Assembly: GCF_001458255.1 (NCBI RefSeq)
Contig: NZ_CYSB01000030.1
Span: 1 to 64,000, forward strand
Length of the DNA: 64,000 bases
Direction: 5' to 3'
Origin: Thalassovita autumnalis
Lineage (GTDB): Bacteria; Pseudomonadota; Alphaproteobacteria; Rhodobacterales; Rhodobacteraceae
The position numbers and the translations under genes were made by a program. The notes under the pieces are model-generated. The model did not search any database. It saw only the letters and a program-made list of their open reading frames with translations, and had not been told where the DNA came from. Shown piece by piece: positions 1 through 64,000 of the stretch. Position 1 is the first letter of the stretch, and each line of letters opens with the position of its first letter.

Positions 1-1
1 C

Positions 2-55
2 GCCCTCCTCGTCGCCTTCCCATGGATTGTCCTGTGGCTGCCAAGCCAAGTGTGA
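2..55 (+). CDS. 3' end of a membrane protein gene, possibly TRAP transporter large permease
   Basis: Only the last 17 codons and the TGA are inside the window. They encode a very hydrophobic tail with Trp and Pro residues (ending WIVLWLPSQV). Such tails are common at the C-terminus of TRAP large permeases (DctM), and a sugar-isomerase gene follows, which would suit a carbohydrate or sugar-acid uptake operon. The stretch is too short to prove the family. A strong terminator follows about 40 nt later, so this gene ends its own transcript. Confidence 0.4.
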   Translation, partial: ALLVAFPWIVLWLPSQV

Positions 56-96
56 TCCGGGAGAGACGATAAAAGAGGGGAACTGAAAACCCTTAC

Positions 97-129
97 ACGC
101 CCCGCATCCCCGCGGGGCGTTTTTCTTTG
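97..129 (+). terminator. Rho-independent terminator
   Basis: A perfect 9-bp GC-rich stem (97-105 with 112-120) and a 6-nt loop are followed by a T-rich run (121-128). It ends the transcript of the upstream membrane protein gene and insulates the isomerase gene. Confidence 0.9.
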
Positions 130-145
130 CCGGGTCAGAGCGGGC

Positions 146-172
146 TTGACGGAATTTTTGATAGCGCTATCA
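146..172 (+). promoter_or_regulatory. Putative LacI-family operator overlapping a promoter
   Basis: Positions 159-172 form a perfect 14-bp palindrome, TGATAGCGCTATCA, with the central CG typical of LacI/GalR-family operators. A TTGACG hexamer at 146-151 could be a -35 box, which would put the palindrome over the -10 region as in a classical repressor site. The gene starts at 204. No LacI-type gene is visible in the window; it may lie upstream with the rest of the sugar operon. Confidence 0.6.
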
Positions 173-203
173 GGGTCGCAACAGTGCCTTGGGAGGGCCA
201 GAG

Positions 204-890
204 ATGAAACGTTCCAGAATCAATGAAATCATGGCCGCAGCGGATGAGATGATCCGCTCCTACGGTTTTGTCCTGCCGCCCTTTGCCTATTGGACACCGG
301 AGGTGTTCAAAGCCAATGCCAGCAAGGCAAAAGCCGTGATTGAGGCACGTTGCGGCTGGGACATCACCGATTATGGCGACGGCCGCTTTGACGAAATGGG
401 GTTGTTCCTGTTCACCCTGCGCAACGGTCGTCTGGCCGACCTGCAACGCGGCGGCGGTATGTGCTACGCTGAGAAGCTGTTGATTTCACGGCAGGATCAG
501 CTGTCGCCGATGCACACCCATGTCATCAAAGCCGAAGATATCATCAACCGGGGCGGCGCCACCATGGTGGTTGAGCTTTACGGGTCTGATGACGATGGCA
601 ACTTTGCCGAAGACCGTGGCGGCATGGTGATGTGTGATGGTATCCCGCGCGAATTTGCACCGGGTGAGAAATTGAAATTTGCCCCCGGTGAAAGCCTGAC
701 CCTGATGCCGGGTGATTGGCACGCCTTCTGGGGCGAGGGCGGCGATGTTTTGATCGGTGAGGTCTCCACCGTCAACGACGATGAAACCGACAATATCTTC
801 CGCGAACCGATTGGCCGTTTTGCTGAAATTGAGGAAGATGCAGCGCCGACACATCTGCTGGTAAGCGACTATCGCAGCTGGCTCAGCTGA
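204..890 (+). CDS. D-lyxose/D-mannose isomerase family protein (D-lyxose ketol-isomerase)
   Basis: The 228-aa protein resembles the cupin-fold D-lyxose isomerases, which interconvert D-lyxose and D-xylulose or D-mannose and D-fructose. Two cupin-type segments are visible. The first has the metal-ligand pattern HTHVIKAEDIINRGG in the middle of the protein, and the second has PGDWHAFW near residue 170. An in-frame TTG exists at 189, but the ATG at 204 has a good Shine-Dalgarno (GGGAGG, 191-196) and is the better start. The gene stands alone between two terminators, under a LacI-type palindrome, which suggests sugar-induced expression. Substrate specificity cannot be read from the sequence. Confidence 0.8.
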   Translation: MKRSRINEIMAAADEMIRSYGFVLPPFAYWTPEVFKANASKAKAVIEARCGWDITDYGDGRFDEMGLFLFTLRNGRLADLQRGGGMCYAEKLLISRQDQLSPMHTHVIKAEDIINRGGATMVVELYGSDDDGNFAEDRGGMVMCDGIPREFAPGEKLKFAPGESLTLMPGDWHAFWGEGGDVLIGEVSTVNDDETDNIFREPIGRFAEIEEDAAPTHLLVSDYRSWLS

Positions 891-918
891 GCCGCTCACC
901 CCTCAGGGACACTCGAAT

Positions 919-948
919 CACCCTTCGCCCTGCGGAGGGTGTTTTTGT
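919..948 (+). terminator. Rho-independent terminator
   Basis: A 10-bp stem with one T-G wobble (919-928 with 932-941) and a CCT loop are followed by TTTTTGT. It ends the isomerase transcript. Confidence 0.85.
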
Positions 949-976
949 ATCTGCTGTCATTGGCTTAGCAGGGGGA

Positions 977-1024
977 GGGACAGTTTGTTCCATGCCTCGA
1001 TCCGGTAGGTGGACATTCTGACCC
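977..1024 (+). promoter_or_regulatory. Two dyad sites upstream of tupB, matching those in the FDH promoter
   Basis: The first site, 977-991, reads GGGACA-GTT-TGTTCC. The second, 1010-1024, reads TGGACA-TTC-TGACCC. Both match the consensus GGGACA-N3-TGTCCC, the first with one mismatch and the second more loosely. Their centres are 33 bp apart, about three helical turns. The same paired arrangement occurs at 9078-9133. The rest of 949-1165 holds no gene. I found no strict sigma-54 -24/-12 element and no clear sigma-70 promoter here. Confidence 0.5.
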
Positions 1025-1165
1025 TTCGGCCAATGACGTGGCCAATCTGCCCAAATAAACGTCAGTACCTGTCTGGTCCTGCGTCGCATGTCCTGTGGCC
1101 GCGCGGTAAAATCCAGCCGAGGAAAGGGCGCAGTGTGCAGCAAGACGCACCTGTGATTGAGGCGG

Positions 1166-1870
1166 ATGACAGAAATCTGGGACGGGCTGCGGCAGGCGGC
1201 CCTGTTGATTGTGACCTTGGATCCGGATCTGTTGCAGATCTCGGCCCGATCGCTGCATGTCACGCTGACCGCCACGGTGATCGCCTCTGCCATTGGGTTG
1301 CCTTTGGGCGGATGGCTGGCGGTCTACCGGTTTCGGGCCCGCCGTTCTGTGATTGCACTGCTGAACGCGCTGATGGGGCTGCCGCCCGTGGTGGTTGGGC
1401 TGATTGTTTATCTGATGTTGTCGCGCTCAGGGCCCTTTGGGGTCTTCGGGCTGCTGTTTACGCCCACGGCGATGATCATTGCGCAGGTGGTTATCTTGAC
1501 GCCGCTGATTGCCTCCATCGCGCATCAGGCCCTGCGGGAACTGTGGGCAGAATACCATGACCTACTGATTTCGCTGAACACCAGCCGTCGCCAGCGGATC
1601 CGGACGCTGCTGTGGGATGCACGGCGGGCGCTTCTGACGGCATCGCTGGCCGGATTTGGCAGAGGGATCGGTGAGGTTGGCGCGATCATGATCGTGGGCG
1701 GTAATATCGATCAGGCGACACGGGTGCTGACCACGGCGATCGCTTTGGAGACCGGCAAAGGCAACTTCGCTTTGGCGCTGGGACTGGGGTTTGTGTTGAT
1801 CGCCATCGCTGTTGGGGTGAACCTTTCGATCCACTATGCCTCCAAGACGGAGGTCAGCAGCCGATGGTAG
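1166..1870 (+). CDS. tupB: Tungstate ABC transporter permease TupB
   Basis: A 234-aa inner-membrane permease with about five hydrophobic segments. The cytoplasmic coupling-loop region contains the GFGRGIGEVGA pattern (about residues 165-176) expected of molybdate/tungstate/sulfate-type permeases. It would carry tungstate across the inner membrane using TupC and TupA. The ATG at 1166 is preferred over the in-frame TTG at 1157; a short GAGG lies just upstream. The 3' end overlaps tupC by 7 nt. TupBCA uptake beside a formate dehydrogenase suggests the enzyme may use tungsten. A molybdate permease is the alternative, but the short TupA-type binding protein argues for Tup. Confidence 0.85.
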   Translation: MTEIWDGLRQAALLIVTLDPDLLQISARSLHVTLTATVIASAIGLPLGGWLAVYRFRARRSVIALLNALMGLPPVVVGLIVYLMLSRSGPFGVFGLLFTPTAMIIAQVVILTPLIASIAHQALRELWAEYHDLLISLNTSRRQRIRTLLWDARRALLTASLAGFGRGIGEVGAIMIVGGNIDQATRVLTTAIALETGKGNFALALGLGFVLIAIAVGVNLSIHYASKTEVSSRW

Positions 1871-2580
1871 AGCAGATCCTTCCGCTGCGCCTTGCCGGCG
1901 CCAAGCTGACACGCCGGGGCCGGACCCTGGTGGGACCGATTGACCTGACGTTGGGCCCGCAGGGGTTTACCATCGTGATGGGGCCAAACGGGGCCGGTAA
2001 AACCTCACTCCTGCGGATGATGCACGGGTTGGAACGGCCCAGTTCAGGCCGGGTGGAGTGGGCGGTGCCAGAGGTTCAGGCACGCCCCAGTCAGGCCTAT
2101 GTCTTCCAGCATCCAACCCTGATGCGACGCACGGCGCTGGACAATGTAGCCTATCCGCTGACCGTGCACGGCATGCCCCGCAAAGAGGCGCGCGCCCGCG
2201 CTGCGGAGGCGCTGAAGTCCGTCGGACTTGGCGACAGTGCGTTGAAAATGGCCTACTATCTGTCAGGCGGTGAACGGCAGAAGCTGGCGCTGGCCCGCGC
2301 CCTGATCCGCAAGCCTGAGATCCTGTTTCTGGATGAACCCTGCGCCAGTCTGGACGGCAGGGCCATTCGCGACATCGAGCATATCCTGCTGACGGCCCAT
2401 GCCGCCGGCACCCGCATCATGATGATCACCCATGATCACGGTCAGGCGCGCCGTCTGGCGGAGGATGTGCTGTTTATTCACCATGGCCAGCTGCATGCCG
2501 CAGATCAGGCCGATGCGTTTTTCTCGGACCCGCAAAGTCCAGAAGCGCATGCATTTTTAAAAGGAGATATCCTAATATGA
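1864..2580 (+). CDS. tupC: Tungstate ABC transporter ATP-binding protein TupC
   Basis: A 238-aa ABC ATPase. The Walker A GPNGAGKT is at residues 40-47, the signature is LSGGERQKLALARAL, and Walker B is ILFLDEP followed by the switch His in MITHDH. There is no C-terminal molybdate-binding (TOBE) domain, so its length matches TupC rather than ModC. Its start overlaps tupB and its stop overlaps the tupA start (ATGA), so the three genes are translationally coupled. It powers import through TupB. Confidence 0.85.
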   Translation: MVEQILPLRLAGAKLTRRGRTLVGPIDLTLGPQGFTIVMGPNGAGKTSLLRMMHGLERPSSGRVEWAVPEVQARPSQAYVFQHPTLMRRTALDNVAYPLTVHGMPRKEARARAAEALKSVGLGDSALKMAYYLSGGERQKLALARALIRKPEILFLDEPCASLDGRAIRDIEHILLTAHAAGTRIMMITHDHGQARRLAEDVLFIHHGQLHAADQADAFFSDPQSPEAHAFLKGDILI

Positions 2581-3407
2581 CGTTCAAACTCGGTTCGGTT
2601 TCAGTGCGGGGCGTGGTTTTGGCCGGGGCGATTGCTGCCCTTTCGGCTGGTGCATCCTTGGCGGACAGTGTGAAACTGGCGGTCACAACCTCGTTCCACA
2701 ACTCGGGCCTGTCGGATGTGCTGCTGCCGGAAATTGCCGCAGATCTGGGGCTGGAGGTGCAGCTGTTGGTCGTGGGCACCGGTCAGGCGATCCGGCTGGG
2801 CGAAGCGGGCGATGTGGATGCCATTCTGGTGCATTCCAAAAAGGCCGAAGAGGCGTTTCTGGCAGGGGGCTATGGCACCCACCGGACCGAGGTCATGTAT
2901 AACGACTTTGTCCTGATCGGCCCTGACACGGACCCGGCCGGTATCAAAGGCGCGGCGGATGCGGCTGCGGCGCTGAGCGCGATTGAGGCGGCAAAGGCCG
3001 ATTTCGCCAGCCGGGGCGATGACAGCGGCACCCATAAGAAAGAGCTTTCGCTCTGGCAGGCTGCAGGCATCGATGCTGAGGCGCTGGATCCCAGCTGGTA
3101 CAAGGCGGCAGGCGCTGGCATGGGCGCCACGCTGAACACCGCGTCAGGCATGAATGCCTATGTGATGTCAGATCGCGCCAGCTGGTTGAAATTTGCCAAC
3201 AAGGGCGATCTGGATCTCCTGTTTGCGGGCGATCCTGTGCTGTTCAACCAATATGCTTTCCTGCCGGTGAACCCGGACAAGCATCCCCATGTGAAGGCTG
3301 ATCTGGTCAATAAGCTGGAGGGCTGGCTGGTGTCCGAGCGTGCACAGATCCTGATTGATGGCTACCGCCTGAACGGGGAGGCGCTGTTTACCTTCAACGC
3401 GAAATAA
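2577..3407 (+). CDS. tupA: Tungstate-binding periplasmic protein TupA
   Basis: A 276-aa exported solute-binding protein with a Sec signal peptide of about 29 residues ending ASLA. The mature start carries the TupA pattern VTTSFHNSGLSDVLLPEI, whose Thr/Ser residues are the expected oxyanion ligands, and later the TGQAIRLGEAGDVDAILVHSK segment. The C-terminus has the usual WLVSERAQ...I..Y...G..LF element. A good Shine-Dalgarno (AAGGAG) precedes the ATG, and the start overlaps the tupC stop by 4 nt. It delivers tungstate to TupB. The order B-C-A with the binding protein last is slightly unusual. Confidence 0.88.
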   Translation: MTFKLGSVSVRGVVLAGAIAALSAGASLADSVKLAVTTSFHNSGLSDVLLPEIAADLGLEVQLLVVGTGQAIRLGEAGDVDAILVHSKKAEEAFLAGGYGTHRTEVMYNDFVLIGPDTDPAGIKGAADAAAALSAIEAAKADFASRGDDSGTHKKELSLWQAAGIDAEALDPSWYKAAGAGMGATLNTASGMNAYVMSDRASWLKFANKGDLDLLFAGDPVLFNQYAFLPVNPDKHPHVKADLVNKLEGWLVSERAQILIDGYRLNGEALFTFNAK

Positions 3408-3423
3408 CCCTTAGGTTTCCCAA

Positions 3424-3485
3424 CGTGCCCCTCCTCTTGGGGCACGCAAAAGCCCCCGCAGAGTGTCATCTGCGGGGGCTTTTTG
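3424..3485. terminator. Tandem hairpins forming a terminator between tupA and the convergent DUF6505 gene
   Basis: The first hairpin is an 8-bp stem (3424-3431 with 3439-3446) and has no T run. The second is a perfect 12-bp stem (3451-3462 with 3469-3480) followed by five T residues, a classical terminator for tupA. On the reverse strand the stem could also end the 3501-4004 operon, though with a weaker U tract. Confidence 0.88.
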
Positions 3486-3500
3486 CTGTCTGGCTATGGC

Positions 3501-4004
3501 TTACAGTTTTGGGACGTCGTCCTCAGGCACCGCGTGTACCGCCACCTGATCCAGCTGCGCCGCATCGGGCTTGATCGAGCGGAAGCGTTCGCGCACCCCG
3601 GCCTCGGTCAGTTCCCGTTCGACGGTCAGTAGGGTGTTGGGATCATGATCCGCGCAGAGGTCGATCATATGCGCGATCTCTTCCTGCGCGACGCCCATCG
3701 CGGCCTCAACATTGGGGGCGCCGTAAAGGTCCACGAAATGCTGCGCCAGTCCGCGCGCGATATCGTGCAATTCGCTGTCTTCAACCTGTGTTACGGCCAC
3801 AAACGTCACCCGGCCAAAGGTTTCCACCCCCAGCCAGCCATTTGCAAAGGCCTGCCGGGCCTTGCCGGTCAGATCGGCCTCACCCCAATTGGAAAACTCA
3901 AAGCCACCGCTGATCGCCCATTCGCCGGCACGGGCCGGGCTGAAGAAGACGTTCATGTCGCTTTCATCCAGATGGATGGCGCGTGCCAGTTTGGTGCCGC
4001 TCAT
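3501..4004 (-). CDS. DUF6505 family protein, FDH-cluster associated
   Basis: A 167-aa soluble protein that I recognise as the DUF6505-type protein often found beside Roseobacter formate dehydrogenase genes. No signal peptide, membrane segment or catalytic motif is visible. The N-terminal half is rich in aromatic and Gly residues (GEWAISGGFEFSNW), and the C-terminal half is acidic and helical. It overlaps the preceding ligase-like gene by 4 nt (ATGA) and is the last gene of the DUF6494-Mrp-ligase-like-DUF6505 operon. It probably helps cofactor or Fe-S maturation of the dehydrogenase, but this rests on context only. Confidence 0.7.
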   Translation of the reverse strand: MSGTKLARAIHLDESDMNVFFSPARAGEWAISGGFEFSNWGEADLTGKARQAFANGWLGVETFGRVTFVAVTQVEDSELHDIARGLAQHFVDLYGAPNVEAAMGVAQEEIAHMIDLCADHDPNTLLTVERELTEAGVRERFRSIKPDAAQLDQVAVHAVPEDDVPKL

Positions 4005-4732
4005 CGCTCACCCCCTTGTTCCAACAGCAGTGACAGGGGCAGCAGTTGGGTGTCATCCCCCTGCCGAAGCAACATGCCAAAGCTTTCGTCAATTCCCATG
4101 AAGGTGCCGCTGTAGCTTTGCCCAGCCAGCGTCATCTCAACCGGCTCCCCCATCTTGTCCACAAGGCCACGCCATTCGGTCGACAGCGGGCGCAGACCTT
4201 CATCTGACCAACGGTTGATCCAGACCAGCGTGTGGCGGGTCCAGGCCTCCAGCAGCAGACCGGGATCCAGATCGGCGCAGCCCTCTTCAAACAGGCAGGT
4301 CTGATCTGGTGTCAGCCCCGGCGTTTCGGGATCCGGCGGCAACAACGGCAGTTCCAGCCCGATCACCACCCAATCCAGATCCGCGCCTTTGGCAACCTCA
4401 GCGGCGGCCATGCGCATCCGGCCACAGCGTGCGTTGTTCACCAGGATCTCACCATCCCAGCGGAAGTGCACGGAAACCTCTGGCGGCGCCAAGGCCCCCA
4501 GCGCGTTCTGGAAGCCAACCTCGCAGGCAATCAGCACCGGCAGCGCTTCGGTCATCGGCCTTTCGGGGGCAAAGATGATCGCCGCCTTCAGCGCGTCAGG
4601 GGTGATATTGTAGATCACGGTCCCCGCGTCACAGCCCAACAGCGCCTGCGTGCAGGCCTTGGCAAAGGGGTCGGCAGCGCCGGTCAGCGCTTCGCCCTGA
4701 AACAGCGGGGGGAAGGTTAGTTCTGGTGTCAT
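4001..4732 (-). CDS. Biotin/lipoate protein ligase-like family protein (DUF4444 type)
   Basis: A 243-aa protein resembling the BPL/LplA/LipB fold family seen in Rhodobacterales. It has an N-terminal ligase-like domain (about residues 1-170) and a C-terminal SH3-like DUF4444 domain (about 185-243, with YSGTFMGIDESFGMLL). The ATG at 4732 has the better Shine-Dalgarno (AAGGA); the upstream ATGs at 4747 and 4753 lie inside or against the mrp stop. A clear catalytic lysine motif of lipoate or biotin ligases is not obvious, so the enzymatic reaction is uncertain. It sits between mrp and the DUF6505 gene in one operon, next to formate dehydrogenase, which points to a maturation role rather than general biotinylation. 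Confidence 0.65.
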   Translation of the reverse strand: MTPELTFPPLFQGEALTGAADPFAKACTQALLGCDAGTVIYNITPDALKAAIIFAPERPMTEALPVLIACEVGFQNALGALAPPEVSVHFRWDGEILVNNARCGRMRMAAAEVAKGADLDWVVIGLELPLLPPDPETPGLTPDQTCLFEEGCADLDPGLLLEAWTRHTLVWINRWSDEGLRPLSTEWRGLVDKMGEPVEMTLAGQSYSGTFMGIDESFGMLLRQGDDTQLLPLSLLLEQGGER

Positions 4733-4739
4733 CTCATCC

Positions 4740-5807
4740 TTAGGCATGGCCATTGTCGATCAAGGTCTTGGCCAGCTTACGGAAAGCCTGCGCCTGAGGC
4801 GAGGCTGGTTTTGAGGCAACAAGCGGCGCGCCCCCATCGGCGGCCATGCGGATGTCGATATCCAGCGGGATTTCCCCGAGGAGCGGCACGCCCAGCTTCT
4901 CCGCCTCAGCGGCGACACCGCCATGACCAAAGACATGCTCTTCGTGGCCGCATTTGCTGCAGATGTGGGTCGACATGTTTTCAACCATGCCCACAATCGG
5001 GGTGCCCAGTTTGTTGAACATGTCGATGCCTTTGCGGGCATCCAGCAGCGCGATGTCCTGCGGGGTGGAGACGACAACAGCACCGGTCAGTTCGGCCTTC
5101 TGCGCCAGGGTCATCTGCACGTCGCCCGTGCCCGGTGGCAGATCGACGATGAGCACATCTAGTGCGCCCCATTGCACCTGATTGAGCATCTGCTGCAACG
5201 CGCCCATCAGCATCGGGCCACGCCAGACCACGGCCTCTTCCTCGCGGGTCATCAGACCGATGGACATCATCGTCACCCCATGATTGCGCATCGGCAGGAT
5301 GGTCTTGCCATCCGGTGACGCCGGGCGGCCGGAAACCCCCAGCATGCGCGGCTGTGATGGGCCGTAAACGTCGGCGTCCAACAGGCCGACCTTTCGCCCC
5401 TCAGCCGCCAAAGCCACAGCCAGGTTGGCCGACAGGGTGGATTTACCCACCCCACCTTTGCCCGAGGCAATGGCGAGGATGCGGTCCACGCCGGGGATCT
5501 TCTGCGGGCCCTGCTGCTGCGCCGGGCGGCGCGCCTGCAGATCCGGCGGCGGGGCTTTCACCTCATGGGCGGTCATCACGATCGCCACCCGATCCACGCC
5601 GGCCAGCGCGTTCAGCTTCTCCTCGGCCTCTGCCTTCACGGCCTGCATGGCATTGGACTGGCTGGGGTCGATTTCCATCACAAAACGCACATCGCCGCCT
5701 TCGACGTTCAGCGCGCGCACCAGCCCGCTGGCCACGATATCGCTGCCGCTGGTTGGGTCTTTCAGGGTCTTCAGTTCGGCCAGAACGGCCTCGCGCGTTA
5801 GGCTCAT
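4740..5807 (-). CDS. mrp: Mrp/ApbC-type iron-sulfur cluster carrier ATPase
   Basis: A 355-aa cytoplasmic P-loop protein. The N-terminal MIP18/DUF59 domain spans about residues 1-85, followed by a Pro/Gln linker. The deviant Walker A GKGGVGKST is at 116-124, and the VDLPPGTGD motif at about 221-229. The metal-binding CSKC pair is at C283 and C286, where a [4Fe-4S] cluster bridges a dimer in this family. It would deliver clusters to apo-proteins. Its immediate context, ahead of the ligase-like and DUF6505 genes and facing the FDH island with its many Fe-S subunits, suggests a dedicated supply. The stop codon lies 8 nt from the next start. Confidence 0.88.
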   Translation of the reverse strand: MSLTREAVLAELKTLKDPTSGSDIVASGLVRALNVEGGDVRFVMEIDPSQSNAMQAVKAEAEEKLNALAGVDRVAIVMTAHEVKAPPPDLQARRPAQQQGPQKIPGVDRILAIASGKGGVGKSTLSANLAVALAAEGRKVGLLDADVYGPSQPRMLGVSGRPASPDGKTILPMRNHGVTMMSIGLMTREEEAVVWRGPMLMGALQQMLNQVQWGALDVLIVDLPPGTGDVQMTLAQKAELTGAVVVSTPQDIALLDARKGIDMFNKLGTPIVGMVENMSTHICSKCGHEEHVFGHGGVAAEAEKLGVPLLGEIPLDIDIRMAADGGAPLVASKPASPQAQAFRKLAKTLIDNGHA

Positions 5808-6001
5808 TGGTCGCGTCCTTTGATCTCACCTGTCACCACATGCTCCATCTCCAGCCCGTCGATGGTCAGCACCATTTTGGCCTGATAGCTTTTGCCTGCA
5901 GTGTCGCCCGCGGACCGCATTGCGTCCTCAATCGCCTGCTGGCTGGTCACGCCGACCTGTTTCAAAAATTTGCGCATCGACATGTTGAAGTCATCACTCA
6001 T
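5804..6001 (-). CDS. DUF6494 family small protein
   Basis: A 65-aa protein starting at the ATG at 6001, with an AAAGG Shine-Dalgarno about 9 nt upstream. It has a helical N-terminus (MRKFLKQVGVTSQQAIEDAM) and a beta-like C-terminal half. It appears to be the small DUF6494 protein found in Roseobacter FDH loci. It overlaps mrp by 4 nt and is the first gene of the reverse operon, so it is probably co-expressed with Mrp, the ligase-like protein and the DUF6505 protein. No cysteine or catalytic motif is present and its role is unknown. Confidence 0.72.
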   Translation of the reverse strand: MSDDFNMSMRKFLKQVGVTSQQAIEDAMRSAGDTAGKSYQAKMVLTIDGLEMEHVVTGEIKGRDQ

Positions 6002-6125
6002 GGCTGGGGCCTTTCGTTCGCTGTGGGTGGTGGGGCGCGGCGGCGGACCGGGTTCTTGACCCGTGCAAAGCGGCAGCCCTAGACTTGTGTGTAAGTGTTG
6101 CAGGCCAGCCGGGAAGGAGCCAGCC

Positions 6126-6905
6126 ATGTCCAGAGTCACAGGGTCCAAAATCACGAGTGTACTGCTGCGAATGACCTTGGTCTGTGGGATGATGCTGAGC
6201 GGCGGCGCGGCGCTGGCGCAGGACCGAACCGTCAGCCTGGCTGTGCCGGAGGCCTTGGTGGAGACCGGCCTGCTGAAACATTTGTTGCCGCGCTTTACGT
6301 TGAAACACCGGGTGCGGGTCAGCGTAGTTGGTGCAGATGGCGCAGCCCCTTTGTCGCTGAACACCGAAGGACAGGGCCGGGCGCTTTTCGAAGGGGCCGG
6401 CAGCCTCTGGCATCTGGATCAAAGCGGTGGTGGCGACAATGCTGACCGGTTTGTGGACTGGCTGACTTCGGACATCGGCCTCAACACGATCGAAGCCTTC
6501 AAAGGCCCCGATGGGCTGCGCTTCACCCGCGCCACCGCGGTGGTGGAGGTTGAAGAGGCGCTGGAGCTGACGGGGGACGCGGCAAACGGGCTGGCGGTGT
6601 CGAACCTGCAGTGCAAACGCTGCCACGTTGTTGGCACGGCCGACCGGATGAGCGGCATCGGCTCCACGCCCTCGTTTTTCGTTCTGAGGGCCTTCCCCGA
6701 TTGGGATGAGAGGTTCTATGCCTTCTACGCGCTTAACCCGCATCCCAGTTTCACCCGCATCAGTGATCTGGAGACCGAGCTGGATCCCCAGCACAAGGCC
6801 GCCATCGTGCCGCTCGACATCTCGCTGGAGGAGCTGGACGATATCGTGACCTATGTGGCGGGGTTGCCCCCCGCGGATCTGGGCGCGCCGATCCAACTTC
6901 AGTGA
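6126..6905 (+). CDS. Periplasmic mono-haem cytochrome c with TupA-like N-terminal segments
   Basis: A 259-aa exported protein with a signal peptide at residues 1-31 (ending ALA-Q). Residues 36-136 carry pieces that resemble the start and end of a TupA-type tungstate-binding protein: a SLAV...TGLLKHLLPRF...VSVVG stretch, then FVDWLTSDIG...IEAF..P.GLRF. The middle of the binding domain is missing. A single haem-binding CKRCH is at 163-167, followed by the GIGSTPSF and LNPHPSF segments of small cytochromes c. The ATG at 6126 is chosen because it leaves a proper signal peptide. The gene faces the polyferredoxin gene and overlaps its 3' end by 7 nt. It could be an electron acceptor for the FDH or an oxyanion-linked sensor; both are guesses. 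Confidence 0.75.
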   Translation: MSRVTGSKITSVLLRMTLVCGMMLSGGAALAQDRTVSLAVPEALVETGLLKHLLPRFTLKHRVRVSVVGADGAAPLSLNTEGQGRALFEGAGSLWHLDQSGGGDNADRFVDWLTSDIGLNTIEAFKGPDGLRFTRATAVVEVEEALELTGDAANGLAVSNLQCKRCHVVGTADRMSGIGSTPSFFVLRAFPDWDERFYAFYALNPHPSFTRISDLETELDPQHKAAIVPLDISLEELDDIVTYVAGLPPADLGAPIQLQ

Positions 6906-8905
6906 TCCCGGCGTTTTGACAGATAGTCATCGGTGGTGCGCACGCGCGGCCGCTCAGCACCGGCCATAGGGTTGTTTTGCATGTGATATTGGGCATTTAC
7001 CCGGCAGTCATCGCACATCTTGATCAGGTTCGCCGCGCCACCTGTCTGGAACATCGAATGTTTGCCTTCCAACTTTGCAACGATCTTGTCGATGGTGGAT
7101 TTCACCCCAAAGGGTTTGCCACAATCGATGCATTCAAACGGTTCCTCTTCATGGATCACACGCTGGCTAAGCGCCGCGTCGCTCAGATCCATCTGCGGCT
7201 GCAGGGTGATCGCATTTTCCGGGCAAACATTGGTACACAGACCGCATTGCAGGCAGGCATCCTCCTGGAAGCGCAGCTGCGGCGCGTCGGGGTTGTCACC
7301 CAAAGCCCCCGCCGGACAGAGGGAGGCGCAGGACAGGCACAGGGTGCAGGCCTCTTTATCGACCACAACCGCCCCGTAAGGCGCCGCAGCCGGCAAGGGT
7401 AGGGGCGCTTCCGCATCGATGTTGAGCGCCTTGGCCGCCAGTCGCGCCACCTGACGGCGGCTGCCCAGCGGCAGGATCGGTTCGGCCAGCGCGGTGCCTT
7501 TGGCCGCGCCGTAGAGTGCATCGCTCAGCGCCTCTGGCGTGGCAGGGTCCAGCACCCGGATCTGCGCCCCGGTGCCGGCCATGGCCTGCGCCAGCGCGAC
7601 CTCTGGATCCAGCGCGTCGCGTTCGGTTTTCGGGCTCACCAGAATGTCGACAGAGGCAAAGCCAACCGCCAGTGCGCCCAGTATTTCGGCGTGGCCAAAG
7701 CCCGAGACTTTCTCCAGCTCCATCGGGATCACATCGGCAGGTAGGCCGCGGTCAAAACGGGCAGAAAGGGACATCATTTCAGACCCATGGCTGGCATCAT
7801 GCACCAGCAGGCGCGGGGCGTCGCCGCCAGCCGCCTTATAGGTCTCAGCCAGCCGGTTCATCCGGGTGAATAGGGCTCCCGGTGCGGGGTTGTCAAAGAT
7901 GATCGCCCCAGAAGGGCAAAGCGCGGCGCAGGATCCACAGCCGGCGCAGATCGTTGGGTCAATGTCCACATGATCGCCCTCAGAGCGGATTGCGCTGGTG
8001 GGACAGACATCCAGACATTTGGAACAGCCCGACTGCCCGGCCCGTGAATGGGCGCAGATCAACGGGTCGAGGCCAAGGTAAAACGGTTTTTCAAACGTTC
8101 CGACCAGATGTGAGGCTTCCATCACTGCGGCCCCAACTGCGGGCAATGAGCCGGGATCGGCGCGCAGGTAGCCCTCGCGCTTTTCCGGGGCAGGGAACAA
8201 AGGCGTGCCGCCGCGCAGGTCCAGAATGATGTCACATTCTGCCATGCCACCGTTGCGGGCCTCGCCAAACTGCATCTCGCCACGACCGCCCGGTTGCATC
8301 TGCTGCAACTGATCGATCCGAACCTCAAACTGGCCAAGCGCCCCAGTTGCACCTTTCAGTTGTCCGGCCACCAGATCGAAGCTGCGGTCCATCGGCAGGT
8401 CCGCGATTTCCGACGTGTTTTCAACAAGTAGGGTGACGCTAAGGAAGGGCGCCAGCTGACGCGCAGCATCAACAGCGACATCGACCGGACCAAGGATCAG
8501 GCACAGCCCTTCCGAGGTCACATCGAAGGTTTTCAACGGCGCCATCGGGTGGGCCGCATCGGCTGCCAAAGCGGCCATTTTTGGCCCCGCTTTTTTGCCC
8601 TCATCCGACCATCCGGCGCGGTCGCGCAGGTCCACGAAATCCGGGGTCAGATCCGCTGGGTTTGCGCCGGTCTCAGCCGCGATTTCGCCGGCGATTTCTG
8701 TAGCGAGTTCTTCAAAAAACGCATACTCCTGCTGGCAGGCGATGGTGGCATTTCCGGCCGCGATCAGCTTGGCAGCCGCACCGCTTTCCGATCCGCAGAG
8801 ATTGCTGTGCACCTTTGAACAGGTGACGCCCTCCAAATGGGACAAACTGTCAGTGTCGATCTTTTGGCTTGCCAAACAATCACACAAAATCAGTTGCTTA
8901 GTCAT
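6899..8905 (-). CDS. Multi-cluster 4Fe-4S ferredoxin-like protein of the FDH cluster
   Basis: A 668-aa protein without a signal peptide. The N-terminus has CDC near residue 8 and further Cys residues (VTCSKVHSNLCG). Two tandem ferredoxin units lie in the middle (CSKCLDVCP and CAGCGSCAALCP), and another pair near residue 530 (CTLCLSCASLCP and CLQCGLCTNVCP). A C-terminal zinc-ribbon-like pair of CxxC motifs (CIDCG and CDDCR) follows. It could bind about four [4Fe-4S] clusters and act as a cytoplasmic electron hub or an assembly platform for the dehydrogenase. It is transcribed divergently from the DUF3305-FDH operon, from a shared 380-bp promoter region. The start at 8905 has a GGGGGA Shine-Dalgarno. 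Confidence 0.82.
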   Translation of the reverse strand: MTKQLILCDCLASQKIDTDSLSHLEGVTCSKVHSNLCGSESGAAAKLIAAGNATIACQQEYAFFEELATEIAGEIAAETGANPADLTPDFVDLRDRAGWSDEGKKAGPKMAALAADAAHPMAPLKTFDVTSEGLCLILGPVDVAVDAARQLAPFLSVTLLVENTSEIADLPMDRSFDLVAGQLKGATGALGQFEVRIDQLQQMQPGGRGEMQFGEARNGGMAECDIILDLRGGTPLFPAPEKREGYLRADPGSLPAVGAAVMEASHLVGTFEKPFYLGLDPLICAHSRAGQSGCSKCLDVCPTSAIRSEGDHVDIDPTICAGCGSCAALCPSGAIIFDNPAPGALFTRMNRLAETYKAAGGDAPRLLVHDASHGSEMMSLSARFDRGLPADVIPMELEKVSGFGHAEILGALAVGFASVDILVSPKTERDALDPEVALAQAMAGTGAQIRVLDPATPEALSDALYGAAKGTALAEPILPLGSRRQVARLAAKALNIDAEAPLPLPAAAPYGAVVVDKEACTLCLSCASLCPAGALGDNPDAPQLRFQEDACLQCGLCTNVCPENAITLQPQMDLSDAALSQRVIHEEEPFECIDCGKPFGVKSTIDKIVAKLEGKHSMFQTGGAANLIKMCDDCRVNAQYHMQNNPMAGAERPRVRTTDDYLSKRRDH

Positions 8906-9285
8906 TCTATTTCCCCCGCGGTGGTCGCGCTGTCGTTGTTTTGGACCCGTCCGATGTGCGTTAGCTATTCATGAAATAGAGCGCCCGTAAAGCCCCGGTA
9001 AAGCCCAAGACCGGCGCAGAAACCGCCGAGTGATTCGTTTTGAAAAACCGATAATTTTTGTTGGTTTTTGACAAAAGTGGACATTCCGTCCCGTTGGTTT
9101 TCGTGCCCCGGGTCATCTGGGACATTGTGTCCCGATTGGGCTGGGTAAATCCCGAAAACGGCGATTTTTTTTGCCTTTCAAACAGGTGGAGATGATCATT
9201 GCAGCGATCCGAAAAAAATTTGTGACAGGGATCCCACTGGGACCCCTCAGGGCACGCGGATCGTTGAGGAAGGGACAAAATCACC
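8906..9285. promoter_or_regulatory. Divergent promoter region with two GGGACA-N3-TGTCCC dyads
   Basis: This 380-bp gap holds no gene. It has a perfect dyad GGGACA-TTG-TGTCCC at 9119-9133 and a near-match TGGACA-TTC-CGTCCC at 9078-9092. Their centres are 41 bp apart (four turns), so both lie on the same DNA face. The same motif pair lies upstream of tupB. AT-rich runs (9041-9075 and 9164-9172) flank the sites. The G-rich run near 9160 followed by TTGC at 9172 resembles a sigma-54 element, but its spacing is one base off. A weak reverse-strand candidate is TTTACG-N17-ATAGCT. Confidence 0.6.
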
Positions 9286-9849
9286 ATGCGGCACGCGACA
9301 GCTTCGTTGCCATTGGGAATCATCATCCGCCGCACCCCATCGGTCAGCCGTTGGGTGCCTTTCGCGTGGAAAGTGGTTGCCGTGATCCCCGGTGCTGGCC
9401 CGGCCGATTGGCAACCTTTGCGCGAGGAAGGGGAGGCGGTTGAGTTTCACGCTGCCACCGTGCCGCTGGAACTGTGGCGCACCGATACGGAGGCGTATCT
9501 GCACGGCCTTTCGGCCCGGGTGCCTACCATCGGGGTGGTGCTGCGCGAAACCACCGATCCAGACGCGGAGCAACCGCTTGAGGTTCTGCTGGCCACAGCC
9601 TCACCCTATGAGACGCAGGATTACACCGACAGCGGCGAAGAACTGGTCGAACTGGTGCCGATGCCAGAGGGGTTGGTCGCCTTCATCCGCGACTTCGTCA
9701 ATGAACATCACGAACATGAAGAATTCGTTAAGCGCCGCCGGGACCGCAAGCGGGTGGACCTGCATGAAGACGGGATTGGCGATGCGCGCATTTCGCAGCT
9801 GGCTGACGTCTACGCCGTGCCGCACCGCAAGAAGGTGAGGCTGCAATGA
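9286..9849 (+). CDS. DUF3305 domain-containing protein
   Basis: A 187-aa soluble protein matching the DUF3305 family that opens FDH operons in many proteobacteria. Features are the N-terminal PLGIIIRR, a W...VAVIPG segment, a WRTDTEAYLHGLSARVPTIGVVLR core, and a basic tail (RRRDRKR). A Shine-Dalgarno AGGAAGGG lies about 10 nt ahead of the ATG. It overlaps the DUF3306 gene by 4 nt. The molecular role is not established; co-occurrence with FdnG-type enzymes suggests assembly. Confidence 0.85.
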   Translation: MRHATASLPLGIIIRRTPSVSRWVPFAWKVVAVIPGAGPADWQPLREEGEAVEFHAATVPLELWRTDTEAYLHGLSARVPTIGVVLRETTDPDAEQPLEVLLATASPYETQDYTDSGEELVELVPMPEGLVAFIRDFVNEHHEHEEFVKRRRDRKRVDLHEDGIGDARISQLADVYAVPHRKKVRLQ

Positions 9850-10499
9850 GCGATTTCTGGTCCCGCCGCCGCGCCGCCGTTGCCGCCGAAGCTGAGGCTG
9901 AGGTGCAGGCCGCCGTAGCGGCGGAGCAGGCCGAAGAACAGGCCAAGCTGGACGCGCTGTCAGATGAGGAACTGTTGGCCAAGCTGGAGCTGCCAAATCC
10001 TGATGAGATGCAACAAGGCGACGATTTCGCGGCCTTCATGAAACAGGCCGTTCCCGAACGCCTGCGCCGTCGCGCCCTGCGCCGTCTTTGGACATCCAAT
10101 CCGGTCTTGGCCAACGTCGATATGCTGGTTGATTACGGCGAGGACTTCACCGACAGCGCCATGGTCGTGGAGAACCTGCAAACCGCCTATCAGGTCGGCA
10201 AAGGCATGAAAGCCCATGTCGAGGAACTGGCCCGCCAAGCCCGTGCGCTGGAAGAAGCGGCAGAAGAGGCCCCGGCCGATCTGCCCGAAGATACCCCCGA
10301 CCAAACCCCAGAGGACGCAGCAGAAGACGCGCCAGTTTTGCTGGCCGCGGCCCCTGATGAAGCCAATGATATGGCCCCTGCCCAAAATCAGGACGCGCCA
10401 ATCCCCCCGGTGGCGCAGCCCCCCAACGAAACCCTCCAGGATGAAGCGCCGGAGCCGCAGCCCGTACGGCGGCGGATGCGCTTCCAGTTTGAAACCTGA
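9846..10499 (+). CDS. DUF3306 domain-containing protein
   Basis: A 217-aa protein of the DUF3306 family. The N-terminal FWSRRRAAVAAEAEAE is followed by an Ala/Glu-rich coiled-coil-like stretch (about residues 10-45) and the LSDEELLAKLELPNPDEMQQGDD core. Conserved RRALRRLWTSNPVLANVDML and VDYGEDFTD elements come next. The C-terminal 90 residues are low-complexity, acidic and Pro/Ala-rich and end with a short basic motif. It is translationally coupled to the DUF3305 gene and is probably a partner protein in FDH assembly. Confidence 0.85.
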   Translation: MSDFWSRRRAAVAAEAEAEVQAAVAAEQAEEQAKLDALSDEELLAKLELPNPDEMQQGDDFAAFMKQAVPERLRRRALRRLWTSNPVLANVDMLVDYGEDFTDSAMVVENLQTAYQVGKGMKAHVEELARQARALEEAAEEAPADLPEDTPDQTPEDAAEDAPVLLAAAPDEANDMAPAQNQDAPIPPVAQPPNETLQDEAPEPQPVRRRMRFQFET

Positions 10500-10502
10500 G
10501 CG

Positions 10503-11129
10503 ATGAGAGACGAGATGAACATGACCGCAACGGACACCCAGATGGCTGCGATCCCCGAAGAGGATCGCCTGCGCGCGGATCTCTATGATTTCCTCGCAGC
10601 GCTTCTGTCGCATCCACCTTCGAAAGAGATGCTGGCACAGGCCGCGGCATTGCAGGGCGATGACAGCGAATTGGGGCAGGCGATCAACACGCTGGCCCGC
10701 GTAGCCAAAGCTACCAATGCCAAGGCGGTTGAGAGCGAGTTCAACGCGCTGTTCATCGGTCTGGGGCGGGGTGAGCTGCTGCCCTACGCCAGCTACTACC
10801 TGACAGGTTTCTTGAACGAAAAACCGCTGGCACAGCTGCGTGGCGATATGGCGGCGCAGCGTATGGAACGTGCCCCTAACGTTTTTGAGCCCGAGGATAA
10901 CATCGCCAGCCTGTGTGACATGATGGCGGGCATGATCCGGGGTCGCTTTGGTGACCCCGTGCCGCTGGAAAAACAGCAAGAGTTTTTCGGTCGCCACATC
11001 GCGCCTTGGGCGCAGCATTTCTTCAGCGATCTGGAAGGGGCCAAGAACTCCGTCCTCTACGCGCCAGTGGGCAGCGTGGGCAAAGCATTCATCGAGATTG
11101 AGACGCAGGCGTTCCGCATGGGCGCCTGA
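10503..11129 (+). CDS. TorD/DmsD-family molecular chaperone
   Basis: A 208-aa all-helical protein of the TorD family, dedicated chaperones that bind the Tat signal of a molybdo/tungsto-enzyme and hold it for cofactor insertion. Typical segments are RADLYDFLAALLSHPP, FNALFIGLGRGELLPYASYYLTGFL, and a late LEKQQEFFGRHIAPWAQHFFSDLE. The start could be 10503, 10515 or 10521; none has a strong Shine-Dalgarno. The likely client is the FDH alpha subunit encoded 370 nt downstream, which carries a twin-arginine signal. Confidence 0.85.
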   Translation: MRDEMNMTATDTQMAAIPEEDRLRADLYDFLAALLSHPPSKEMLAQAAALQGDDSELGQAINTLARVAKATNAKAVESEFNALFIGLGRGELLPYASYYLTGFLNEKPLAQLRGDMAAQRMERAPNVFEPEDNIASLCDMMAGMIRGRFGDPVPLEKQQEFFGRHIAPWAQHFFSDLEGAKNSVLYAPVGSVGKAFIEIETQAFRMGA

Positions 11130-11197
11130 GGCTTGACCTCATCAACCGCAACCGCGGGCCGTCAGGGAGCGGACCCGCCCCAACCAAGGAGGAGAGC

Positions 11198-11389
11198 ATG
11201 AGCAAGAGCGACGCAAGCCAGACCACCCGCCGCGACTTTCTGAAAGTTGCAGCCACGTCTGTGCCTGCTGCGGCTGCGGCCGTGGCCGTCTCGGGTGATG
11301 CTGCCGAAGCGGCGCCGGTCGATCTGACCAGCGAACGCATGCAGGACACCGCGCATGTGCGCACCTACTACGATCTCGCCCGGTTTTAA
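11198..11389 (+). CDS. Formate dehydrogenase region Tat-target small protein
   Basis: A 63-aa protein with a twin-arginine motif (TTRRDFLKVAA, residues 9-19) and an Ala-rich hydrophobic stretch up to about residue 40. It matches the small family annotated as formate dehydrogenase region Tat target. A strong AAGGAGGAG Shine-Dalgarno precedes it. The mature part is only about 25 residues. It precedes the FDH alpha gene and may escort it or serve as an accessory periplasmic or membrane-anchored peptide. Its function is unknown. Confidence 0.85.
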   Translation: MSKSDASQTTRRDFLKVAATSVPAAAAAVAVSGDAAEAAPVDLTSERMQDTAHVRTYYDLARF

Positions 11390-11495
11390 CCGGACCTGAT
11401 CACCCCGCCTCCGACGACTGGTTGCGTGACGCCCGACTGTCGGAATTTTGAACAATACCTAGCAGTTCCCGCAAGGGACGCGAGGGAGGATAGAA

Positions 11496-14390
11496 ATGCT
11501 TAGGAAAAAGACCAACGGGGTTGCGCGACGCCCCCAGCGGACAAGTATCCTGTCAGCGGCAGCCGAAGCTTCCGTTGACCGCCGCACATTCTTGCGCGGC
11601 TCTGGTCTGGCCATCGGTGGCCTGGCCGCGATTGGCGCCTCAGGCGGCATGGTCACTCAGGCGAGTGCAGCCACGGCCGTGGATGGTGCCGTCAAGACCG
11701 TGAAATCGGTCTGCACCCACTGTTCGGTGGGCTGCACGGTTCTCGCCGAAGTGCAAAACGGCATCTGGACGGGGCAGGAACCCGGCTTTGACAGCCCGTT
11801 TAACCTGGGTGCGCATTGCGCCAAAGGGGCCTCGGTGCGTGAACACGCCCATGGTGAACGCCGTCTCAAGTACCCGATGAAAAAAGAGGGTGGTGAGTGG
11901 AAGCGGATCTCCTGGGAACAGGCGATCGATGAGATCGGTGATGAGATGCTGAAGATCCGCGACGAAAGCGGCCCTGACAGCGTTTACTGGTTGGGCTCGG
12001 CCAAGCATAACAACGAACAGGCCTATCTGTTCCGTAAGTTTGCGGCCTATTGGGGCACCAACAACGTCGACCATCAGGCGCGTATCTGTCACTCGACCAC
12101 GGTTGCCGGTGTGGCCAACACATGGGGCTACGGCGCCATGACCAACAGCTACAACGACATCCACAACTCCAAGGCCATTTTCATCATTGGTGGTAACCCC
12201 GCCGAGGCGCACCCTGTGTCGCTGCAGCACGTGCTGAAAGCGAAAGAGCAGAACAACGCACCGGTCATTGTCTGCGATCCGCGGTTTACCCGCACCGCAG
12301 CCCATGCTGATGAATATGTCCGTTTCCGTCCCGGCACCGATGTGGCGCTGGTTTGGGGCATCCTGTGGCACATCTTCGAAAACGGCTGGGAAGACAAAGA
12401 GTTCATCCGGACCCGCGTTTGGGGCATGGATCAGATCCGTACCGAAGTGGCCAAATGGAACCCCGAAGAGGTGGAGCGTGTGACCGGCACCCCCGGTTCG
12501 CAGCTGAAGCGCGTGGCGCGGACGCTGGCCAACAACCGCCCCGGCACCGTGATCTGGTGTATGGGTGGCACACAGCACACCAACGGCAACAACAACACCC
12601 GTGCCTACTGCATCCTGCAGCTGGCCCTTGGCAACATGGGCACCTCGGGTGGCGGCACCAACATCTTCCGTGGCCACGACAACGTTCAGGGTGCAACCGA
12701 CCTTGGCGTTCTCAGCCACACCCTGCCGGGCTATTATGGCCTGTCCAAAGGCGCATGGGCCCATTGGGCGCGTGTCTGGGGTGAAGATGGTGACTGGCTG
12801 GCCGGTCAGTTCAACACGCTGACCTCTGCCGACGGCAAGGAGAAATCGCTGCAGAACCTCACCGGTATTCCGGTGTCGCGCTGGATCGATGGTATCCTCG
12901 AGGACAAGGACAACATGGATCAGCCGGACAACGTCCGTGCCATGGTGCTCTGGGGCCACGCGCCCAACTCGCAGACCCGTATGACGGAAATGAAAACAGC
13001 AATGGAAAAGCTGGATATGCTGGTCGTGGTTGACCCCTATCCGACGGTTTCCGCTGTTCTGCATGACCGCACCGATGGTGTCTATCTGCTGCCGGCAGCA
13101 ACGCAGTTCGAAACCCGTGGTTCTGTGACCGCGTCGAACCGTTCGATCCAGTGGCGTGATGAGGTTGTGGCCCCGCTCTTTGAGTGTAAGCCTGACCACA
13201 CCATCATGGGGATGTTTGCCAAGAAGTTTGGCTGGTCCGATCGTTTCTTCCGTAACATCGAAATGGAAGATGAGGTCACCCCGAACATCGAAAGCGTTAC
13301 GCGCGAGTTCAACGCAGGTATGTGGACGATCGGCTATACGGGCCAAAGCCCTGAGCGGATCAAGCTGCATATGGCCAATCAGCACACCTTTGATCGCACC
13401 ACTTTGCAGGCCATTGGTGGCCCCGCAGATGGCGATTACTACGGGATGCCGTGGCCGTGCTGGGGCACCGCTGACATGAAACACCCGGGCACGCCCAACC
13501 TCTATGACATGTCCAAACGTGTCTCTGAGGGTGGTCTGACCTTCCGGGCCCGTTTCGGTGTGGAACGTGATGGCGACAACCTGTTGGCCGAAGGCGTCTA
13601 CTCGAAGGGTTCAGAGATCCAGGATGGATACCCTGAGTTCACGATGCAGATGCTGATGGATCTGGGTTGGGACGGTGATCTCACCGATGAAGAGCGTGCC
13701 GCGATTGATGCGGTGGCTGGTCCCAAAACCAACTGGAAAACCGACCTCTCGGGCGGCATCCAGCGGGTGGCGATCAAGCACGAATGTGCGCCCTTCGGCA
13801 ACGCCAAGGCACGGGCCGTGGTCTGGACATTCCCAGATCCCATCCCGCTGCACCGCGAACCGCTTTACACCCCACGGCGTGATCTGGTGGCGGATTATCC
13901 GACCTATGAGGATCGGAAATTCTACCGTCTGCCCACCATGTATGCCTCGATCCAGAAAAACGATTTCAGCAAAGATTATCCGATCGTGCTGACCTCGGGC
14001 CGTCTGGTGGAATATGAGGGTGGCGGGGATGAAACCCGGTCGAACCCCTGGCTTGCTGAACTGCAGCAGGACATGTTCGTCGAGATCAACCCGCGCGATG
14101 CCAACAACCTGGGCGTCCGTGACGGATCGCAGGTCTGGGTCGAAGGCCCAGAAGGTGGCAAGGTCAAGGTTATGGCAATGGTGACCCCACGGGTGGGTGA
14201 AGGCGTGGCCTTCATGCCCTTCCACTTCGGTGGCCATTTCCAGGGTGAGGATCAACGCAGCAAATATCCGGATGGGGCTGACCCATACGTGCTGGGTGAA
14301 TCCACCAACACCGCCCAGACCTACGGCTATGACAGCGTAACCCAGATGCAGGAGACCAAGTGTACTCTCTGCAAAATCTCTGCAGCATAA
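11496..14390 (+). CDS. fdhA: Formate dehydrogenase alpha (catalytic) subunit, Tat-exported, Cys-type
   Basis: A 964-aa molybdopterin oxidoreductase of the FdnG/FDH3 type, oxidising formate to CO2 at a W- or Mo-bis-MGD centre. A Tat signal is visible (DRRTFLRGSG, about residues 28-37), so the enzyme faces the periplasm. The proximal [4Fe-4S] ligands are C73, C76, C80 and about C108. The active-site metal ligand is Cys198 (ARICHST; TGT at 12087-12089), with no in-frame UGA, so selenocysteine is not used. The GYGAMTN segment follows as in FDH-N. The C-terminal molybdopterin-dinucleotide-binding domain includes PFHFGG. The Shine-Dalgarno is GGGAGG. It is followed after 12 nt by the beta subunit gene. 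The Tup transporter upstream suggests tungsten. Confidence 0.93.
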   Translation: MLRKKTNGVARRPQRTSILSAAAEASVDRRTFLRGSGLAIGGLAAIGASGGMVTQASAATAVDGAVKTVKSVCTHCSVGCTVLAEVQNGIWTGQEPGFDSPFNLGAHCAKGASVREHAHGERRLKYPMKKEGGEWKRISWEQAIDEIGDEMLKIRDESGPDSVYWLGSAKHNNEQAYLFRKFAAYWGTNNVDHQARICHSTTVAGVANTWGYGAMTNSYNDIHNSKAIFIIGGNPAEAHPVSLQHVLKAKEQNNAPVIVCDPRFTRTAAHADEYVRFRPGTDVALVWGILWHIFENGWEDKEFIRTRVWGMDQIRTEVAKWNPEEVERVTGTPGSQLKRVARTLANNRPGTVIWCMGGTQHTNGNNNTRAYCILQLALGNMGTSGGGTNIFRGHDNVQGATDLGVLSHTLPGYYGLSKGAWAHWARVWGEDGDWLAGQFNTLTSADGKEKSLQNLTGIPVSRWIDGILEDKDNMDQPDNVRAMVLWGHAPNSQTRMTEMKTAMEKLDMLVVVDPYPTVSAVLHDRTDGVYLLPAATQFETRGSVTASNRSIQWRDEVVAPLFECKPDHTIMGMFAKKFGWSDRFFRNIEMEDEVTPNIESVTREFNAGMWTIGYTGQSPERIKLHMANQHTFDRTTLQAIGGPADGDYYGMPWPCWGTADMKHPGTPNLYDMSKRVSEGGLTFRARFGVERDGDNLLAEGVYSKGSEIQDGYPEFTMQMLMDLGWDGDLTDEERAAIDAVAGPKTNWKTDLSGGIQRVAIKHECAPFGNAKARAVVWTFPDPIPLHREPLYTPRRDLVADYPTYEDRKFYRLPTMYASIQKNDFSKDYPIVLTSGRLVEYEGGGDETRSNPWLAELQQDMFVEINPRDANNLGVRDGSQVWVEGPEGGKVKVMAMVTPRVGEGVAFMPFHFGGHFQGEDQRSKYPDGADPYVLGESTNTAQTYGYDSVTQMQETKCTLCKISAA

Positions 14391-14402
14391 GGAGAAACGG
14401 AT

Positions 14403-14996
14403 ATGGCAAGAGCTAAGTTCCTCTGTGACGCCGAACGCTGCATTGAATGCAACGCCTGTGTCACCGCTTGTAAGAACGAGCATGAGGTGCCCTGGGGGAT
14501 CAACCGCCGCCGCGTGGTGACCATCAATGATGGTAGCCCTGGGGAACGGTCGATCTCGGTCGCCTGTATGCATTGTTCGGATGCGCCCTGTATGGCCGTC
14601 TGTCCTGTGGATTGTTTCTACCAGAACGAAGAAGGTGTCGTTCTGCACTCCAAGGACCTCTGCATCGGCTGTGGTTACTGCTTCTACGCATGCCCCTTCG
14701 GCGCGCCGCAGTACCCGCAGGCTGGCAACTTCGGCTCCCGTGGCAAGATGGACAAATGTACCTTCTGCGCGGGCGGTCCCGAAGAAACCCACTCCACCGC
14801 CGAGTTCGCCAAATACGGCCGCAACCGGATTGCAGAAGGCAAGCTGCCGATCTGCGCCGAGATGTGTTCGACCAAGGCGCTGCTCGCAGGTGACGGTGAC
14901 ATCGTCTCGGCCATCTACCGCGAACGCGTGGTGGCCCGTGGCTTTGGCTCCGGCGCTTGGGGCTGGGGGACGGCCTACGAACAGAAAGGCGGCTGA
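14403..14996 (+). CDS. fdh3B: Formate dehydrogenase FDH3 beta subunit (4Fe-4S)
   Basis: A 197-aa electron-transfer subunit with four cysteine clusters: CIECNACVTACKNEH near residue 13, CMHCSDAPCMAVCP near 58, CIGCGYCFYACP near 85, and CTFC paired with the later CAEMC. This predicts four [4Fe-4S] clusters passing electrons from the alpha subunit to the membrane cytochrome b. There is no Tat signal, so it is probably exported in complex with alpha. It lacks the C-terminal membrane helix of E. coli FdnH, and so is shorter. The Shine-Dalgarno AAGGAG precedes the ATG. Confidence 0.92.
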   Translation: MARAKFLCDAERCIECNACVTACKNEHEVPWGINRRRVVTINDGSPGERSISVACMHCSDAPCMAVCPVDCFYQNEEGVVLHSKDLCIGCGYCFYACPFGAPQYPQAGNFGSRGKMDKCTFCAGGPEETHSTAEFAKYGRNRIAEGKLPICAEMCSTKALLAGDGDIVSAIYRERVVARGFGSGAWGWGTAYEQKGG

Positions 14997-15008
14997 TACC
15001 GCTTCTTT

Positions 15009-15092
15009 GGAAGGGCGCAGCAGCGCCCTTCCGACCCCTCTCACGCCCCGGAATTTGAACCAAATTCCACCCGTTTCCCGCACTGGAAACGG
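15009..15092 (+). other. Three consecutive stem-loops between the FDH beta and gamma genes
   Basis: Three perfect hairpins lie in the 129-nt intercistronic gap. Hairpin 1 has a 10-bp stem (15009-15018 with 15023-15032) and a 4-nt loop. Hairpin 2 has an 8-bp stem (15050-15057 with 15061-15068) and a 3-nt loop. Hairpin 3 has an 8-bp stem (15071-15078 with 15085-15092) and a 6-nt loop, followed by TTCCTT. None has a long T run, so they more likely stabilise mRNA 3' ends or attenuate read-through than terminate fully. Confidence 0.75.
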
Positions 15093-15125
15093 TTCCTTAG
15101 AGTTATTCGACAGATCGAGGACCCC

Positions 15126-16349
15126 ATGCGCGCTCTTCTCTGGATTTTCCTATGCCTTTCACTGGCGCTGCCTGTGGCCTCCCCGGCCACCGCGCAGGAC
15201 GCCTCCCCGACCGCCACCGCGGAACGTTCCGCAACCGGTGGCGCTCAGACACTCGAAGATATCCTTGCCCGCCAACGCGGCGAAAAGATCCAGGATGATT
15301 TCCGCCGCAGCGCCACCGGGGATCCCGACAGTGCCGCGGCAATCTCAGCACAGCTGGGCACGCTTGGCGGCGTTTCCGATGCCGAAGTGTACCGCGCCCT
15401 GCGTTATGGATCTGCGGATATCAATGCCTCGGCCCGCGGGCCGGTCAGCCACCTGATCATTCAGGACAGCGGTATGGCTTGGTTGCAATTCCGCGAAGGT
15501 CCGATGACCACCTATGGCGGCTATCTGATGCTGGCGATGTTTGGCCTGCTGGTGCTGTTCTACCTGCTCCGCGGCAAGATCCGTATCGATGGCGCAAAAA
15601 CCGGCCGCACGGTGGAACGGTTCAACGGCATTGAACGTTTTGCCCATTGGTTGCTGGCGGTGTCCTTCATCCTTCTGGGCATCACCGGTCTTATTACCCT
15701 GATGGGGCGCAAGTTCCTGATCCCGCTGATCGGCAAAGATGCCTTTGCACCAATCGCTATTGCCGGCAAATGGGTGCACAACAACATTTCCTGGGCCTTC
15801 ATGCTGGCACTGGTGATGGTCATTGTGCTGTGGATCAAACACAACATCCCCAACCGCACGGATGTCAAATGGGTCATGCAGGCGGGTGGTCTGTTTTCCA
15901 AAGGGGTTCACCCACCGGCCAAGAAATTCAATGCCGGCCAAAAGGTGATCTACTGGATCGTCGCGGTCTTCGGCATTTCGATTTCGCTGTCCGGTCTGGC
16001 GCTCTTGTTCCCGTTCGAACTGTCCTTCTTTGCCAAGACGTTCCAGATTGCCAACATGACAGGCCTGCCGGAAATCATCGGCTATGGCCGCCTGCCCGAA
16101 GAGCTGACCCCCTATCAGGAGATGCAGCTTTCCCAGCTGTGGCATGGCATTGTCGCCTTTGGTTTCATGACCGTGATCATCGCACATATCTACCTCGGCT
16201 CCGTCGGAATGGAGGGCGCCTTTGACGCCATGGGCTCCGGCCACGTGGAGGCACAATGGGCCAAGGAACACCACAGCCTCTGGTATGATGAGGTGAAGGA
16301 TAAAGAGACCGGCGCGGACAAATCCGGCGGTCAGGTTCCTGCCGAGTAA
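15126..16349 (+). CDS. Formate dehydrogenase gamma subunit, cytochrome b556
   Basis: A 407-aa membrane subunit. It has an N-terminal signal peptide (residues 1-24), a periplasmic extension up to about residue 120, then about five membrane helices. Conserved His residues suitable for two b haems are visible in RFAHWLLAVSF, KWVHNNISW, SQLWHGIVAFG and IIAHIYLG. It takes electrons from the beta subunit and reduces quinone. The N-terminal periplasmic extension makes it longer than E. coli FdnI, as in other FDH3-type gamma subunits. A GAGG lies just ahead of the ATG. The gene is separated from beta by the three hairpins. Confidence 0.9.
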   Translation: MRALLWIFLCLSLALPVASPATAQDASPTATAERSATGGAQTLEDILARQRGEKIQDDFRRSATGDPDSAAAISAQLGTLGGVSDAEVYRALRYGSADINASARGPVSHLIIQDSGMAWLQFREGPMTTYGGYLMLAMFGLLVLFYLLRGKIRIDGAKTGRTVERFNGIERFAHWLLAVSFILLGITGLITLMGRKFLIPLIGKDAFAPIAIAGKWVHNNISWAFMLALVMVIVLWIKHNIPNRTDVKWVMQAGGLFSKGVHPPAKKFNAGQKVIYWIVAVFGISISLSGLALLFPFELSFFAKTFQIANMTGLPEIIGYGRLPEELTPYQEMQLSQLWHGIVAFGFMTVIIAHIYLGSVGMEGAFDAMGSGHVEAQWAKEHHSLWYDEVKDKETGADKSGGQVPAE

Positions 16350-16361
16350 GTTGACCCGCTG

Positions 16362-17654
16362 ATGCTGCGCGCCTCTCTTCTGTCGTCTTTACTGCTGATG
16401 GCCTCGCCCCTTCTGGGGGGCGAGTTCTTCACGCTGTCGGGTCACGGCGGCCCGATCAAAGGCATTGCGGTGGGACCAGAAGGGCGGATTGCCACGGCCA
16501 GTTTCGACAATTCGGTTGGCCTTTGGCAGGGCGATCAACCGCAGTGGCTGGAGGCGCATGAGGCCGCGGTGAATACGGTGGCCTTTGTTGATGCGGATAC
16601 CCTGATTTCCGCCGGGGATGACTTTGCTGTCTATCGCTGGGATCTGACCACGGGGCAGAGTCTGCGTTTGGGCCAGCATCAGGGCAAGGTGATGTCACTT
16701 GCCGTTGCGCCAGACGGCTTGAGCGTTGCTTCGGCCAGTTGGGATGGCAGCATCGGCATCTGGTCCCTGTCCGGTGCCGCGGCGCAGTTTCTGACCGGCC
16801 ATGCCGGGGCGGTCAACGATGTGGCGTTTTCTGAGGATGGCACGCAGCTTTACTCGGCCTCAGCCGACGGGTCGATCCGGCTATGGGATCTCAGCACCGC
16901 CAGCCTGAAGGCCCAGCTGGTTGCCGGTGGATTTGGCATCAACACCCTGGCTCTGAATGAGGCGGAGGGCTGGCTGGCCTATGGCGCCGTGGATGGCGTC
17001 ACCCGCGTGATTGACCCCGAAAGCCGCGCCTTGGTCAAAGATTTCACCCTTGAACGCCGCCCGATCCTTGCCATGGCCACCGATCCAGAGGGTCGCTATC
17101 TGGCGGTGGGGGATGGCCATGGCTACATCTCGCTGCTCGACAGCCGTGACTGGTCCCTTCTGGTGGATTTCCGCGCCACCACCCGCGGCCCGATCTGGGC
17201 GCTGGCCTTCAGCCGGGATGGGCAAAACATCCATGCCGGTGGTCTGGATGAACAGCTGTTCTCCTGGCCGATCGATGGGCCGAAGGGTGACAAAATGACA
17301 GTTGGTGACAAACCGTTCCTGCAAGGCATCCAAAGTGCCTCAGCCGGGGAGCATCAATTCAATCGCAAGTGTTCCATCTGCCACAGCCTGACCGAGGACA
17401 GTCAGCGCCGTGCAGGGCCAACGCTTAAAAATCTGTTCGGCCGTCCCGCTGGGGCCGTGCCGGGCTATATCTATTCCGAGACCCTGCGCAATTCCTCCAT
17501 CATTTGGGGGGCTGAAACCGTCGATGCGCTTTTTGATCTGGGGCCAGAGGTGTATATAAAGGGGACGAAAATGCCCATGCAACGTATCACCAATCCCCAG
17601 GATCGAGCGGCACTCATCGCGTTTCTGCGCAGCCATTCGGAGCCCAAGGAGTAA
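16362..17654 (+). CDS. Periplasmic WD40-repeat/cytochrome c fusion protein
   Basis: A 430-aa exported protein with a signal peptide at residues 1-20. Residues 25-310 contain about seven WD40-like repeats, recognisable by LSGHGGPIKGIAVGP, ASFDNSVGLW, ASWDGSIGIW and SADGSIRLWD. A C-terminal class-I cytochrome c domain (about 325-425) follows with haem motif CSICH, an AGPTLKNLFGR segment and the axial-Met candidate in GTKMPMQR. It starts 12 nt after the gamma subunit and is followed by a 41-aa membrane peptide. It may dock on the periplasmic face of FDH and carry electrons to a terminal acceptor, or act as a redox sensor. Function is inferred from context. Confidence 0.82.
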   Translation: MLRASLLSSLLLMASPLLGGEFFTLSGHGGPIKGIAVGPEGRIATASFDNSVGLWQGDQPQWLEAHEAAVNTVAFVDADTLISAGDDFAVYRWDLTTGQSLRLGQHQGKVMSLAVAPDGLSVASASWDGSIGIWSLSGAAAQFLTGHAGAVNDVAFSEDGTQLYSASADGSIRLWDLSTASLKAQLVAGGFGINTLALNEAEGWLAYGAVDGVTRVIDPESRALVKDFTLERRPILAMATDPEGRYLAVGDGHGYISLLDSRDWSLLVDFRATTRGPIWALAFSRDGQNIHAGGLDEQLFSWPIDGPKGDKMTVGDKPFLQGIQSASAGEHQFNRKCSICHSLTEDSQRRAGPTLKNLFGRPAGAVPGYIYSETLRNSSIIWGAETVDALFDLGPEVYIKGTKMPMQRITNPQDRAALIAFLRSHSEPKE

Positions 17655-17659
17655 CGGAC

Positions 17660-17785
17660 ATGAAATCTTTCTTCTTTGCATGTGCAGCGATCATCGGCAT
17701 CGCGGTGGCATCCAATGTTGTGTTGAACGGGTCGGGCTTTTCGACTCAGGAACGCACCACCAGTGCTTCCGCCCGAGTGGAATAA
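17660..17785 (+). CDS. 41-aa single-span membrane peptide
   Basis: A short gene encoding 41 residues with one hydrophobic segment at about residues 4-24 (start MKSFFFACAAIIGIAVASN) and a polar Ser/Thr/Arg tail. It has a good AAGGAG Shine-Dalgarno 8 nt upstream, starts 5 nt after the WD40-cytochrome gene, and ends 15 nt before the regulator gene, so it fits the operon. The segment could be a signal peptide giving a tiny mature tail, or a membrane anchor. It may be a small accessory subunit. The family is not recognised. Confidence 0.65.
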   Translation: MKSFFFACAAIIGIAVASNVVLNGSGFSTQERTTSASARVE

Positions 17786-17800
17786 AGGACGTTTGCACAG

Positions 17801-19177
17801 GTGAATACACCGACGAATTTAAGTGTCCCCGAACAGTCTGAGTTCGGGATTGGCCTCGCGCAGGCCTCTGTTTTGGTGGTCGATGACGAACCGGGGATCC
17901 GTAACTTCATCGTTAAAATTCTGGGCCCGATGGTGGGGCGCGTGGAACAGGCGGATAGCGCGGCCAATGCCTCCAAGCTGTTGGATGCAAACCACTTTGA
18001 TATTGTCATACTCGACAACATCATGCCCGGCACCACCGGACTGGAATGGCTGCGTGAACAGCGCAAGCTGGGCTTCTTTGCCGATGTGATCCTGATCACC
18101 GCTTTTGCGGATATGGACACGGCCATTGAGGCGATGCGCGCAGGCGTGGTGGATTTTGTGCTGAAACCCTTCCGCTCGAACCAGATCATCAACGCGGTTG
18201 CGCGTTGTGTGGACCGGGTGAACCTGCGTCGCGAAAACTACCTGCTGAAATTCGAACTGGCCTCCGGCAACACCGCCGCGCGTGAGCGGATGCTGGGCAG
18301 CTCTTCGGCCCTGCAGGACATTCGCAACACGCTGGAACGCGCCGCCCCCTTGATGACGCCGGTGATGTTCACTGGCGAAACCGGCACCGGCAAGGAAATT
18401 GCCGCCCGTGCGCTGCACGCGATGTCGGAACGGGCCGGCAAACCCTTTGTGCCGATCAACTGCGCAACGATCTCCCCCGATGTGATTGAAAATGAACTGT
18501 TCGGCTTTGTGCATGACAGTGGTCCCAATCAGCGGGCGCGGCAGGACGGGCTGTTTTTGAACGCCAATGGCGGCACGCTTTATTTGGATGAAATCGCTGA
18601 ATTGCCGCTTTCCATTCAGGCGGCACTGTTGCGGGTGATTGAACATCGCAAGATCCGCCCGGTTGGCTCCCTGCGGGAGGTCCCGCTGGATCTGCGGTTC
18701 ATTTTTGCCACCAACGCCGATCTGGAAAAGGCGGTGGCCGAGGGGCGGTTCCGCGAGGATCTGTATCACCGCATCAAGGTCCTGAAGATTGAGATGCCAG
18801 CGCTGCGCAAACGGGCGATGGATATCAAGGAACTGACGCTGATGTTCATCCAACAAATCTCCCGCGCGTTGGGGATTGAGCCGCTGCCGCTCAATGAAGG
18901 GGTGTTGTTGAACCTGTCGCGCTATGACTGGCCGGGCAATGTGCGTGAGCTGCGCAATGTGGTCGAACAATCCCTGATCCAGGGTGAGTGGCCCGCTGAA
19001 TTTGCCAGCTCTGAGCCGGGCAAAGAGGTGGAAGCGGTGGACAGCCTACAAGAGGTGGAACGCCGTCATATCCTGACCGTGCTGGAGGCCTGCAATGGCA
19101 ACCGGGCCGAGGCGGCGCGGCGGCTGGGCGTGTCACGTAAGACCATCGACCGCAAATGTGCGATGTGGAATGGCTGA
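17801..19177 (+). CDS. NtrC-family response regulator lacking the GAFTGA motif
   Basis: A 458-aa regulator starting at GTG. The receiver domain (about residues 20-140) has acidic residues D28 and D29 and phospho-acceptor D72. The AAA+ domain has Walker A GETGTGKE (192-199) and Walker B with D263/E264. The C-terminal Fis-type helix-turn-helix (about 425-455) contains NRAEAARRLGVSRKTIDRK. The GAFTGA loop that contacts sigma-54 is replaced at 238-243 by DSGPNQ with no change in length, so sigma-54 activation is unlikely. R. capsulatus NtrC is a precedent for a sigma-70-dependent NtrC relative. It overlaps its sensor kinase gene by 8 nt. It probably controls the FDH/tup regulon. Confidence 0.88.
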   Translation: MNTPTNLSVPEQSEFGIGLAQASVLVVDDEPGIRNFIVKILGPMVGRVEQADSAANASKLLDANHFDIVILDNIMPGTTGLEWLREQRKLGFFADVILITAFADMDTAIEAMRAGVVDFVLKPFRSNQIINAVARCVDRVNLRRENYLLKFELASGNTAARERMLGSSSALQDIRNTLERAAPLMTPVMFTGETGTGKEIAARALHAMSERAGKPFVPINCATISPDVIENELFGFVHDSGPNQRARQDGLFLNANGGTLYLDEIAELPLSIQAALLRVIEHRKIRPVGSLREVPLDLRFIFATNADLEKAVAEGRFREDLYHRIKVLKIEMPALRKRAMDIKELTLMFIQQISRALGIEPLPLNEGVLLNLSRYDWPGNVRELRNVVEQSLIQGEWPAEFASSEPGKEVEAVDSLQEVERRHILTVLEACNGNRAEAARRLGVSRKTIDRKCAMWNG

Positions 19178-21194
19178 TGCGGTGTCAGATCACCCGGCCG
19201 TAGCACAGCAGGGGCCACGCAACCGTCGCCGCCGGGTTTCGGTGCGGGTGCGGCTGTTGGCGATTGCGCTGCTGCCGACCGTGTTCATCATGCCGATCTT
19301 TTTCATCATTACCGCGATCAACTGGTCGGCGCGTTTTGATAACCTGCTGATTGCCAAGGTGAACGGGGAGTTGACCATTGCGCAGCAATATCTGTCGCGC
19401 ATCGTCGAAAGCCGCCAGTTGCAGGTGCAAAGCCTTGGCGACAGTCGGCAGTTTTCCATCGCGGTGGAGCGTGGGGGGGCTGAGGCACTTCAGGCCTTGC
19501 TGGATGCCCAGCGTGACGCGCTTGGCTTGGATTTCCTCTATGTGCTGAACCCGCGCGGGGTGGTGATTTCCTCGCCGGATTTTGTCCAGACCGACACGCT
19601 GGAACATTGGCCGGTGGTGGGCAGCGCCCTGCGGGGCAAATCCGCGGCGGCGATTGATCTGTTTTCCGGTGAAGAGCTGAAGCAGATGTCGCCGATTTTG
19701 GCATCGCGGGCGCGGATCCGGCTGGTGCCGACACAGGCGGCTGTGCCCACAGACCGCACCGAAGAAACCCGCGGGATGTTTGTGCACACCGCCGCCCCAA
19801 TCAGCCTGCCAAACGGGCAGGGGGCGCTGGTCGGGGGGGTCTTGCTGAACCGCAACCTCAACTTCATCGATACGATCAACGATCTGGTCTACCCGACCGC
19901 CTCCTTGATTGAGGGAACAGTGGGCACCGCGACGCTGTTTCTGGATGATGTGCGGGTGTCGACCAATGTGCGGCTGTTTCAGGATCAGCGGGCGCTGGGC
20001 ACGCGGGTTTCGGCCGCAGTGCGCGCCGCCGTTTTGGACGAAGGGCGCACCTGGCTCGACCGGGCCTTTGTGGTGAATGACTGGTACATCTCGGCCTATC
20101 AGCCGATCACCGACAGCATGGGGGAACGGGTTGGCATGCTTTATGTCGGGTTCCTTGAAACGCCCTTCCGCACCGCCAAGTTCAAGACCCTGCTGACCTT
20201 CGCCGCAGCCTTTGCGGTGATCGTGTTCCTGTCGGTCCCGCTGTTTCTGCGCTGGGCACGTCAGATTTTCCGCCCGATTGAGCGGATGCAAGGCACCATC
20301 AACCGCGTGGAGGAGGGCGACCTGGGTGCACGTACCGGCGTTGAAAACCGTGGCGATGAACTGGGGCGCGTGGCGGAACAGATGGACAGCCTGCTGGATC
20401 AGATCCAGGACCGCGACCGCGAATTGAACAACCGCGTCGCTGAACGCACCCGCGAGTTGCGCGAGGCCAACAACCGGCTGGAGGCGACCACCAAACAGCT
20501 GCTGGTCTCTGAAAAACTGGCGGCGGTTGGCGAAATTGCAGCCGGCATTGCCCATGAGATCAATAACCCGATGACCGTCATTCAGGGCAATCTGGACCTG
20601 ATCCGGTCTGAAATTGGCCCGCAGGCGGAGGACCTGAAGACCGAGTTCCGCCTGATCGACGAACAGGTGCATTCGGTCTTTCTGATCGTCAATAAGCTGC
20701 TGCAGTTCACCCGGCCTGATGAATATGCCGGTGAGGTTGAAAGCCATCACCCCGATGAGGTGATTGAGGATTCCATCCCACTGGTCCAGCACCTGCTGAA
20801 CAAGGTTGATATTGATCTCTACCTGCGCCTCAACGCGACGCGTTATCTGGGGATCAACCGGACTGAACTGCAGCAGGTGCTGATCAACCTGATCGTCAAC
20901 GCCATCCACGCCATGCCTGATGGCGGTGATCTGCTGCTCAGGGCAGATGATATGGACCGCGAAGGCAAACCCGGTGTGCAGATCGTGGTGCAGGACAGCG
21001 GTGATGGGATGGAGGCCGATGTGCTGGCGCGGGTGTTTGACCCGTTCTTCACCACAAAACAGGGCGAAGGCACTGGCCTAGGCCTGTCGATCAGCCGCAA
21101 AATTGTGCTGCGCTACGGCGGTCACATGTATGCAGACAGCACCCCGGGCACCGGCACGCGGTTCACCATCTGGCTGCCGCAGGAGGGCACCTGA
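19170..21194 (+). CDS. Membrane sensor histidine kinase of the FDH cluster
   Basis: A 674-aa kinase. TM1 lies at about residues 25-45. A large periplasmic domain (about 46-345), probably Cache-like, is followed by TM2 (about 350-370), a HAMP domain and a coiled coil. The HisKA box AGIAHEINNPMTVIQGN carries the phospho-His at H462. The HATPase has N, G1 and G2 boxes (NLIVNAIHAMPDGG, DSGDGM and GTGLGLSIS). The start at 19170 overlaps the regulator stop; an earlier in-frame ATG at 19095 would extend deep into the regulator gene. It resembles DctB/NtrB-type kinases. The ligand is unknown; formate, an oxyanion or a redox cue is plausible from context. Confidence 0.88.
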   Translation: MADAVSDHPAVAQQGPRNRRRRVSVRVRLLAIALLPTVFIMPIFFIITAINWSARFDNLLIAKVNGELTIAQQYLSRIVESRQLQVQSLGDSRQFSIAVERGGAEALQALLDAQRDALGLDFLYVLNPRGVVISSPDFVQTDTLEHWPVVGSALRGKSAAAIDLFSGEELKQMSPILASRARIRLVPTQAAVPTDRTEETRGMFVHTAAPISLPNGQGALVGGVLLNRNLNFIDTINDLVYPTASLIEGTVGTATLFLDDVRVSTNVRLFQDQRALGTRVSAAVRAAVLDEGRTWLDRAFVVNDWYISAYQPITDSMGERVGMLYVGFLETPFRTAKFKTLLTFAAAFAVIVFLSVPLFLRWARQIFRPIERMQGTINRVEEGDLGARTGVENRGDELGRVAEQMDSLLDQIQDRDRELNNRVAERTRELREANNRLEATTKQLLVSEKLAAVGEIAAGIAHEINNPMTVIQGNLDLIRSEIGPQAEDLKTEFRLIDEQVHSVFLIVNKLLQFTRPDEYAGEVESHHPDEVIEDSIPLVQHLLNKVDIDLYLRLNATRYLGINRTELQQVLINLIVNAIHAMPDGGDLLLRADDMDREGKPGVQIVVQDSGDGMEADVLARVFDPFFTTKQGEGTGLGLSISRKIVLRYGGHMYADSTPGTGTRFTIWLPQEGT

Positions 21195-21206
21195 ATGCAG
21201 GCCTGT

Positions 21207-21452
21207 TCAAACGGTGATCAACGCGTAGCGATGCGGGGCCTTGCCCTCGCCGCCGCCGTCCAGCGCCTCAGCGCCCTGAAAGCTGTGACCGCTCTCATTG
21301 CAGAAATGCGGGATGTCGATCAGGGCGGCCGGATCATCGGCCAAAACAGTCACCTTCGACCCGGCGGGCAGGCCCTGAATACGTTTGCGCAGCCGCAGAA
21401 CCGGCAGCGGGCACAACAGCCCCAGCGCATCAATTTCCAATGTCTCGCTCAT
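21207..21452 (-). CDS. TusA-family sulfurtransferase
   Basis: An 81-aa protein with the TusA signature LGLLCPLPVLRLRKRI; the Cys of the CPxP motif (near residue 12) carries persulfide sulfur. The ATG at 21452 is chosen because it gives the usual family length, although no strong Shine-Dalgarno precedes it. It is transcribed divergently from fdhD, 76 bp away. FdhD transfers sulfur to the FDH cofactor, and TusA-like proteins act as sulfur carriers, so this protein probably hands sulfur to FdhD. It is convergent with the kinase gene. Confidence 0.85.
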   Translation of the reverse strand: MSETLEIDALGLLCPLPVLRLRKRIQGLPAGSKVTVLADDPAALIDIPHFCNESGHSFQGAEALDGGGEGKAPHRYALITV

Positions 21453-21479
21453 GGCGCCAACATAGGTGCTGCGGCTATG

Positions 21480-21496
21480 GCTGTCCATGCGACAGC
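21480..21496. promoter_or_regulatory. Inverted repeat in the tusA-like/fdhD divergent promoter
   Basis: GCTGTC (21480-21485) and GACAGC (21491-21496) form a 6-bp dyad with 5-nt spacing, near the middle of the 76-bp divergent region. It is not the GGGACA-N3-TGTCCC motif seen elsewhere. It might be a regulator site or a small hairpin. Confidence 0.3.
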
Positions 21497-21528
21497 ACGC
21501 CAATCCCACCGCAAAACAGGAGGCATCT

Positions 21529-22425
21529 TTGGCCAAACTGTCTGACACTGCCGGCCCCGGCTACCTCATCGCGCCGGACCTCCTGCGCCCCGGTCTGACC
21601 GCCGCCGTCACCGGCGTGGATCAGGACGGGCAAGCGCAAGAGATTTCCGTTGTCGAAGAGCGCCCGCTGACGATCTACCTCAACAGTCAGGAGATCGTTA
21701 CCGCCATGACCATCGGCGATTACCCGGACTATCTGGCGCTGGGGTTTCTGCGCAATCAGGGCATGCTGCTGGCCGACGATCAGGTCACCGGTGTCGACTA
21801 TGATGAGGAGCTGGAGGTCGTGGTTGTGCGCACGGAACGGGCCACCAACTATGAAGAAAAACTCAAGAAAAAGACCCGCACCTCGGGCTGTGCGGTCGGC
21901 ACCGTCTTTGGCGACATGATGGAGGGGCTGGAGGATTTGCAGCTGCCCGCGATCCCTGTGCGCACCTCATGGCTCTATGCGCTGGCGCATCAGATCAATC
22001 GCACCCCCAGCCTCTATCTGGAGGCCGGTGCGATCCACGGCACCGTCTTGTGTCAGGAGGATCGCCCGCTGGTCTATATGGAGGATGTCGGCCGTCACAA
22101 CGCCGTTGATAAGGTTGCAGGCTGGATGTTTGCCGAAGGGCAGGGGCCGGAGGATAAGATCCTCTACACCACCGGGCGACTGACCTCTGAAATGGTGCTG
22201 AAAGCGGCGCAGATGGGCATTCCAACGCTGGTCTCCCGCTCAGGCTTTACCGCTTGGGGGGTGGAGCTGGCGCGCAAGCTGAACATGACACTGATTGGCC
22301 GGATGCGCGGTAAACGCTTCACCTGCCTCAGCGGGGCCGAGCGTCTGCAGTATGATGCCGATCTGGCCACCGTTTCAGACGACAGTAAGACACACCGCCG
22401 CAAAGGAGCCGCCGCAGATGGCTGA
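21529..22425 (+). CDS. fdhD: Formate dehydrogenase accessory sulfurtransferase FdhD
   Basis: A 298-aa protein needed to sulfurate the bis-MGD cofactor of formate dehydrogenases. Recognisable segments are PLTIYLNSQEIVTAMTIGDYPDYLALGFL, VYMEDVGRHNAVDKVAGW and GRLTSEMVLKAAQMGIP. The TTG at 21529 is the best start because a perfect AGGAGG lies 5 nt upstream; upstream ATGs at 21466 and 21487 have no Shine-Dalgarno. The sulfur-transfer loop reads SGCAVGT. Cys121 is present, but the position of the second E. coli Cys (124) is Gly. It overlaps mobA by 8 nt. Confidence 0.9.
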   Translation: MAKLSDTAGPGYLIAPDLLRPGLTAAVTGVDQDGQAQEISVVEERPLTIYLNSQEIVTAMTIGDYPDYLALGFLRNQGMLLADDQVTGVDYDEELEVVVVRTERATNYEEKLKKKTRTSGCAVGTVFGDMMEGLEDLQLPAIPVRTSWLYALAHQINRTPSLYLEAGAIHGTVLCQEDRPLVYMEDVGRHNAVDKVAGWMFAEGQGPEDKILYTTGRLTSEMVLKAAQMGIPTLVSRSGFTAWGVELARKLNMTLIGRMRGKRFTCLSGAERLQYDADLATVSDDSKTHRRKGAAADG

Positions 22426-23050
22426 GAAGATACCGGGCGTTATTCTGGCAGGTGGCCTGTCATCGCGCATGGGGGGCGGGGATAAGTGCCTGCTGTCCTT
22501 GGGGGCTGAGACGCTGTTGCAGCAGGTGATTGCGCGGTTGCGCCCGCAGGCCAGCGCGATGGTGCTGAACGCCAATGGCGATGCCAGCCGCTTTGCCGAT
22601 TACGGCCTGCCGGTGGTGGCTGATGGCATCGAAGGCTACGCCGGACCCTTGGCCGGGGTGCTGGCGGGGTTGGACTGGGCGGCGGCGCAGGGGGCGGATC
22701 ACATCGTCTCGGTCGCAGCGGATACGCCGTTTTTCCCCACGGATCTGGTGCAAAGGCTCAACACCGGACGGGGCCGCGCGCCGTTGGCCCTTGCCGCCAG
22801 CATTGATCCGAAACGCGGGCAGGTGCGCCAGCCGACCTTTGGCCTCTGGCCGGTGGCCCTGCGTGATGACCTGCGCGCGGCTCTGCAAGACGGTTTGCGC
22901 AAAGTGGTGATCTGGACGGACAAACATGGCGGCACCGAGGTGTTGTTTGAAACGGAAAACGGGCAGGAGCCGTTTTTCAACGTCAACACACCCGAAGATC
23001 TGGCCATCGCCCGGCAGATGGCCACGGCAGAACTGGGGGCAGATCAGTGA
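22418..23050 (+). CDS. mobA: Molybdenum cofactor guanylyltransferase MobA
   Basis: A 210-aa nucleotidyltransferase that attaches GMP to molybdopterin to make MGD, the form used by formate dehydrogenase. The N-terminal GTP-binding loop ILAGGLSSRMGGGDKC (about residues 8-23), DGIEGYAGPLAGVLAGLDW, and VAADTPFFP are family signatures. The ATG at 22418 has an AAAGGAG Shine-Dalgarno and overlaps the fdhD stop by 8 nt. It is also coupled to mobB. Confidence 0.92.
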   Translation: MAEKIPGVILAGGLSSRMGGGDKCLLSLGAETLLQQVIARLRPQASAMVLNANGDASRFADYGLPVVADGIEGYAGPLAGVLAGLDWAAAQGADHIVSVAADTPFFPTDLVQRLNTGRGRAPLALAASIDPKRGQVRQPTFGLWPVALRDDLRAALQDGLRKVVIWTDKHGGTEVLFETENGQEPFFNVNTPEDLAIARQMATAELGADQ

Positions 23051-23574
23051 AGCTTTACGGGGTCACCGGATGGAAAAACTGCGGCAAGACCGGGCTGATG
23101 GAACGGCTGGTTGCAGAAATCACCGCGCGTGGGTTTAAAGTGTCGACCGTGAAACATGCCCATCACACCTTCGACGTGGATCAACCCGGGCGGGACAGCT
23201 ACCGTCACCGAACGGCCGGCGCGTCTGAGGTGCTGCTGGTTTCAGGCAAACGCTGGGCCTTGATGCATGAGTTGCGCGAAGAGGCAGAGCCGTCGCTGGC
23301 CGAGCTGTTGACGAAGCTTTCAGACGTGGATCTGGTCCTGGTTGAGGGATACAAACGCGAACCGCACCCCAAGATTGAGGCCCATCGCGCCGCCGCCGGG
23401 CAGGCACTGATTGCCCCAAATGATGCGAGCATCCGCGCTGTGGCCTCCGATCAACCCGCAAGCGCACATGCGGATCTGCAGCGCCCCATCTTTGACCTCA
23501 ATGATCATGCGGCGATTGCCACCTTCATATTGACCGAAACAGGATTGACCCAAGATGCCGCCGAGACTGCGTAA
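23047..23574 (+). CDS. mobB: Molybdopterin-guanine dinucleotide biosynthesis adapter MobB
   Basis: A 175-aa GTP-binding protein that assists MobA. The P-loop GWKNCGKTGLMERL is at about residues 7-20. KHAHHTFDVDQPGRDS and VLVEGYKREPHPKIE follow as in MobB. It starts with GTG overlapping the mobA stop by 4 nt, and its 3' end overlaps moeA by 20 nt, so the cofactor genes form a tight operon. Confidence 0.9.
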   Translation: MKLYGVTGWKNCGKTGLMERLVAEITARGFKVSTVKHAHHTFDVDQPGRDSYRHRTAGASEVLLVSGKRWALMHELREEAEPSLAELLTKLSDVDLVLVEGYKREPHPKIEAHRAAAGQALIAPNDASIRAVASDQPASAHADLQRPIFDLNDHAAIATFILTETGLTQDAAETA

Positions 23575-24826
23575 CGATTGTTTTGCTTTGCCCGCTGGCG
23601 TCGATTGGGTGCCTTTGGATGAGGCGCTGGCACGGCTGCGCGCGCGGGTGACACCGGTTGTGCCGGTGGAACAGGTGGCGCTTGCTGAATGCCGCGGCCG
23701 GGTCTTGGCGCAGGATTTGATGGCGCTGCGGGCCAATCCCCCGTCCGCAAATTCGGCGGTGGATGGCTACGGGTTCGCCGGTGCGGCACTGGATGAACTG
23801 GTGACGCTGCCTTTGGCGCCGGGGCGTTCTGCGGCGGGTGAACCCTATGAGGGGGCTCTGCCACAGGGCCATGCGCTGCGCATCCTGACGGGGGCCATCC
23901 TGCCGGAGGGTATGCAGACCGTGGTGCTGCAGGAGGATGTTGAAGTCTCAGGCGGCAAACTGCAGTTCTACGGCCCGCTGAAACAGGGGGCCAACACCCG
24001 GCGCGCTGGCGAAGACTTTGATGCAGGCGACCCGATCCTCAAGGCCGGGCGCCGGCTGCGCGGGGAGGATGCGGCGCTGCTGGCGGCGGCAGGATACGCT
24101 GGGGTCTCGGTTCATCGCCGCCTGCGGGTGGGGGTGTTTTCCAACGGGGATGAGGTGATCGCCCCCGGCACCGTCGCGCCAGAAAACATGGGGGCAGGCA
24201 AGATCTATGACAGCAACCGCCCCATGCTGCTGAGCCTGTTGCAGGACTGGGGTTTTGAGGCGGTGGACCTTGGCCATGTCGCAGACAGCCGCGATGCGCT
24301 GCGCAGCCGGTTGGATACGGCGGCTGAGGCGGTAGATGCGGTGCTGACCTCAGGCGGGGTGTCCACCGGGGATGAAGACCATGTTTCGGCCCTTTTGCGT
24401 GCGGAGGGGCGGATCGACAGCTGGCGTATCGCGATTAAGCCGGGGCGCCCGCTGGCCCTGGGGCTTTGGCCCGCGGGGGGCGCGCTGTTGCCGATCTTTG
24501 GCCTGCCGGGCAATCCGGTGGCGGCGATGGTGACGGCGCTGTTGTTCGCGCGCCCCGCCCTTGGGGTGATGGGCGGGGAGGTCTGGCGCCAGCCGCAGGG
24601 CTATATGGTGCCCGCCGCCTTCAGCAAAAACAAAAAACCAGGTCGGCGTGAGTTTCTGCGCGCCCGGATGAACGGCGACGGTCAGGCGGAGGTGTTCCGC
24701 TCCGAAGGCTCGGGCCGGATTTCAGGGCTGTCCTGGGCGGATGGTCTGGTGGAACTGCCGGATGAGGCCTGCACAATCAGCGAAGGCACTTTGGTGCGCT
24801 ACATCCCATACAGCAGTTTTGGTTAG
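23555..24826 (+). CDS. moeA: Molybdopterin molybdotransferase MoeA
   Basis: A 423-aa enzyme that inserts the metal oxyanion (molybdate, possibly tungstate here) into adenylylated molybdopterin. Visible elements are [11 protein letters not shown] near residue 63, [15 protein letters not shown], the VFSNGDEV stretch, the [13 protein letters not shown] loop, and [10 protein letters not shown] with [11 protein letters not shown]. It ends the fdhD-mobA-mobB-moeA operon. A small inverted repeat follows before the convergent CopZ-like gene. Confidence 0.93.
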
Positions 24827-24829
24827 CAC

Positions 24830-24851
24830 TGGCGGGTCGTGAGGTCCGCCA
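24830..24851. terminator. Weak hairpin between moeA and the CopZ-like gene
   Basis: TGGCGG (24830-24835) pairs with CCGCCA (24846-24851) around a 10-nt loop, followed by AAAA. It may act as a bidirectional end signal between convergent genes, but the T run is poor. Confidence 0.3.
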
Positions 24852-24867
24852 AAATGCGTGGCTCACA

Positions 24868-25068
24868 TCAGGCCGCTTTGGCCTCAAATCCCGCTTTGGC
24901 GATGGCCGCCAGCAGCTCAGCTGCCGGATCTGCGCTGTCGATCTCAACCTCGCGGGCTTCCAGATCAAACGACAGCAGCGCCGTCGGGTCCAGCGCCTGC
25001 ACGGCGGTTTCGATCTTGGCGGTGCATTTGCCGCAGCTCATTCCGGGTACGCTAAAGGTCAGCATCAC
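24868..25068 (-). CDS. CopZ-like copper chaperone (heavy-metal-associated domain)
   Basis: A 66-aa single HMA domain with the metal-binding motif GMSCGKC (near residues 9-15) and the usual beta-alpha-beta-beta-alpha-beta pattern, ending [10 protein letters not shown]. It would carry Cu(I) in the cytoplasm to CopA. It starts at 25068 (or the adjacent ATG at 25065) and is divergent from copA, with its own CueR-type operator immediately upstream. Confidence 0.88.
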
Positions 25069-25088
25069 TCATCCTCTTGTTGCGCTCT

Positions 25089-25119
25089 GACATGGAGCCT
25101 TCCAGCGTGGGAAGGTCAA
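25089..25119 (-). promoter_or_regulatory. CueR-type promoter of the CopZ-like gene
   Basis: Read on the reverse strand there is a TTGACC -35 box (25114-25119), overlapping a dyad ACCTTCC-N6-GGAAGGC (25097-25116), then a weak -10 around 25089-25094. The dyad and the stretched spacer match CueR/MerR operators. Confidence 0.65.
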
Positions 25120-25179
25120 GCGCTGCGCAGCGGCCCGCGACAAAATCTCTCAAACCAGCGGTTCTTTTGGGGCGGGGCC

Positions 25180-25210
25180 TTGACCCTCCAGTTACTGGAA
25201 CCCTTATCTG
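25180..25210 (+). promoter_or_regulatory. CueR-type promoter of copA
   Basis: A TTGACC -35 box (25180-25185) is followed by the dyad CTCCAGTTACTGGAA and a -10 (TTATCT at 25204-25209, or TATCTG one base later), giving an 18-19 bp spacer as at MerR-family promoters. The dyad core CCAG-TTA-CTGG is a classical CueR site. Transcription would start near 25216, so translation must begin at 25240 or later. Confidence 0.75.
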
Positions 25211-25239
25211 GGGTGTCGACAGAAGCACCGCAGGGCAGA

Positions 25240-27705
<2,466 letters not shown>

Positions 27706-27708
27706 GCG

Positions 27709-28104
27709 ATGAACATCTCAGAGGTTTCCAAACGCACAGGCCTGCCTGCCAAAACCATCCGCTATTACGAAGAGATCGGCCTGGTATCCCCAGCCCGCAG
27801 CGGCAATGGCTACCGCAGCTTTCGCGACAGCGATCTGCACAAGCTGGCCTTCCTGGGCCGGGCGCGGGCCTTGGGCTTTTCGATTGAGGACTGCCGCAAC
27901 CTGATGACGCTTTATGAGGATCGCGGTCGCGCCTCCTCGGATGTGAAAGCCATCGCGTCTGAGCATCTGGTGGCGATTGACGCCAAACTGGCGGAGTTGC
28001 GCCAGATGCGAAACACGCTGGCTGATCTGGTCTCTTCCTGTGCGGGGGATGACCGGCCGGATTGTCCTATTCTGGCGGATCTGGCTGCGAAGTCTGACGG
28101 GTAA
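27709..28104 (+). CDS. cueR: Cu(I)-responsive transcriptional regulator CueR
   Basis: A 131-aa MerR-family protein. The N-terminal winged helix (MNISEVSKRTGLPAKTIRYYEEIGL) is followed by a dimerisation helix and the C-terminal metal loop with Cys111 and Cys119 (SCAGDDRPDCP), the two-Cys pattern of Cu(I) sensors. It is in an operon with copA and probably activates both copper promoters seen at 25089-25119 and 25180-25210. Confidence 0.92.
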   Translation: MNISEVSKRTGLPAKTIRYYEEIGLVSPARSGNGYRSFRDSDLHKLAFLGRARALGFSIEDCRNLMTLYEDRGRASSDVKAIASEHLVAIDAKLAELRQMRNTLADLVSSCAGDDRPDCPILADLAAKSDG

Positions 28105-28150
28105 GGTTTGGGCTGATTGGAGGACTTGATTGGCGGGTTTGGCTGGTTGG

Positions 28151-28216
28151 GAGGGGCGTTGCCCCTCGCCCCTTTGGGGCTCACCCCAGAGTATTTGCAA
28201 AACGTTGAAAAGGGGC
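28151..28216 (+). repeat. Hairpin pair plus dispersed 3'-end element
   Basis: A 7-bp hairpin (28151-28157 with 28161-28167) and a 5-bp hairpin (28168-28172 with 28176-28180) precede an element starting GAGTATTT at 28189. The 28189-28216 stretch closely matches a second copy on the reverse strand at 55320-55346 (shared GAGTATTT, then AAC-RTTGAAA, then GGGGC). It lies downstream of cueR and may act as its transcript end. Confidence 0.5.
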
Positions 28217-28229
28217 AGCGCGCCCGCTG

Positions 28230-28646
28230 TCAGCCGTCGCGGCCCGGCTCCTTGGGGTTGGACGAAAACAGCGCGATCTTATTGCCCTGCGGGTCACGTA
28301 GATAGCCAACGTAGAAGCGCGGCCCATATGCGGCGCGAAAGCCTGGAGCCCCTTCGTCGGTGCCACCTGCAGCCAATGCTGCGGCGTGCAGGTTGCGCAC
28401 CTGGGCCTGTGTTTCGGCCTCAAAAGCCACCATCGCGCCATTGCCGGCCGAAGCTGGCTGCCCGTCAAAGGTGGGTTTGACGTAGAAATCGGGAAAGAGG
28501 GCGCGTTGACCTTCGGGGACGGGCAGGGCGAAGCTGAGCCCGTCGGCCCCTTCGGTGAGGCTGTAGCCTAGGGCCGGAAGGAAGGCCGCGTAGAACGATT
28601 TGGCACGCTGGATGTCATCGGCCCCAACTGTGACATAGGCGATCAT
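28230..28646 (-). CDS. VOC family (glyoxalase/bleomycin-resistance fold) protein
   Basis: A 138-aa protein of the vicinal oxygen chelate superfamily with the paired beta-alpha-beta-beta-beta pattern: MIAYVTVGADDIQRAKSFY at the start and YVGYLRDPQGNKIALFSSNP at the end. It could be a small-molecule metalloenzyme or binding protein; the substrate is unknown. It is encoded downstream of the aromatic catabolic operon on the same strand with a 30-nt gap from the RidA gene, so it may belong to it. Confidence 0.8.
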   Translation of the reverse strand: MIAYVTVGADDIQRAKSFYAAFLPALGYSLTEGADGLSFALPVPEGQRALFPDFYVKPTFDGQPASAGNGAMVAFEAETQAQVRNLHAAALAAGGTDEGAPGFRAAYGPRFYVGYLRDPQGNKIALFSSNPKEPGRDG

Positions 28647-28675
28647 GGCGGCCCTCCCTTTGGGTCAGGGGCGGC

Positions 28676-29074
28676 TCAGCCGCCCAGCGTTGCAGTGGCT
28701 TCCACCTCGACCAGCGCCTCGTCCTCAATGAGACCGGCAACCACCACCATCGCCATAGCGGGGAAGTGGCGGCCCAGCACACGGCGGTAGGCTTCGCCCA
28801 CTTCGCGCTGACGGGCGAGGTATTCTTTCTTATCAGTGATATACCAGGTCAAGCGGGTGATATCTTCGACCTTGCCACCGGCCTTTTCGACCACTGCGCG
28901 GATGTTCATCAGGGCCTGTTCCATCTGGCCGATGAAGTCATGGCTCTGGAAGATCTGGTTTTCGTCCCAGCCGATCTGGCCGCCGACGTAAAGCACGTCG
29001 TTTTTGTCCAAGACGCCGTTTGCGTAGCCTTTGGCAGGTGCCCATCCATCGGGCTGAATGATCTCATTCGCCAT
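28676..29074 (-). CDS. RidA family protein (enamine/imine deaminase-like)
   Basis: A 132-aa RidA/YjgF-type protein. It has YANGVLDKNDVLYVGGQIGWDENQ, a QMEQALMNIRAVVEKAGGKVEDITRLTWYI core, and the C-terminal GLIEDEALVEVEATA. RidA proteins hydrolyse reactive enamines and imines to ketones and ammonia. It overlaps the thioesterase gene by 11 nt and is the distal end of the aryl-CoA operon. This suggests that it deaminates a 2-amino-cyclohexene-type intermediate, which would favour 2-aminobenzoate over salicylate as substrate. The canonical substrate-binding Arg of RidA is not clearly identifiable by eye. Confidence 0.88.
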   Translation of the reverse strand: MANEIIQPDGWAPAKGYANGVLDKNDVLYVGGQIGWDENQIFQSHDFIGQMEQALMNIRAVVEKAGGKVEDITRLTWYITDKKEYLARQREVGEAYRRVLGRHFPAMAMVVVAGLIEDEALVEVEATATLGG

Positions 29075-29477
29075 TTTCCTGTCCTTTCACATGAGGTTCA
29101 AGCGAGGCGCGCAGCGCCTCGGGCCAGGGGGCAGGGCGCCCCTCCGGCGTGATGTAGACCAGCGTTGCGCTGGCGGTAAAGCGGGTTTCACCAGCGCATT
29201 GCGCGGTGATAGTTAGGCCAAGCGAACTGCGGCCCAGGCGGGTCACGTCCAGCCCAAGGGTCAGCTGGTCGCCATGGCGGCTGGGCGCGGTGAAACGGGT
29301 GGAGATTTCGGCGGTCGGCACGGCGCCCGTTTGATGCAGCTTTTCAAACGGGTGACCCAGATGATCAAAGAAGGCTTCGACGCAGTCATTGATCATCTCA
29401 AAATAGCGGGGATAAAACACAATCCCCGCCGGATCACAGTGTTTGAACAGCACCTTTTGGGCCATTTCGAACGCCAT
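29064..29477 (-). CDS. Hot-dog fold acyl-CoA thioesterase
   Basis: A 137-aa 4-hydroxybenzoyl-CoA thioesterase-type protein with the active-site region FKHCDPAGIVFYPRYFEMINDC near residue 10 (the Asp in HCDPAG is the catalytic candidate) and a hot-dog core. It would release free acids or rescue CoA from dead-end aryl-CoA or ring-opened intermediates. It lies between the transporter ATPase gene and the RidA gene in the same operon. Confidence 0.85.
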   Translation of the reverse strand: MAFEMAQKVLFKHCDPAGIVFYPRYFEMINDCVEAFFDHLGHPFEKLHQTGAVPTAEISTRFTAPSRHGDQLTLGLDVTRLGRSSLGLTITAQCAGETRFTASATLVYITPEGRPAPWPEALRASLEPHVKGQENGE

Positions 29478-29481
29478 TGCC

Positions 29482-30171
29482 TCAGACCCCCAGATACTGA
29501 TCGGTGATCTCTGGTGTCAGCGCGGTGAAATCGCCGGACCAAACCGACTTGCCCTTCTCAAGGATCACTGCCTTGTCCGCCACTGTGGCCAGTTCCTTAA
29601 TGGATTTGTCGATCACAATGATCGCCAGGCCGGTTTCGGCCTTGAGGCGGGCAATGGCGGCCCAGATTTCCTGCCGGACCACGGGGGCCAGGCCTTCGGT
29701 CGCTTCATCCAGGATCAACAGGCGTGGGTTGGTCATCAGCGCGCGACCAATGGCCAGCATCTGCTGTTCACCGCCCGACAGGGACGAGGCCAGCTGATCA
29801 CGGCGTTCTGCCAGACGTGGGAACAGCTCTGATACCTTGGCGAAATCCCATTCGCCGGGACGCGCCGCCGCGATCAGGTTTTCATAAACCGTCAGCTGGG
29901 CAAAACACCGGCGGCCTTCTGGCACCAGACCAATGCCTGCCTGCGCCGCCTTGTGCGAGGGTTGGCGCGCCATGTCCTGGCCGTCAAACACCACCGCACC
30001 ACCGCGGTTCTTCAGCATCCGGCAGATCACCTTCACGGTGGTGGATTTGCCCATGCCGTTGCGCCCCATCAGCGCCACAACCTGACCTTCTGCGACGTCC
30101 AGATGCACGTCAAACAGCGCCTGCGAGGGACCATAGAAGGCAGAGATATGGGATAGCTTAAGCAGGCTCAT
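29482..30171 (-). CDS. Branched-chain amino acid-type ABC transporter ATPase (LivF-like), aromatic locus
   Basis: A 229-aa ABC ATPase of the LivF class: Walker A GRNGMGKST, the signature LSGGEQQMLAIGRALM, Walker B LLILDEATEGLAP. With the LivG-like partner it powers the transporter encoded immediately upstream. Because the transporter genes are contiguous with aryl-CoA ligase and hydroxylase genes, the cargo is probably an aromatic carboxylate, for example 2-aminobenzoate, rather than leucine. It overlaps its neighbour by 4 nt. Confidence 0.88.
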   Translation of the reverse strand: MSLLKLSHISAFYGPSQALFDVHLDVAEGQVVALMGRNGMGKSTTVKVICRMLKNRGGAVVFDGQDMARQPSHKAAQAGIGLVPEGRRCFAQLTVYENLIAAARPGEWDFAKVSELFPRLAERRDQLASSLSGGEQQMLAIGRALMTNPRLLILDEATEGLAPVVRQEIWAAIARLKAETGLAIIVIDKSIKELATVADKAVILEKGKSVWSGDFTALTPEITDQYLGV

Positions 30172-30920
30172 GCGTCCTCCTCCCCAAGATAGGCGCTGCG
30201 CACCTGTGCGTTGCTGCGGATCTCATCGACGCTGCCGGTGGCGATGATCTCGCCGTAGACCAGCACCGAAATACGGTCCGCGAGGGCAAAGACCGCGTCC
30301 ATGTCATGTTCCACCAGAAGGATCGGCGCCTGCTGGCGCAGCCCGTCGAGGAAGCCCATCAACCGGTGCGAGCCTTCTGCGCCCAGACCGGCCATCGGCT
30401 CGTCCATCAGGAAGGCTTTGGGCGACAGGGTCAGCGCCACGGCGACCTCCAGCTGGCGGCGTTGGCCATGCGACAGCTCCGAGGTGCGGAAATTGGCAAA
30501 CTCCTCCAGCCCGACCTGAGCCAGCGCATCGCGTGCGGTGGCCAGTAGCTGTTTGTCCTTCATCACCGGACGGAAGAAGCGGAAGACGTCGCCGCGATGG
30601 CCCTGCGCGCCCAGAACCACGTTCTGCAACACGGTGTATTCCATCGCCAGTGACGAAATCTGGAACGTCCGCCCCATGCCTTTCTGAGCGCGTTCGGCGG
30701 TGGACAGGGCGCTGACGTCCTGCCCGTCGAACCAGACCGAACCCTCATCTGGGGTCAGCCCACCGGCGATCTGTTTGATCAGGGTGGATTTGCCCGCCCC
30801 GTTCGGCCCGATCAGCGCGTGAATTTCGCCCGGCTTCAGATCCAGCGTGATGTTGTTGGACGCCTTCAGCGCGCCAAAACTTTTGGAGATGCCTTTGACA
30901 TCAAGGATCGGCTTAGTCAT
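30168..30920 (-). CDS. Branched-chain amino acid-type ABC transporter ATPase (LivG-like), aromatic locus
   Basis: A 250-aa ABC ATPase of the LivG class: Walker A GPNGAGKST, the signature LSHGQRRQLEVAVAL (His in place of the second Gly) and Walker B KAFLMDEPMAGL. The ATG at 30920 has a GGGAGG Shine-Dalgarno and overlaps the permease stop by 8 nt; an upstream in-frame start at 30941 is less likely. It partners the LivF-like ATPase. Confidence 0.88.
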   Translation of the reverse strand: MTKPILDVKGISKSFGALKASNNITLDLKPGEIHALIGPNGAGKSTLIKQIAGGLTPDEGSVWFDGQDVSALSTAERAQKGMGRTFQISSLAMEYTVLQNVVLGAQGHRGDVFRFFRPVMKDKQLLATARDALAQVGLEEFANFRTSELSHGQRRQLEVAVALTLSPKAFLMDEPMAGLGAEGSHRLMGFLDGLRQQAPILLVEHDMDAVFALADRISVLVYGEIIATGSVDEIRSNAQVRSAYLGEEDA

Positions 30921-31896
30921 GGGCCACCTCCCGTCCTGCAATCAGACCGTAAAGGCCACCACGGGCAAACAGCACCACACCCAGAAGGATTGCGCCAAGA
31001 TAGACGTGCCAGAATTCACTTAGGCCGCCCAGCATATGCTCCAGCAGGATAAACAGCGCCGCACCGGCCACTGGGCCAAAGACGCGGCCGACACCGCCAA
31101 GGATGACAAAGATCATGATCTCACCTGACATGTTCCAGGCAAACATCGTGGGGCTGACAAACCGGTTCAGATCAGCAAACAGTGCGCCTGCCAGACCGGT
31201 GATCGCACCGGAAATGGTGAAGGCCACCAGATACAGCCGATAGGGCGTCTGGCCTACGGCCTGCACCCGTTCCTCATTTTGACGCGCCGCCCCCAGCATC
31301 AGGCCAAAGGGCGATCGGGCCGCGGCCCAGACAAAGCCCAGCACCAACGCAAGGATGACGTAGCAGATCATGTAGAACTGGATCGGGTCCATCGTGTTTA
31401 GACCCGGGAAGTCATTGCGGATGTAGATCGACAGCCCATCTTCGCCGCCATAGGTCGGCCAGGAGTTGGCGAAGTAGTAAAACATCTGCGCAAAGGCCAG
31501 CGTGATCATGATGAAATAGACGCCGGTGGTGCGCAGCGACAGCGCGCCGACGGCCAGCGCGGTGATTGCGGAGATTACAACCGCCACCAACCAGATCACC
31601 GGCATCGACTTGGTGCCTTCAATCAGGAAGGGCGCCTCCATCAGCGGCGTGTAGGTCTGCGCATGATAGGCCAAAATGCCCATCGCATAGCCGCCCAGCC
31701 CAAAAAACGCCGCATGGCCAAAGCTGACCAGCCCGCCAAAACCAAGGGCAAAGTTCAGCCCCACACCGGCAATGGCAAAGATCACCGCGCGGGTTGTCAG
31801 CGTGATCAGGAACGGCTCATCCGCCTGATAGGCCCAGAGAGGGAAGGCCAGCAATGCCGCCATCAGGCCAAGGTTCAAAAGGGTTTCACGTTTCAT
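30913..31896 (-). CDS. Branched-chain amino acid-type ABC permease (LivM-like), aromatic locus
   Basis: A 327-aa permease with about ten hydrophobic segments and the LivM motif GLVSFGHAAFFGLGGYAMGI near residue 55. A loop with AARSPFGLMLGAARQNEERVQAVG follows the permease EAA position. It pairs with the LivH-like permease encoded 1 nt upstream. Confidence 0.88.
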   Translation of the reverse strand: MKRETLLNLGLMAALLAFPLWAYQADEPFLITLTTRAVIFAIAGVGLNFALGFGGLVSFGHAAFFGLGGYAMGILAYHAQTYTPLMEAPFLIEGTKSMPVIWLVAVVISAITALAVGALSLRTTGVYFIMITLAFAQMFYYFANSWPTYGGEDGLSIYIRNDFPGLNTMDPIQFYMICYVILALVLGFVWAAARSPFGLMLGAARQNEERVQAVGQTPYRLYLVAFTISGAITGLAGALFADLNRFVSPTMFAWNMSGEIMIFVILGGVGRVFGPVAGAALFILLEHMLGGLSEFWHVYLGAILLGVVLFARGGLYGLIAGREVAHD

Positions 31897-31897
31897 C

Positions 31898-32815
31898 TCA
31901 TGCCCCTCCGAACAGGCCTTTGGGACGGAACAGCAACACGCCCGCCATCAACAGATAGATCGCCATCGAGGCCAGTGACGCCCCGGTAGAGGTGGCGGCG
32001 GCTGGCTCCATGAAAAGGCCAAAGAACATCGGCAGCAATTGGCGGCCCAATGTGTCGGTCATGCCGACCAGAATGGCACCCACAAAGGCTCCTTTGATTG
32101 ATCCGATGCCGCCGATCACGATGACCACAAAGGCCAGGATCAGCACCGGTTCGCCCATGCCCACCTGCACCGATTGGATCGCGCCGATCAGCGCACCGGC
32201 AAACCCGGCCAGCGCTGCGCCAAGGGCAAACACCAGCGTGTACAGCATCGAGATGTTCACGCCTAAGGCCGCAATCATCTCGCGGTCGTTTTCACCGGCA
32301 CGGATGCGGATGCCGATACGGGTGCGCGCAATCATCCAGAACAGCCCCGCCGCCACGGCCAGACCCACCAGAATGATGGTCAGACGGTAGAGCGAATATT
32401 CGATCCCGAAAGGCAGCATCACCGTGCCCGACAACCACTCGGGCTTGTCCAGAAACAGCGGGAAGGATCCAAAGGCCCAGCGGGTGCCTTCGGAAAACAT
32501 CAGCACAAGGGCAAAGGTCGCCAGCACTTGGTCCAGATGATCGCGGTCATAAAGCCGTCGGATCACCACAGTTTCCACTATAACGCCTGCAAAGGCCGCG
32601 AAGACAAGGCTTGCCACCAGCGCCAGCAGGAAGGATCCGGTGGCCGCAGCAGTGGCAGCGGCGGCAAAGGCGCCAACCATATAGAGCGAGCCATGCGCCA
32701 GGTTGATCAGCCCCATAACGCCGAAGATCAGCGTCAGACCGGCAGCCATAAGGAAGAGCATCACGCCAAACTGTAGGCCGTTCAGCGCCTGTTCGATGAG
32801 TAGGATGATGGACAT
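31898..32815 (-). CDS. Branched-chain amino acid-type ABC permease (LivH-like), aromatic locus
   Basis: A 305-aa permease with eight or nine membrane segments. The LivH pattern GLINLAHGSLYMVGAF lies near residue 35, and the ATP-binding-protein contact loop RTRIGIRIRAGENDREMIAALG near residue 185. It starts 55 nt after the binding-protein gene; a stem-loop lies in that gap. Confidence 0.88.
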   Translation of the reverse strand: MSIILLIEQALNGLQFGVMLFLMAAGLTLIFGVMGLINLAHGSLYMVGAFAAAATAAATGSFLLALVASLVFAAFAGVIVETVVIRRLYDRDHLDQVLATFALVLMFSEGTRWAFGSFPLFLDKPEWLSGTVMLPFGIEYSLYRLTIILVGLAVAAGLFWMIARTRIGIRIRAGENDREMIAALGVNISMLYTLVFALGAALAGFAGALIGAIQSVQVGMGEPVLILAFVVIVIGGIGSIKGAFVGAILVGMTDTLGRQLLPMFFGLFMEPAAATSTGASLASMAIYLLMAGVLLFRPKGLFGGA

Positions 32816-32836
32816 GAGAGTTTTCTTGCTAAAGGT

Positions 32837-32862
32837 GGGGCCGCCCGCGACGGGGCGACCCC
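32837..32862 (-). other. Intercistronic stem-loop between the binding-protein and permease genes
   Basis: A 10-bp stem with one wobble pair (32837-32846 with 32853-32862) lies downstream of the solute-binding protein stop. Such hairpins often stabilise the mRNA of the binding protein so that it is made in excess over the permease; there is no T run. Confidence 0.55.
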
Positions 32863-32870
32863 CTTAGCCC

Positions 32871-34013
32871 TTACATTTTGCAGTCAGCCGCATAGGCGTC
32901 TGCGTGGTCGGTCAGGCCGGTTGCGATGATCTTGTTGGTGTAAACGTCACCCTCTTTGATCACTTCACGAACATAGATGTTCTGGATCGGGTGGTTGTTT
33001 GCACCAAATTTGAAATCACCACGGACCGAGTCAAACTCAGCCGCTTTCAGCGCTGCGCGGAAGGCATCACCATCTTTGATGTCAGCCTTATCCATTGCCG
33101 AAATTAGCAGGTTGGCAGTGTCAAAGCCCTGGCTTGCGTAAAGCGACGGCAGGCGACCATAGGCTTCCTGGAAAGAGGCCACAAAGGCCGCGTTGGCCGC
33201 ATTGTCGATGTCCTTGTTCCACTGGCTGGTGTTCTTGACGCCCAGTGCCGCGTCGCCAACTGCCTGCAGGATACCCTGATCGAACGAGAAGGCAGGGCCA
33301 ACAACCGGCAGGTCCACACCGCTGTCGGCATATTGCTTGAGGAAGGAGATCCCCATGCCGCCGGGCAGGAAGAAGTAGACGCTATCTGCACCCGAGGCAC
33401 GGATCTGCGCGATTTCAGCCGCATAGTCGGTCTGGCCCAGTTTGGTGTAAACCTCACCTGCCAGATCACCTTCGTAGAAACGTTTGTAGCCGGTCAGCGC
33501 GTCTTTGCCCGCCGGGTAGTTCGGCGCCAGGATGAAGCTGTTCTTCAGACCGTCACCATTGGCATAGGCGCCTGCAGCTTCGTGCAGGTTGTCGTTCTGC
33601 CAGGCCACGTTGAAGTAGTTCTGGTGGCAGCCTTTGCCGGCCAGCGGCGAGGGGCCAGCATTGGGCGACAGGTAGATTTTGCCCTGTGCGGTTGCGGCAG
33701 GAACCACAGCCATCGCCAGGTTCGACCAGATGATACCGGTCATCACGTCAACCTTTTCGGACTGGATCATCTTATCGGCCAGCTGCACCGCAATATCGGG
33801 TTTGCGCTGGTCGTCTTCGATCACCACTTCAAGATCACTGCGGCCCGCTTGGTTCACCGCCAGCATGAATCCGTCACGCACGTCGATGCCAAGGCCCGCG
33901 CCGCCGCCCGAAAGGGTGGTGATCATGCCAACTTTGACGCCTTCGGCCTGAACCGCCCCTGCGGCGGCCATCGCTGCCATGGACGCGGCCATGACCAGAG
34001 ATTTGAATTTCAT
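32871..34013 (-). CDS. Periplasmic solute-binding protein, Liv-type (aromatic acid candidate)
   Basis: A 380-aa exported binding protein of the Peripla_BP_6 family. The signal peptide is about residues 1-23 (ending VQAEG). The mature N-terminus VKVGMITTLSGGGAGLGIDVRDGF and the later FILAPNYPAGKDALTGYKRFYEG are typical. Two Cys residues (in KGCHQNYFN and the last DCKM) may form a disulfide. It sits at the head of the transporter genes, after a 139-bp gap with a candidate promoter and operator, so it can be made in excess. Aromatic acid specificity is inferred from the operon. Confidence 0.88.
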   Translation of the reverse strand: MKFKSLVMAASMAAMAAAGAVQAEGVKVGMITTLSGGGAGLGIDVRDGFMLAVNQAGRSDLEVVIEDDQRKPDIAVQLADKMIQSEKVDVMTGIIWSNLAMAVVPAATAQGKIYLSPNAGPSPLAGKGCHQNYFNVAWQNDNLHEAAGAYANGDGLKNSFILAPNYPAGKDALTGYKRFYEGDLAGEVYTKLGQTDYAAEIAQIRASGADSVYFFLPGGMGISFLKQYADSGVDLPVVGPAFSFDQGILQAVGDAALGVKNTSQWNKDIDNAANAAFVASFQEAYGRLPSLYASQGFDTANLLISAMDKADIKDGDAFRAALKAAEFDSVRGDFKFGANNHPIQNIYVREVIKEGDVYTNKIIATGLTDHADAYAADCKM

Positions 34014-34035
34014 TGTCTTTCTCCCTGTTTTTTAT

Positions 34036-34092
34036 GTTTGAAACGTTTGGAAACTCACGCTTTCACAGTTCGCCCCTGCCCATGGATGTCAA
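34036..34092 (-). promoter_or_regulatory. Candidate promoter and operator for the transporter genes
   Basis: GTTTGAAACGTTTG (34036-34049, written on the + strand) differs by one base from a copy at 41337-41350 upstream of the hydroxylase gene. On the reverse strand TTGACA (34087-34092) lies upstream, with a weak -10 (ACTGTG, 34064-34069) at 17-bp spacing. The MarR-type regulator of this locus is the natural candidate to bind. Confidence 0.45.
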
Positions 34093-34152
34093 GCTTATTG
34101 TCGCTTGTTTCTCTCCTATGGTGTTGATCAGGAACGCATTTCACAATTGGTC

Positions 34153-35781
34153 TTAAAACCCTTCCCCGTCCACACGCAGCTGGAACCTCTGAATTTTTCC
34201 GGTGGCGGTTTTCGGCAGGGCCTGCCGGAACCGCACCGCCCTTGGATATTTGAACGGCGCGATGGTGGCCTTCACATGGTCCTGCAGCGCCTTCACCATC
34301 GCCTCATCTGCGGCGAAGCCGTCGTTCAGCACCACATGGGCCTCCACGATATGGCCCCGCTCACTGTCGGGCGCGCCAACCACGCCGCATTCGCTGACCG
34401 CCTCATGCGACAGCAACGCCGCCTCAACCTCGGGGCCCGCGATGTTGTAACCGGATGAGATGATCATATCGTCGTTGCGCGCCGCGAAGTGGAAATAGCC
34501 ATCAGCGTCCCGGGTGAAACTGTCACCGGTGATGTTCCAGCCATCGCGCACATAGACCTGCTGACGCTCGTCATTGAGATAGCGACAGCCCGTGGGCCCG
34601 CGCACCGCAAGGCGGCCCACCTCACCATCTGCAACCTCATTCATCTGATCATCCACCACCCGGGCCTCATAACCGGTCACCGGGCGGCCGGTGCAGGCGG
34701 GCTGATGATCGTCAAAACGGTTGGTGACAAAGATATGCAGCATCTCCGTCGCGCCGATGCCGTCCAGCATTGGCTTACCGGTTTTCTCTTTCCACTCAGC
34801 ATAGATCGGGGCGGGCAGGGTTTCCCCCGCGGACACCGCCGCGCGCAGCGAAGACAGATCCGCGCCCTCTTCCATTGCCTGCAACATCACCCGATAGGCG
34901 GTTGGGGCGGTGAAACAAACGGTGGCTTTGAACTTCTCGATGATGTCGATCATGCTGGGCGGTGAGGCATTTTCCAGCAGGGTCGCCGCCGCGCCAAACC
35001 GCAGCGGGAAAATCGCCAAGCCGCCCAGGCCAAAGGTAAAGGCCAGCGGTGGCGAGCCTACAAAGACATCGTCGGGGGTGACCTTCAGAACCTCTTTGGC
35101 ATAGCCATCAGCAATGATCAGCAGATCGCGGTGGAAATGCATCGTCGCCTTCGGCTCACCTGTGGTGCCCGAGGTGAAGCCCAACAGCGCCACGTCATCC
35201 CGGCCGGTTTTCACCGCGTCAAACTTCACCGGCTTTTCCAGTGCCAGCCGGTCCAGCTCAGCGTCGTGGTTGGACGTGCCGTCAAAACCAACCACTGTTT
35301 TCAGGAACTTGCTGGTTTTGGCGCAGGCCGTGATTTCATCCGTCAGGCGCGTGTCACACAGCGCATGGCTGATTTCAGCCTTGTCGACAATCGCTGACAA
35401 TTCGCTGGCGCGCAGCATCGGCATGGTGTTGACCACCACCGCGCCCACCTTGGTTGCGGCCAGCCAGCAGGCGACCATCGCAGGGTTGTTGGCCGAGCGG
35501 ATCAGCACCCGGTTGCCCGGCTTGATCCCTAGGTTTTTCACCATCGCATGGGCCAGACGGTTGGTCCAATCGGTCAGCTCTTTATAGGTGCGGCGCCGGC
35601 CGTTGCCGATCAGTGCCGTGTGGTCACCAAGGCCTTTGTCGACCATCGCATCGGTCAGTTCAACCGCGGCATTCAGATAGTCAGGATAGTCAAACCCCTC
35701 CAGCTGAAAGGCGGGCCACTGGTCAATCGGCGGCAGCCCGTCGCGGGCAAATGTATCAATATGCGCGCTTGGTCCCAGCAT
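34153..35781 (-). CDS. Benzoate/2-aminobenzoate-CoA ligase family protein
   Basis: A 542-aa AMP-forming acyl-CoA synthetase. The AMP-binding signature is LLGFTSGTTGEPKATMHFHRD near residue 190. Later come DGIGATEMLHIFVTN and the adenylation/thiolation hinge NDDMIISSGYNIAGPEVEAAL, with the catalytic Lys in the final PKTATGKIQR. Aryl-CoA ligases of the benzoate and 2-aminobenzoate type share this pattern. It would activate the imported aromatic acid with CoA in the cytoplasm, the first step before the hydroxylase. It lies 3 nt from the acyl-CoA dehydrogenase gene. Confidence 0.88.
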   Translation of the reverse strand: MLGPSAHIDTFARDGLPPIDQWPAFQLEGFDYPDYLNAAVELTDAMVDKGLGDHTALIGNGRRRTYKELTDWTNRLAHAMVKNLGIKPGNRVLIRSANNPAMVACWLAATKVGAVVVNTMPMLRASELSAIVDKAEISHALCDTRLTDEITACAKTSKFLKTVVGFDGTSNHDAELDRLALEKPVKFDAVKTGRDDVALLGFTSGTTGEPKATMHFHRDLLIIADGYAKEVLKVTPDDVFVGSPPLAFTFGLGGLAIFPLRFGAAATLLENASPPSMIDIIEKFKATVCFTAPTAYRVMLQAMEEGADLSSLRAAVSAGETLPAPIYAEWKEKTGKPMLDGIGATEMLHIFVTNRFDDHQPACTGRPVTGYEARVVDDQMNEVADGEVGRLAVRGPTGCRYLNDERQQVYVRDGWNITGDSFTRDADGYFHFAARNDDMIISSGYNIAGPEVEAALLSHEAVSECGVVGAPDSERGHIVEAHVVLNDGFAADEAMVKALQDHVKATIAPFKYPRAVRFRQALPKTATGKIQRFQLRVDGEGF

Positions 35782-35784
35782 CGC

Positions 35785-36942
35785 TCACTCCCCTAAATGG
35801 TTCGCCATCGCCTGTCGGGCGATGATGACACGCTGCACGTCTGATGCACCCTCATAGATGCGCAACGCTCTGATTTCGCGGTAGAGTTTCTCTACCGTTT
35901 CGCCTGACTTGACCCCGTCGCCGCCATGCAGCTGCACGGCGCGATCGATGATCTGCTGGGCTTGATCTGTGGCAAACAGCTTGGCCATGGCGGCTTCGCG
36001 GGTGACACGGGGCGCGCCCATGTCTTTGGCCCAGGCCGCGCGGTAGATCAGCAGGGCGGCGGCATCGACTTCCATCGCCATATCGGCGATGTGACCCTGC
36101 ACCATCTGCAACTCAAACAGCGGCGCGCCCTGAACCTCACGGGCCTGCACCCGGGCCAGCGCCTCATCCAGTGCGCGGCGCGCAAAGCCAAGCGCGGCCG
36201 CGGCCACGGTGGTGCGGAACACATCCAGCACCGACATGGCGATTTTGAACCCCTGACCGGGCTGTCCCAGCATCGCGCTGGCCGGAATGCGGCAATCGGT
36301 AAAACGCAGGGTTGCCAATGGATGCGGCGCAATGGTTTCCAACCGTTCCACCACTTCAAACCCGGGCAGATCTGCCGGCACGATAAAGGCTGACAGCCCT
36401 TTTGCACCCGGCGCTTCGCCTGTGCGGGCAAACAGCGTGTAGACATCCGCGATGCCGCCGTTGGAAATCCACGTCTTTTCACCGTTAAGGATATAATCAT
36501 CCCCGTCACGCTCGGCGGTCATGGTGGAATTGGCAACATCTGATCCCGACTGTGGTTCGGTCAGGGCAAAGGCGGAAATCGCCTGCCCCGACCGCGTGAG
36601 TGGTAGCCAGTGGGATTTTTGTTCTTCGGTGCCAAAAAGCGTGATCGCCCCGGTGCCAAGCCCCTGCATCGCAAAGGAAAAGTCAGCTAGGCCGTCATGG
36701 CGCGCCAGGGTTTCACGGGTCAGGCAGAGGGTGCGCACATCCAGTTTTTCCTGCCCCTCCGCGGCGGAGTGTTTGGCCCAGCCACCCGCGCCAAGCGCCT
36801 TGACCAGCGACCGGCAGGCCGCATCGGTATCGCTGTGATCGATATCGGTCAGTGCCTCTGCGGCCCAGGCGTCCAGATCGGCTGCATAAGTGGCATGGTG
36901 TGGCTCAAAAAACGGCCAGGAGAGGAAGGATTTATCTGCCAT
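35785..36942 (-). CDS. Acyl-CoA dehydrogenase family protein
   Basis: A 385-aa flavoprotein with the acyl-CoA dehydrogenase signatures [27 protein letters not shown] and [29 protein letters not shown]. It probably oxidises a non-aromatic ring-CoA or ring-opened CoA thioester made after the hydroxylation/reduction step. The N-terminal 40 residues ([12 protein letters not shown]...) are typical of the subset found with aryl-CoA hydroxylases. It overlaps the enoyl-CoA hydratase gene. Confidence 0.88.
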
Positions 36943-37754
36943 CAGTTGCCCTCAAACACCGGTTTTTCTTTGGCCACAAAGGCGCGGTAGGCGCGCTCAA
37001 AGTCGGTGGTCTGCATGCAGATCGCCTGCGCCTGCGCCTCGGCCTCGATCGCCTGATCCAGACCCATGTTCCATTCCTGGTTCAGCTGCGTCTTGGTGAT
37101 CCCATGGGCAAAGGTCGGCCCCGCCGCCAGACGCTGCGCCAGCTTCACAGCCTCGGCTTCCAGCGCGTCGGCGTCGTGCAGATTGTTCCAGAACCCCCAA
37201 CGCTCGCCCTCGGCGGCACTCATCGTGCGCCCGGTGTAAAGCAGTTCTGCCGCACGGCCCTGACCAATGATCCGGGGCAGCATGGCGCAGGCGCCCATGT
37301 CACAGCCCGCCAGACCCACACGGGTGAAGAGGAAGCCACATTTGGCCTCAGGCGTTGCCAACCGCAGGTCCGAGGACATGGCGATGATGGCCCCCGCACC
37401 GACGCAGACGCCATCAACGGCGGCAATAATCGGCTTGCCACAGCCGATCATCGCCTTGACCAGATCACCGGTCATGCGGGTGAAGGCCAAGAGGTCCTTC
37501 ATATCCATATCAACCAGCGGGCCGATAATGTCATGCACATCCCCGCCAGAACAGAAATTGCCGCCGTTGGAGGCGAAAATCACCACGTCCACATCCTCGG
37601 CATAGACCATATCGCGGAAGGTATCGCGCAGCTCTGCATAGCTGTCGAAGGTCAGTGGGTTCTTGCGATCGGGGCGGTTCAGACGGATCGTGGCGATCCG
37701 GTCTTTCCATTCCCAGATAAAGTGTTCAGGGCTTAGGTCAGCCATTTTTGTCAT
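36942..37754 (-). CDS. Enoyl-CoA hydratase/isomerase family protein
   Basis: A 270-aa crotonase-fold enzyme. It has the oxyanion-hole strand [17 protein letters not shown] near residue 70, and [28 protein letters not shown], with acidic residues in the position of the catalytic pair ([18 protein letters not shown]). The start at 37754 is chosen for its GGAAGGA Shine-Dalgarno; it overlaps the MarR gene by 17 nt. It would hydrate or hydrolyse an unsaturated cyclic CoA thioester. Confidence 0.87.
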
Positions 37755-38217
37755 CTTGGGATCCTTCCAGATGATGCAGCATTTTGCGGATTGTGTCGAG
37801 TTTGCCATGACCGAGGCTGGCGAACAGCTTGTCGACCTCGGCTTCATGGGCGGCGGCCAGCTCTTCGAACCAGGCGCGGCCCTTGTCGGTCAGCTCCACC
37901 ATCACCACACGGCGATCCTCGGCCGAGGGGGTGCGGCGGGCATAGCCGTCCTTTTCCAACCGTTCGACCACGGTGGTGGCATTGCCGTTTGAGACCAGCA
38001 AACGTTGGCTCAGCTCGCTCATCTTCAAGGGCGCGGCTTCGCGGTGCAGGGCTGCGGCCACGTCGAAACGGGGCAGGGTGGTGTCATAGTTCACCCGCAA
38101 GAATTCCCGCAGGTGGTTTTCGGTGCTGCGGGTCAGTCGCAGCAGCCGGATCCATGTGCGCAGCCGCCGTTGAGACAGCGGTGTGTCATGGGAGGTATCA
38201 TGCGTGCTCTCGCTCAC
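37738..38217 (-). CDS. MarR family transcriptional regulator
   Basis: A 159-aa winged-helix regulator. The recognition helix region is [40 protein letters not shown] near residue 65-105. A GTG start at 38217 overlaps the SDR stop; the longer upstream frame has no good start. MarR proteins in aryl-CoA operons are usually repressors released by the aryl-CoA. The shared GTTTGAAAYGTTTG sites upstream of the hydroxylase and of the binding-protein gene are candidate operators. Confidence 0.87.
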
Positions 38218-38957
38218 AGCTCCCCCCCCGCGATGGGCAGCGCCTGCCCGTTGATGCCCTCGGACCCTGGCCCACACAGCCACAGCGCCGCCGCCGTTAC
38301 TTCGCTGGGCTGGATCAGCCGTTTCTGCGGGTTGTGTTTGGCCAGTTCCTTGCGGGCGGCGGCTTCATCCATACCGGTTTTGTCGATGATATTGGCCACC
38401 GACCGGTCCGTCATTTCGGTATCCAGAAAGCCGGGACAGAGCGCGTTCACTGTCACCGGTTTCTTCGCCACCTCCTGCGCCACCGCGCGGGTCATGCCGA
38501 CCACACCGTGTTTCGCCGCCGTATAGGCGCTGACATAGCCGTAGCCCTTCAGCCCCGCCGTTGACGCGACCGAAATCAGCCGCCCCCAGCCGGTGAACTG
38601 GTTCAACCCTTCACGCAAGGTCAGGAAAACGCCGGTCAGGTTGACCGCCATCATGGCGTTCCATTGCTCCAACGTGGTGCGGCCAAAGGGGGCGGTATCT
38701 GCGGCACCGGCATTGGCGATCACCACGTCACAAGGCCCCGCCGCGGCAAACATGGACCGGACCGAGGTTTCATCGGTTACGTCACAGATCACCGGGCGGA
38801 TTTGATCGCTGCCGTCGGCCACGGCCTCCATGGGGGCGCTGCGGCGGCCCGCGATGACCCCCCGGGCGCCCGCCGCGGCAAAGCCCCGGGCCATATCGGC
38901 GCCGACGCCCGTGCCGCCGCCGGTGATCAGCACCTGTTTTCCGCTCAGATCGGTCAT
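38214..38957 (-). CDS. SDR family NAD(P)-dependent oxidoreductase
   Basis: A 247-aa short-chain dehydrogenase. It has the Rossmann motif TGGGTGVG (residues 11-18), NAG in IANAGAAD, the catalytic Ser in SVASTAGL, and the YxxxK motif YTAAK. It probably acts as a 3-hydroxyacyl-CoA dehydrogenase on the ring product. It overlaps both the hydroxylase gene upstream (4 nt) and the MarR gene. Confidence 0.88.
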
Positions 38958-41248
38958 ACGCGGATCATCTCCTGCTGCTTTTGCGCCAGACGGTAGGCCT
39001 GATCACGGCCTGCATAGTAGGGCGCAGGCCAGTGGATCTGCTGATCGCCCATCTCCACCGCGGCATGCAGCGTCCAATAGGGATCGCTCAGATGCGGACG
39101 GGCCAGGCAGACCAGATCGGCGCGCCCCGCCAGCAGGATCGAGTTGGCGTGATCGGTCTCATAGATGTTGCCCACTGCCATCGTCGGGATCTGCAGATCG
39201 TTGCGGATCCGGTTGGAAAACGGCGTCTGGAACATGCGGCCATAGACCGGCTGCGCCTCGACCGAGGTCTGACCGGCGCTGACGTCGACGATATCCACAC
39301 CAGCCTCGCGGAACATGCGGGCGATTTCCACCGCCTCCTGCGGGGTGACGCCCTCGTCGCCGAGCCAGTCATTGGCCGAAATCCGCACCGACATCGGCTT
39401 GCCCTCAGGCCAGACCGTGCGCATCGCTTTGAACACCTCCAACGGGTAGCGCATCCGGTTTTCCAGACTGCCGCCATATTCATCGCCACGCTGGTTCGAA
39501 GCGGGTGAGATGAAGGAGGAAATCAGATAGCCATGGGCCGCGTGCAGTTCGATCATGTCAAAGCCACAGCGCCCGGCCATTTCGGTCGCCTGCACAAAGT
39601 CGTCGCGGATCTGGTCCATCTCGGCGCGGGTGATCTCACGCGGGGTGGCGTTGCCTGCCGACCACGGAATGGCCGAGGCCGACACCAAATCCCAATTGCC
39701 GTCCTTCAACGGCGCATCCATCTCTTCCCAGCCAACCTGGGTAGAGCCTTTGCGCCCTGCGTGACCAATCTGACAGCAGATCTTGGCCTCTGTTTCTGCA
39801 TGGACGAAATCGACCAGACGTGTCCACGCCGCCTCATGTTCCGGCGCATAGAGGCCGGGGCAACCGGGGGTGATCCGACCATCGGCGCTGGTGCAGGTCA
39901 TTTCGGTGTAAACCAGCCCCGCGCCGCCCTTGGCACGTTCGGCGTAATGGACAAAATGCCAATCGGTCGGGCAGCCCTCCACTGCTTTGTACTGCGCCAT
40001 GGGGGACACCACGATGCGGTTCGCCAGTTCCATATCGCGCAGTTTGAACGGCACAAACATCGGTTTACGCGCCGGCGCATCCGCAGCCATGCCCGCCTCG
40101 GATTGGAACCAGCGCTCGGCCTCGGCCAGCCATTCAGGGTCCCGCAGACGCAGGTTTTCATGGCTGATCCGCTGCGACCGGGTCAGCAGGTTGTAGTTGA
40201 ACTGTACTGGATGCTGATCCAGATAGCGCTCCACTTCTTCAAACCATTCCAGTGAGTTACGCGCAGCAGACTGCAGGCGCAGCACTTCCAGACGGCGTTC
40301 CTCCTGATAGCGTTTGAAGGCGCCTTCCAGCGTTGGTTCCGAGTTGACGTAATCCGCCAGCGCAATGGCGCTGTCAAAGGCCAGACGCGACCCGGATCCG
40401 ATCGAGAAATGCGCCGTCGCCGAGGCATCGCCCAGCAGCACCACGTTTTCATGATACCACTGTTCGCAATTCACCCGCGGGAAGTTGATCCAGACAGCCG
40501 AGCCGCGCAAATGCGCCGCGTTCGACATCAGCTCATGACCACCAAGGTATTTCTCAAAGATCATGCGGCAGGTCTCAACGGTTTCTTCCTTGGACATGTC
40601 GGCAAAGCCCCATTTGTCCCAGGTCTCCTGCTGGCATTCGACGATGAACGTCGCGGTGTTGTCGTCAAACTGATAGACATGCGCCCAGAGCCAGCCATGC
40701 TCGGTCTTTTCGAAAATGAAGGTAAAGGCGTCGTCAAACTTCTGATGGGTGCCCAGCCAGATGAATTTGCACTCACGATTGTCGATATCGGGTTTGAAGA
40801 CGTCTTCGTATTCTGTCCGCACTCGTGAGTTCAGACCATCGGCGGCGACCACCAGATCGTAATCCTTGCGGTATTCCTCGGCGGTTTTGAACTCGGTCTC
40901 AAACCGTAGATCCACGCCCAATTCGCGGGCGCGTTCTTGCAACAGGATCAGCATCTGTTTGCGGCCGATACCGGCAAAGCCGTGGCCACCGGAAACAGTG
41001 CGCACGCCGTTGTGTTCCACCGCAATGTCATCCCAATAGGCAAAGTGATCGCGGATCGCGTCACAGCTTTTGGGGTCATTGCCCTGCATCCGTTCCAGCG
41101 CGTCATCAGACAGCACAACACCCCAGCCAAAAGTGTCATTGGCGCGGTTGCGCTCCAGCACTGTGACGTCGTGGCTGGGATCGCGCAGTTTCATGCTAAT
41201 AGCAAAATAGAGCCCGGCCGGGCCGCCCCCTAGGCAGATGACTTTCAC
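38954..41248 (-). CDS. Bifunctional salicylyl-CoA 5-hydroxylase / 2-aminobenzoyl-CoA monooxygenase-reductase
   Basis: A 764-aa two-domain flavoenzyme. Residues 1-390 are an FAD monooxygenase ([13 protein letters not shown] at the start, the DAS-type motif [28 protein letters not shown] split near residue 280). Residues 400-764 are an old yellow enzyme-like NADH:flavin oxidoreductase ([38 protein letters not shown]). This fusion is characteristic of 2-aminobenzoyl-CoA monooxygenase/reductase, which hydroxylates C5 and dearomatises the ring, and of salicylyl-CoA 5-hydroxylase. The neighbours (RidA and beta-oxidation enzymes, no ring dioxygenase) favour the aminobenzoyl route. It is the first gene of the reverse operon. 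Confidence 0.9.
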
Positions 41249-41463
41249 GAATTTCCCTCCAGCAGGTGTGTGGTTTTCCCTGTCGCTGGAGCAACGGTAG
41301 CGCGATCTGAATTTATTTCAAGCTTAAATGTTTTGAGTTTGAAATGTTTGTGCGTCGCGGATTACAGGCGCGATTGGCCTTTGTTTTTATGAAAATGTGG
41401 GGGTAGGGGGTGGGGTGGCGCCCCCTATGGTCGCCACCCGGAATTTACATCACGGCCTGAGAA
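41249..41463 (-). promoter_or_regulatory. Promoter region of the aromatic catabolic operon
   Basis: This 215-bp gap contains an AT-rich island (41308-41350) with GTTTGAAATGTTTG at 41337-41350, matching the site at 34036, and a nearby imperfect palindrome ATTTCAAGCTTAAAT. The hydroxylase gene starts at 41248. No strict -35/-10 pair is evident. The G-rich stretch 41396-41420 is downstream of the flavin oxidoreductase-side gene. Confidence 0.45.
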
Positions 41464-42468
41464 TCACGCGCCGTCAGGGTGCCACAGATGCGGCGCGGTC
41501 TGCGCCTGCAGCCGTTTCACCGCCGCCTCATATTCGCGGGCCACGCGGTCGATCAGCGCTGCCGCCGGCACCACATCCTGCACCGCGCCGATCCCTTGGC
41601 CCGAACCCCAGATCTCTTTCCAGCTTTTCGGCTTTTCGCGACCCTCGCCAAAGTTCATCGCCGATGGGTCCGAACGTTCCAGCGCCTCCGGGTCCATGCC
41701 CGCGGCTGCGATCGATGGCTTCAGGTAGTTGCCCCAAACCCCGGTGAACAGGTTGGAATAGACAATGTCCGAGGCACCGCTTTCGGTGATCATCTCTTTG
41801 TAGCGCTGATCTGCATTGGCTTCCTCGGTGGCGATAAAGGCCGAACCCATGTAGCCGCCATCCGCACCCATCGCCTGCGCGGCAAGGATTGAATCCCCTT
41901 TGGCAATGGCACCCGACAGGAACAGCGGGCCGTCAAACCAGCTGCGGATTTCCTGGATCAACGCCAGCGGCGACAGGCTGCCAGCATGGCCACCGGCGCC
42001 CGCGGCCACGGCGATCAGCCCATCGGCGCCTTTCTCAATCGCCTTTTTGGCAAAGCGGTTGTCGATCACGTCATGCAGGGTGATGCCGCCAACAGAATGC
42101 GCGGCCTCATTGACCTCAACCCGCGCACCGAGCGAGGTGATCCAAATCGGCACTTTGTGTTTCACGCAGATCTCCAGGTCGCGCTCCAACCGTCCGTTGG
42201 AACGATGCACGATCTGATTCACCGCAAACGGCGCAGCGGGCTGATCGGGGTTGGCCTGATTGTGGCGGTCCAGCTCTTCGGTGATGCGGATCAGCCAGCG
42301 TTCCAGTTCGATCGGTTCACCTTCGGCTTCGCGGGCATTGAGCGCCGGGAAAGAGCCGACTATTCCCGCCTTGCACTGGGCGATGACCAGATCCGGGTTT
42401 GAAATGATGAACAAAGGGCTGCCGATCAACGGCAGGCGTAGGTTTTGCAAAATCGGGGGTAGGGCCAT
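41464..42468 (-). CDS. NAD(P)H-dependent flavin oxidoreductase (nitronate monooxygenase-like)
   Basis: A 334-aa FMN TIM-barrel protein of the NMO/2-nitropropane dioxygenase superfamily. It has the N-terminal LRLPLIGSPLFIISNPDLVIAQCKAGIVGSFPALN, the phosphate-binding AGAGGHAGSLSPLALIQEI, and LSGAIAKGDSILAAQAMGADGGYMGSAF. The true substrate is not evident. It shares an operon with the CoA-transferase gene 11 nt upstream, and may process a side product of the aromatic or acyl-CoA pathway. Confidence 0.85.
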   Translation of the reverse strand: MALPPILQNLRLPLIGSPLFIISNPDLVIAQCKAGIVGSFPALNAREAEGEPIELERWLIRITEELDRHNQANPDQPAAPFAVNQIVHRSNGRLERDLEICVKHKVPIWITSLGARVEVNEAAHSVGGITLHDVIDNRFAKKAIEKGADGLIAVAAGAGGHAGSLSPLALIQEIRSWFDGPLFLSGAIAKGDSILAAQAMGADGGYMGSAFIATEEANADQRYKEMITESGASDIVYSNLFTGVWGNYLKPSIAAAGMDPEALERSDPSAMNFGEGREKPKSWKEIWGSGQGIGAVQDVVPAAALIDRVAREYEAAVKRLQAQTAPHLWHPDGA

Positions 42469-42479
42469 GGCCGCTCTCC

Positions 42480-43631
42480 TCAGGTCAGGACGCCGTCAGC
42501 CCTGAGGGCCGCCAGCTGTGTGTCATCATAGCCCAGGTCGCGCAGCACGTCTTCGGTCTGCGCGCCGGGCGCGGGGGGCGGGGCTGGCACATCGGCTGGC
42601 GTGCGATCAAAGCGCGGTGCGGGGCTGGCCTGGCTGACGCCTGCGACCTCCACATAGGTTCCGCGCGCTTTCATGTGGGGATGCTCAGGCGCCTCTGACC
42701 AGCGCAGCACCGGGGTGACGCAGCCGTCGGTTCCGTCAAAAATCGCTTCCCATTCGGCGCGGGTTTTCTGGCGGAATACCTCGGCGTAGTCGGCGCGGCG
42801 CTCCGCCCAGGTGGTTGGATCGTTTTGATCGCTGCGATGGGCCTCGGGCAGGCCGGCCTTTTCGACCAGCAGGGCAAAAAACTGCGGTTCCAGCGGGCCC
42901 ACGGCGATGTGGTTGCCATCGGCACATTCGTAGCTGCGATAAAACGGGGCGCCGCCGTCCAGCCAATTGCTCTGCCGGTCTTCGCCCCAACGTCCTCGTG
43001 CGATCATGGAATGCATCAGCGCCATCATCGCAGGCACACCATCAACCATCGCAGCATCAACAACCTGACCTTTGCCTGAGGTCTGGCGCTCAAACAGCGC
43101 AGACAGGACACCAAACAGCAAGAACATGGTGCCGCCACCGTAGTCCGCCGCGATGTTGAGCGGCGGGATCGGTGGCTGATCCGCGGTGCCAATGGCGTTC
43201 AGCACGCCGGTCAGGCCCAGATAGTTGATATCATGCCCGGCCATTTGTGACATCGGACCATCCTGCCCCCAGCCGGTCATACGACCGTAGACAAGGCCCG
43301 GGTTTTCGGCGTGGCAGTCTGCGGGGCCAAGCCCCATGCGTTCCATGACGCCGGGGCGAAATCCTTCGATCAGTACATCGGACCGCGCGATCAGAGCTTT
43401 TGCGGCCTTCAGCCCCTCAGGATGCTTGAGGTTAAGCGCGATGGAGGCCTTGCCGCGGTTGTTGATATCGGTGGCATCTGCCGGTCCCGAGGCGCGGGTG
43501 ATCAATGTGACCTCCGCCCCCATATCTGCCAGAAACTGGCCGGCCAGCGGACAGGGGCCAAGGCCCTGCATTTCCACCACCCGCAGCCCCGCCAAAGGCC
43601 CGCCGCGTTTGGCCGTTTTTGGATCCGACAT
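42480..43631 (-). CDS. CaiB/BaiF family CoA transferase, alpha-methylacyl-CoA racemase type
   Basis: A 383-aa family III CoA transferase. The segments LAGLRVVEMQGLGPCPLAGQFLADMGAEV, NPGLVYGRMTGWGQDGPMSQMAGHDINYLGLTGVL and YGGGTMFLLFGVLSAL are close to alpha-methylacyl-CoA racemases (AMACR). It could racemise a 2-methyl branched acyl-CoA or shuttle CoA between acids. It starts the two-gene reverse operon, divergent from the second Liv transporter set. Confidence 0.87.
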   Translation of the reverse strand: MSDPKTAKRGGPLAGLRVVEMQGLGPCPLAGQFLADMGAEVTLITRASGPADATDINNRGKASIALNLKHPEGLKAAKALIARSDVLIEGFRPGVMERMGLGPADCHAENPGLVYGRMTGWGQDGPMSQMAGHDINYLGLTGVLNAIGTADQPPIPPLNIAADYGGGTMFLLFGVLSALFERQTSGKGQVVDAAMVDGVPAMMALMHSMIARGRWGEDRQSNWLDGGAPFYRSYECADGNHIAVGPLEPQFFALLVEKAGLPEAHRSDQNDPTTWAERRADYAEVFRQKTRAEWEAIFDGTDGCVTPVLRWSEAPEHPHMKARGTYVEVAGVSQASPAPRFDRTPADVPAPPPAPGAQTEDVLRDLGYDDTQLAALRADGVLT

Positions 43632-43965
43632 CTGCTTTACCTCCCCCTAAACTACGTTAATTTCTGATCTTTCCCGGCTGCAGGGGTCAAGCGGTTTCGG
43701 AAATGACCTTGGGTCGAAACGCCTGATATTTGTGCTCATAGAAGCGTTGACAGGGGGCAAAACCGCGTGCTTTGCTGAGGGTATTCGGCGTTCATAAGGT
43801 CTGGGGAGGAGACTGAATGAAGGCACTTTTACGTGGAGCTGCCTTTGCGCAGTTCCCTCAATACGTTTGCAATTTCCAATCTGGCGCTTCCTGTTTTGCC
43901 GCGCCTTACCCCCAGGATCATCACTGGGGCTGTGCCTTTTCTGATGCACCTGAAAGGGCCGCATC
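43632..43965. other. Divergent intergenic region with a leader-ORF candidate
   Basis: This 334-bp gap separates the CaiB/BaiF gene from the second transporter set. The segment near 43632-43810 has no gene and no clear dyad. From 43802 a strong GGGGAGGAG Shine-Dalgarno leads into a 52-codon reading frame that runs into the livH-like start. Confidence 0.6.
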
Positions 43966-43975
43966 ATGGAGCTGA
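43817..43975 (+). CDS. Candidate 52-aa leader peptide overlapping the LivH-like start
   Basis: An ATG at 43817, 5 nt after GGAGGAG, opens a 52-codon frame whose TGA (43973-43975) overlaps the LivH-like ATG at 43966 by 10 nt. The peptide (starting MKALLRGAAFAQFPQYVCN) has three Cys and many aromatic residues and resembles no family I know. The strong Shine-Dalgarno and the stop-start overlap suggest translational coupling or attenuation, but chance cannot be excluded: most of the frame has no recognisable protein features. Confidence 0.35.
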   Translation: MKALLRGAAFAQFPQYVCNFQSGASCFAAPYPQDHHWGCAFSDAPERAASWS

Positions 43976-44841
43976 TCCAGCTGTTGATCGGTGGGGTGGC
44001 CTCGGGCTGCATCTACGGGCTGGTCGCGCTGGGGTTTGTGCTGATCTACAAAGCCAGCGAAGGCGTGAACTTTGCCCAGGGCGACATGATGATGCTGGGC
44101 GCCTTTGTGGCGCTGGGGCTGGTGAACCGGGACTATTGGGCGCTGCCTTTCATTCTGGGCATTGTGCTGGCCTGCGTCATCATGGGCGGTGTCGGCTACG
44201 GGATTGACCGCTTTGTGGTGCGCCGGATCTTTGGCCAGCCGCAGTTTGCGCTGGTGATCCTGACCATCGCTTTGGGCTTCGTCCTGCGGTTTGTGGCCGG
44301 GGCGATCTGGGGCTTCACCCCGCTGGTTCTGGAAACGCCATTTGCCGGCAAACACCTGTCGCTTGGCGGATTGGTGTTGGGATACGAAGACATTTTGACA
44401 ATATGTGTCACCGCTGTCCTGACGCTGGGTCTCTGGGCATTCTTCAGCCGCACCAAACTGGGGCTGGCGGCACAGGCCGCATCTCAGAACCAGATGGCGG
44501 CCTATATCGTCGGCGTTCCGGTGCGGCGGATCAATTCGCTGATCTGGGGGCTATCTGGCATCGTCGCGACCATTGCCGGGGTTCTTTATGCCGCCAAAGG
44601 GGCGATTGATCCCAATATCGGCCTTTTGGGGATCAAGGCCTTTGCCGCTGCGGTTATTGGCGGCTTTGGCAGCCTGCCGGGTGCGTTGCTGGGCGGCCTG
44701 CTGATCGGTGTGGTCGAACCTGTTGCGGCCCGTTACCTGCCATCGGGTTTCAGCCAAATGAGCCCTTACATCCTGATGTTGATCGTGCTGACAACCCGCC
44801 CAGGCGGCCTGTTTGCACAGATCCATGCCAAGAAGGTCTGA
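43966..44841 (+). CDS. Branched-chain amino acid-type ABC permease (LivH-like), second set
   Basis: A 291-aa permease with about eight membrane segments. It has the GFVLIYKASEGVNFAQGDMMMLGAF motif near residue 25 and the coupling loop RTKLGLAAQAASQNQMAAYIVGVP near residue 165. It belongs to the Liv/urea-type importer family and is followed by the LivM-like partner after 3 nt. An AAAGGG Shine-Dalgarno lies upstream, within the leader ORF. Confidence 0.87.
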   Translation: MELIQLLIGGVASGCIYGLVALGFVLIYKASEGVNFAQGDMMMLGAFVALGLVNRDYWALPFILGIVLACVIMGGVGYGIDRFVVRRIFGQPQFALVILTIALGFVLRFVAGAIWGFTPLVLETPFAGKHLSLGGLVLGYEDILTICVTAVLTLGLWAFFSRTKLGLAAQAASQNQMAAYIVGVPVRRINSLIWGLSGIVATIAGVLYAAKGAIDPNIGLLGIKAFAAAVIGGFGSLPGALLGGLLIGVVEPVAARYLPSGFSQMSPYILMLIVLTTRPGGLFAQIHAKKV

Positions 44842-44844
44842 GCG

Positions 44845-45942
44845 ATGCGGGTGGTGTTTAAAACAAGCTATGACAAGGACATCGACCTGCATCCCGATTG
44901 GTGGGAGCGCGGTAAAATCGCTGTGTTGCTGGTGGTGATGGGCCTGCTGCCGTTTCTGGTTGGCGAATATTATCTGGCGGAGGCGACCAACACATTGATC
45001 TGGGCCTTGGCGGGCATGGGGCTGATGGTGCTGGTGGGCCATTCCGGGCAGGTGTCGCTGGGCCACGCAGGCTTCATGGCAATCGGCGCCTATGTGGACG
45101 CCGGGCTGATGACCGCAGGGGTGCCCTGGATTATCGCCTTTCCACTGGCGGGACTGGCGGCGGGCTGTTTCGGCGCGCTGGTGGCGATCCCGGCGGTGCG
45201 CATGTCCGGGATCTATCTGGCGATTGCCACATTGGCGCTGTTTGTCATCATTGAAGAAATGATCATCATCCTTGAACCGCTAACCGGCGGGGTCGGGGGG
45301 ATGTTTGCGCCTTCCATCACGCTGTTTGGCATTGATTTCGATCGCTACGCCAGCCTCAGCAATTTCTACTGGCTTGTGCTGGCCATCGTGGCGCTGGTCA
45401 CCTGGGGCTATGCCAATATCCTGCGCAGCCCAACCGGGCGCAGCTTCCTGGCGGTGCGCGACAGTGAGGTGTCGGCGCGGGCGCTGGGCATCAACGTGAC
45501 CCGGACCAAGGCGCTGGCCTTTGGTCTGTCCTGCGGGGTGACCGGGCTGGCTGGAGCGTTGATGGGTCATTACATCGCCTTCTTTAACTATGAGCTGTTT
45601 TCCATCTTCATCTCCATCAACCTGCTGCTGGTGGTCACCATTGGGGGGCTTGGCTTTATCCAAGGTGCCTTCTTTGGTGCGGTGCTGATCACTGCGGTGC
45701 CGCAGCTGATTGCGATCCTGCGCGATGGGCTTAATGCCTCGGTCGGGATTGATCTGGGGGCGGTGCCGGGGCTGGATACGCTGATCTTCTCGGTCATTCT
45801 GGTGGGCTTCATCATCTATGAGCCGACCGGGCTTTATGGGCGCTGGCTGAAGTTCCGCGCCTATGTGCAGCTGTTCCCGCTGGCCCGCCGCGAAATGTTC
45901 CGCCGCCAGAAAACCTACCTCAAGACGGAGCGGATGCGATGA
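44845..45942 (+). CDS. Branched-chain amino acid-type ABC permease (LivM-like), second set
   Basis: A 365-aa permease with an N-terminal cytoplasmic extension of about 25 residues, then about ten membrane segments. The motif LVGHSGQVSLGHAGFMAIGAYVDAGL is near residue 60, and RSPTGRSFLAVRDSEVSARALGIN is the loop that meets the ATPases. It ends with a basic tail and overlaps the LivG-like gene by 4 nt. Confidence 0.87.
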   Translation: MRVVFKTSYDKDIDLHPDWWERGKIAVLLVVMGLLPFLVGEYYLAEATNTLIWALAGMGLMVLVGHSGQVSLGHAGFMAIGAYVDAGLMTAGVPWIIAFPLAGLAAGCFGALVAIPAVRMSGIYLAIATLALFVIIEEMIIILEPLTGGVGGMFAPSITLFGIDFDRYASLSNFYWLVLAIVALVTWGYANILRSPTGRSFLAVRDSEVSARALGINVTRTKALAFGLSCGVTGLAGALMGHYIAFFNYELFSIFISINLLLVVTIGGLGFIQGAFFGAVLITAVPQLIAILRDGLNASVGIDLGAVPGLDTLIFSVILVGFIIYEPTGLYGRWLKFRAYVQLFPLARREMFRRQKTYLKTERMR

Positions 45943-46718
45943 GCCTGTTGGAGGTTACAGATCTGGCCGTGCATTTCGGCGGGGTGAAGGCGGTTGATGG
46001 CGTTTCCTTCCACGTTGAGGAGGGCGAGGTGTTTTCGATCATCGGCCCCAATGGCGCGGGGAAATCGACGATCTTCAACCTGATCTCGCGGTTTTATGAG
46101 CCGACGCGCGGCAAGATCCGTTTTGATGGGGCGGAGCTGACGGCGCTGGCACCGCATCAGGTGGCGGATCTGGGCATTGCCCGAACCTTCCAGAACATTG
46201 AACTGTTTGATCATTCCACCGTGCTGGACAACCTGTTGATGGGCCGTCACCGCCATCGCGCCACCCATTGGGTGCAGGATCTGTTGTTCCTGCCCAAGGT
46301 CCGGGCCGAAGAGCGCGCGCATCGCCAGAAGGTCGAGGAGGTGATGGAGTTTTTGGAGCTGGAAGCCTACCGCGACAAGATGATCGCTGGCCTGCCCTAC
46401 GGCGTGCGCAAAGTGGTGGAGATCGGCCGCGCCCTGTCGATGGGGCCCAAAATGATCCTGCTGGATGAACCTGCCTCGGGCCTGTCGGTCGAGGAAAGTC
46501 AGGATGTGGCCTATTGGATTGAGGACATGCGCCGCGACATGGGGCTGAGCGTCTTGATGGTGGAACATGACATGCGGCTGGTGACACAGGTCAGTGACCG
46601 GGTGTTGGCGGTGGCCAATGGCAAACCACTGGCACTGGGCAGTCCAGCTGAGGTGCAGAGCGATCCAGAGGTGCAGGCGGCCTATCTGGGCACCGCAACG
46701 GCGGAGGATGTGGCATGA
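45939..46718 (+). CDS. Branched-chain amino acid-type ABC transporter ATPase (LivG-like), second set
   Basis: A 259-aa ABC ATPase with Walker A GPNGAGKST near residue 37 and Walker B MILLDEPASGL. The signature region reads LPYGVRKVVEIGRAL, the usual LivG variant of LSGGQ. It shares 4-nt overlaps with both neighbours, so the set is translationally coupled. Confidence 0.87.
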   Translation: MSLLEVTDLAVHFGGVKAVDGVSFHVEEGEVFSIIGPNGAGKSTIFNLISRFYEPTRGKIRFDGAELTALAPHQVADLGIARTFQNIELFDHSTVLDNLLMGRHRHRATHWVQDLLFLPKVRAEERAHRQKVEEVMEFLELEAYRDKMIAGLPYGVRKVVEIGRALSMGPKMILLDEPASGLSVEESQDVAYWIEDMRRDMGLSVLMVEHDMRLVTQVSDRVLAVANGKPLALGSPAEVQSDPEVQAAYLGTATAEDVA

Positions 46719-47479
46719 CCCTGTTGGAGCTGCGCAATGTCGAAAGCTTCTACGGGGCCATCATGGCGCTGCGCGGGGTGTCGATTGATGTGCCGGAGGG
46801 GCAGATCGTCACCATTCTGGGCGCCAATGGCGCGGGCAAGACAACGCTGATGAAAACCATCTCGGGGTTGATGGACGCGGAAAAGGGCACAATTGATTTC
46901 AACGGCACGCGCCTGAACGGGATGGAGCCGGATAAGGTGGTTGCGCAGGGGCTGGCCCATGTGCCCGAGGGGCGCGAGGTGTTCCCCTACCTCAGCGTCG
47001 AAGAAAACCTGCGGCTGGGGGCCTATGCCCGCAAAGGCGGCGGCGTGGCCGAGGATATTGAGCTGGTCTACAGCTACTTCCCCATCCTGAAAGAACGCCG
47101 CGCGCAATCCGCCGGCTTCCTGTCGGGTGGGCAGCAGCAGATGCTGGCGATTGGGCGGGGCCTGATGGCGCGGCCCAAGCTGATGTTGCTGGATGAACCC
47201 AGCCTTGGCCTGTCGCCGCTGCTGACGCAGGAAATCTTTGCCATCATCAAACGCCTCAACGCCGAGCAAGGGGTGACCATGCTGCTGGTGGAACAGAACG
47301 CCCATGTGGCGTTGAACACCGCGCATTACGGTTATGTCCTTGAAATGGGGCGGATTGTCATGGCTGACAGCTGCGCGGCGCTGAAAGCCTCGGAAGATAT
47401 TCAGGAGTTCTATCTGGGCAAACAGGATGCCAGCCAACGGGGCGAAAAACGCTGGAAGAGGCGCAAGACATGGCGATGA
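46715..47479 (+). CDS. Branched-chain amino acid-type ABC transporter ATPase (LivF-like), second set
   Basis: A 254-aa ABC ATPase: Walker A GANGAGKTT near residue 36, signature LSGGQQQMLAIGRGLM, Walker B LMLLDEPSLGLSP. The C-terminus is Arg/Lys-rich (KRWKRRKTWR), extending past the usual LivF end by about 15 residues and overlapping the synthetase gene by 10 nt. Confidence 0.87.
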   Translation: MTLLELRNVESFYGAIMALRGVSIDVPEGQIVTILGANGAGKTTLMKTISGLMDAEKGTIDFNGTRLNGMEPDKVVAQGLAHVPEGREVFPYLSVEENLRLGAYARKGGGVAEDIELVYSYFPILKERRAQSAGFLSGGQQQMLAIGRGLMARPKLMLLDEPSLGLSPLLTQEIFAIIKRLNAEQGVTMLLVEQNAHVALNTAHYGYVLEMGRIVMADSCAALKASEDIQEFYLGKQDASQRGEKRWKRRKTWR

Positions 47480-49311
47480 CCGGGACAGAGATGCAGGCCC
47501 CCATCACCGTTGAGGGGTGCGATACGGTTGTGGCGCTTTGGGCGAAACGCTGTGCGGCGCTAGGGGATCAGATTGCCCACCGCGAAAAGACGCTGGGCAT
47601 CTGGCAGGCCTACAGTTGGCGCGACTATTTTAAGGGCGCGCGGGCCGTCGGGCTGGCGCTTGAGGCGCTGGGCTTCAAACGCGGTGAGGTGGTGCAGATA
47701 CTCAGCGAGGACCGGCGCGAATGGCTGTACTGTGATCTGGGAATTGCGGCGATGGGCGGGGTGCCATCGGGCGTTTACACCACCGACAGTGCCAGCCAAT
47801 TGGCGTATCTGATGACGGATTCCGGGGCGCGCTTCCTGTTTGTGGAAAACGACGAACAGCTGGATAAGTTTCTGGAGGCACGCGACCAGATGCCGGATGT
47901 GGCAAAGGTCATCGTGTTTGATCGCGATGGGCTGGCCGCGTTTTCCGATCCTCAGGTGATGTTCTGGGATGATTTTCTGGCGCTGGGCGTTGCACAGGCC
48001 ACGGCGGATCCGAAACGGTTTGATGCGGCTCTGCAGCAGGTGAAACCAGAGGATCCGCGCATGCTGATCTACACCTCTGGCACCACCGGGCCGCCGAAAG
48101 GGGCGATCATCACCCACCGCAATATCCTGTTTCAGATGAACGCCAGCCGCACCACCCTGCGGTTTGAACCCACCGATGAGCTGCTGTGTTTCCTGCCCCT
48201 GTGTCACGTGCTGGAACGTCTGATCTCGGTCGAGTTGCCGATTCTTGTGGGCTGTAAGGTGAACTTTGCCGAAAGCCCCGAAACCGTCTTTGATAACCTG
48301 CGTGAGGTGTCGCCGCATACCTTCACCGGGGTGCCGCGGATCTGGGAAAAGATCTATTCCCGCCTTGCCATCATGCGGGGCGAGGCCGGCTGGCTGGGGC
48401 GGATGGCCTTTGACTGGGCGGTTGCGGCAGGCATGGCGAAAGTTGAGGCGGATCAAGAGGATCGCGCCTTTGGCCCCTTGGCTCGGATCAATCTGGCGCT
48501 GGCCGATCTGCTGGTTTTGCGTAATCTGCGGGATCTGATCGGTTTGGCCCGCACCCGGCGTTGCGCCACCGGGGCCGCGCCGATCAGCCCCGAGTTGCTG
48601 CGCTGGTTCAGCGCCATTGGGGTGAACCTGTGCGAAGGCTTTGGGATGACCGAAACTGCAGGCGTTGCCTCGGTCAATACGGTGGATGACAACCACATGG
48701 GCACCGTCGGTGCGCCGTTGCCGGGGTTGCAGGTGCGCATTGCAGAAAATGGTGAGATCCAGCTGCACGGCCCGGCCATCTTTGGCGGCTATTGGAACAA
48801 GCCGGGCAAAACCGCCGAAACCTTTAGCGAAGACGGCTGGCTGCGCACCGGCGATATGGGGCGGGTCAACAATCAGGGGCGGCTGATCATTACCGGCCGC
48901 TTAAAAGACATCATCATCACCGCGGGCGGCAAGAACATCACCCCGGCCGAGATCGAGAGCCGGCTGAAATTTTCACCCTATGTTTCGGACGCGGTGGTGA
49001 TCGGCGATCGGCGCAAATATCTAACCTGCCTGATCATGATCGATCAGGAAAACGTTGAACGTTTTGCGCAGGAACGCCAGATCCCGTTTTCCGATTTCGC
49101 CTCGCTCACCCGCGCGCCGGAGGTGGTGGCGCTCATCGGTGATCTGGTGCGCCAGGTGAACGGCGAATTTGCGCAGGTCGAACAGATCAAGGATTTCCGC
49201 CTCATCGATATTCTGCTGACCGCAGAGGATGAGGAACTGACCCCAACCATGAAATTGAAGAGGAACTACGTAAACCAGCGCCATGCGGCGTTGATCGACA
49301 GCATGTACTGA
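47470..49311 (+). CDS. Long-chain-type AMP-forming acyl-CoA synthetase
   Basis: A 613-aa acyl-CoA ligase of the long-chain/FadD15-like class. Signatures are MLIYTSGTTGPPKGAIITHRN near residue 197, CEGFGMTETAG, GWLRTGDMGRVNNQGRLIITGRLKDIIITAGGKNITP, and the late LTPTMKLKRNYV. It activates a carboxylate with ATP and CoA. It is coupled to the transporter genes on both sides, so the imported solute is probably a carboxylic acid that becomes a CoA thioester on entry. The chain length or aromatic specificity is not clear. Confidence 0.87.
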   Translation: MAMTGTEMQAPITVEGCDTVVALWAKRCAALGDQIAHREKTLGIWQAYSWRDYFKGARAVGLALEALGFKRGEVVQILSEDRREWLYCDLGIAAMGGVPSGVYTTDSASQLAYLMTDSGARFLFVENDEQLDKFLEARDQMPDVAKVIVFDRDGLAAFSDPQVMFWDDFLALGVAQATADPKRFDAALQQVKPEDPRMLIYTSGTTGPPKGAIITHRNILFQMNASRTTLRFEPTDELLCFLPLCHVLERLISVELPILVGCKVNFAESPETVFDNLREVSPHTFTGVPRIWEKIYSRLAIMRGEAGWLGRMAFDWAVAAGMAKVEADQEDRAFGPLARINLALADLLVLRNLRDLIGLARTRRCATGAAPISPELLRWFSAIGVNLCEGFGMTETAGVASVNTVDDNHMGTVGAPLPGLQVRIAENGEIQLHGPAIFGGYWNKPGKTAETFSEDGWLRTGDMGRVNNQGRLIITGRLKDIIITAGGKNITPAEIESRLKFSPYVSDAVVIGDRRKYLTCLIMIDQENVERFAQERQIPFSDFASLTRAPEVVALIGDLVRQVNGEFAQVEQIKDFRLIDILLTAEDEELTPTMKLKRNYVNQRHAALIDSMY

Positions 49312-49368
49312 GACCGCCACAGGCCTTTCCGGGCTGATGCAACCGGCGGCACCAAAGGGAGGAAGATC

Positions 49369-50535
49369 ATGAAGATGTGGAAAGCACTGGCCGCAGCGGC
49401 GGCCTTGGCGGTGGCGTCCGGTGGCGCGCAGGCTGAAAGCGGTGTCTCAGAGGATGAGATCAAGATTGGCGGGGCGCATGATCTCTCTGGTATTTTCGCG
49501 CCCTTTTCTGTCCCGGCGGTGAAGGCGGCGCAGCTCTATTTTGATGAGGTCAACGCTGCCGGCGGTGTGCATGGCCGCAAGATCACCTATATCGTCGAAG
49601 ATCACGGCTATCAGGTGCCCAAAGCGGTGCAGGCGGCCAATAAGCTGGTCAACCGCGATCAGGTGTTTGCCATGCTGCTGAGCCTCGGAACACCGCATAA
49701 TCTGGCGATGTTCAAACTGATGGGGCCCAAGGGCGTGCCCAATATCAGCCCGCTGACCGCCGCACGCCAGATGGTCGATCCGCCCGCGCCGTGGAAGTTT
49801 GCCGGCAATGCCTCCTACTACGACGGGGTGAAGGCAACGACCGAATATATGGCAGCGGAACAGGGGTCGTCGACCTTCTGTCTGATGTTCCTGCCAACCG
49901 ATTTTGGGGTTGAGATTCAGGCCGGGTTGAAAGATGGCGCTGCGGCTGCGGGTAAGAGTTATGGCGTTGAAACCAAACACAAACCTGATGAAACCGATTT
50001 CTCCGGCGCCTTGGGTAAAATCAAGGACGGCGGCTGTGACACCGTTGGCTTAGCGCTGGGGGTCAGCCAGACCATCAACGTGATCGCAACGGCCAATAAG
50101 CTGGGCATGAGTGACGTGAAATTTGTGCTCTCATCAGCTGGATTCCACACAGTTGTGGCCAAAGGGCTGGCGGCGCAGGGCGTCATGGGGGGCGTTTATG
50201 CAGGGGCCGGCTGGCAGGATCTTGAGGCCCGGTTGGCAGAGCCTGCGGTGGGCGGCTGGGTCAAAGCCTATACAGAAGCGACCGGTGAAAAATTCCCCGG
50301 CACAGGCGCATTGCTGGGCCGATCCGGTGCGGAATTGCTGGTGCGCGGGCTGGAAGCGGCTGGTCCGGATCTGACCCGCGAAGGGTTCATCGCCGCGATG
50401 GAGGGGCTGTCCTTCCAGGATGAGATTTCGGGCTACCCGGTGGCACTGAGCGCTGACAATCACGTGGCGGGGCGCAGTGTTTTTGTCTCGGCCGTGGAAA
50501 ATGGATCCTGGAAACTGTTGAAGACGCTCGACTGA
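49369..50535 (+). CDS. Periplasmic solute-binding protein, Liv-type, second set
   Basis: A 388-aa exported binding protein with signal peptide residues 1-22 (AQAES). The mature N-terminus VSEDEIKIGGAHDLSGIFAPFSVPAVKAAQLYF and the KFAGNASYYDGV and GALGKIKDGGCDTVGLAL segments match the Peripla_BP_6 family that binds amino acids, amides or aromatic acids. The Shine-Dalgarno is GGGAGGAAG. It is the last gene of the transporter operon and is followed by a terminator. Confidence 0.88.
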   Translation: MKMWKALAAAAALAVASGGAQAESGVSEDEIKIGGAHDLSGIFAPFSVPAVKAAQLYFDEVNAAGGVHGRKITYIVEDHGYQVPKAVQAANKLVNRDQVFAMLLSLGTPHNLAMFKLMGPKGVPNISPLTAARQMVDPPAPWKFAGNASYYDGVKATTEYMAAEQGSSTFCLMFLPTDFGVEIQAGLKDGAAAAGKSYGVETKHKPDETDFSGALGKIKDGGCDTVGLALGVSQTINVIATANKLGMSDVKFVLSSAGFHTVVAKGLAAQGVMGGVYAGAGWQDLEARLAEPAVGGWVKAYTEATGEKFPGTGALLGRSGAELLVRGLEAAGPDLTREGFIAAMEGLSFQDEISGYPVALSADNHVAGRSVFVSAVENGSWKLLKTLD

Positions 50536-50560
50536 GCACCAGTTTACAACCTGACCGAAG

Positions 50561-50588
50561 AAGAGGCGCTGTGACGCGCCTCTTTTTT
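50561..50588 (+). terminator. Rho-independent terminator of the second transporter operon
   Basis: A 9-bp stem (50561-50569 with 50576-50584) and a TGTGAC loop are followed by a run of T residues. It ends the 43966-50535 transcript. Confidence 0.9.
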
Positions 50589-50722
50589 GTCGCTGTGTCA
50601 GTCCCGGCAGCAACCGGGGTGCGCAACTCATGCGGAAGTTGGGGGATTAACATTTCCTTAATAATAGAATCATTGATGTGGCGACTTGCATGCCGCACAC
50701 TTATCACTGGACGGGAGGAGCT

Positions 50723-51277
50723 ATGACGCGTCGGATTTATATAACCGGTGCGGCCGGCACCGGTGTCAGCAGCCTTGGCCGCGCTCTGGCGCAGCGGCTG
50801 CATGTATCCCATGCGGATGTTGATGACAGCTATTGGTGTGAAGACGAGCCGCCCTTTGTGACAAGGCGACCAAAACCAGCGCGGCGCAGCTGCCTGCTGG
50901 ACCAACGTGGCACGGGCGGTTGGGTCATGAGTGGCTGCCTGGAAGGCTGGGGCGAAGACCTGATTGAAGAGGCCGATCTCTTTGTCTTCCTCATGGTGCC
51001 CACGCCGATCCGCATTGACCGGCTGCTGCGCCGTGAACGCCACGATTATGGCCGGCGCATCCTGCCCGGCGGCGACATGCATCGCAGCCATGAACGGCTG
51101 ATTTCCTGGGCCGCGCGCTATGATGATCCGGACTTTGCCGGGCGCAACATGTACCGTCAGGAAGCTTGGCTAGACCGTCAGACCACGCCGGTGCTACGGA
51201 TGGGGGGAACGCTGCCGTTGCTGCGGCTGGTGGATCAGGTGATGGCACATAAGGCGATCCGGCGGACTTATGCCTGA
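50723..51277 (+). CDS. P-loop NTPase, adenylate-kinase-like
   Basis: A 184-aa protein with an N-terminal Walker-A-like loop TGAAGTGVSSLGRALA (residues 8-23), where the usual Lys is Val. Variants of this family with ITGASGSGTTTL also lack it. A lid-like R-rich segment (RRERHDYGRRILPGGDMH) follows. The ATG at 50723 has a GGAGGAG Shine-Dalgarno. It may be a kinase-like protein of unknown substrate. The lack of the P-loop Lys raises doubts about ATP hydrolysis, though the family may use another residue. Confidence 0.7.
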   Translation: MTRRIYITGAAGTGVSSLGRALAQRLHVSHADVDDSYWCEDEPPFVTRRPKPARRSCLLDQRGTGGWVMSGCLEGWGEDLIEEADLFVFLMVPTPIRIDRLLRRERHDYGRRILPGGDMHRSHERLISWAARYDDPDFAGRNMYRQEAWLDRQTTPVLRMGGTLPLLRLVDQVMAHKAIRRTYA

Positions 51278-51297
51278 GCCTTCGGGCGGACCTGCGC

Positions 51298-51588
51298 CTA
51301 GTGACTGAGGAAATCCGCCGCCATCCGCAGATCCCGTAGGGGCCTGACCACATCGATGGATTGCTGATACAGCGGATCTGCCTTGAAGGCGGCCAGCTGA
51401 GCCTCGTCTTCAAATTCGCCATAGACAACAAAATCAGGCGCCGCACCGTGGATCGGGTCAGACTTCAGGTTGCGGCCGATTTCGAAATGGCGGGCATGGC
51501 GGCTCTGGGTCAGCAGGGACAGACCGTCATAGATCCTGTCGCGGTCTTTGGGATCGCGGGCGGTGAAAAAGACGATGTGACGTAGCAT
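51298..51588 (-). CDS. Dabb (stress-responsive A/B barrel) family protein
   Basis: A 96-aa protein with the antibody-like start MLRHIVFFTARD and the F-x-E-F...PLYQQSIDVVRPL elements of small ferredoxin-like Dabb proteins. The start at 51588 has an AGGAG Shine-Dalgarno. Function unknown; it may be a dimeric small-molecule binder. It is separate from purU by 84 nt. Confidence 0.75.
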   Translation of the reverse strand: MLRHIVFFTARDPKDRDRIYDGLSLLTQSRHARHFEIGRNLKSDPIHGAAPDFVVYGEFEDEAQLAAFKADPLYQQSIDVVRPLRDLRMAADFLSH

Positions 51589-51672
51589 GGCTACACTCCT
51601 GCCGATTAAAAACAGATCTCCCTTGCTGGCGATGTGGCGCACAGCAAGGGTAGGTTCAATCGACAGTGCCAA

Positions 51673-52557
51673 TTATCCCATACGTTCCGAGGCGTGGCTG
51701 CCAGGGCTGGCAGGGAAGACTACGGTTTTGTTTCCATTGAGAAAAACGCGATGATGGATATGGGCGTGGATGGCGCGGGCCAGCACCTGCGCCTCAACGT
51801 CGCGGCCCAGACTGACGTAATCCTCAGCGCTTTGGGCGTGGGTGACGCGGATGATGTCCTGTTCGATGATCGGGCCTTCATCCAGATCGGCCGTCACATA
51901 GTGAGAGGTTGCCCCGATGAGTTTCACACCGCGCTCAAACGCCTGTTTGTACGGGTTTGCACCTTTGAAGGAGGGCAGGAAGGAATGGTGAATATTGATG
52001 ATCCGGCCGGACATTTTCTGGCACATTTCATCAGACAGCACCTGCATGTAGCGCGCCAGCACCACCAGCTCCGCGCCGCTCTCTTCGATGATCGCCATTT
52101 GCGCGGCTTCGGCCTCGGCCTTATTGGCTTTGGTCACTTTGATACAATGGAACGGAATGTCGTGGTTTACGACAACCTTCTGATAATCCATGTGATTTGA
52201 GATCACCGCCACGATGTCAATCGGCAGCGCGCCGATGCGCCAGCGGTAGAGCAGATCGTTCAGACAATGCCCAAAGCGGGAGACCATCAAGACAACTTTC
52301 ATCTTCTCGGTCTCATCATGGAAGGCAAACGTCATGTCAAAACGGCCCGCCACCTCGGCAAAGGCTGCCTCCAGTGCGGTGCGGTCGGCCCCGGTTTCTG
52401 AGCGGAAACTCACGCGCATAAAGAAATTGCCGGTTTCCGCATCATCAAATTGGGCGCTGTCTGTCAGGTTGCAGCCCTGATCGGCCAGAAAATTGGCGAT
52501 GGCAGCAACGATGCCGCGGGTGGAAGGGCATTGCACAGTAAGGGCGAGGGTGGTCAT
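51673..52557 (-). CDS. purU: Formyltetrahydrofolate deformylase PurU
   Basis: A 294-aa hydrolase converting 10-formyl-THF to formate and THF. An N-terminal ACT domain (about residues 1-80: LTVQCPSTRGIVAAIANFLADQGCNL) is followed by the formyltransferase-like catalytic domain with SNHMDYQKVV, the HHSFLPSFKGANPYKQAFERGVKLIGATSHYVTADLDEGPIIEQD motif split over this region, and catalytic N/H/D positions in it. The ATG at 52557 has a GGAG Shine-Dalgarno. Formate made here could feed the FDH of this window. A long structured region lies upstream. Confidence 0.92.
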   Translation of the reverse strand: MTTLALTVQCPSTRGIVAAIANFLADQGCNLTDSAQFDDAETGNFFMRVSFRSETGADRTALEAAFAEVAGRFDMTFAFHDETEKMKVVLMVSRFGHCLNDLLYRWRIGALPIDIVAVISNHMDYQKVVVNHDIPFHCIKVTKANKAEAEAAQMAIIEESGAELVVLARYMQVLSDEMCQKMSGRIINIHHSFLPSFKGANPYKQAFERGVKLIGATSHYVTADLDEGPIIEQDIIRVTHAQSAEDYVSLGRDVEAQVLARAIHAHIHHRVFLNGNKTVVFPASPGSHASERMG

Positions 52558-53149
52558 TGGGCGCTCCGTCAGATCAGTTTGGCGCGATATTCCTTGTGAC
52601 CGGCGGGGCAGCAATTGGCGAAATGCGACATTCGCCGCAAATTCGCGGCGGATTTGGCTGCGGATCAGAACACATGGTTCCGATGCGGCACAGCTGATCA
52701 ATATCGGGGCGTTTTGTGAACATAGGCTCTGCGCAGCGTGGCTGGAAAAGAGCTGTAACCTCCTCGGCCCCATTGTTGCAGGCCAGAACCGAGGAGGTTA
52801 CGCAAGTTTGCACCCCAGAACGATGCAAGCGCAGATGCGGTGCGGGCGGCGGGCTCTCCCGTTCAGAAGTAGGAGAGTTGTCGGGGAAAGCCCCCAAACG
52901 CCCGCGCCGGGCATCATTGCTATGCCGTGATTTGTGCAACTGTTGTGCCAACCTTTGGATGTGTGGATAATTTTTCTTCAAAGGCGTTGGTAGTGGAGAA
53001 AAGCAGTTGGGTGTAGGTGCGTTTCCGTAATTTCAGTGACTGCGGAAAATGCGGTAGTCCAGCGGTCTTCCCTGTCGCGCAACAACCGCTAAGGTGCCCG
53101 GTTAAGGGACCGGTTCAATACCGGGTGACGTGAGCAGAGGGGCGGAGCA
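52558..53149. other. 592-bp gap between purU and the FAD oxidoreductase gene with strong hairpins
   Basis: No convincing gene. Structure seen: a 6-9 bp hairpin at 52630-52653; a perfect 13-bp inverted repeat at 52755-52767 with 52789-52801; a three-way junction at 52842-52905 (7-bp closing stem 52842-52848 with 52899-52905, arms 52854-52877 and 52883-52894); a perfect DnaA box TGTGGATAA at 52962-52970; and a small hairpin at 53110-53124. It may hold a structured leader of purU on the reverse strand or a small RNA. No known riboswitch core was recognised. Confidence 0.45.
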
Positions 53150-54412
53150 ATGACAGAGCAGCCAGCGCGCAAAACAGTTGTGGTGATTGGGGCAGGGATC
53201 CTGGGTGTCTCCACCGCGATCTGGGCGCAACGGGATGGCCATGATGTGATCCTTGTCGATCGCGAAGGCCCGGCGGCGGGCGCGTCTTATGGCAATGCGG
53301 GGCTGCTGGCCTCCTCGGCGGTGGTGCCGGTAACCACGCCGGATCTTTGGGTGAAGGCACCGGGTATGATCCTGAACCCGCAAAGCCCGTTGTTCCTACG
53401 CTGGTCCTACCTGCCGCGAATGTTGCCCTGGCTGATGCGTTTCATGTCCCATGCCACTGATGCCAAAACCCGCGCAGCGGCAGATGCGCTGTTTCCGATC
53501 ATCGGCGACAGTCTGGCCGATCACCAGGCACTGGCGGCGGGCACTAAGGCCGAAAAATACATCGTGCCCACGGAATACCTTTACCTTTACGGCTCCCGCG
53601 CCAGCTATGAGGCGGCGCAGTATTCCTGGCAGATCAAAAAATCGCTGGGGTTCCAGCCCACTGAATATGAGGGCGCGGCGCTGAAGGCGAAGGATCCCGC
53701 CTTTTCCGATCAGATCGGTTTTGCGGCTGCGGTGCCGGATCACGGCCGGATCAGCGATCCCGGCGCCTATGTCACGGCACTGGCGGATCACGTGGTCGCC
53801 TCGGGCGGGCAATTGGTTATTGGCGAGGTCAGCGACATCGCGCATGAAAACGGCCGCGTGACCGGCGTTCGGGTCGGGGGCGAGACCCTGGCCTGTGACA
53901 CAGCGGTGGTGACGGCGGGCGCTTGGTCCGGTGCCTTGGGCCGTGCGCTGGGGCTGCGGCTGCCGTTGGAAACCGAACGCGGCTATCATGTGGAGCTGTG
54001 GAACCCGTCAAAGATGCCGAAAACGCCCGCCATGGTCTCATCCGGATCTTTCGTGATGACCCCGATGGAGGGGCGGTTGCGTCTGGCCGGAATAGTCGAG
54101 TTGGGCGGGTTGAAGGCTGGACCATCAAAGGCGCCGATCAACCTGTTGCGCAGCCATCTGGCCAAGGTGATGCCGGACCTCACCTGGGAGGAGACCACGG
54201 AATGGATGGGATTCCGCCCGACGCTTAGCGACTCGGTCCCGATCATCGACGAGGTGGCAGATATCAAAGGGGTCTACATGGGGCTGGGCCATCAGCACGT
54301 GGGTCTGACGGGCGGGTCAAAGACCGGCCGGTTGCTGGCGCAGATGATGGCGGGTCAACGCATCAACCTGGATATGACACCCTACCGGCTGGACCGGTTT
54401 CGCGGCGTCTAA
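53150..54412 (+). CDS. FAD-dependent amino acid oxidoreductase (DadA-like)
   Basis: A 420-aa D-amino-acid dehydrogenase/glycine-oxidase-type protein. The FAD Rossmann motif VVVIGAGILGVSTAIWAQRDGHDVILVD starts at residue 10. The GASYGNAGLLA segment, the AVVTAGAWSGALGRALGL region and a late MGLGHQHVGLTGGSKTGRL are typical of DadA relatives. It would deaminate D-amino acids or N-methyl amino acids and pass electrons to the membrane. The adjacent 5-oxoprolinase subunit gene suggests amino-acid or 5-oxoproline breakdown. Confidence 0.85.
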   Translation: MTEQPARKTVVVIGAGILGVSTAIWAQRDGHDVILVDREGPAAGASYGNAGLLASSAVVPVTTPDLWVKAPGMILNPQSPLFLRWSYLPRMLPWLMRFMSHATDAKTRAAADALFPIIGDSLADHQALAAGTKAEKYIVPTEYLYLYGSRASYEAAQYSWQIKKSLGFQPTEYEGAALKAKDPAFSDQIGFAAAVPDHGRISDPGAYVTALADHVVASGGQLVIGEVSDIAHENGRVTGVRVGGETLACDTAVVTAGAWSGALGRALGLRLPLETERGYHVELWNPSKMPKTPAMVSSGSFVMTPMEGRLRLAGIVELGGLKAGPSKAPINLLRSHLAKVMPDLTWEETTEWMGFRPTLSDSVPIIDEVADIKGVYMGLGHQHVGLTGGSKTGRLLAQMMAGQRINLDMTPYRLDRFRGV

Positions 54413-54517
54413 CAGCGCCAGCGGCAGCCCGCAAAACCGTGAGCGTCGCGCCGATTGCAAGGCCCGCAGATCCCTGTCACAACAGGCGGCAACGCTATGA
54501 CGCAAATGGAGGGGCAC

Positions 54518-55282
54518 ATGGGCCTGTCAGTCGATCTTAACGCCGATATGGGCGAAAGCTTTGGCGCGTGGAATCTGGGCGATGATTCTGCGCTTCTGGG
54601 CATTGTGACCTCAGCCAATGTGGCCTGTGGCTTTCACGCAGGTGACCCGGATGTGATGCTGAAGACCATGAAAGTGGCGGTGGACAACAACGTCGGCATC
54701 GGCGCGCACCCGGGTTTTGACGACCTGCGTGGCTTTGGCCGTTACCGGATGCAGGTGCCGCTGCCGTCACTGGCCAATCAGGTGCGCTATCAGGTGGGCG
54801 CGGCCCAGGCGATGGCGCGGGCTGCAGGCGGCGAAGTGCGGCATCTGAAACTGCATGGCGCGCTGGCCAATATGTGTTCGGAAAATCAGGACATGGCGCG
54901 TGCCTGTTATGAGGCAGCGCTGTCGGTTGCGCCTGAGATCATCATCATGGTGCTGGCCGCCACCGCCCAGCAGCGCGCGGTGGAAGAGCTGGGTGCCACT
55001 TTTGTGGGTGAGATTTTTGCCGACCGGGCTTATAACGATGACGCCACGCTGGTGGATCGCTCCAAACCCGGCGCCGTTATCCATGATGCGGCCATCGCTG
55101 GCCCGCGGATCGCTGAAATGGTTAAGGCGGGCGCGATCATCACCGAAAGCGGCAAACATATCGAAACCCAGATCGATACCATCTGTCTGCACGGCGACAC
55201 GCCGGAAGCAGTGGAGATCGCCCGTTCGGTTCGCAGCGCGCTGGAAGGCGACGGGATTGAGGTGAAAACCTTTCGCACATGA
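54518..55282 (+). CDS. pxpA: 5-oxoprolinase subunit PxpA (LamB/YcsF family)
   Basis: A 254-aa protein with the family start MGLSVDLNADMGESFGAW, CGFHAGDP, IGAHPGFDDLRGFGRY, and the HGDTPEAVEIARSV ending. PxpA with PxpB and PxpC cleaves 5-oxoproline using ATP; PxpB and PxpC are not in this window. The start at 54518 is supported by a GGAGGGG Shine-Dalgarno; upstream ATGs at 54497 and 54506 are less likely. Confidence 0.9.
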   Translation: MGLSVDLNADMGESFGAWNLGDDSALLGIVTSANVACGFHAGDPDVMLKTMKVAVDNNVGIGAHPGFDDLRGFGRYRMQVPLPSLANQVRYQVGAAQAMARAAGGEVRHLKLHGALANMCSENQDMARACYEAALSVAPEIIIMVLAATAQQRAVEELGATFVGEIFADRAYNDDATLVDRSKPGAVIHDAAIAGPRIAEMVKAGAIITESGKHIETQIDTICLHGDTPEAVEIARSVRSALEGDGIEVKTFRT

Positions 55283-55347
55283 CCCGCGGCACACCGGGCA
55301 CGCTGGGCGCAGCCGCCGCGCCCCTTTCAATGTTCCAAAAATACTCA

Positions 55348-55387
55348 AATCCCCGCCTGTCGCTTGCGCTGGCGGGGATTATTTTTG
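55348..55387. terminator. Bidirectional terminator between pxpA and truA
   Basis: A 10-bp stem (55348-55357 with 55371-55380) and a 13-nt loop are followed on the + strand by ATTTTTG, ending pxpA. On the reverse strand the same stem is followed by a T-rich GAGTATTTTT element, so it can also end truA. The truA stop (55379-55381) lies within the signal. Confidence 0.8.
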
Positions 55388-56155
55388 CGCCTGGAAGGGA
55401 TCATCCTGATAGCCGACTCCGGCCAGATACAGACCTTGGGGCGGGCAGACCGGCCCGCAGGCAGATCGATCAGCCGCTTCCAACGCATCACGCACGCGCT
55501 CCGGTTCCCAAGCACCGGCGCCGACCCGTTCCAACGTGCCAACAAAGCTGCGCACCTGATTGTGCAGGAAGCTGCGGGCGCGCAGGAAGAAGCGCAGCTC
55601 GGGCCCGGACCAGCCGTCAACCTCGGTGATGGTCAACTCATCCAGCGTTTTGACCGGGCTGGCCGCCTGACAGATCGAGGAACGGAAAGTGGTGAAATCA
55701 TGCAGCCCAATCAGGTGCTGCGCAGCTTCGCGCATCGCTGCGGCATCCAACTGATGAGACACCTGCCAGACCAGCCCGGCGTCATGGGTGGCGGGCGCGC
55801 GCCGCATCAACAGGCGGAAGGTATAGCGCCGCTCATGGGCGGAAAACCGGGCGTGCCAGTCATCTTCAACCCGCGCTGCCCGGGTGATTGCGACGGGGGC
55901 GGGTTTCAGGTGATAGTTCAGCGCCTCGGACAGGCGGAACGGGTCCCAGTCTTTGCTGAGGTCGCAATGGGCCACCTGCGCCAACGCATGCACACCGGCA
56001 TCGGTGCGCCCGGCGGCGGCAATGGTATGCTCGCCCGGTTCCAACTTGGCCAAAGCCGCCTCAATCGCCCCCTGCACAGAGGGCTGATCGGCCTGTCGTT
56101 GCCAACCGGCAAAAGGGGCACCATGGTATTCAACAAGAAGCGCAAATCTAGGCAT
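55379..56155 (-). CDS. truA: tRNA pseudouridine(38-40) synthase TruA
   Basis: A 258-aa enzyme that modifies uridines in the anticodon arm. It has the start [21 protein letters not shown], the catalytic-Asp loop [17 protein letters not shown] (the Asp near residue 51), and the [19 protein letters not shown] segment. The length is normal for the family. Confidence 0.93.
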
Positions 56156-56302
56156 GGCGGGGCGATAGCGGAAAATCAGCCTCTTTGGAAGGGTGAGGTT
56201 TTCCAGCTATTTTGCACCATATAAATGTTCAACGCTTTTACATCGCCTTGGAGGTGCCTATCTTGGGGCGGAACAAGGGATTTGTTGAAGGGATTTCGGG
56301 GT

Positions 56303-57721
56303 TTGGTCATTACCTCCATTGCAGATGCGGTGACCCGTCAGGTCGAAGCGGTGGGCGACAGCGTCAATGAGGCGCTGTTTGAACCGGTGATCCGTCTGGG
56401 TGTGACGGGGCTGGCACGGTCCGGCAAGACGGTGTTCATCACCTCTTTGGTCGCAAACCTGCTGGACCGGGGGCGTATGCCGCAACTGGTGGCCGCCGCC
56501 GATGGCCGGATTGAGGCCGCCTATCTGCAGCCCCAGCCGGATGATACCGTGGCCCGCTTTGCCTATGAGGAAAACCTGGCCGTGCTGACCGGACCCACCC
56601 CGCATTGGCCCGACAACACCCGTGGTGTCAGCGAATTGCGCCTGTCGCTGAAGGTGCGCCCAACCGGCATGCTGGCCGGGATGCGGGCGGCGCGGACGGT
56701 GCATCTGGATATTGTCGACTACCCCGGCGAATGGCTGTTGGATCTGGCCCTGCTGGACAAAAGCTATGAGGACTGGTGCAGCCATGTGCTGACCCGGCTG
56801 GCCGGGCGCGATGAGGCGACCGCTTATCTGGCGGCGATGGAGGACGTGGACGCCGAGGCCCCCTTTGAGGAGGGTGCGGCCAAAGCGCTGGCGGGGCATT
56901 TCACCGACTACCTGCAGGCCGCGCGGCTGGCGGGCTATTCCGATTGCACCCCCGGTCGTTTCCTGCTGCCCGGCGATCTGGCGGGATCCCCGGTGCTGAG
57001 TTTTGCGCCCCTGCCGGTTATCGATGGGCGGCCCGCGCGCGGCACCCTGCGCCGGGAAATGGCGCGCCGCTATGAGGCCTATAAATCAAAGGTGGTGAAG
57101 CCGTTTTTCCGCGATCACTTTGCTCGGATTGACCGGCAGGTGGTGTTGGTTGATGCGCTGGGGGCCATTCACAATGGTCCCCCCGCGTTGGAGGATCTGC
57201 GCCAGTCGATGGCGGATATCCTTGGTGCGTTTCGTCCCGGTCGCAATGCGTTTTTGACCCGGCTTTTGGGCGGCAAGCGGGTGGAAAAAATCCTCTTCGC
57301 GGCCACGAAATCCGACCATCTGCACCATTCGCAGCACCCGCGTCTGTCTGCCATTCTGCAGGCCCTGCTGCGGGAGGCTAAGGATCGCGCGGATTTCGCC
57401 GGGGCGCAGACCCATGCGCTGGCCCTAGCCTCGCTGCGGACCACGACCGAGGCCAGCCTGACCCATCACGGGCAAGAGGTGGACTGCGTGCGCGGCCTGT
57501 TGCTGGACAGCGGCAAACGCGCCGCCTTTTACCCCGGAGAGCTGCCAGCGGATCCGGCGCATCTGTTGTCACCAGCACGACAAGGGGCGGAGCGCTGGTT
57601 GGACCAGGATTATGCCGTGATGCGGTTTGCCCCGGCCCCCTTGTCTCTGCGTCCCGGCGAAGGACCGCCGCATATTCGGCTGGACCGTGCGGCGCAGTTC
57701 CTGATCGGGGATAAGCTATGA
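56303..57721 (+). CDS. YcjX-family P-loop GTPase-like protein
   Basis: A protein of about 472 aa with a phosphate-binding loop GLARSGKTVFITSL near residue 35, a HLDIVDYPGEWLLDLALL Walker-B-like stretch, and an internal ATKSDHLHH region that suits the DUF463/YcjX family. The start is uncertain. The TTG at 56303 gives an N-terminus like other family members, while the ATG at 56225 (498 aa) has no Shine-Dalgarno. The gene is in an operon with a GNAT gene and the YcjF-like gene, the usual YcjX-YcjF pairing associated with envelope or cell-stress functions. Confidence 0.82.
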   Translation: MVITSIADAVTRQVEAVGDSVNEALFEPVIRLGVTGLARSGKTVFITSLVANLLDRGRMPQLVAAADGRIEAAYLQPQPDDTVARFAYEENLAVLTGPTPHWPDNTRGVSELRLSLKVRPTGMLAGMRAARTVHLDIVDYPGEWLLDLALLDKSYEDWCSHVLTRLAGRDEATAYLAAMEDVDAEAPFEEGAAKALAGHFTDYLQAARLAGYSDCTPGRFLLPGDLAGSPVLSFAPLPVIDGRPARGTLRREMARRYEAYKSKVVKPFFRDHFARIDRQVVLVDALGAIHNGPPALEDLRQSMADILGAFRPGRNAFLTRLLGGKRVEKILFAATKSDHLHHSQHPRLSAILQALLREAKDRADFAGAQTHALALASLRTTTEASLTHHGQEVDCVRGLLLDSGKRAAFYPGELPADPAHLLSPARQGAERWLDQDYAVMRFAPAPLSLRPGEGPPHIRLDRAAQFLIGDKL

Positions 57722-58164
57722 CTTTGACCCTGCGCGCAGCCACGCCGCTGGACGCCGGTGCGGTGGGCGCCATCCTGCACGGCTTCAACCGCGATACGGT
57801 GTGGATGCCGAAGCTCTATTCTGAGGCGGAAACCATCAGCTTTGCCGGCGTCATGATCGATCGCGGCTGGGTGCGGGTGGCGGAACGTGAGACGGTGATC
57901 GGCTTTATCGCGCGCGACGGTGCTGAGATCTGTTCGCTGTATCTGTCGCCAGATGCGCAAGGGCAGGGGATCGGGGTCCAGCTGCTGGAGGAAGCGAAAG
58001 CGCAATCCTCAGTGTTGGAGCTTTGGGCCTTTGAGGCAAATGAAGACGCCCGGCGGTTTTATATCCGCGAAGGGTTTCAGGAAGTGGCACGTTCGGACGG
58101 GGCGCGCAACGAAGAGGGGCTGCCGGATGTGCGGCTGCGTTGGCAAAGAGGTGTGGCAGCATGA
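57718..58164 (+). CDS. GNAT family N-acetyltransferase
   Basis: A 148-aa acetyltransferase with the GNAT acetyl-CoA-binding motif LYLSPDAQGQGIGVQLLEEAKA near residue 80 and ARRFYIREGFQEVARSDG. It overlaps YcjX-like (4 nt) and YcjF-like (4 nt) genes, so it is inserted into that pair as a coupled gene. The substrate is unknown. Confidence 0.87.
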   Translation: MTLTLRAATPLDAGAVGAILHGFNRDTVWMPKLYSEAETISFAGVMIDRGWVRVAERETVIGFIARDGAEICSLYLSPDAQGQGIGVQLLEEAKAQSSVLELWAFEANEDARRFYIREGFQEVARSDGARNEEGLPDVRLRWQRGVAA

Positions 58165-59186
58165 GTGACAGTCCCAAACAGGCAAAAGGCCCGATTCTGA
58201 TCGATCTGGACGAAGCCCCGGACGTGACCGGCCCCGAGGCGGCGCCGCCGGTGCCGGACATCGGTCTGCCTGCAGACAGTGCCCAAACCGGTCTGCAGAT
58301 GGCGGCCACCTGGGCAGGGCGCAAACCGTCACGGCTGGGGCGTTGGATCCTGGCGCTGCTGGTGTCCTTCCTCAGCGCTTTGGCGGCTCTGGCGGCATGG
58401 GACGCGGTGGTCAGCCTGATCGGTCGGGTGCCCGTTTTGGGTTACGCTGTTGGTGTCCTTGGGGTGGCCTTGGTGCTGGCCGTTGCTTTGGCCGTGATTG
58501 GTGAACTGGCCGCGCTGGCGCGGCTGGGACGGGTTGAGGCGTTGCAGCGCAGCGCGGAAGAGGCGCTGGCTGAGGCGGATCTGGCCAAGGCGCAGAAGGT
58601 CAGCAAATCCCTGATGCGGCTATACCAGCGGCGACAGGATCTGGATTGGGCGCGGGGCCGTTTTGACGAACGGCGCGGCGAACAGATGGACGCCGATGCG
58701 CTGCTGGGATTGGCCGAGCAGGAGTTGCTGGCCCCGCTGGACAAGCTGGCTGAAGCCGAGGTGCAGGCCGCTGCCCGACAGGTGGCGACCGTGACCGCGC
58801 TGGTGCCGCTGGCGCTGGCGGACGTGTTGACCGCGCTGACCGCGAACCTGCGGATGATCCGCCGGGTGGCCGAAATCTACGGCGGCCGGTCTGGTGCCTT
58901 AGGCAGCTGGCGACTGTTTTCAGCGGTGATGGCGCATCTTGTGGCTACCGGCGCGGTGGCGATTGGCGATGACCTCCTCGGCTCATTGGCTGGCGGCGGT
59001 CTGCTGTCGAAACTGTCACGCCGCTTCGGCGAAGGGGTGGTGAACGGCGCGCTGACCGTGCGGGTGGGCGTCGCTGCGATGGAGGTGTGCCGGCCGCTGC
59101 CCTATGCAAGGCGCAAACGCCCCTCTGTCAGCGCAATGGTGGGCGCGGCTTTGGGCGGTTTGTTCACCGGACGGGGCAACGCCTGA
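58161..59186 (+). CDS. YcjF family membrane protein (TIGR01620)
   Basis: A 341-aa protein with two membrane helices at about residues 60-85 and 93-115. It has a conserved coiled region (LAKAQKVSKSLMRLYQRRQDLDWARGRFDERR) and a C-terminal domain with MIRRVAEIYGGRSGALGSWRLF. It is the usual genetic partner of YcjX. The ATG at 58161 overlaps the GNAT stop. Confidence 0.87.
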   Translation: MSDSPKQAKGPILIDLDEAPDVTGPEAAPPVPDIGLPADSAQTGLQMAATWAGRKPSRLGRWILALLVSFLSALAALAAWDAVVSLIGRVPVLGYAVGVLGVALVLAVALAVIGELAALARLGRVEALQRSAEEALAEADLAKAQKVSKSLMRLYQRRQDLDWARGRFDERRGEQMDADALLGLAEQELLAPLDKLAEAEVQAAARQVATVTALVPLALADVLTALTANLRMIRRVAEIYGGRSGALGSWRLFSAVMAHLVATGAVAIGDDLLGSLAGGGLLSKLSRRFGEGVVNGALTVRVGVAAMEVCRPLPYARRKRPSVSAMVGAALGGLFTGRGNA

Positions 59187-59195
59187 TCTGGCGCT

Positions 59196-59603
59196 TCAGC
59201 GCAGCATCGGGATGCCGTCGCTGTTCTTGACCTTTTCGACCACACCGGCGCGCAGCGACCGGCCGATCTTATGCGCCAGGGCGGACCAGGCCGCCGCCTG
59301 ATCTGGCCGCAGCTCTGCCTCCAGCACCCGGTCAAACAACGCAAGCCAGGTCTCAAACATACCGGGGTGCACATTGCCGGCCTCGCGGTGCACCAACAGC
59401 GGATTGCGATCATAGCTGCGCTCATGAAGAATCGCATTGGCCCAGAAATCCGCGACCTTGGATTCGTGCGGCGGCCAGTCAGAAATATGCGCGGCAAAGA
59501 CCGGCCCCAGACCCGGATGCTGGCGGATCAGCGCATAAAAGGCGGCGACGACCGTCTCAATCTCCTGGCGTGAAATATCAAAGCGCGGTGGCAGGCTGGC
59601 CAT
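59196..59603 (-). CDS. Group III truncated haemoglobin
   Basis: A 135-aa globin-like protein resembling group III truncated haemoglobins: ETVVAAFYALIRQHPGLGPVFAAHI at the N-terminus, KVADFWANAILHERSY, and the VHREAGNVHPGMFETWLALFDR segment where the conserved His could be the proximal haem ligand. The ATG at 59603 is preferred over a longer frame since it has AAGGA upstream and gives the typical length. It may bind O2 or NO. It has a 9-bp gap to the convergent YcjF-like gene. Confidence 0.85.
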   Translation of the reverse strand: MASLPPRFDISRQEIETVVAAFYALIRQHPGLGPVFAAHISDWPPHESKVADFWANAILHERSYDRNPLLVHREAGNVHPGMFETWLALFDRVLEAELRPDQAAAWSALAHKIGRSLRAGVVEKVKNSDGIPMLR

Positions 59604-59920
59604 TGGGTTTGGTCCTTTTCCTTTGTTTTCAGAGATATGCCGCCACGGCGCGCGCAGCAAGGGGGCGTATCCGCCCATATCCCGGGAGTCTGAAAGAAAT
59701 TATCGGATTTCAATTCCCGATAAAACCTGTCAAGTATTTGAAATTAAACAAAAAATCCCATTGACCCCCGGGGTGACACATCCTATCTATACTCTCACAG
59801 ACAGATTGGTGATCACCGCAAGGTGCCCACCTTCCAGCCTGCCAGATCACGCTACGCAGCCAGCCAACCGCAAGCCACGCCGCCAGATCTCGCCAGCCAG
59901 ATATGACTAGGAGAGATATT
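59604..59920. promoter_or_regulatory. Divergent region with a sigma-70 promoter and an inverted repeat
   Basis: This 317-bp gap has a 7-bp inverted repeat TTATCGG-N10-CCGATAA at 59700-59723. A strong sigma-70-like promoter lies at 59761-59789 (TTGACC-N17-TATCTA) driving the Cys-rich gene. Near its 3' end, CCAG-rich degenerate repeats begin (59835-59903). No gene is seen. Confidence 0.6.
59876..59903 (+). repeat. Copy 1 of an imperfect ~28-bp direct repeat flanking the Cys-rich gene
   Basis: CACGCCGCCAGATC, then CGCCAGCCAGAT. The second copy lies at 60227-60254 with about three mismatches. Both are parts of CCAG-rich low-complexity stretches around the small gene. Confidence 0.5.
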
Positions 59921-60097
59921 ATGTCCGCCAAAGCTTGCACCACATGCACCTTCTTCGACAAAGTTTCGAAATCCGCAGACAATGCCGGTCTGTGCCGTTT
60001 CAATGCCCCCAGCTTCCTGACTGAGGCTGAGCTAGACGCGAAATGGCCGGTTGTGAAATCGACCGACTGGTGTGGTCGCTTCGACGCCAAGGCATAA
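59921..60097 (+). CDS. Small 4-Cys protein (CxxC...C...C), candidate Fe-S or Zn binder
   Basis: A 58-aa protein with the pattern C-x2-C-F-F near the start (ACTTCTFF), then GLCRFNAPSF and DWCGRF. This spacing resembles a small domain with four Cys that binds a metal or [4Fe-4S] cluster in other small proteins. The ATG at 59921 has an AGGAG Shine-Dalgarno 7 nt upstream, and a strong sigma-70 promoter lies at 59761-59789. The transcript would run through a 210-nt repeat-rich tail to a terminator at 60317-60348. Function unknown. Confidence 0.78.
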   Translation: MSAKACTTCTFFDKVSKSADNAGLCRFNAPSFLTEAELDAKWPVVKSTDWCGRFDAKA

Positions 60098-60111
60098 GCC
60101 CTTTCTAAAAA

Positions 60112-60312
60112 GACCCGTGGCCCGCCCGTCAGGCCCAGCTCGCCCCATCCAGTTCGCAAGGTTCAGCCCGTAAGGTCCAGTTCGCAAGATCCCGCTCCGC
60201 AGCCCGCCAGCTTATCGCTCGCCCGCCACGCCGCCAGATCCAGCCAGCCAGATCCCACTCGCCAAACCCAGCCCACCAGATGCAGCGCGCCAGACCCAAC
60301 ACGCCAGCACAC
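60112..60312 (+). repeat. Degenerate CCAG-rich tandem repeats downstream of the Cys-rich gene
   Basis: This 200-bp stretch is made of imperfect short units such as CCAGTTCGCAAGRT (twice near 60148-60192) and GCCAGATC (several times near 60231-60300). It contains a second copy (60227-60254) of the 28-bp repeat found at 59876-59903. Purines and pyrimidines are uneven, with C-rich + strand. No convincing gene is in it; it looks like a decayed or expanding repeat in a 3' untranslated region. Confidence 0.55.
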
Positions 60313-60316
60313 GCGA

Positions 60317-60348
60317 AAAAAGGGATCGCCTCCGGGCGGTCCCTTTTT
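60317..60348 (+). terminator. Rho-independent terminator of the Cys-rich gene
   Basis: A 14-bp stem with one wobble pair (60317-60330 with 60335-60348), TCCG loop, and five T residues at the 3' side. It ends the transcript that starts near 59796. Confidence 0.9.
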
Positions 60349-60396
60349 CATTGTGTCATTCGTGTCATGCGGCAAAGCCCCGCCCTTGATGAGTGC

Positions 60397-60425
60397 TTTA
60401 CCCTCTGAACCATGCGCCCTATAAG
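60397..60425 (+). promoter_or_regulatory. Candidate sigma-70 promoter of ileS
   Basis: TTTACC (60397-60402) and TATAAG (60420-60425) are separated by 17 bp. The ileS start is at 60567, giving a leader of about 135 nt. No T-box is recognised, as expected for an alphaproteobacterium. Confidence 0.5.
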
Positions 60426-60566
60426 CGGGGACATGCTGATGCGTGCGATCATTATTCGAATTATCAGCCCGGCGCTCTGATCGATACGAGCCGCCGGGAC
60501 AAGGCGTATGGGATACCGCGCCGCCTCTCTTCCCTTAATCAAGACCCGAGATGAAGGACGCCCGAA

Positions 60567-63473
60567 ATGTGCGCCGACACCCCTGAATACAAAGAAACGC
60601 TGAACCTGCCCAAGACCGATTTCCCCATGCGGGCCGGTCTGCCGAAACGTGAACCCGGCTGGCTGGAGCGTTGGAACAAGATCGACGTTTACGGCAAGCT
60701 GCGTCAGAAGGCCGAAGATGGCTCCCGCAAGCCCTTTACCCTGCATGACGGCCCGCCCTATGCGAACGGTCATTTGCACATCGGCCACGCGCTGAACAAA
60801 ACCATCAAAGACATGATCGTGCGCAGCCATCAGATGATGGGTTTTGACGCACGCTATGTGCCCGGTTGGGACTGCCACGGTCTGCCGATTGAGTGGAAGA
60901 TCGAAGAGCAGTACCGCAAGAAAGGCAAAAACAAGGATGAGGTCGACGTGGTCGACTTCCGCCAGGAATGCCGGGCCTTTGCCGACAATTGGGTGGGCAT
61001 CCAGCGCGAAGAGTTCAAACGTCTGGGCATCACCGGCAATTGGGATGATCCCTACCTGACGATGAACTTCCACGCCGAGGCGGTGATCGCTGAGGAATTC
61101 ATGAAATTCCTGATGAACGGCACGCTGTATCAGGGCTCCAAGCCTGTGATGTGGTCGCCGGTGGAAAAAACCGCGCTGGCCGAGGCGGAGATCGAGTATC
61201 ACGACCACAAATCGCACACCATCTGGGTGCCCTTCTCGCTGGCGGCGGGTGAGGGTGATCTGGCTGAGGCGCGCGTGGTGATCTGGACCACCACTCCCTG
61301 GACCATCCCGTCAAACAAGGCTGTGGCCTATAATGAAAAGGTGGCTTACGGGCTCTACCGTGTGGATGCGACGCAGGAAGAAAGCTGGACCAACCCCGGC
61401 GATCTTTATGTCTTTGCCGATGCGCTGGCTGCGGATGCTTTGGAAAAGTCGCGGGTTACTGAGTTCACCAAGCTGCGCGACGTTGCGACCAGCGAATTTG
61501 ACGGTGTCATCCTGAAGCATCCGCTGCATGGCGTTGATGGCGCCGAGGGGTTCTGGGACTACGACGTGCCGATGATCGATGGCGATCACGTCACTGACGA
61601 TGCCGGTACAGGGTTTGTGCACACCGCGCCCAGCCATGGTGCCGATGACTATGAGTGCTTTGTGAAGCGCAACTGGCTGGACCGGATGACCCATAACGTG
61701 GGCGAAGAATCCGAGTTCCTGTCGCATGTGCCGTTCTTCGCCGGTCTGCGGATCCTGGATCACAAAGGCAAAGAGGGCAAAGCCAACAACGCCGTGATCG
61801 CCAAGCTGGTTGAGGCCGGTGGCATCATCGCCCGTGGCCGTGTGACCCACAGCTATCCGCATTCCTGGCGGTCCAAGGCGCCGATCATCTTCCGCAACAC
61901 GCCGCAGTGGTTTGCCTCTGTGGATCGCGAAGTGGGCGATGGTCAGGACGAAATGGGCAAAACCATCCGGGAACGGGCGCTCAACTCGATCGACCAGCTG
62001 GTGAAATGGTGGCCGCAAACCGGCCGTAACCGTCTCTACTCCATGATCGAAAGCCGCCCGGATTGGGTGCTGTCGCGCCAGCGTGCTTGGGGTGTGCCGC
62101 TGACCTGTTTCACTAAGAAAGATACGCTGCCCACCGATCCGGACTTCCTGCTGCGCGACGCCGCGGTGAACGCACGGATTTCGGAAGCCTTTGAAAAAGA
62201 CGGCGCGGATGCCTGGTATGCAGAGGGCGCCAAAGAGCGCTTTATCGGTGATGCGGCCAACCCTGATGATTATGATCAGGTGTTTGACGTGCTGGATGTG
62301 TGGTTCGATTCCGGCTCCACCCACTCCTTCGTGTTGCGCGACCGTGAAGACGGGACCGAAGACGGTATCGCGGATGTCTACATGGAAGGCACCGACCAGC
62401 ACCGTGGATGGTTCCATTCGTCGCTGCTGCAGGCCTGTGGCACCAAAGGCCGTGCGCCTTACCGCAACGTGGTGACCCATGGTTTCACGCTGGACGAGAA
62501 GGGCAACAAAATGTCCAAATCGCTTGGCAATACCATCGTGCCCGAGACCGTTGTGAAGCAGTATGGCGCTGATATCCTGCGTCTTTGGGTGGCACAGACC
62601 GACTATATGGCGGATCAGCGGATTGGCCCGGAGATCCTGAAAGGCACCGCGGACAGCTACCGCCGGCTGCGCAACACCATGCGCTTCATGCTTGGCTCGC
62701 TCAGCGATTTTGATGAAGCGGACCGGGTTGCGCCTGCCGATATGCCTGAGCTGGAGCAATGGGTGCTGCACCGTCTGGCAGAATTGGATCAGCAGGTGCG
62801 CACGGGTTACCAGAGCTTTGATTTCAACGGTGTCTGGCAAGCGGTGTTCAACTTTGCCACCGTGGATCTGTCCTCCTTCTATTTCGACATTCGCAAGGAT
62901 GTTCTGTACTGCGATGGCAATACCGACCGGGCCAAAGCGGCACGTACGGTTCTGGATATTCTCTTCCACCGTCTGACCAGCTGGCTGGCGCCGGTCCTGG
63001 TCTTCACCATGGAAGAGGTCTGGCTGGAGCGGTATCCGGGCGAAGAAAGCTCGATCCACCTGACCGATATCCCGGAAACCCCTGCGGCGTGGCTGAACGA
63101 ACCGCTGGCGGCAAAATGGTCGCAGGTGCGTCAGGCCCGCCGGGTTGTCACCGCCGCGCTGGAGGTACAACGGACCGACAAGGTGATCGGTGCATCGCTT
63201 GAGGCTGCACCCGTGGTGCATGTGCGCGAGGCAGAGATGTTGGACGCCCTTAAATCCGTGAGCTTTGATGACATCTGCATCACCTCAGCGATCCAGCTGA
63301 CCGGTGATCCAATGCCTGCCGAAGCCTTCCGCCTGCCGGAGGTTGAAGGTGTTGGTGTTGTCTTTGAAAAGGCCGACGGTGAGAAGTGTCAGCGGTGTTG
63401 GAAAATCCTCCCTGATGTGGGGCAGCACGCGCATGCAGCGACCTGCAAACGCTGTAACGACGCGCTGGGATAA
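60567..63473 (+). CDS. ileS: Isoleucine--tRNA ligase
   Basis: A 968-aa class I aminoacyl-tRNA synthetase that charges tRNA-Ile. The catalytic motif HIGH is at residues 71-74 and KMSKS at 648-652, with GWDCHGLPIEWKIE nearby and an editing CP1 domain (TTTPWTIPSNKAVAYN). The C-terminal zinc finger has CQRCWK and CKRCND pairs. The ATG at 60567 has AAGGA upstream. Confidence 0.95.
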   Translation: MCADTPEYKETLNLPKTDFPMRAGLPKREPGWLERWNKIDVYGKLRQKAEDGSRKPFTLHDGPPYANGHLHIGHALNKTIKDMIVRSHQMMGFDARYVPGWDCHGLPIEWKIEEQYRKKGKNKDEVDVVDFRQECRAFADNWVGIQREEFKRLGITGNWDDPYLTMNFHAEAVIAEEFMKFLMNGTLYQGSKPVMWSPVEKTALAEAEIEYHDHKSHTIWVPFSLAAGEGDLAEARVVIWTTTPWTIPSNKAVAYNEKVAYGLYRVDATQEESWTNPGDLYVFADALAADALEKSRVTEFTKLRDVATSEFDGVILKHPLHGVDGAEGFWDYDVPMIDGDHVTDDAGTGFVHTAPSHGADDYECFVKRNWLDRMTHNVGEESEFLSHVPFFAGLRILDHKGKEGKANNAVIAKLVEAGGIIARGRVTHSYPHSWRSKAPIIFRNTPQWFASVDREVGDGQDEMGKTIRERALNSIDQLVKWWPQTGRNRLYSMIESRPDWVLSRQRAWGVPLTCFTKKDTLPTDPDFLLRDAAVNARISEAFEKDGADAWYAEGAKERFIGDAANPDDYDQVFDVLDVWFDSGSTHSFVLRDREDGTEDGIADVYMEGTDQHRGWFHSSLLQACGTKGRAPYRNVVTHGFTLDEKGNKMSKSLGNTIVPETVVKQYGADILRLWVAQTDYMADQRIGPEILKGTADSYRRLRNTMRFMLGSLSDFDEADRVAPADMPELEQWVLHRLAELDQQVRTGYQSFDFNGVWQAVFNFATVDLSSFYFDIRKDVLYCDGNTDRAKAARTVLDILFHRLTSWLAPVLVFTMEEVWLERYPGEESSIHLTDIPETPAAWLNEPLAAKWSQVRQARRVVTAALEVQRTDKVIGASLEAAPVVHVREAEMLDALKSVSFDDICITSAIQLTGDPMPAEAFRLPEVEGVGVVFEKADGEKCQRCWKILPDVGQHAHAATCKRCNDALG

Positions 63474-63495
63474 GCCGACCATAAGATGATAGTGT

Positions 63496-63525
63496 AAAGG
63501 CCGGGTTAACAGCCCGGCCTTTTTG
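63496..63525 (+). terminator. Rho-independent terminator of ileS
   Basis: A 10-bp stem (63496-63505 with 63513-63522) with a 7-nt loop, followed by T residues. It separates ileS from ogt. Confidence 0.88.
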
Positions 63526-63545
63526 CAAGCAACCGTGGGTAAAAG

Positions 63546-63998
63546 ATGCCAGAGCGTAGTTTTGACAGCCCCGTGGGTCGTATCAGCGTCGTGGAAAAGG
63601 ACGGTGCGATCACACGTCTTTACTGGGGTGGCGCGGGAGATGATGACACTGCGCTGTTGCGTCAGGCGGGGGAACAGCTCAGCGCCTATTTCGCGGGCGA
63701 GCTGGAGGTTTTTGACCTGCCGCTTCAGGTGGAGGGCAGCGATTTCCAAAGGGCAGTATGTGCGGCCATGTCGGCGATCCCCTTTGGCGAAACGCGCACC
63801 TATGGGGAAATTGCGGCGGATCTGAACGTACCACCGCAACCTGTTGGGCAGGCCTGTGGTGGCAATCCGATCCCGATCATCATCCCCTGTCACCGCGTGC
63901 TGTCCGCCACCGGGTTGGGCGGCTTTTCCGGCGACGGCGGGGTGGAAACCAAAGTCACTTTGCTGAAGCACGAAGGAGCTGCGGGGCTTTTGCTGTAA
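63546..63998 (+). CDS. ogt: Methylated-DNA--[protein]-cysteine S-methyltransferase
   Basis: A 150-aa DNA repair protein that takes the alkyl group from O6-alkylguanine onto its own Cys. The active site IIIPCHRVLS has Cys115; FQRAVCAAMSAIPFGETRTYGEIA is the DNA-binding helix-turn-helix and GGNPIPIIIPCHRV the core. It is a one-domain Ogt-type protein. The stop is at 63996-63998, 2 bases from the end of the window. Confidence 0.92.
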   Translation: MPERSFDSPVGRISVVEKDGAITRLYWGGAGDDDTALLRQAGEQLSAYFAGELEVFDLPLQVEGSDFQRAVCAAMSAIPFGETRTYGEIAADLNVPPQPVGQACGGNPIPIIIPCHRVLSATGLGGFSGDGGVETKVTLLKHEGAAGLLL

Positions 63999-64000
63999 AT

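Follow-up and report, generated by a model that had tools for sequence, protein, structure and literature searches.

Paired GGACA-N3-TGTCC dyads upstream of formate dehydrogenase and tungstate-type importer operons and their association with an NtrC-type regulator without GAFTGA

Similar inverted repeats occur in pairs at two places in the window (the whole 64,000-nucleotide stretch of DNA analysed), upstream of a tungstate-type importer operon and between a polyferredoxin gene and a formate dehydrogenase (FDH) operon. This arrangement raises the question of whether the pairs are operators, and whether a regulator encoded in the same cluster could bind them and so tie the uptake of a cofactor metal to the enzyme.

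The dyad pairs and the gene cluster

The four dyads, to which no strand was assigned, were as follows:

977–991, no strand: dyad 1 upstream of tupB, GGGACAGTTTGTTCC, 1 mismatch to GGGACA-N3-TGTCCC
1010–1024, no strand: dyad 2 upstream of tupB, TGGACATTCTGACCC, 2 mismatches, 33 bp from dyad 1
9078–9092, no strand: dyad 1 of the divergent polyferredoxin/DUF3305 promoter, TGGACATTCCGTCCC, 2 mismatches
9119–9133, no strand: dyad 2 of the divergent promoter, GGGACATTGTGTCCC, 0 mismatches, a perfect palindrome, 41 bp from dyad 1

The sequence-only reading had located one perfect dyad, one with a single mismatch and two looser ones here, and the mismatch counts of 1, 2, 2 and 0 bore this out. The centre-to-centre spacings that it gave, 33 bp for the tupB pair and 41 bp for the DUF3305 pair, were recovered by the site search. 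It had also called the two promoters unlinked, which was wrong: both flank one gene cluster and lie 8.1 kb apart. A conserved inverted repeat was observed just upstream of dyad 1, and a co-variation test on it gave a weak signal. The genes of the cluster that concern us are:

1166–1867, plus strand: tupB-like permease gene (ATG at 1166; longest ORF from TTG at 1157)
1864–2577, plus strand: tupC-like ATPase gene
2577–3404, plus strand: tupA-like solute-binding protein gene
6902–8905, minus strand: polyferredoxin gene, heading the divergent operon
9286–9846, plus strand: DUF3305 gene, heading the FDH operon
11496–14387, plus strand: FDH alpha subunit gene
15126–16346, plus strand: FDH gamma (cytochrome b) subunit gene
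17801–19174, plus strand: NtrC-type response regulator gene, without GAFTGA, the proposed binder of the dyads
19095–21191, plus strand: sensor histidine kinase gene with a Cache-type sensor domain, the proposed partner of the regulator

The importer products missed the NCBIfam equivalog cut-offs (TupA 187.2 of 400 bits, TupB 168.4 of 320 bits). In the text available of PMC5517513, the oxyanion pocket of Desulfovibrio alaskensis TupA is formed by TTTS, H59, R118, T124 and D170; when the alignment of TupA with 5my5 was read by eye, H59, R118, T124, D170 and the rest of TTTS were kept, and only the first Thr of TTTS was replaced, by Val. The FDH gamma subunit scored above the cut-off of TIGR01583 (152.9 bits, cut-off 115.85), and the alpha subunit below that of TIGR01591 (482.7 bits, cut-off 666.25).

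Conservation of the pair and presence of the regulator gene

Dyads with up to 3 mismatches, counted singly, numbered 34 in the window against 36.94 expected from shuffled sequence. Because they were not enriched, the window dyads alone are weak evidence, and the count is what would be expected if the pairs were chance matches or functionless remnants of common descent. The comparison across genomes, not the window counts, is decisive, and it makes this explanation scarcely credible. In 48 genomes of different genera, the dyad columns held up to 1.85 bits and the spacer columns, near random, mostly 0.0–0.4 bits; the core conserved across relatives was GGACA-N3-TGTCC, not the full 15-mer GGGACA-N3-TGTCCC. 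No shuffled promoter scored as high as 17 for the pair, and the presence of the motif tracked that of the regulator.

It was found that 52 of 54 regulator-bearing genomes (window included) carried a GGACA-N3-TGTCC pair at 40–43 bp upstream of DUF3305, and a pair of the same spacing occurred in 1 of 36 genomes without the regulator. Motif and cluster regulator were in agreement at 87 of the 90 DUF3305 promoters (Fisher p of 2e-21 for pair against regulator presence, with kinship ignored). In a further genome set, of which at least 7 members were shared with the main set, the pair was present upstream of DUF3305 in 45/45. The DUF3305 tree showed 13 changes in regulator presence and 14 in the motif. 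Among independent tree pairs the motif never changed in the direction opposite to the regulator; as only 4 such pairs lay on supported branches, the tree-pair test fell short of significance. The suggestion that relatives would have kept the pair at their FDH operons was upheld, since it was found upstream of the orthologues and followed the regulator across genera.

The same figures bear on the idea that the dyads are true operators of another transcription factor, encoded elsewhere and gained or lost along with the cluster regulator. The assignment of the motif to this regulator is built on co-occurrence and gene proximity, and another factor with the same history would give the same pattern. 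It is nevertheless made improbable by the near-complete agreement of motif and regulator, and by the domain search of 20 cluster products, in which the regulator gave the sole DNA-binding domain match (one short product was matchless).

For tup operons, the set with the most similar tupB had the pair in 9/9 regulator-bearing genomes (window included) and in 0/21 genomes without the regulator; in the less similar set it was present in 11 of 27 regulator-bearing genomes. Taken over the closer-type tup operons of regulator-bearing genomes, 20 of 36 met the pair rule and 16 did not; among the tup operons of the more distant type, 11 of 13 failed it. Within the genus of the window, the regulator-bearing genomes G300 and G295 carried the tupB-upstream pair, and it was absent from G076 and G299, which lack the regulator (TupB 90 and 92% identical). 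The tup spacing in the window, 33 bp, differs from the common one, 42. By these comparisons, tup would be a common target of the pair and not a universal one. The proposal of a regulon of FDH and tungstate uptake is thus largely supported: the FDH part stood, its pair being conserved and tied to the regulator, and the tup part held for many operons, though not for all.

The regulator, its candidate target promoters and the proposed circuit

The product of 17801–19174 contained a receiver domain (PF00072, 84 bits) with the DN motif retained in 30/30 sequences (window and 29 orthologues), followed by an AAA+ domain (PF00158, Walker A and B) and a Fis-type helix-turn-helix (PF02954), with motifs aligned over the same 30. 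These matches agree with the earlier description of an NtrC-type protein with a Fis-type helix-turn-helix. Its best NCBIfam matches were of NtrC/ZraR/AtoC type, the 25 best listed all being below cut-offs. The recognition helix RRLG[VI]SR[KR]T[IV]DRK was present in all 30 sequences. The sigma54-contact motif GAFTGA was missing in 30/30, and the length of the loop varied. The domain order is thus like that of the sigma54-dependent response regulators NtrC, ZraR and AtoC, but the GAFTGA loop is degenerate.

Since the regulator lacks GAFTGA, its action is most likely independent of sigma54, and it probably works as a HupR-like regulator; a role as sigma54 activator is unlikely. HupR of Rhodobacter capsulatus is likewise a response regulator, and serves an operon for a redox enzyme. 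In the text available of PMC3162934, which defines the class, HupR, TyrR and DhaR are homologues with defective GAFTGA that depend on sigma70. The likeness lies in being an NtrC-like protein without GAFTGA, HupR being likened by description only; the targets here would be FDH and a tungstate-type importer, with paired GGACA-N3-TGTCC sites.

Promoter signals were sought downstream of the pair:

9171–9199, plus strand: candidate sigma70-like boxes TTGCCT-17-GATCAT before the DUF3305/FDH operon; weak

Over 54 promoters, the best offsets after dyad 2 were 39 (z 3.0) and 38 (z 2.1) for a −35-like box and 61 (z 2.8) for a −10-like box. A sigma54-like control, GG-N10-GC, reached z 2.9 at offset 47 after dyad 2, matching the −35/−10 signals. 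Because this control was equally strong, the sigma70-like boxes are a lead only, and the DNA signals do not separate a sigma70 from a sigma54 promoter. The control signal would suit a classical sigma54 enhancer-binding protein acting from the pair, as would the AAA+ sigma54-interaction domain and the Fis-type helix-turn-helix; sigma54 enhancer-binding proteins usually have paired upstream sites. Such a protein is highly improbable here given the lost GAFTGA and variable loop, and when the full sigma54 consensus was sought in 420-bp upstream regions, the best scores did not distinguish regulator-bearing promoters from those without the regulator or from shuffles.

The conserved pair, its link to the regulator gene and the loss of GAFTGA are established, and the association of pair and gene suggests a small, dedicated regulatory circuit. 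We propose that the dyad pairs are operators for the response regulator, each GGACA-N3-TGTCC palindrome binding one dimer, presumably through the Fis-type helix-turn-helix. With roughly three or four helical turns between them, two dimers would occupy one side of the helix and might cooperate. The pair would control the FDH operon and possibly the divergent polyferredoxin operon too; in this and many other species its control would extend to the nearby tungstate-type importer. Enzyme and cofactor-metal uptake would then respond jointly to a signal perceived by the adjoining Cache-domain kinase. The regulator would most likely work without sigma54 on a sigma70-type promoter, like HupR, and by activation. 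Taken whole, with paired operators, cooperative binding by the regulator, co-control of FDH and tup and sigma54 independence, this explanation appears likely.

The sign of control cannot be read from sequence, and the regulator might instead repress FDH and tup, its block on transcription being lifted when its phosphorylation changes. If the weak boxes are right, transcription would start near 9206 and the dyad centres would lie near −80 and −121, which would fit activation better, and repression is rather doubtful. A direct prediction of the proposed circuit is that importer and enzyme levels vary in step, both following the signal for the enzyme.

Several known systems resemble parts of the cluster. 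FDH operons of the dmsD-fdhGHI type (PMC4464133) have in common with it DUF3305, DUF3306, a TorD/DmsD-type chaperone and FDH subunits; unlike here, no regulator or operator is described in the text available of that paper. In Methylorubrum extorquens, moeA1-mobB-tupBCA places tungstate uptake genes beside cofactor genes for a tungsten FDH, and coordinated regulation was suggested by the authors from this placement (PMC13197769); the available part of that source gives no regulator or operator, whereas a candidate regulator and its sites are given here. No published account of an FDH/tup operator-pair system was recognised among the top-ranked literature matches. The broader proposal is that tungstate import is set by an NtrC-type two-component system independent of sigma54 rather than by a metal sensor. 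The system would respond to the FDH-inducing signal of the kinase, act through similar operator pairs in helical phase and form a Rhodobacteraceae-wide regulon; we regard this proposal as evenly balanced. What sequence yields is a candidate regulator, a putative operator with a spacing rule and, for formate oxidation in bacteria of the Roseobacter kind, a major marine group, a predicted regulon of two operons. The regulator family, whose sigma54-contact loop has decayed with the DNA-recognition helix kept (30 sequences aligned), may be useful for studying how NtrC-type proteins depart from sigma54.

Genome searches with pair models

Two-dyad matrices were built from 48 FDH promoters, all taken from other genomes, and spacing 33 was admitted to the scan because the window shows it. 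Over the 64 kb, the top-ranked place was the 9078/9119 pair with 30.8 bits, followed by the 977/1010 pair with 22.7 bits; the best unrelated place had 13.8 bits. Ranked as single dyads, 9078 was first, 1010 second and 9119 sixth, and 977 was absent from the best 14 places listed.

A pair model, R1, was built without the window and used to score 150 first-look candidates in each genome of the regulator-bearing and regulator-less sets. Its best match in the own genome was 9078–9133 (E 0.0037), and the next place had 13.9 bits. The tupB pair was not recovered there; only its dyad 2 was matched (E 1.3). At E up to 2, the FDH promoter was the top match in 23 of the 25 regulator-bearing genomes, and each of these 23 belonged to the training set. 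A different place came first in both non-training genomes, G250 (spacing 42) and G268 (spacing 43), where the FDH promoter had E 0.87 and 0.34, respectively. No comparable match was obtained in 25 regulator-less genomes (best 15.8 bits, E 0.10). The concern that the motif might occur at the same rate genome-wide was not substantiated: matches with at most 1 mismatch were confined to 4 places in the 4.36-Mb own genome, 2 of them dyads of these two promoters and 2 in sequence that looked coding by eye, and the FDH promoter was the top R1 match.

No third target of the pair was accepted after the R1 searches in the own genome and relatives. Nine further places, six in relatives and three in the own genome, all overlapped some ORF of at least 100 aa. 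For one in the own genome, C9:80276, the sole overlap is with a 158-aa ORF of the opposite strand; this place resembles an inverted repeat, and the genes next to it are metallo-hydrolase-like and phospholipid methyltransferase-like. Another, C37:1159, stops immediately ahead of a ParB-like ORF.

Paired dyads and their gene setting

A scan of the window located four sites resembling the palindrome GGGACA-N3-TGTCCC at the positions claimed by the sequence-only reading, with 1, 2, 2 and 0 mismatches, and centre-to-centre distances within the two pairs were 33 and 41 bp. The relevant features are:

977-991 and 1010-1024, dyad pair 1, upstream of a tupB-tupC-tupA-like operon (tungstate-type importer)
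9078-9092 and 9119-9133, dyad pair 2, between the polyferredoxin gene and the formate dehydrogenase (FDH) operon, which begins with DUF3305
16362-17651, a protein of the FDH operon that combines WD40 repeats with a cytochrome c domain
17801-19174, + strand, NtrC-type response regulator, the proposed dyad binder

The FDH operon also contained genes for DUF3306, a TorD-like chaperone, FDH alpha, and iron-sulphur and cytochrome b subunits; after it came the genes for the response regulator, a histidine kinase with a Cache domain, FdhD and a MobA-like protein. Because the kinase carries a Cache-type domain, a small extracellular ligand is plausible as the signal. The two promoters had been called unlinked, which was wrong, since they lie 8.1 kb apart. 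TupA and TupB scored under the NCBIfam cut-offs; by our own reading of the alignment, nearly all published TupA pocket residues were kept.

Single dyad matches with ≤3 mismatches were not in excess in the window (34 vs 36.94 in shuffles). In the 4.36-Mb genome the full motif with ≤1 mismatch was found at 4 places, 2 of them in the window dyads, and a control pattern (the motif read backwards) at 20. The 13-bp core GGACA-N3-TGTCC with ≤1 mismatch occurred at 189 places genome-wide vs 184 for the control; therefore a lone core site carries no meaning, and the information lies in pairing and conservation.

The FDH promoter across genomes

Among 295 family genomes, DUF3305 was present in 138, a regulator match at E ≤1e-90 in 63, and both in 56. 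DUF3305 upstream regions were taken from 55 of these 56, the window included and G278 (a genome with a remote DUF3305 match) excluded, and from 35 of the 82 DUF3305 genomes lacking such a regulator match, chiefly the more similar ones. A best pair of ≥16/20 at any spacing of 25-60 bp was found in 44/55 regions with the regulator vs 0/35 without; about 0.6% of dinucleotide shuffles reached 16, and none reached 17. G194, one of the 55, had a pair score of 14, and its sole regulator match was unlinked, at 47% identity; it was reassigned to the regulator-less side. Under a stricter rule, chosen after the first promoters had been inspected (pair ≥15, each dyad ≥6, at 40-43 bp), the pair was present in 52/54 regulator-bearing vs 1/36 regulator-less promoters, the exceptions being G240 and G250 (missed) and G001 (false positive). 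The expected conservation upstream of orthologous FDH operons was thus borne out. With a looser threshold (≥14) all 54 had a pair, spaced 41 bp in 47, 43 in 4, 42 in 2 and 40 in 1.

When 48 pairs were aligned at 41 bp (G039 and G169, true spacing 43, being out of register), dyad columns reached 1.85 bits, against mostly 0.0-0.4 in the spacer. Over 44 rows, dyad 1 had the consensus TGGACATTTCGTCC and dyad 2 TGCCCAAATTGTCC; dyad 2 is therefore often degenerate in its left half. A second pair at 32 bp, 9 bp under the main spacing, was seen in 13/55 FDH promoters, which suggests an extra half-site overlapping near dyad 2.

A 90-row DUF3305 tree showed 13 changes in regulator presence and 14 in motif presence. 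Where independent pairs could be drawn on supported branches, the motif changed in the same direction in an average of 3.4/4 and never in the opposite one, four being too few for significance. Fisher values for the association were computed ignoring kinship.

With the regulator as query, 78 loci were obtained. DUF3305 matches were absent from 33, some of them short contigs or of shorter reach, and 12 of the 33 were remote regulator relatives (33-38% identity). All 45 scored loci reached ≥17/20, and for 42 of them the best pair was spaced 40-43 bp; this set had no regulator-less control, and at least 7 of the 45 came from genomes already in the first set. Two regulator relatives with full 10-kb flanks, L285 and L287 (59 and 58% identity), had no DUF3305 match.

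The operator-pair model R1, trained on 44 pairs with the window excluded, found 9078-9133 as its best match in the window's own whole genome (E 0.0037, 20.1 bits; runner-up 13.9 bits). It missed the tup pair as a pair, its match there being limited to tup dyad 2 plus the bases that follow (E 1.3). Two-dyad matrices (48 pairs; spacings 33 and 40-43) ranked the FDH pair first (30.8 bits) and the tup pair second (22.7), the next unrelated place in the window scoring 13.8 bits. In other genomes R1 placed the FDH promoter first in 23/25 regulator-bearing ones, all 23 being training members, and gave no match above 15.8 bits in 25 regulator-less ones. In the same genome as the window, GGACAATTTGGCC...GGTCCAAATTGTC stands before a phospholipid methyltransferase-like gene (C9:80276-80320; L322:1477-1521); it resembles a hairpin or terminator more than a regulator site.

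These comparisons demonstrated the paired palindrome, its spacing and its tie to the regulator gene. The regulator would bind the dyads, and two of its dimers may cooperate on a pair. Spacings of 30-33 and 40-43 bp correspond to 2.9-3.1 and 3.8-4.1 helical turns, in agreement with the three and four turns suggested earlier.

The tup promoter

Of the 30 loci closest to the window TupB, 9, the window's own among them, belonged to genomes that carry the cluster regulator; the other 21 included G278, whose regulator match (45% identity) is unlinked. The tup pair scored 16-19 in all 9, 8 of them at 42 bp, and ≤14 in the other 21. Of 27 less similar tupB loci from regulator-bearing genomes, 13 scored ≥16, and 11 of them fell within spacings of 30-33 or 41-43 bp, limits that were themselves set from the data; by the pair rule, 2/13 still more distant tupB genes had a pair. 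Among the matches listed, the pair was present at 20/36 closer-type tup operons, with tupB of G036 and G238 (regulator matches without DUF3305) and G078 (partial) left out. tup would be a frequent rather than a universal target; the pair was absent at tup in several near relatives by regulator (G003, G095, G019, G060). Within the genus, regulator and tup pair were both present in G295 and in G300, a genome near-identical to the window, and both absent from G076 and G299, though their TupB are 90 and 92% identical.

Distant-type tupB genes in G044 (C69, 99926-102120; L188) and G293 (C70; L189), 57 and 56% identical, have pairs at 41 and 42 bp; the former adjoins the G044 regulator gene, and in G293 tupB and regulator are on separate contigs.

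The proposed regulon, a good guess, is sound and ordinary in kind, and importer and enzyme would be under joint control. No published account of it was recognised among the leading titles of literature searches.

Sigma factor and neighbouring elements

All 30 sequences (window and 29 orthologues) kept the receiver aspartate, the Walker motifs and, as recognition helix, RRLG[VI]SR[KR]T[IV]DRK. The loop at the position of GAFTGA, the sigma54-contact motif, varied in sequence and length, and GAFTGA itself occurred in 0/30. In PMC3162934, GAFTGA is described as essential for sigma54 contact, and the NtrC-like proteins HupR, TyrR and DhaR as having a defective GAFTGA and being sigma70 dependent. 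Over 54 promoters, the best -35-like offset after dyad 2 was 38-39 (z 3.0) and the best -10-like 61 (z 2.8), which would give a 17-bp spacer (window boxes TTGCCT at 9171 and GATCAT at 9194). The same offset test gave z 2.9 at offset 47 for sigma54-like GG-N10-GC, and scores to the full sigma54 consensus were similar in promoters with the regulator, promoters without it and shuffles. Because such box tests do not separate the sigma factors, promoter sequence does not decide between them, and the case against sigma54 rests on the protein. The target promoter would be of the sigma70 type, and control would probably be activation.

The stretch directly before FDH dyad 1 (9040-9077 in the window, and its counterpart in relatives) contains A/T-rich blocks at intervals of about 11 bp and, in many genera, an inverted repeat of the GA-N9-TC type at a fixed distance. 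Bent DNA, an UP element and an additional weak half-site are possible readings; a co-variation test gave a weak signal. Upstream of polyferredoxin in relatives (e.g. loci L014, L016, L028), a recurrent CGAATCATG...TACG (other strand CATGATTCG) and a further GTGATTCG copy were observed, and showed in part in some genomes without the regulator as well (L019, L033); these elements may be a promoter or operator serving the divergent operon.
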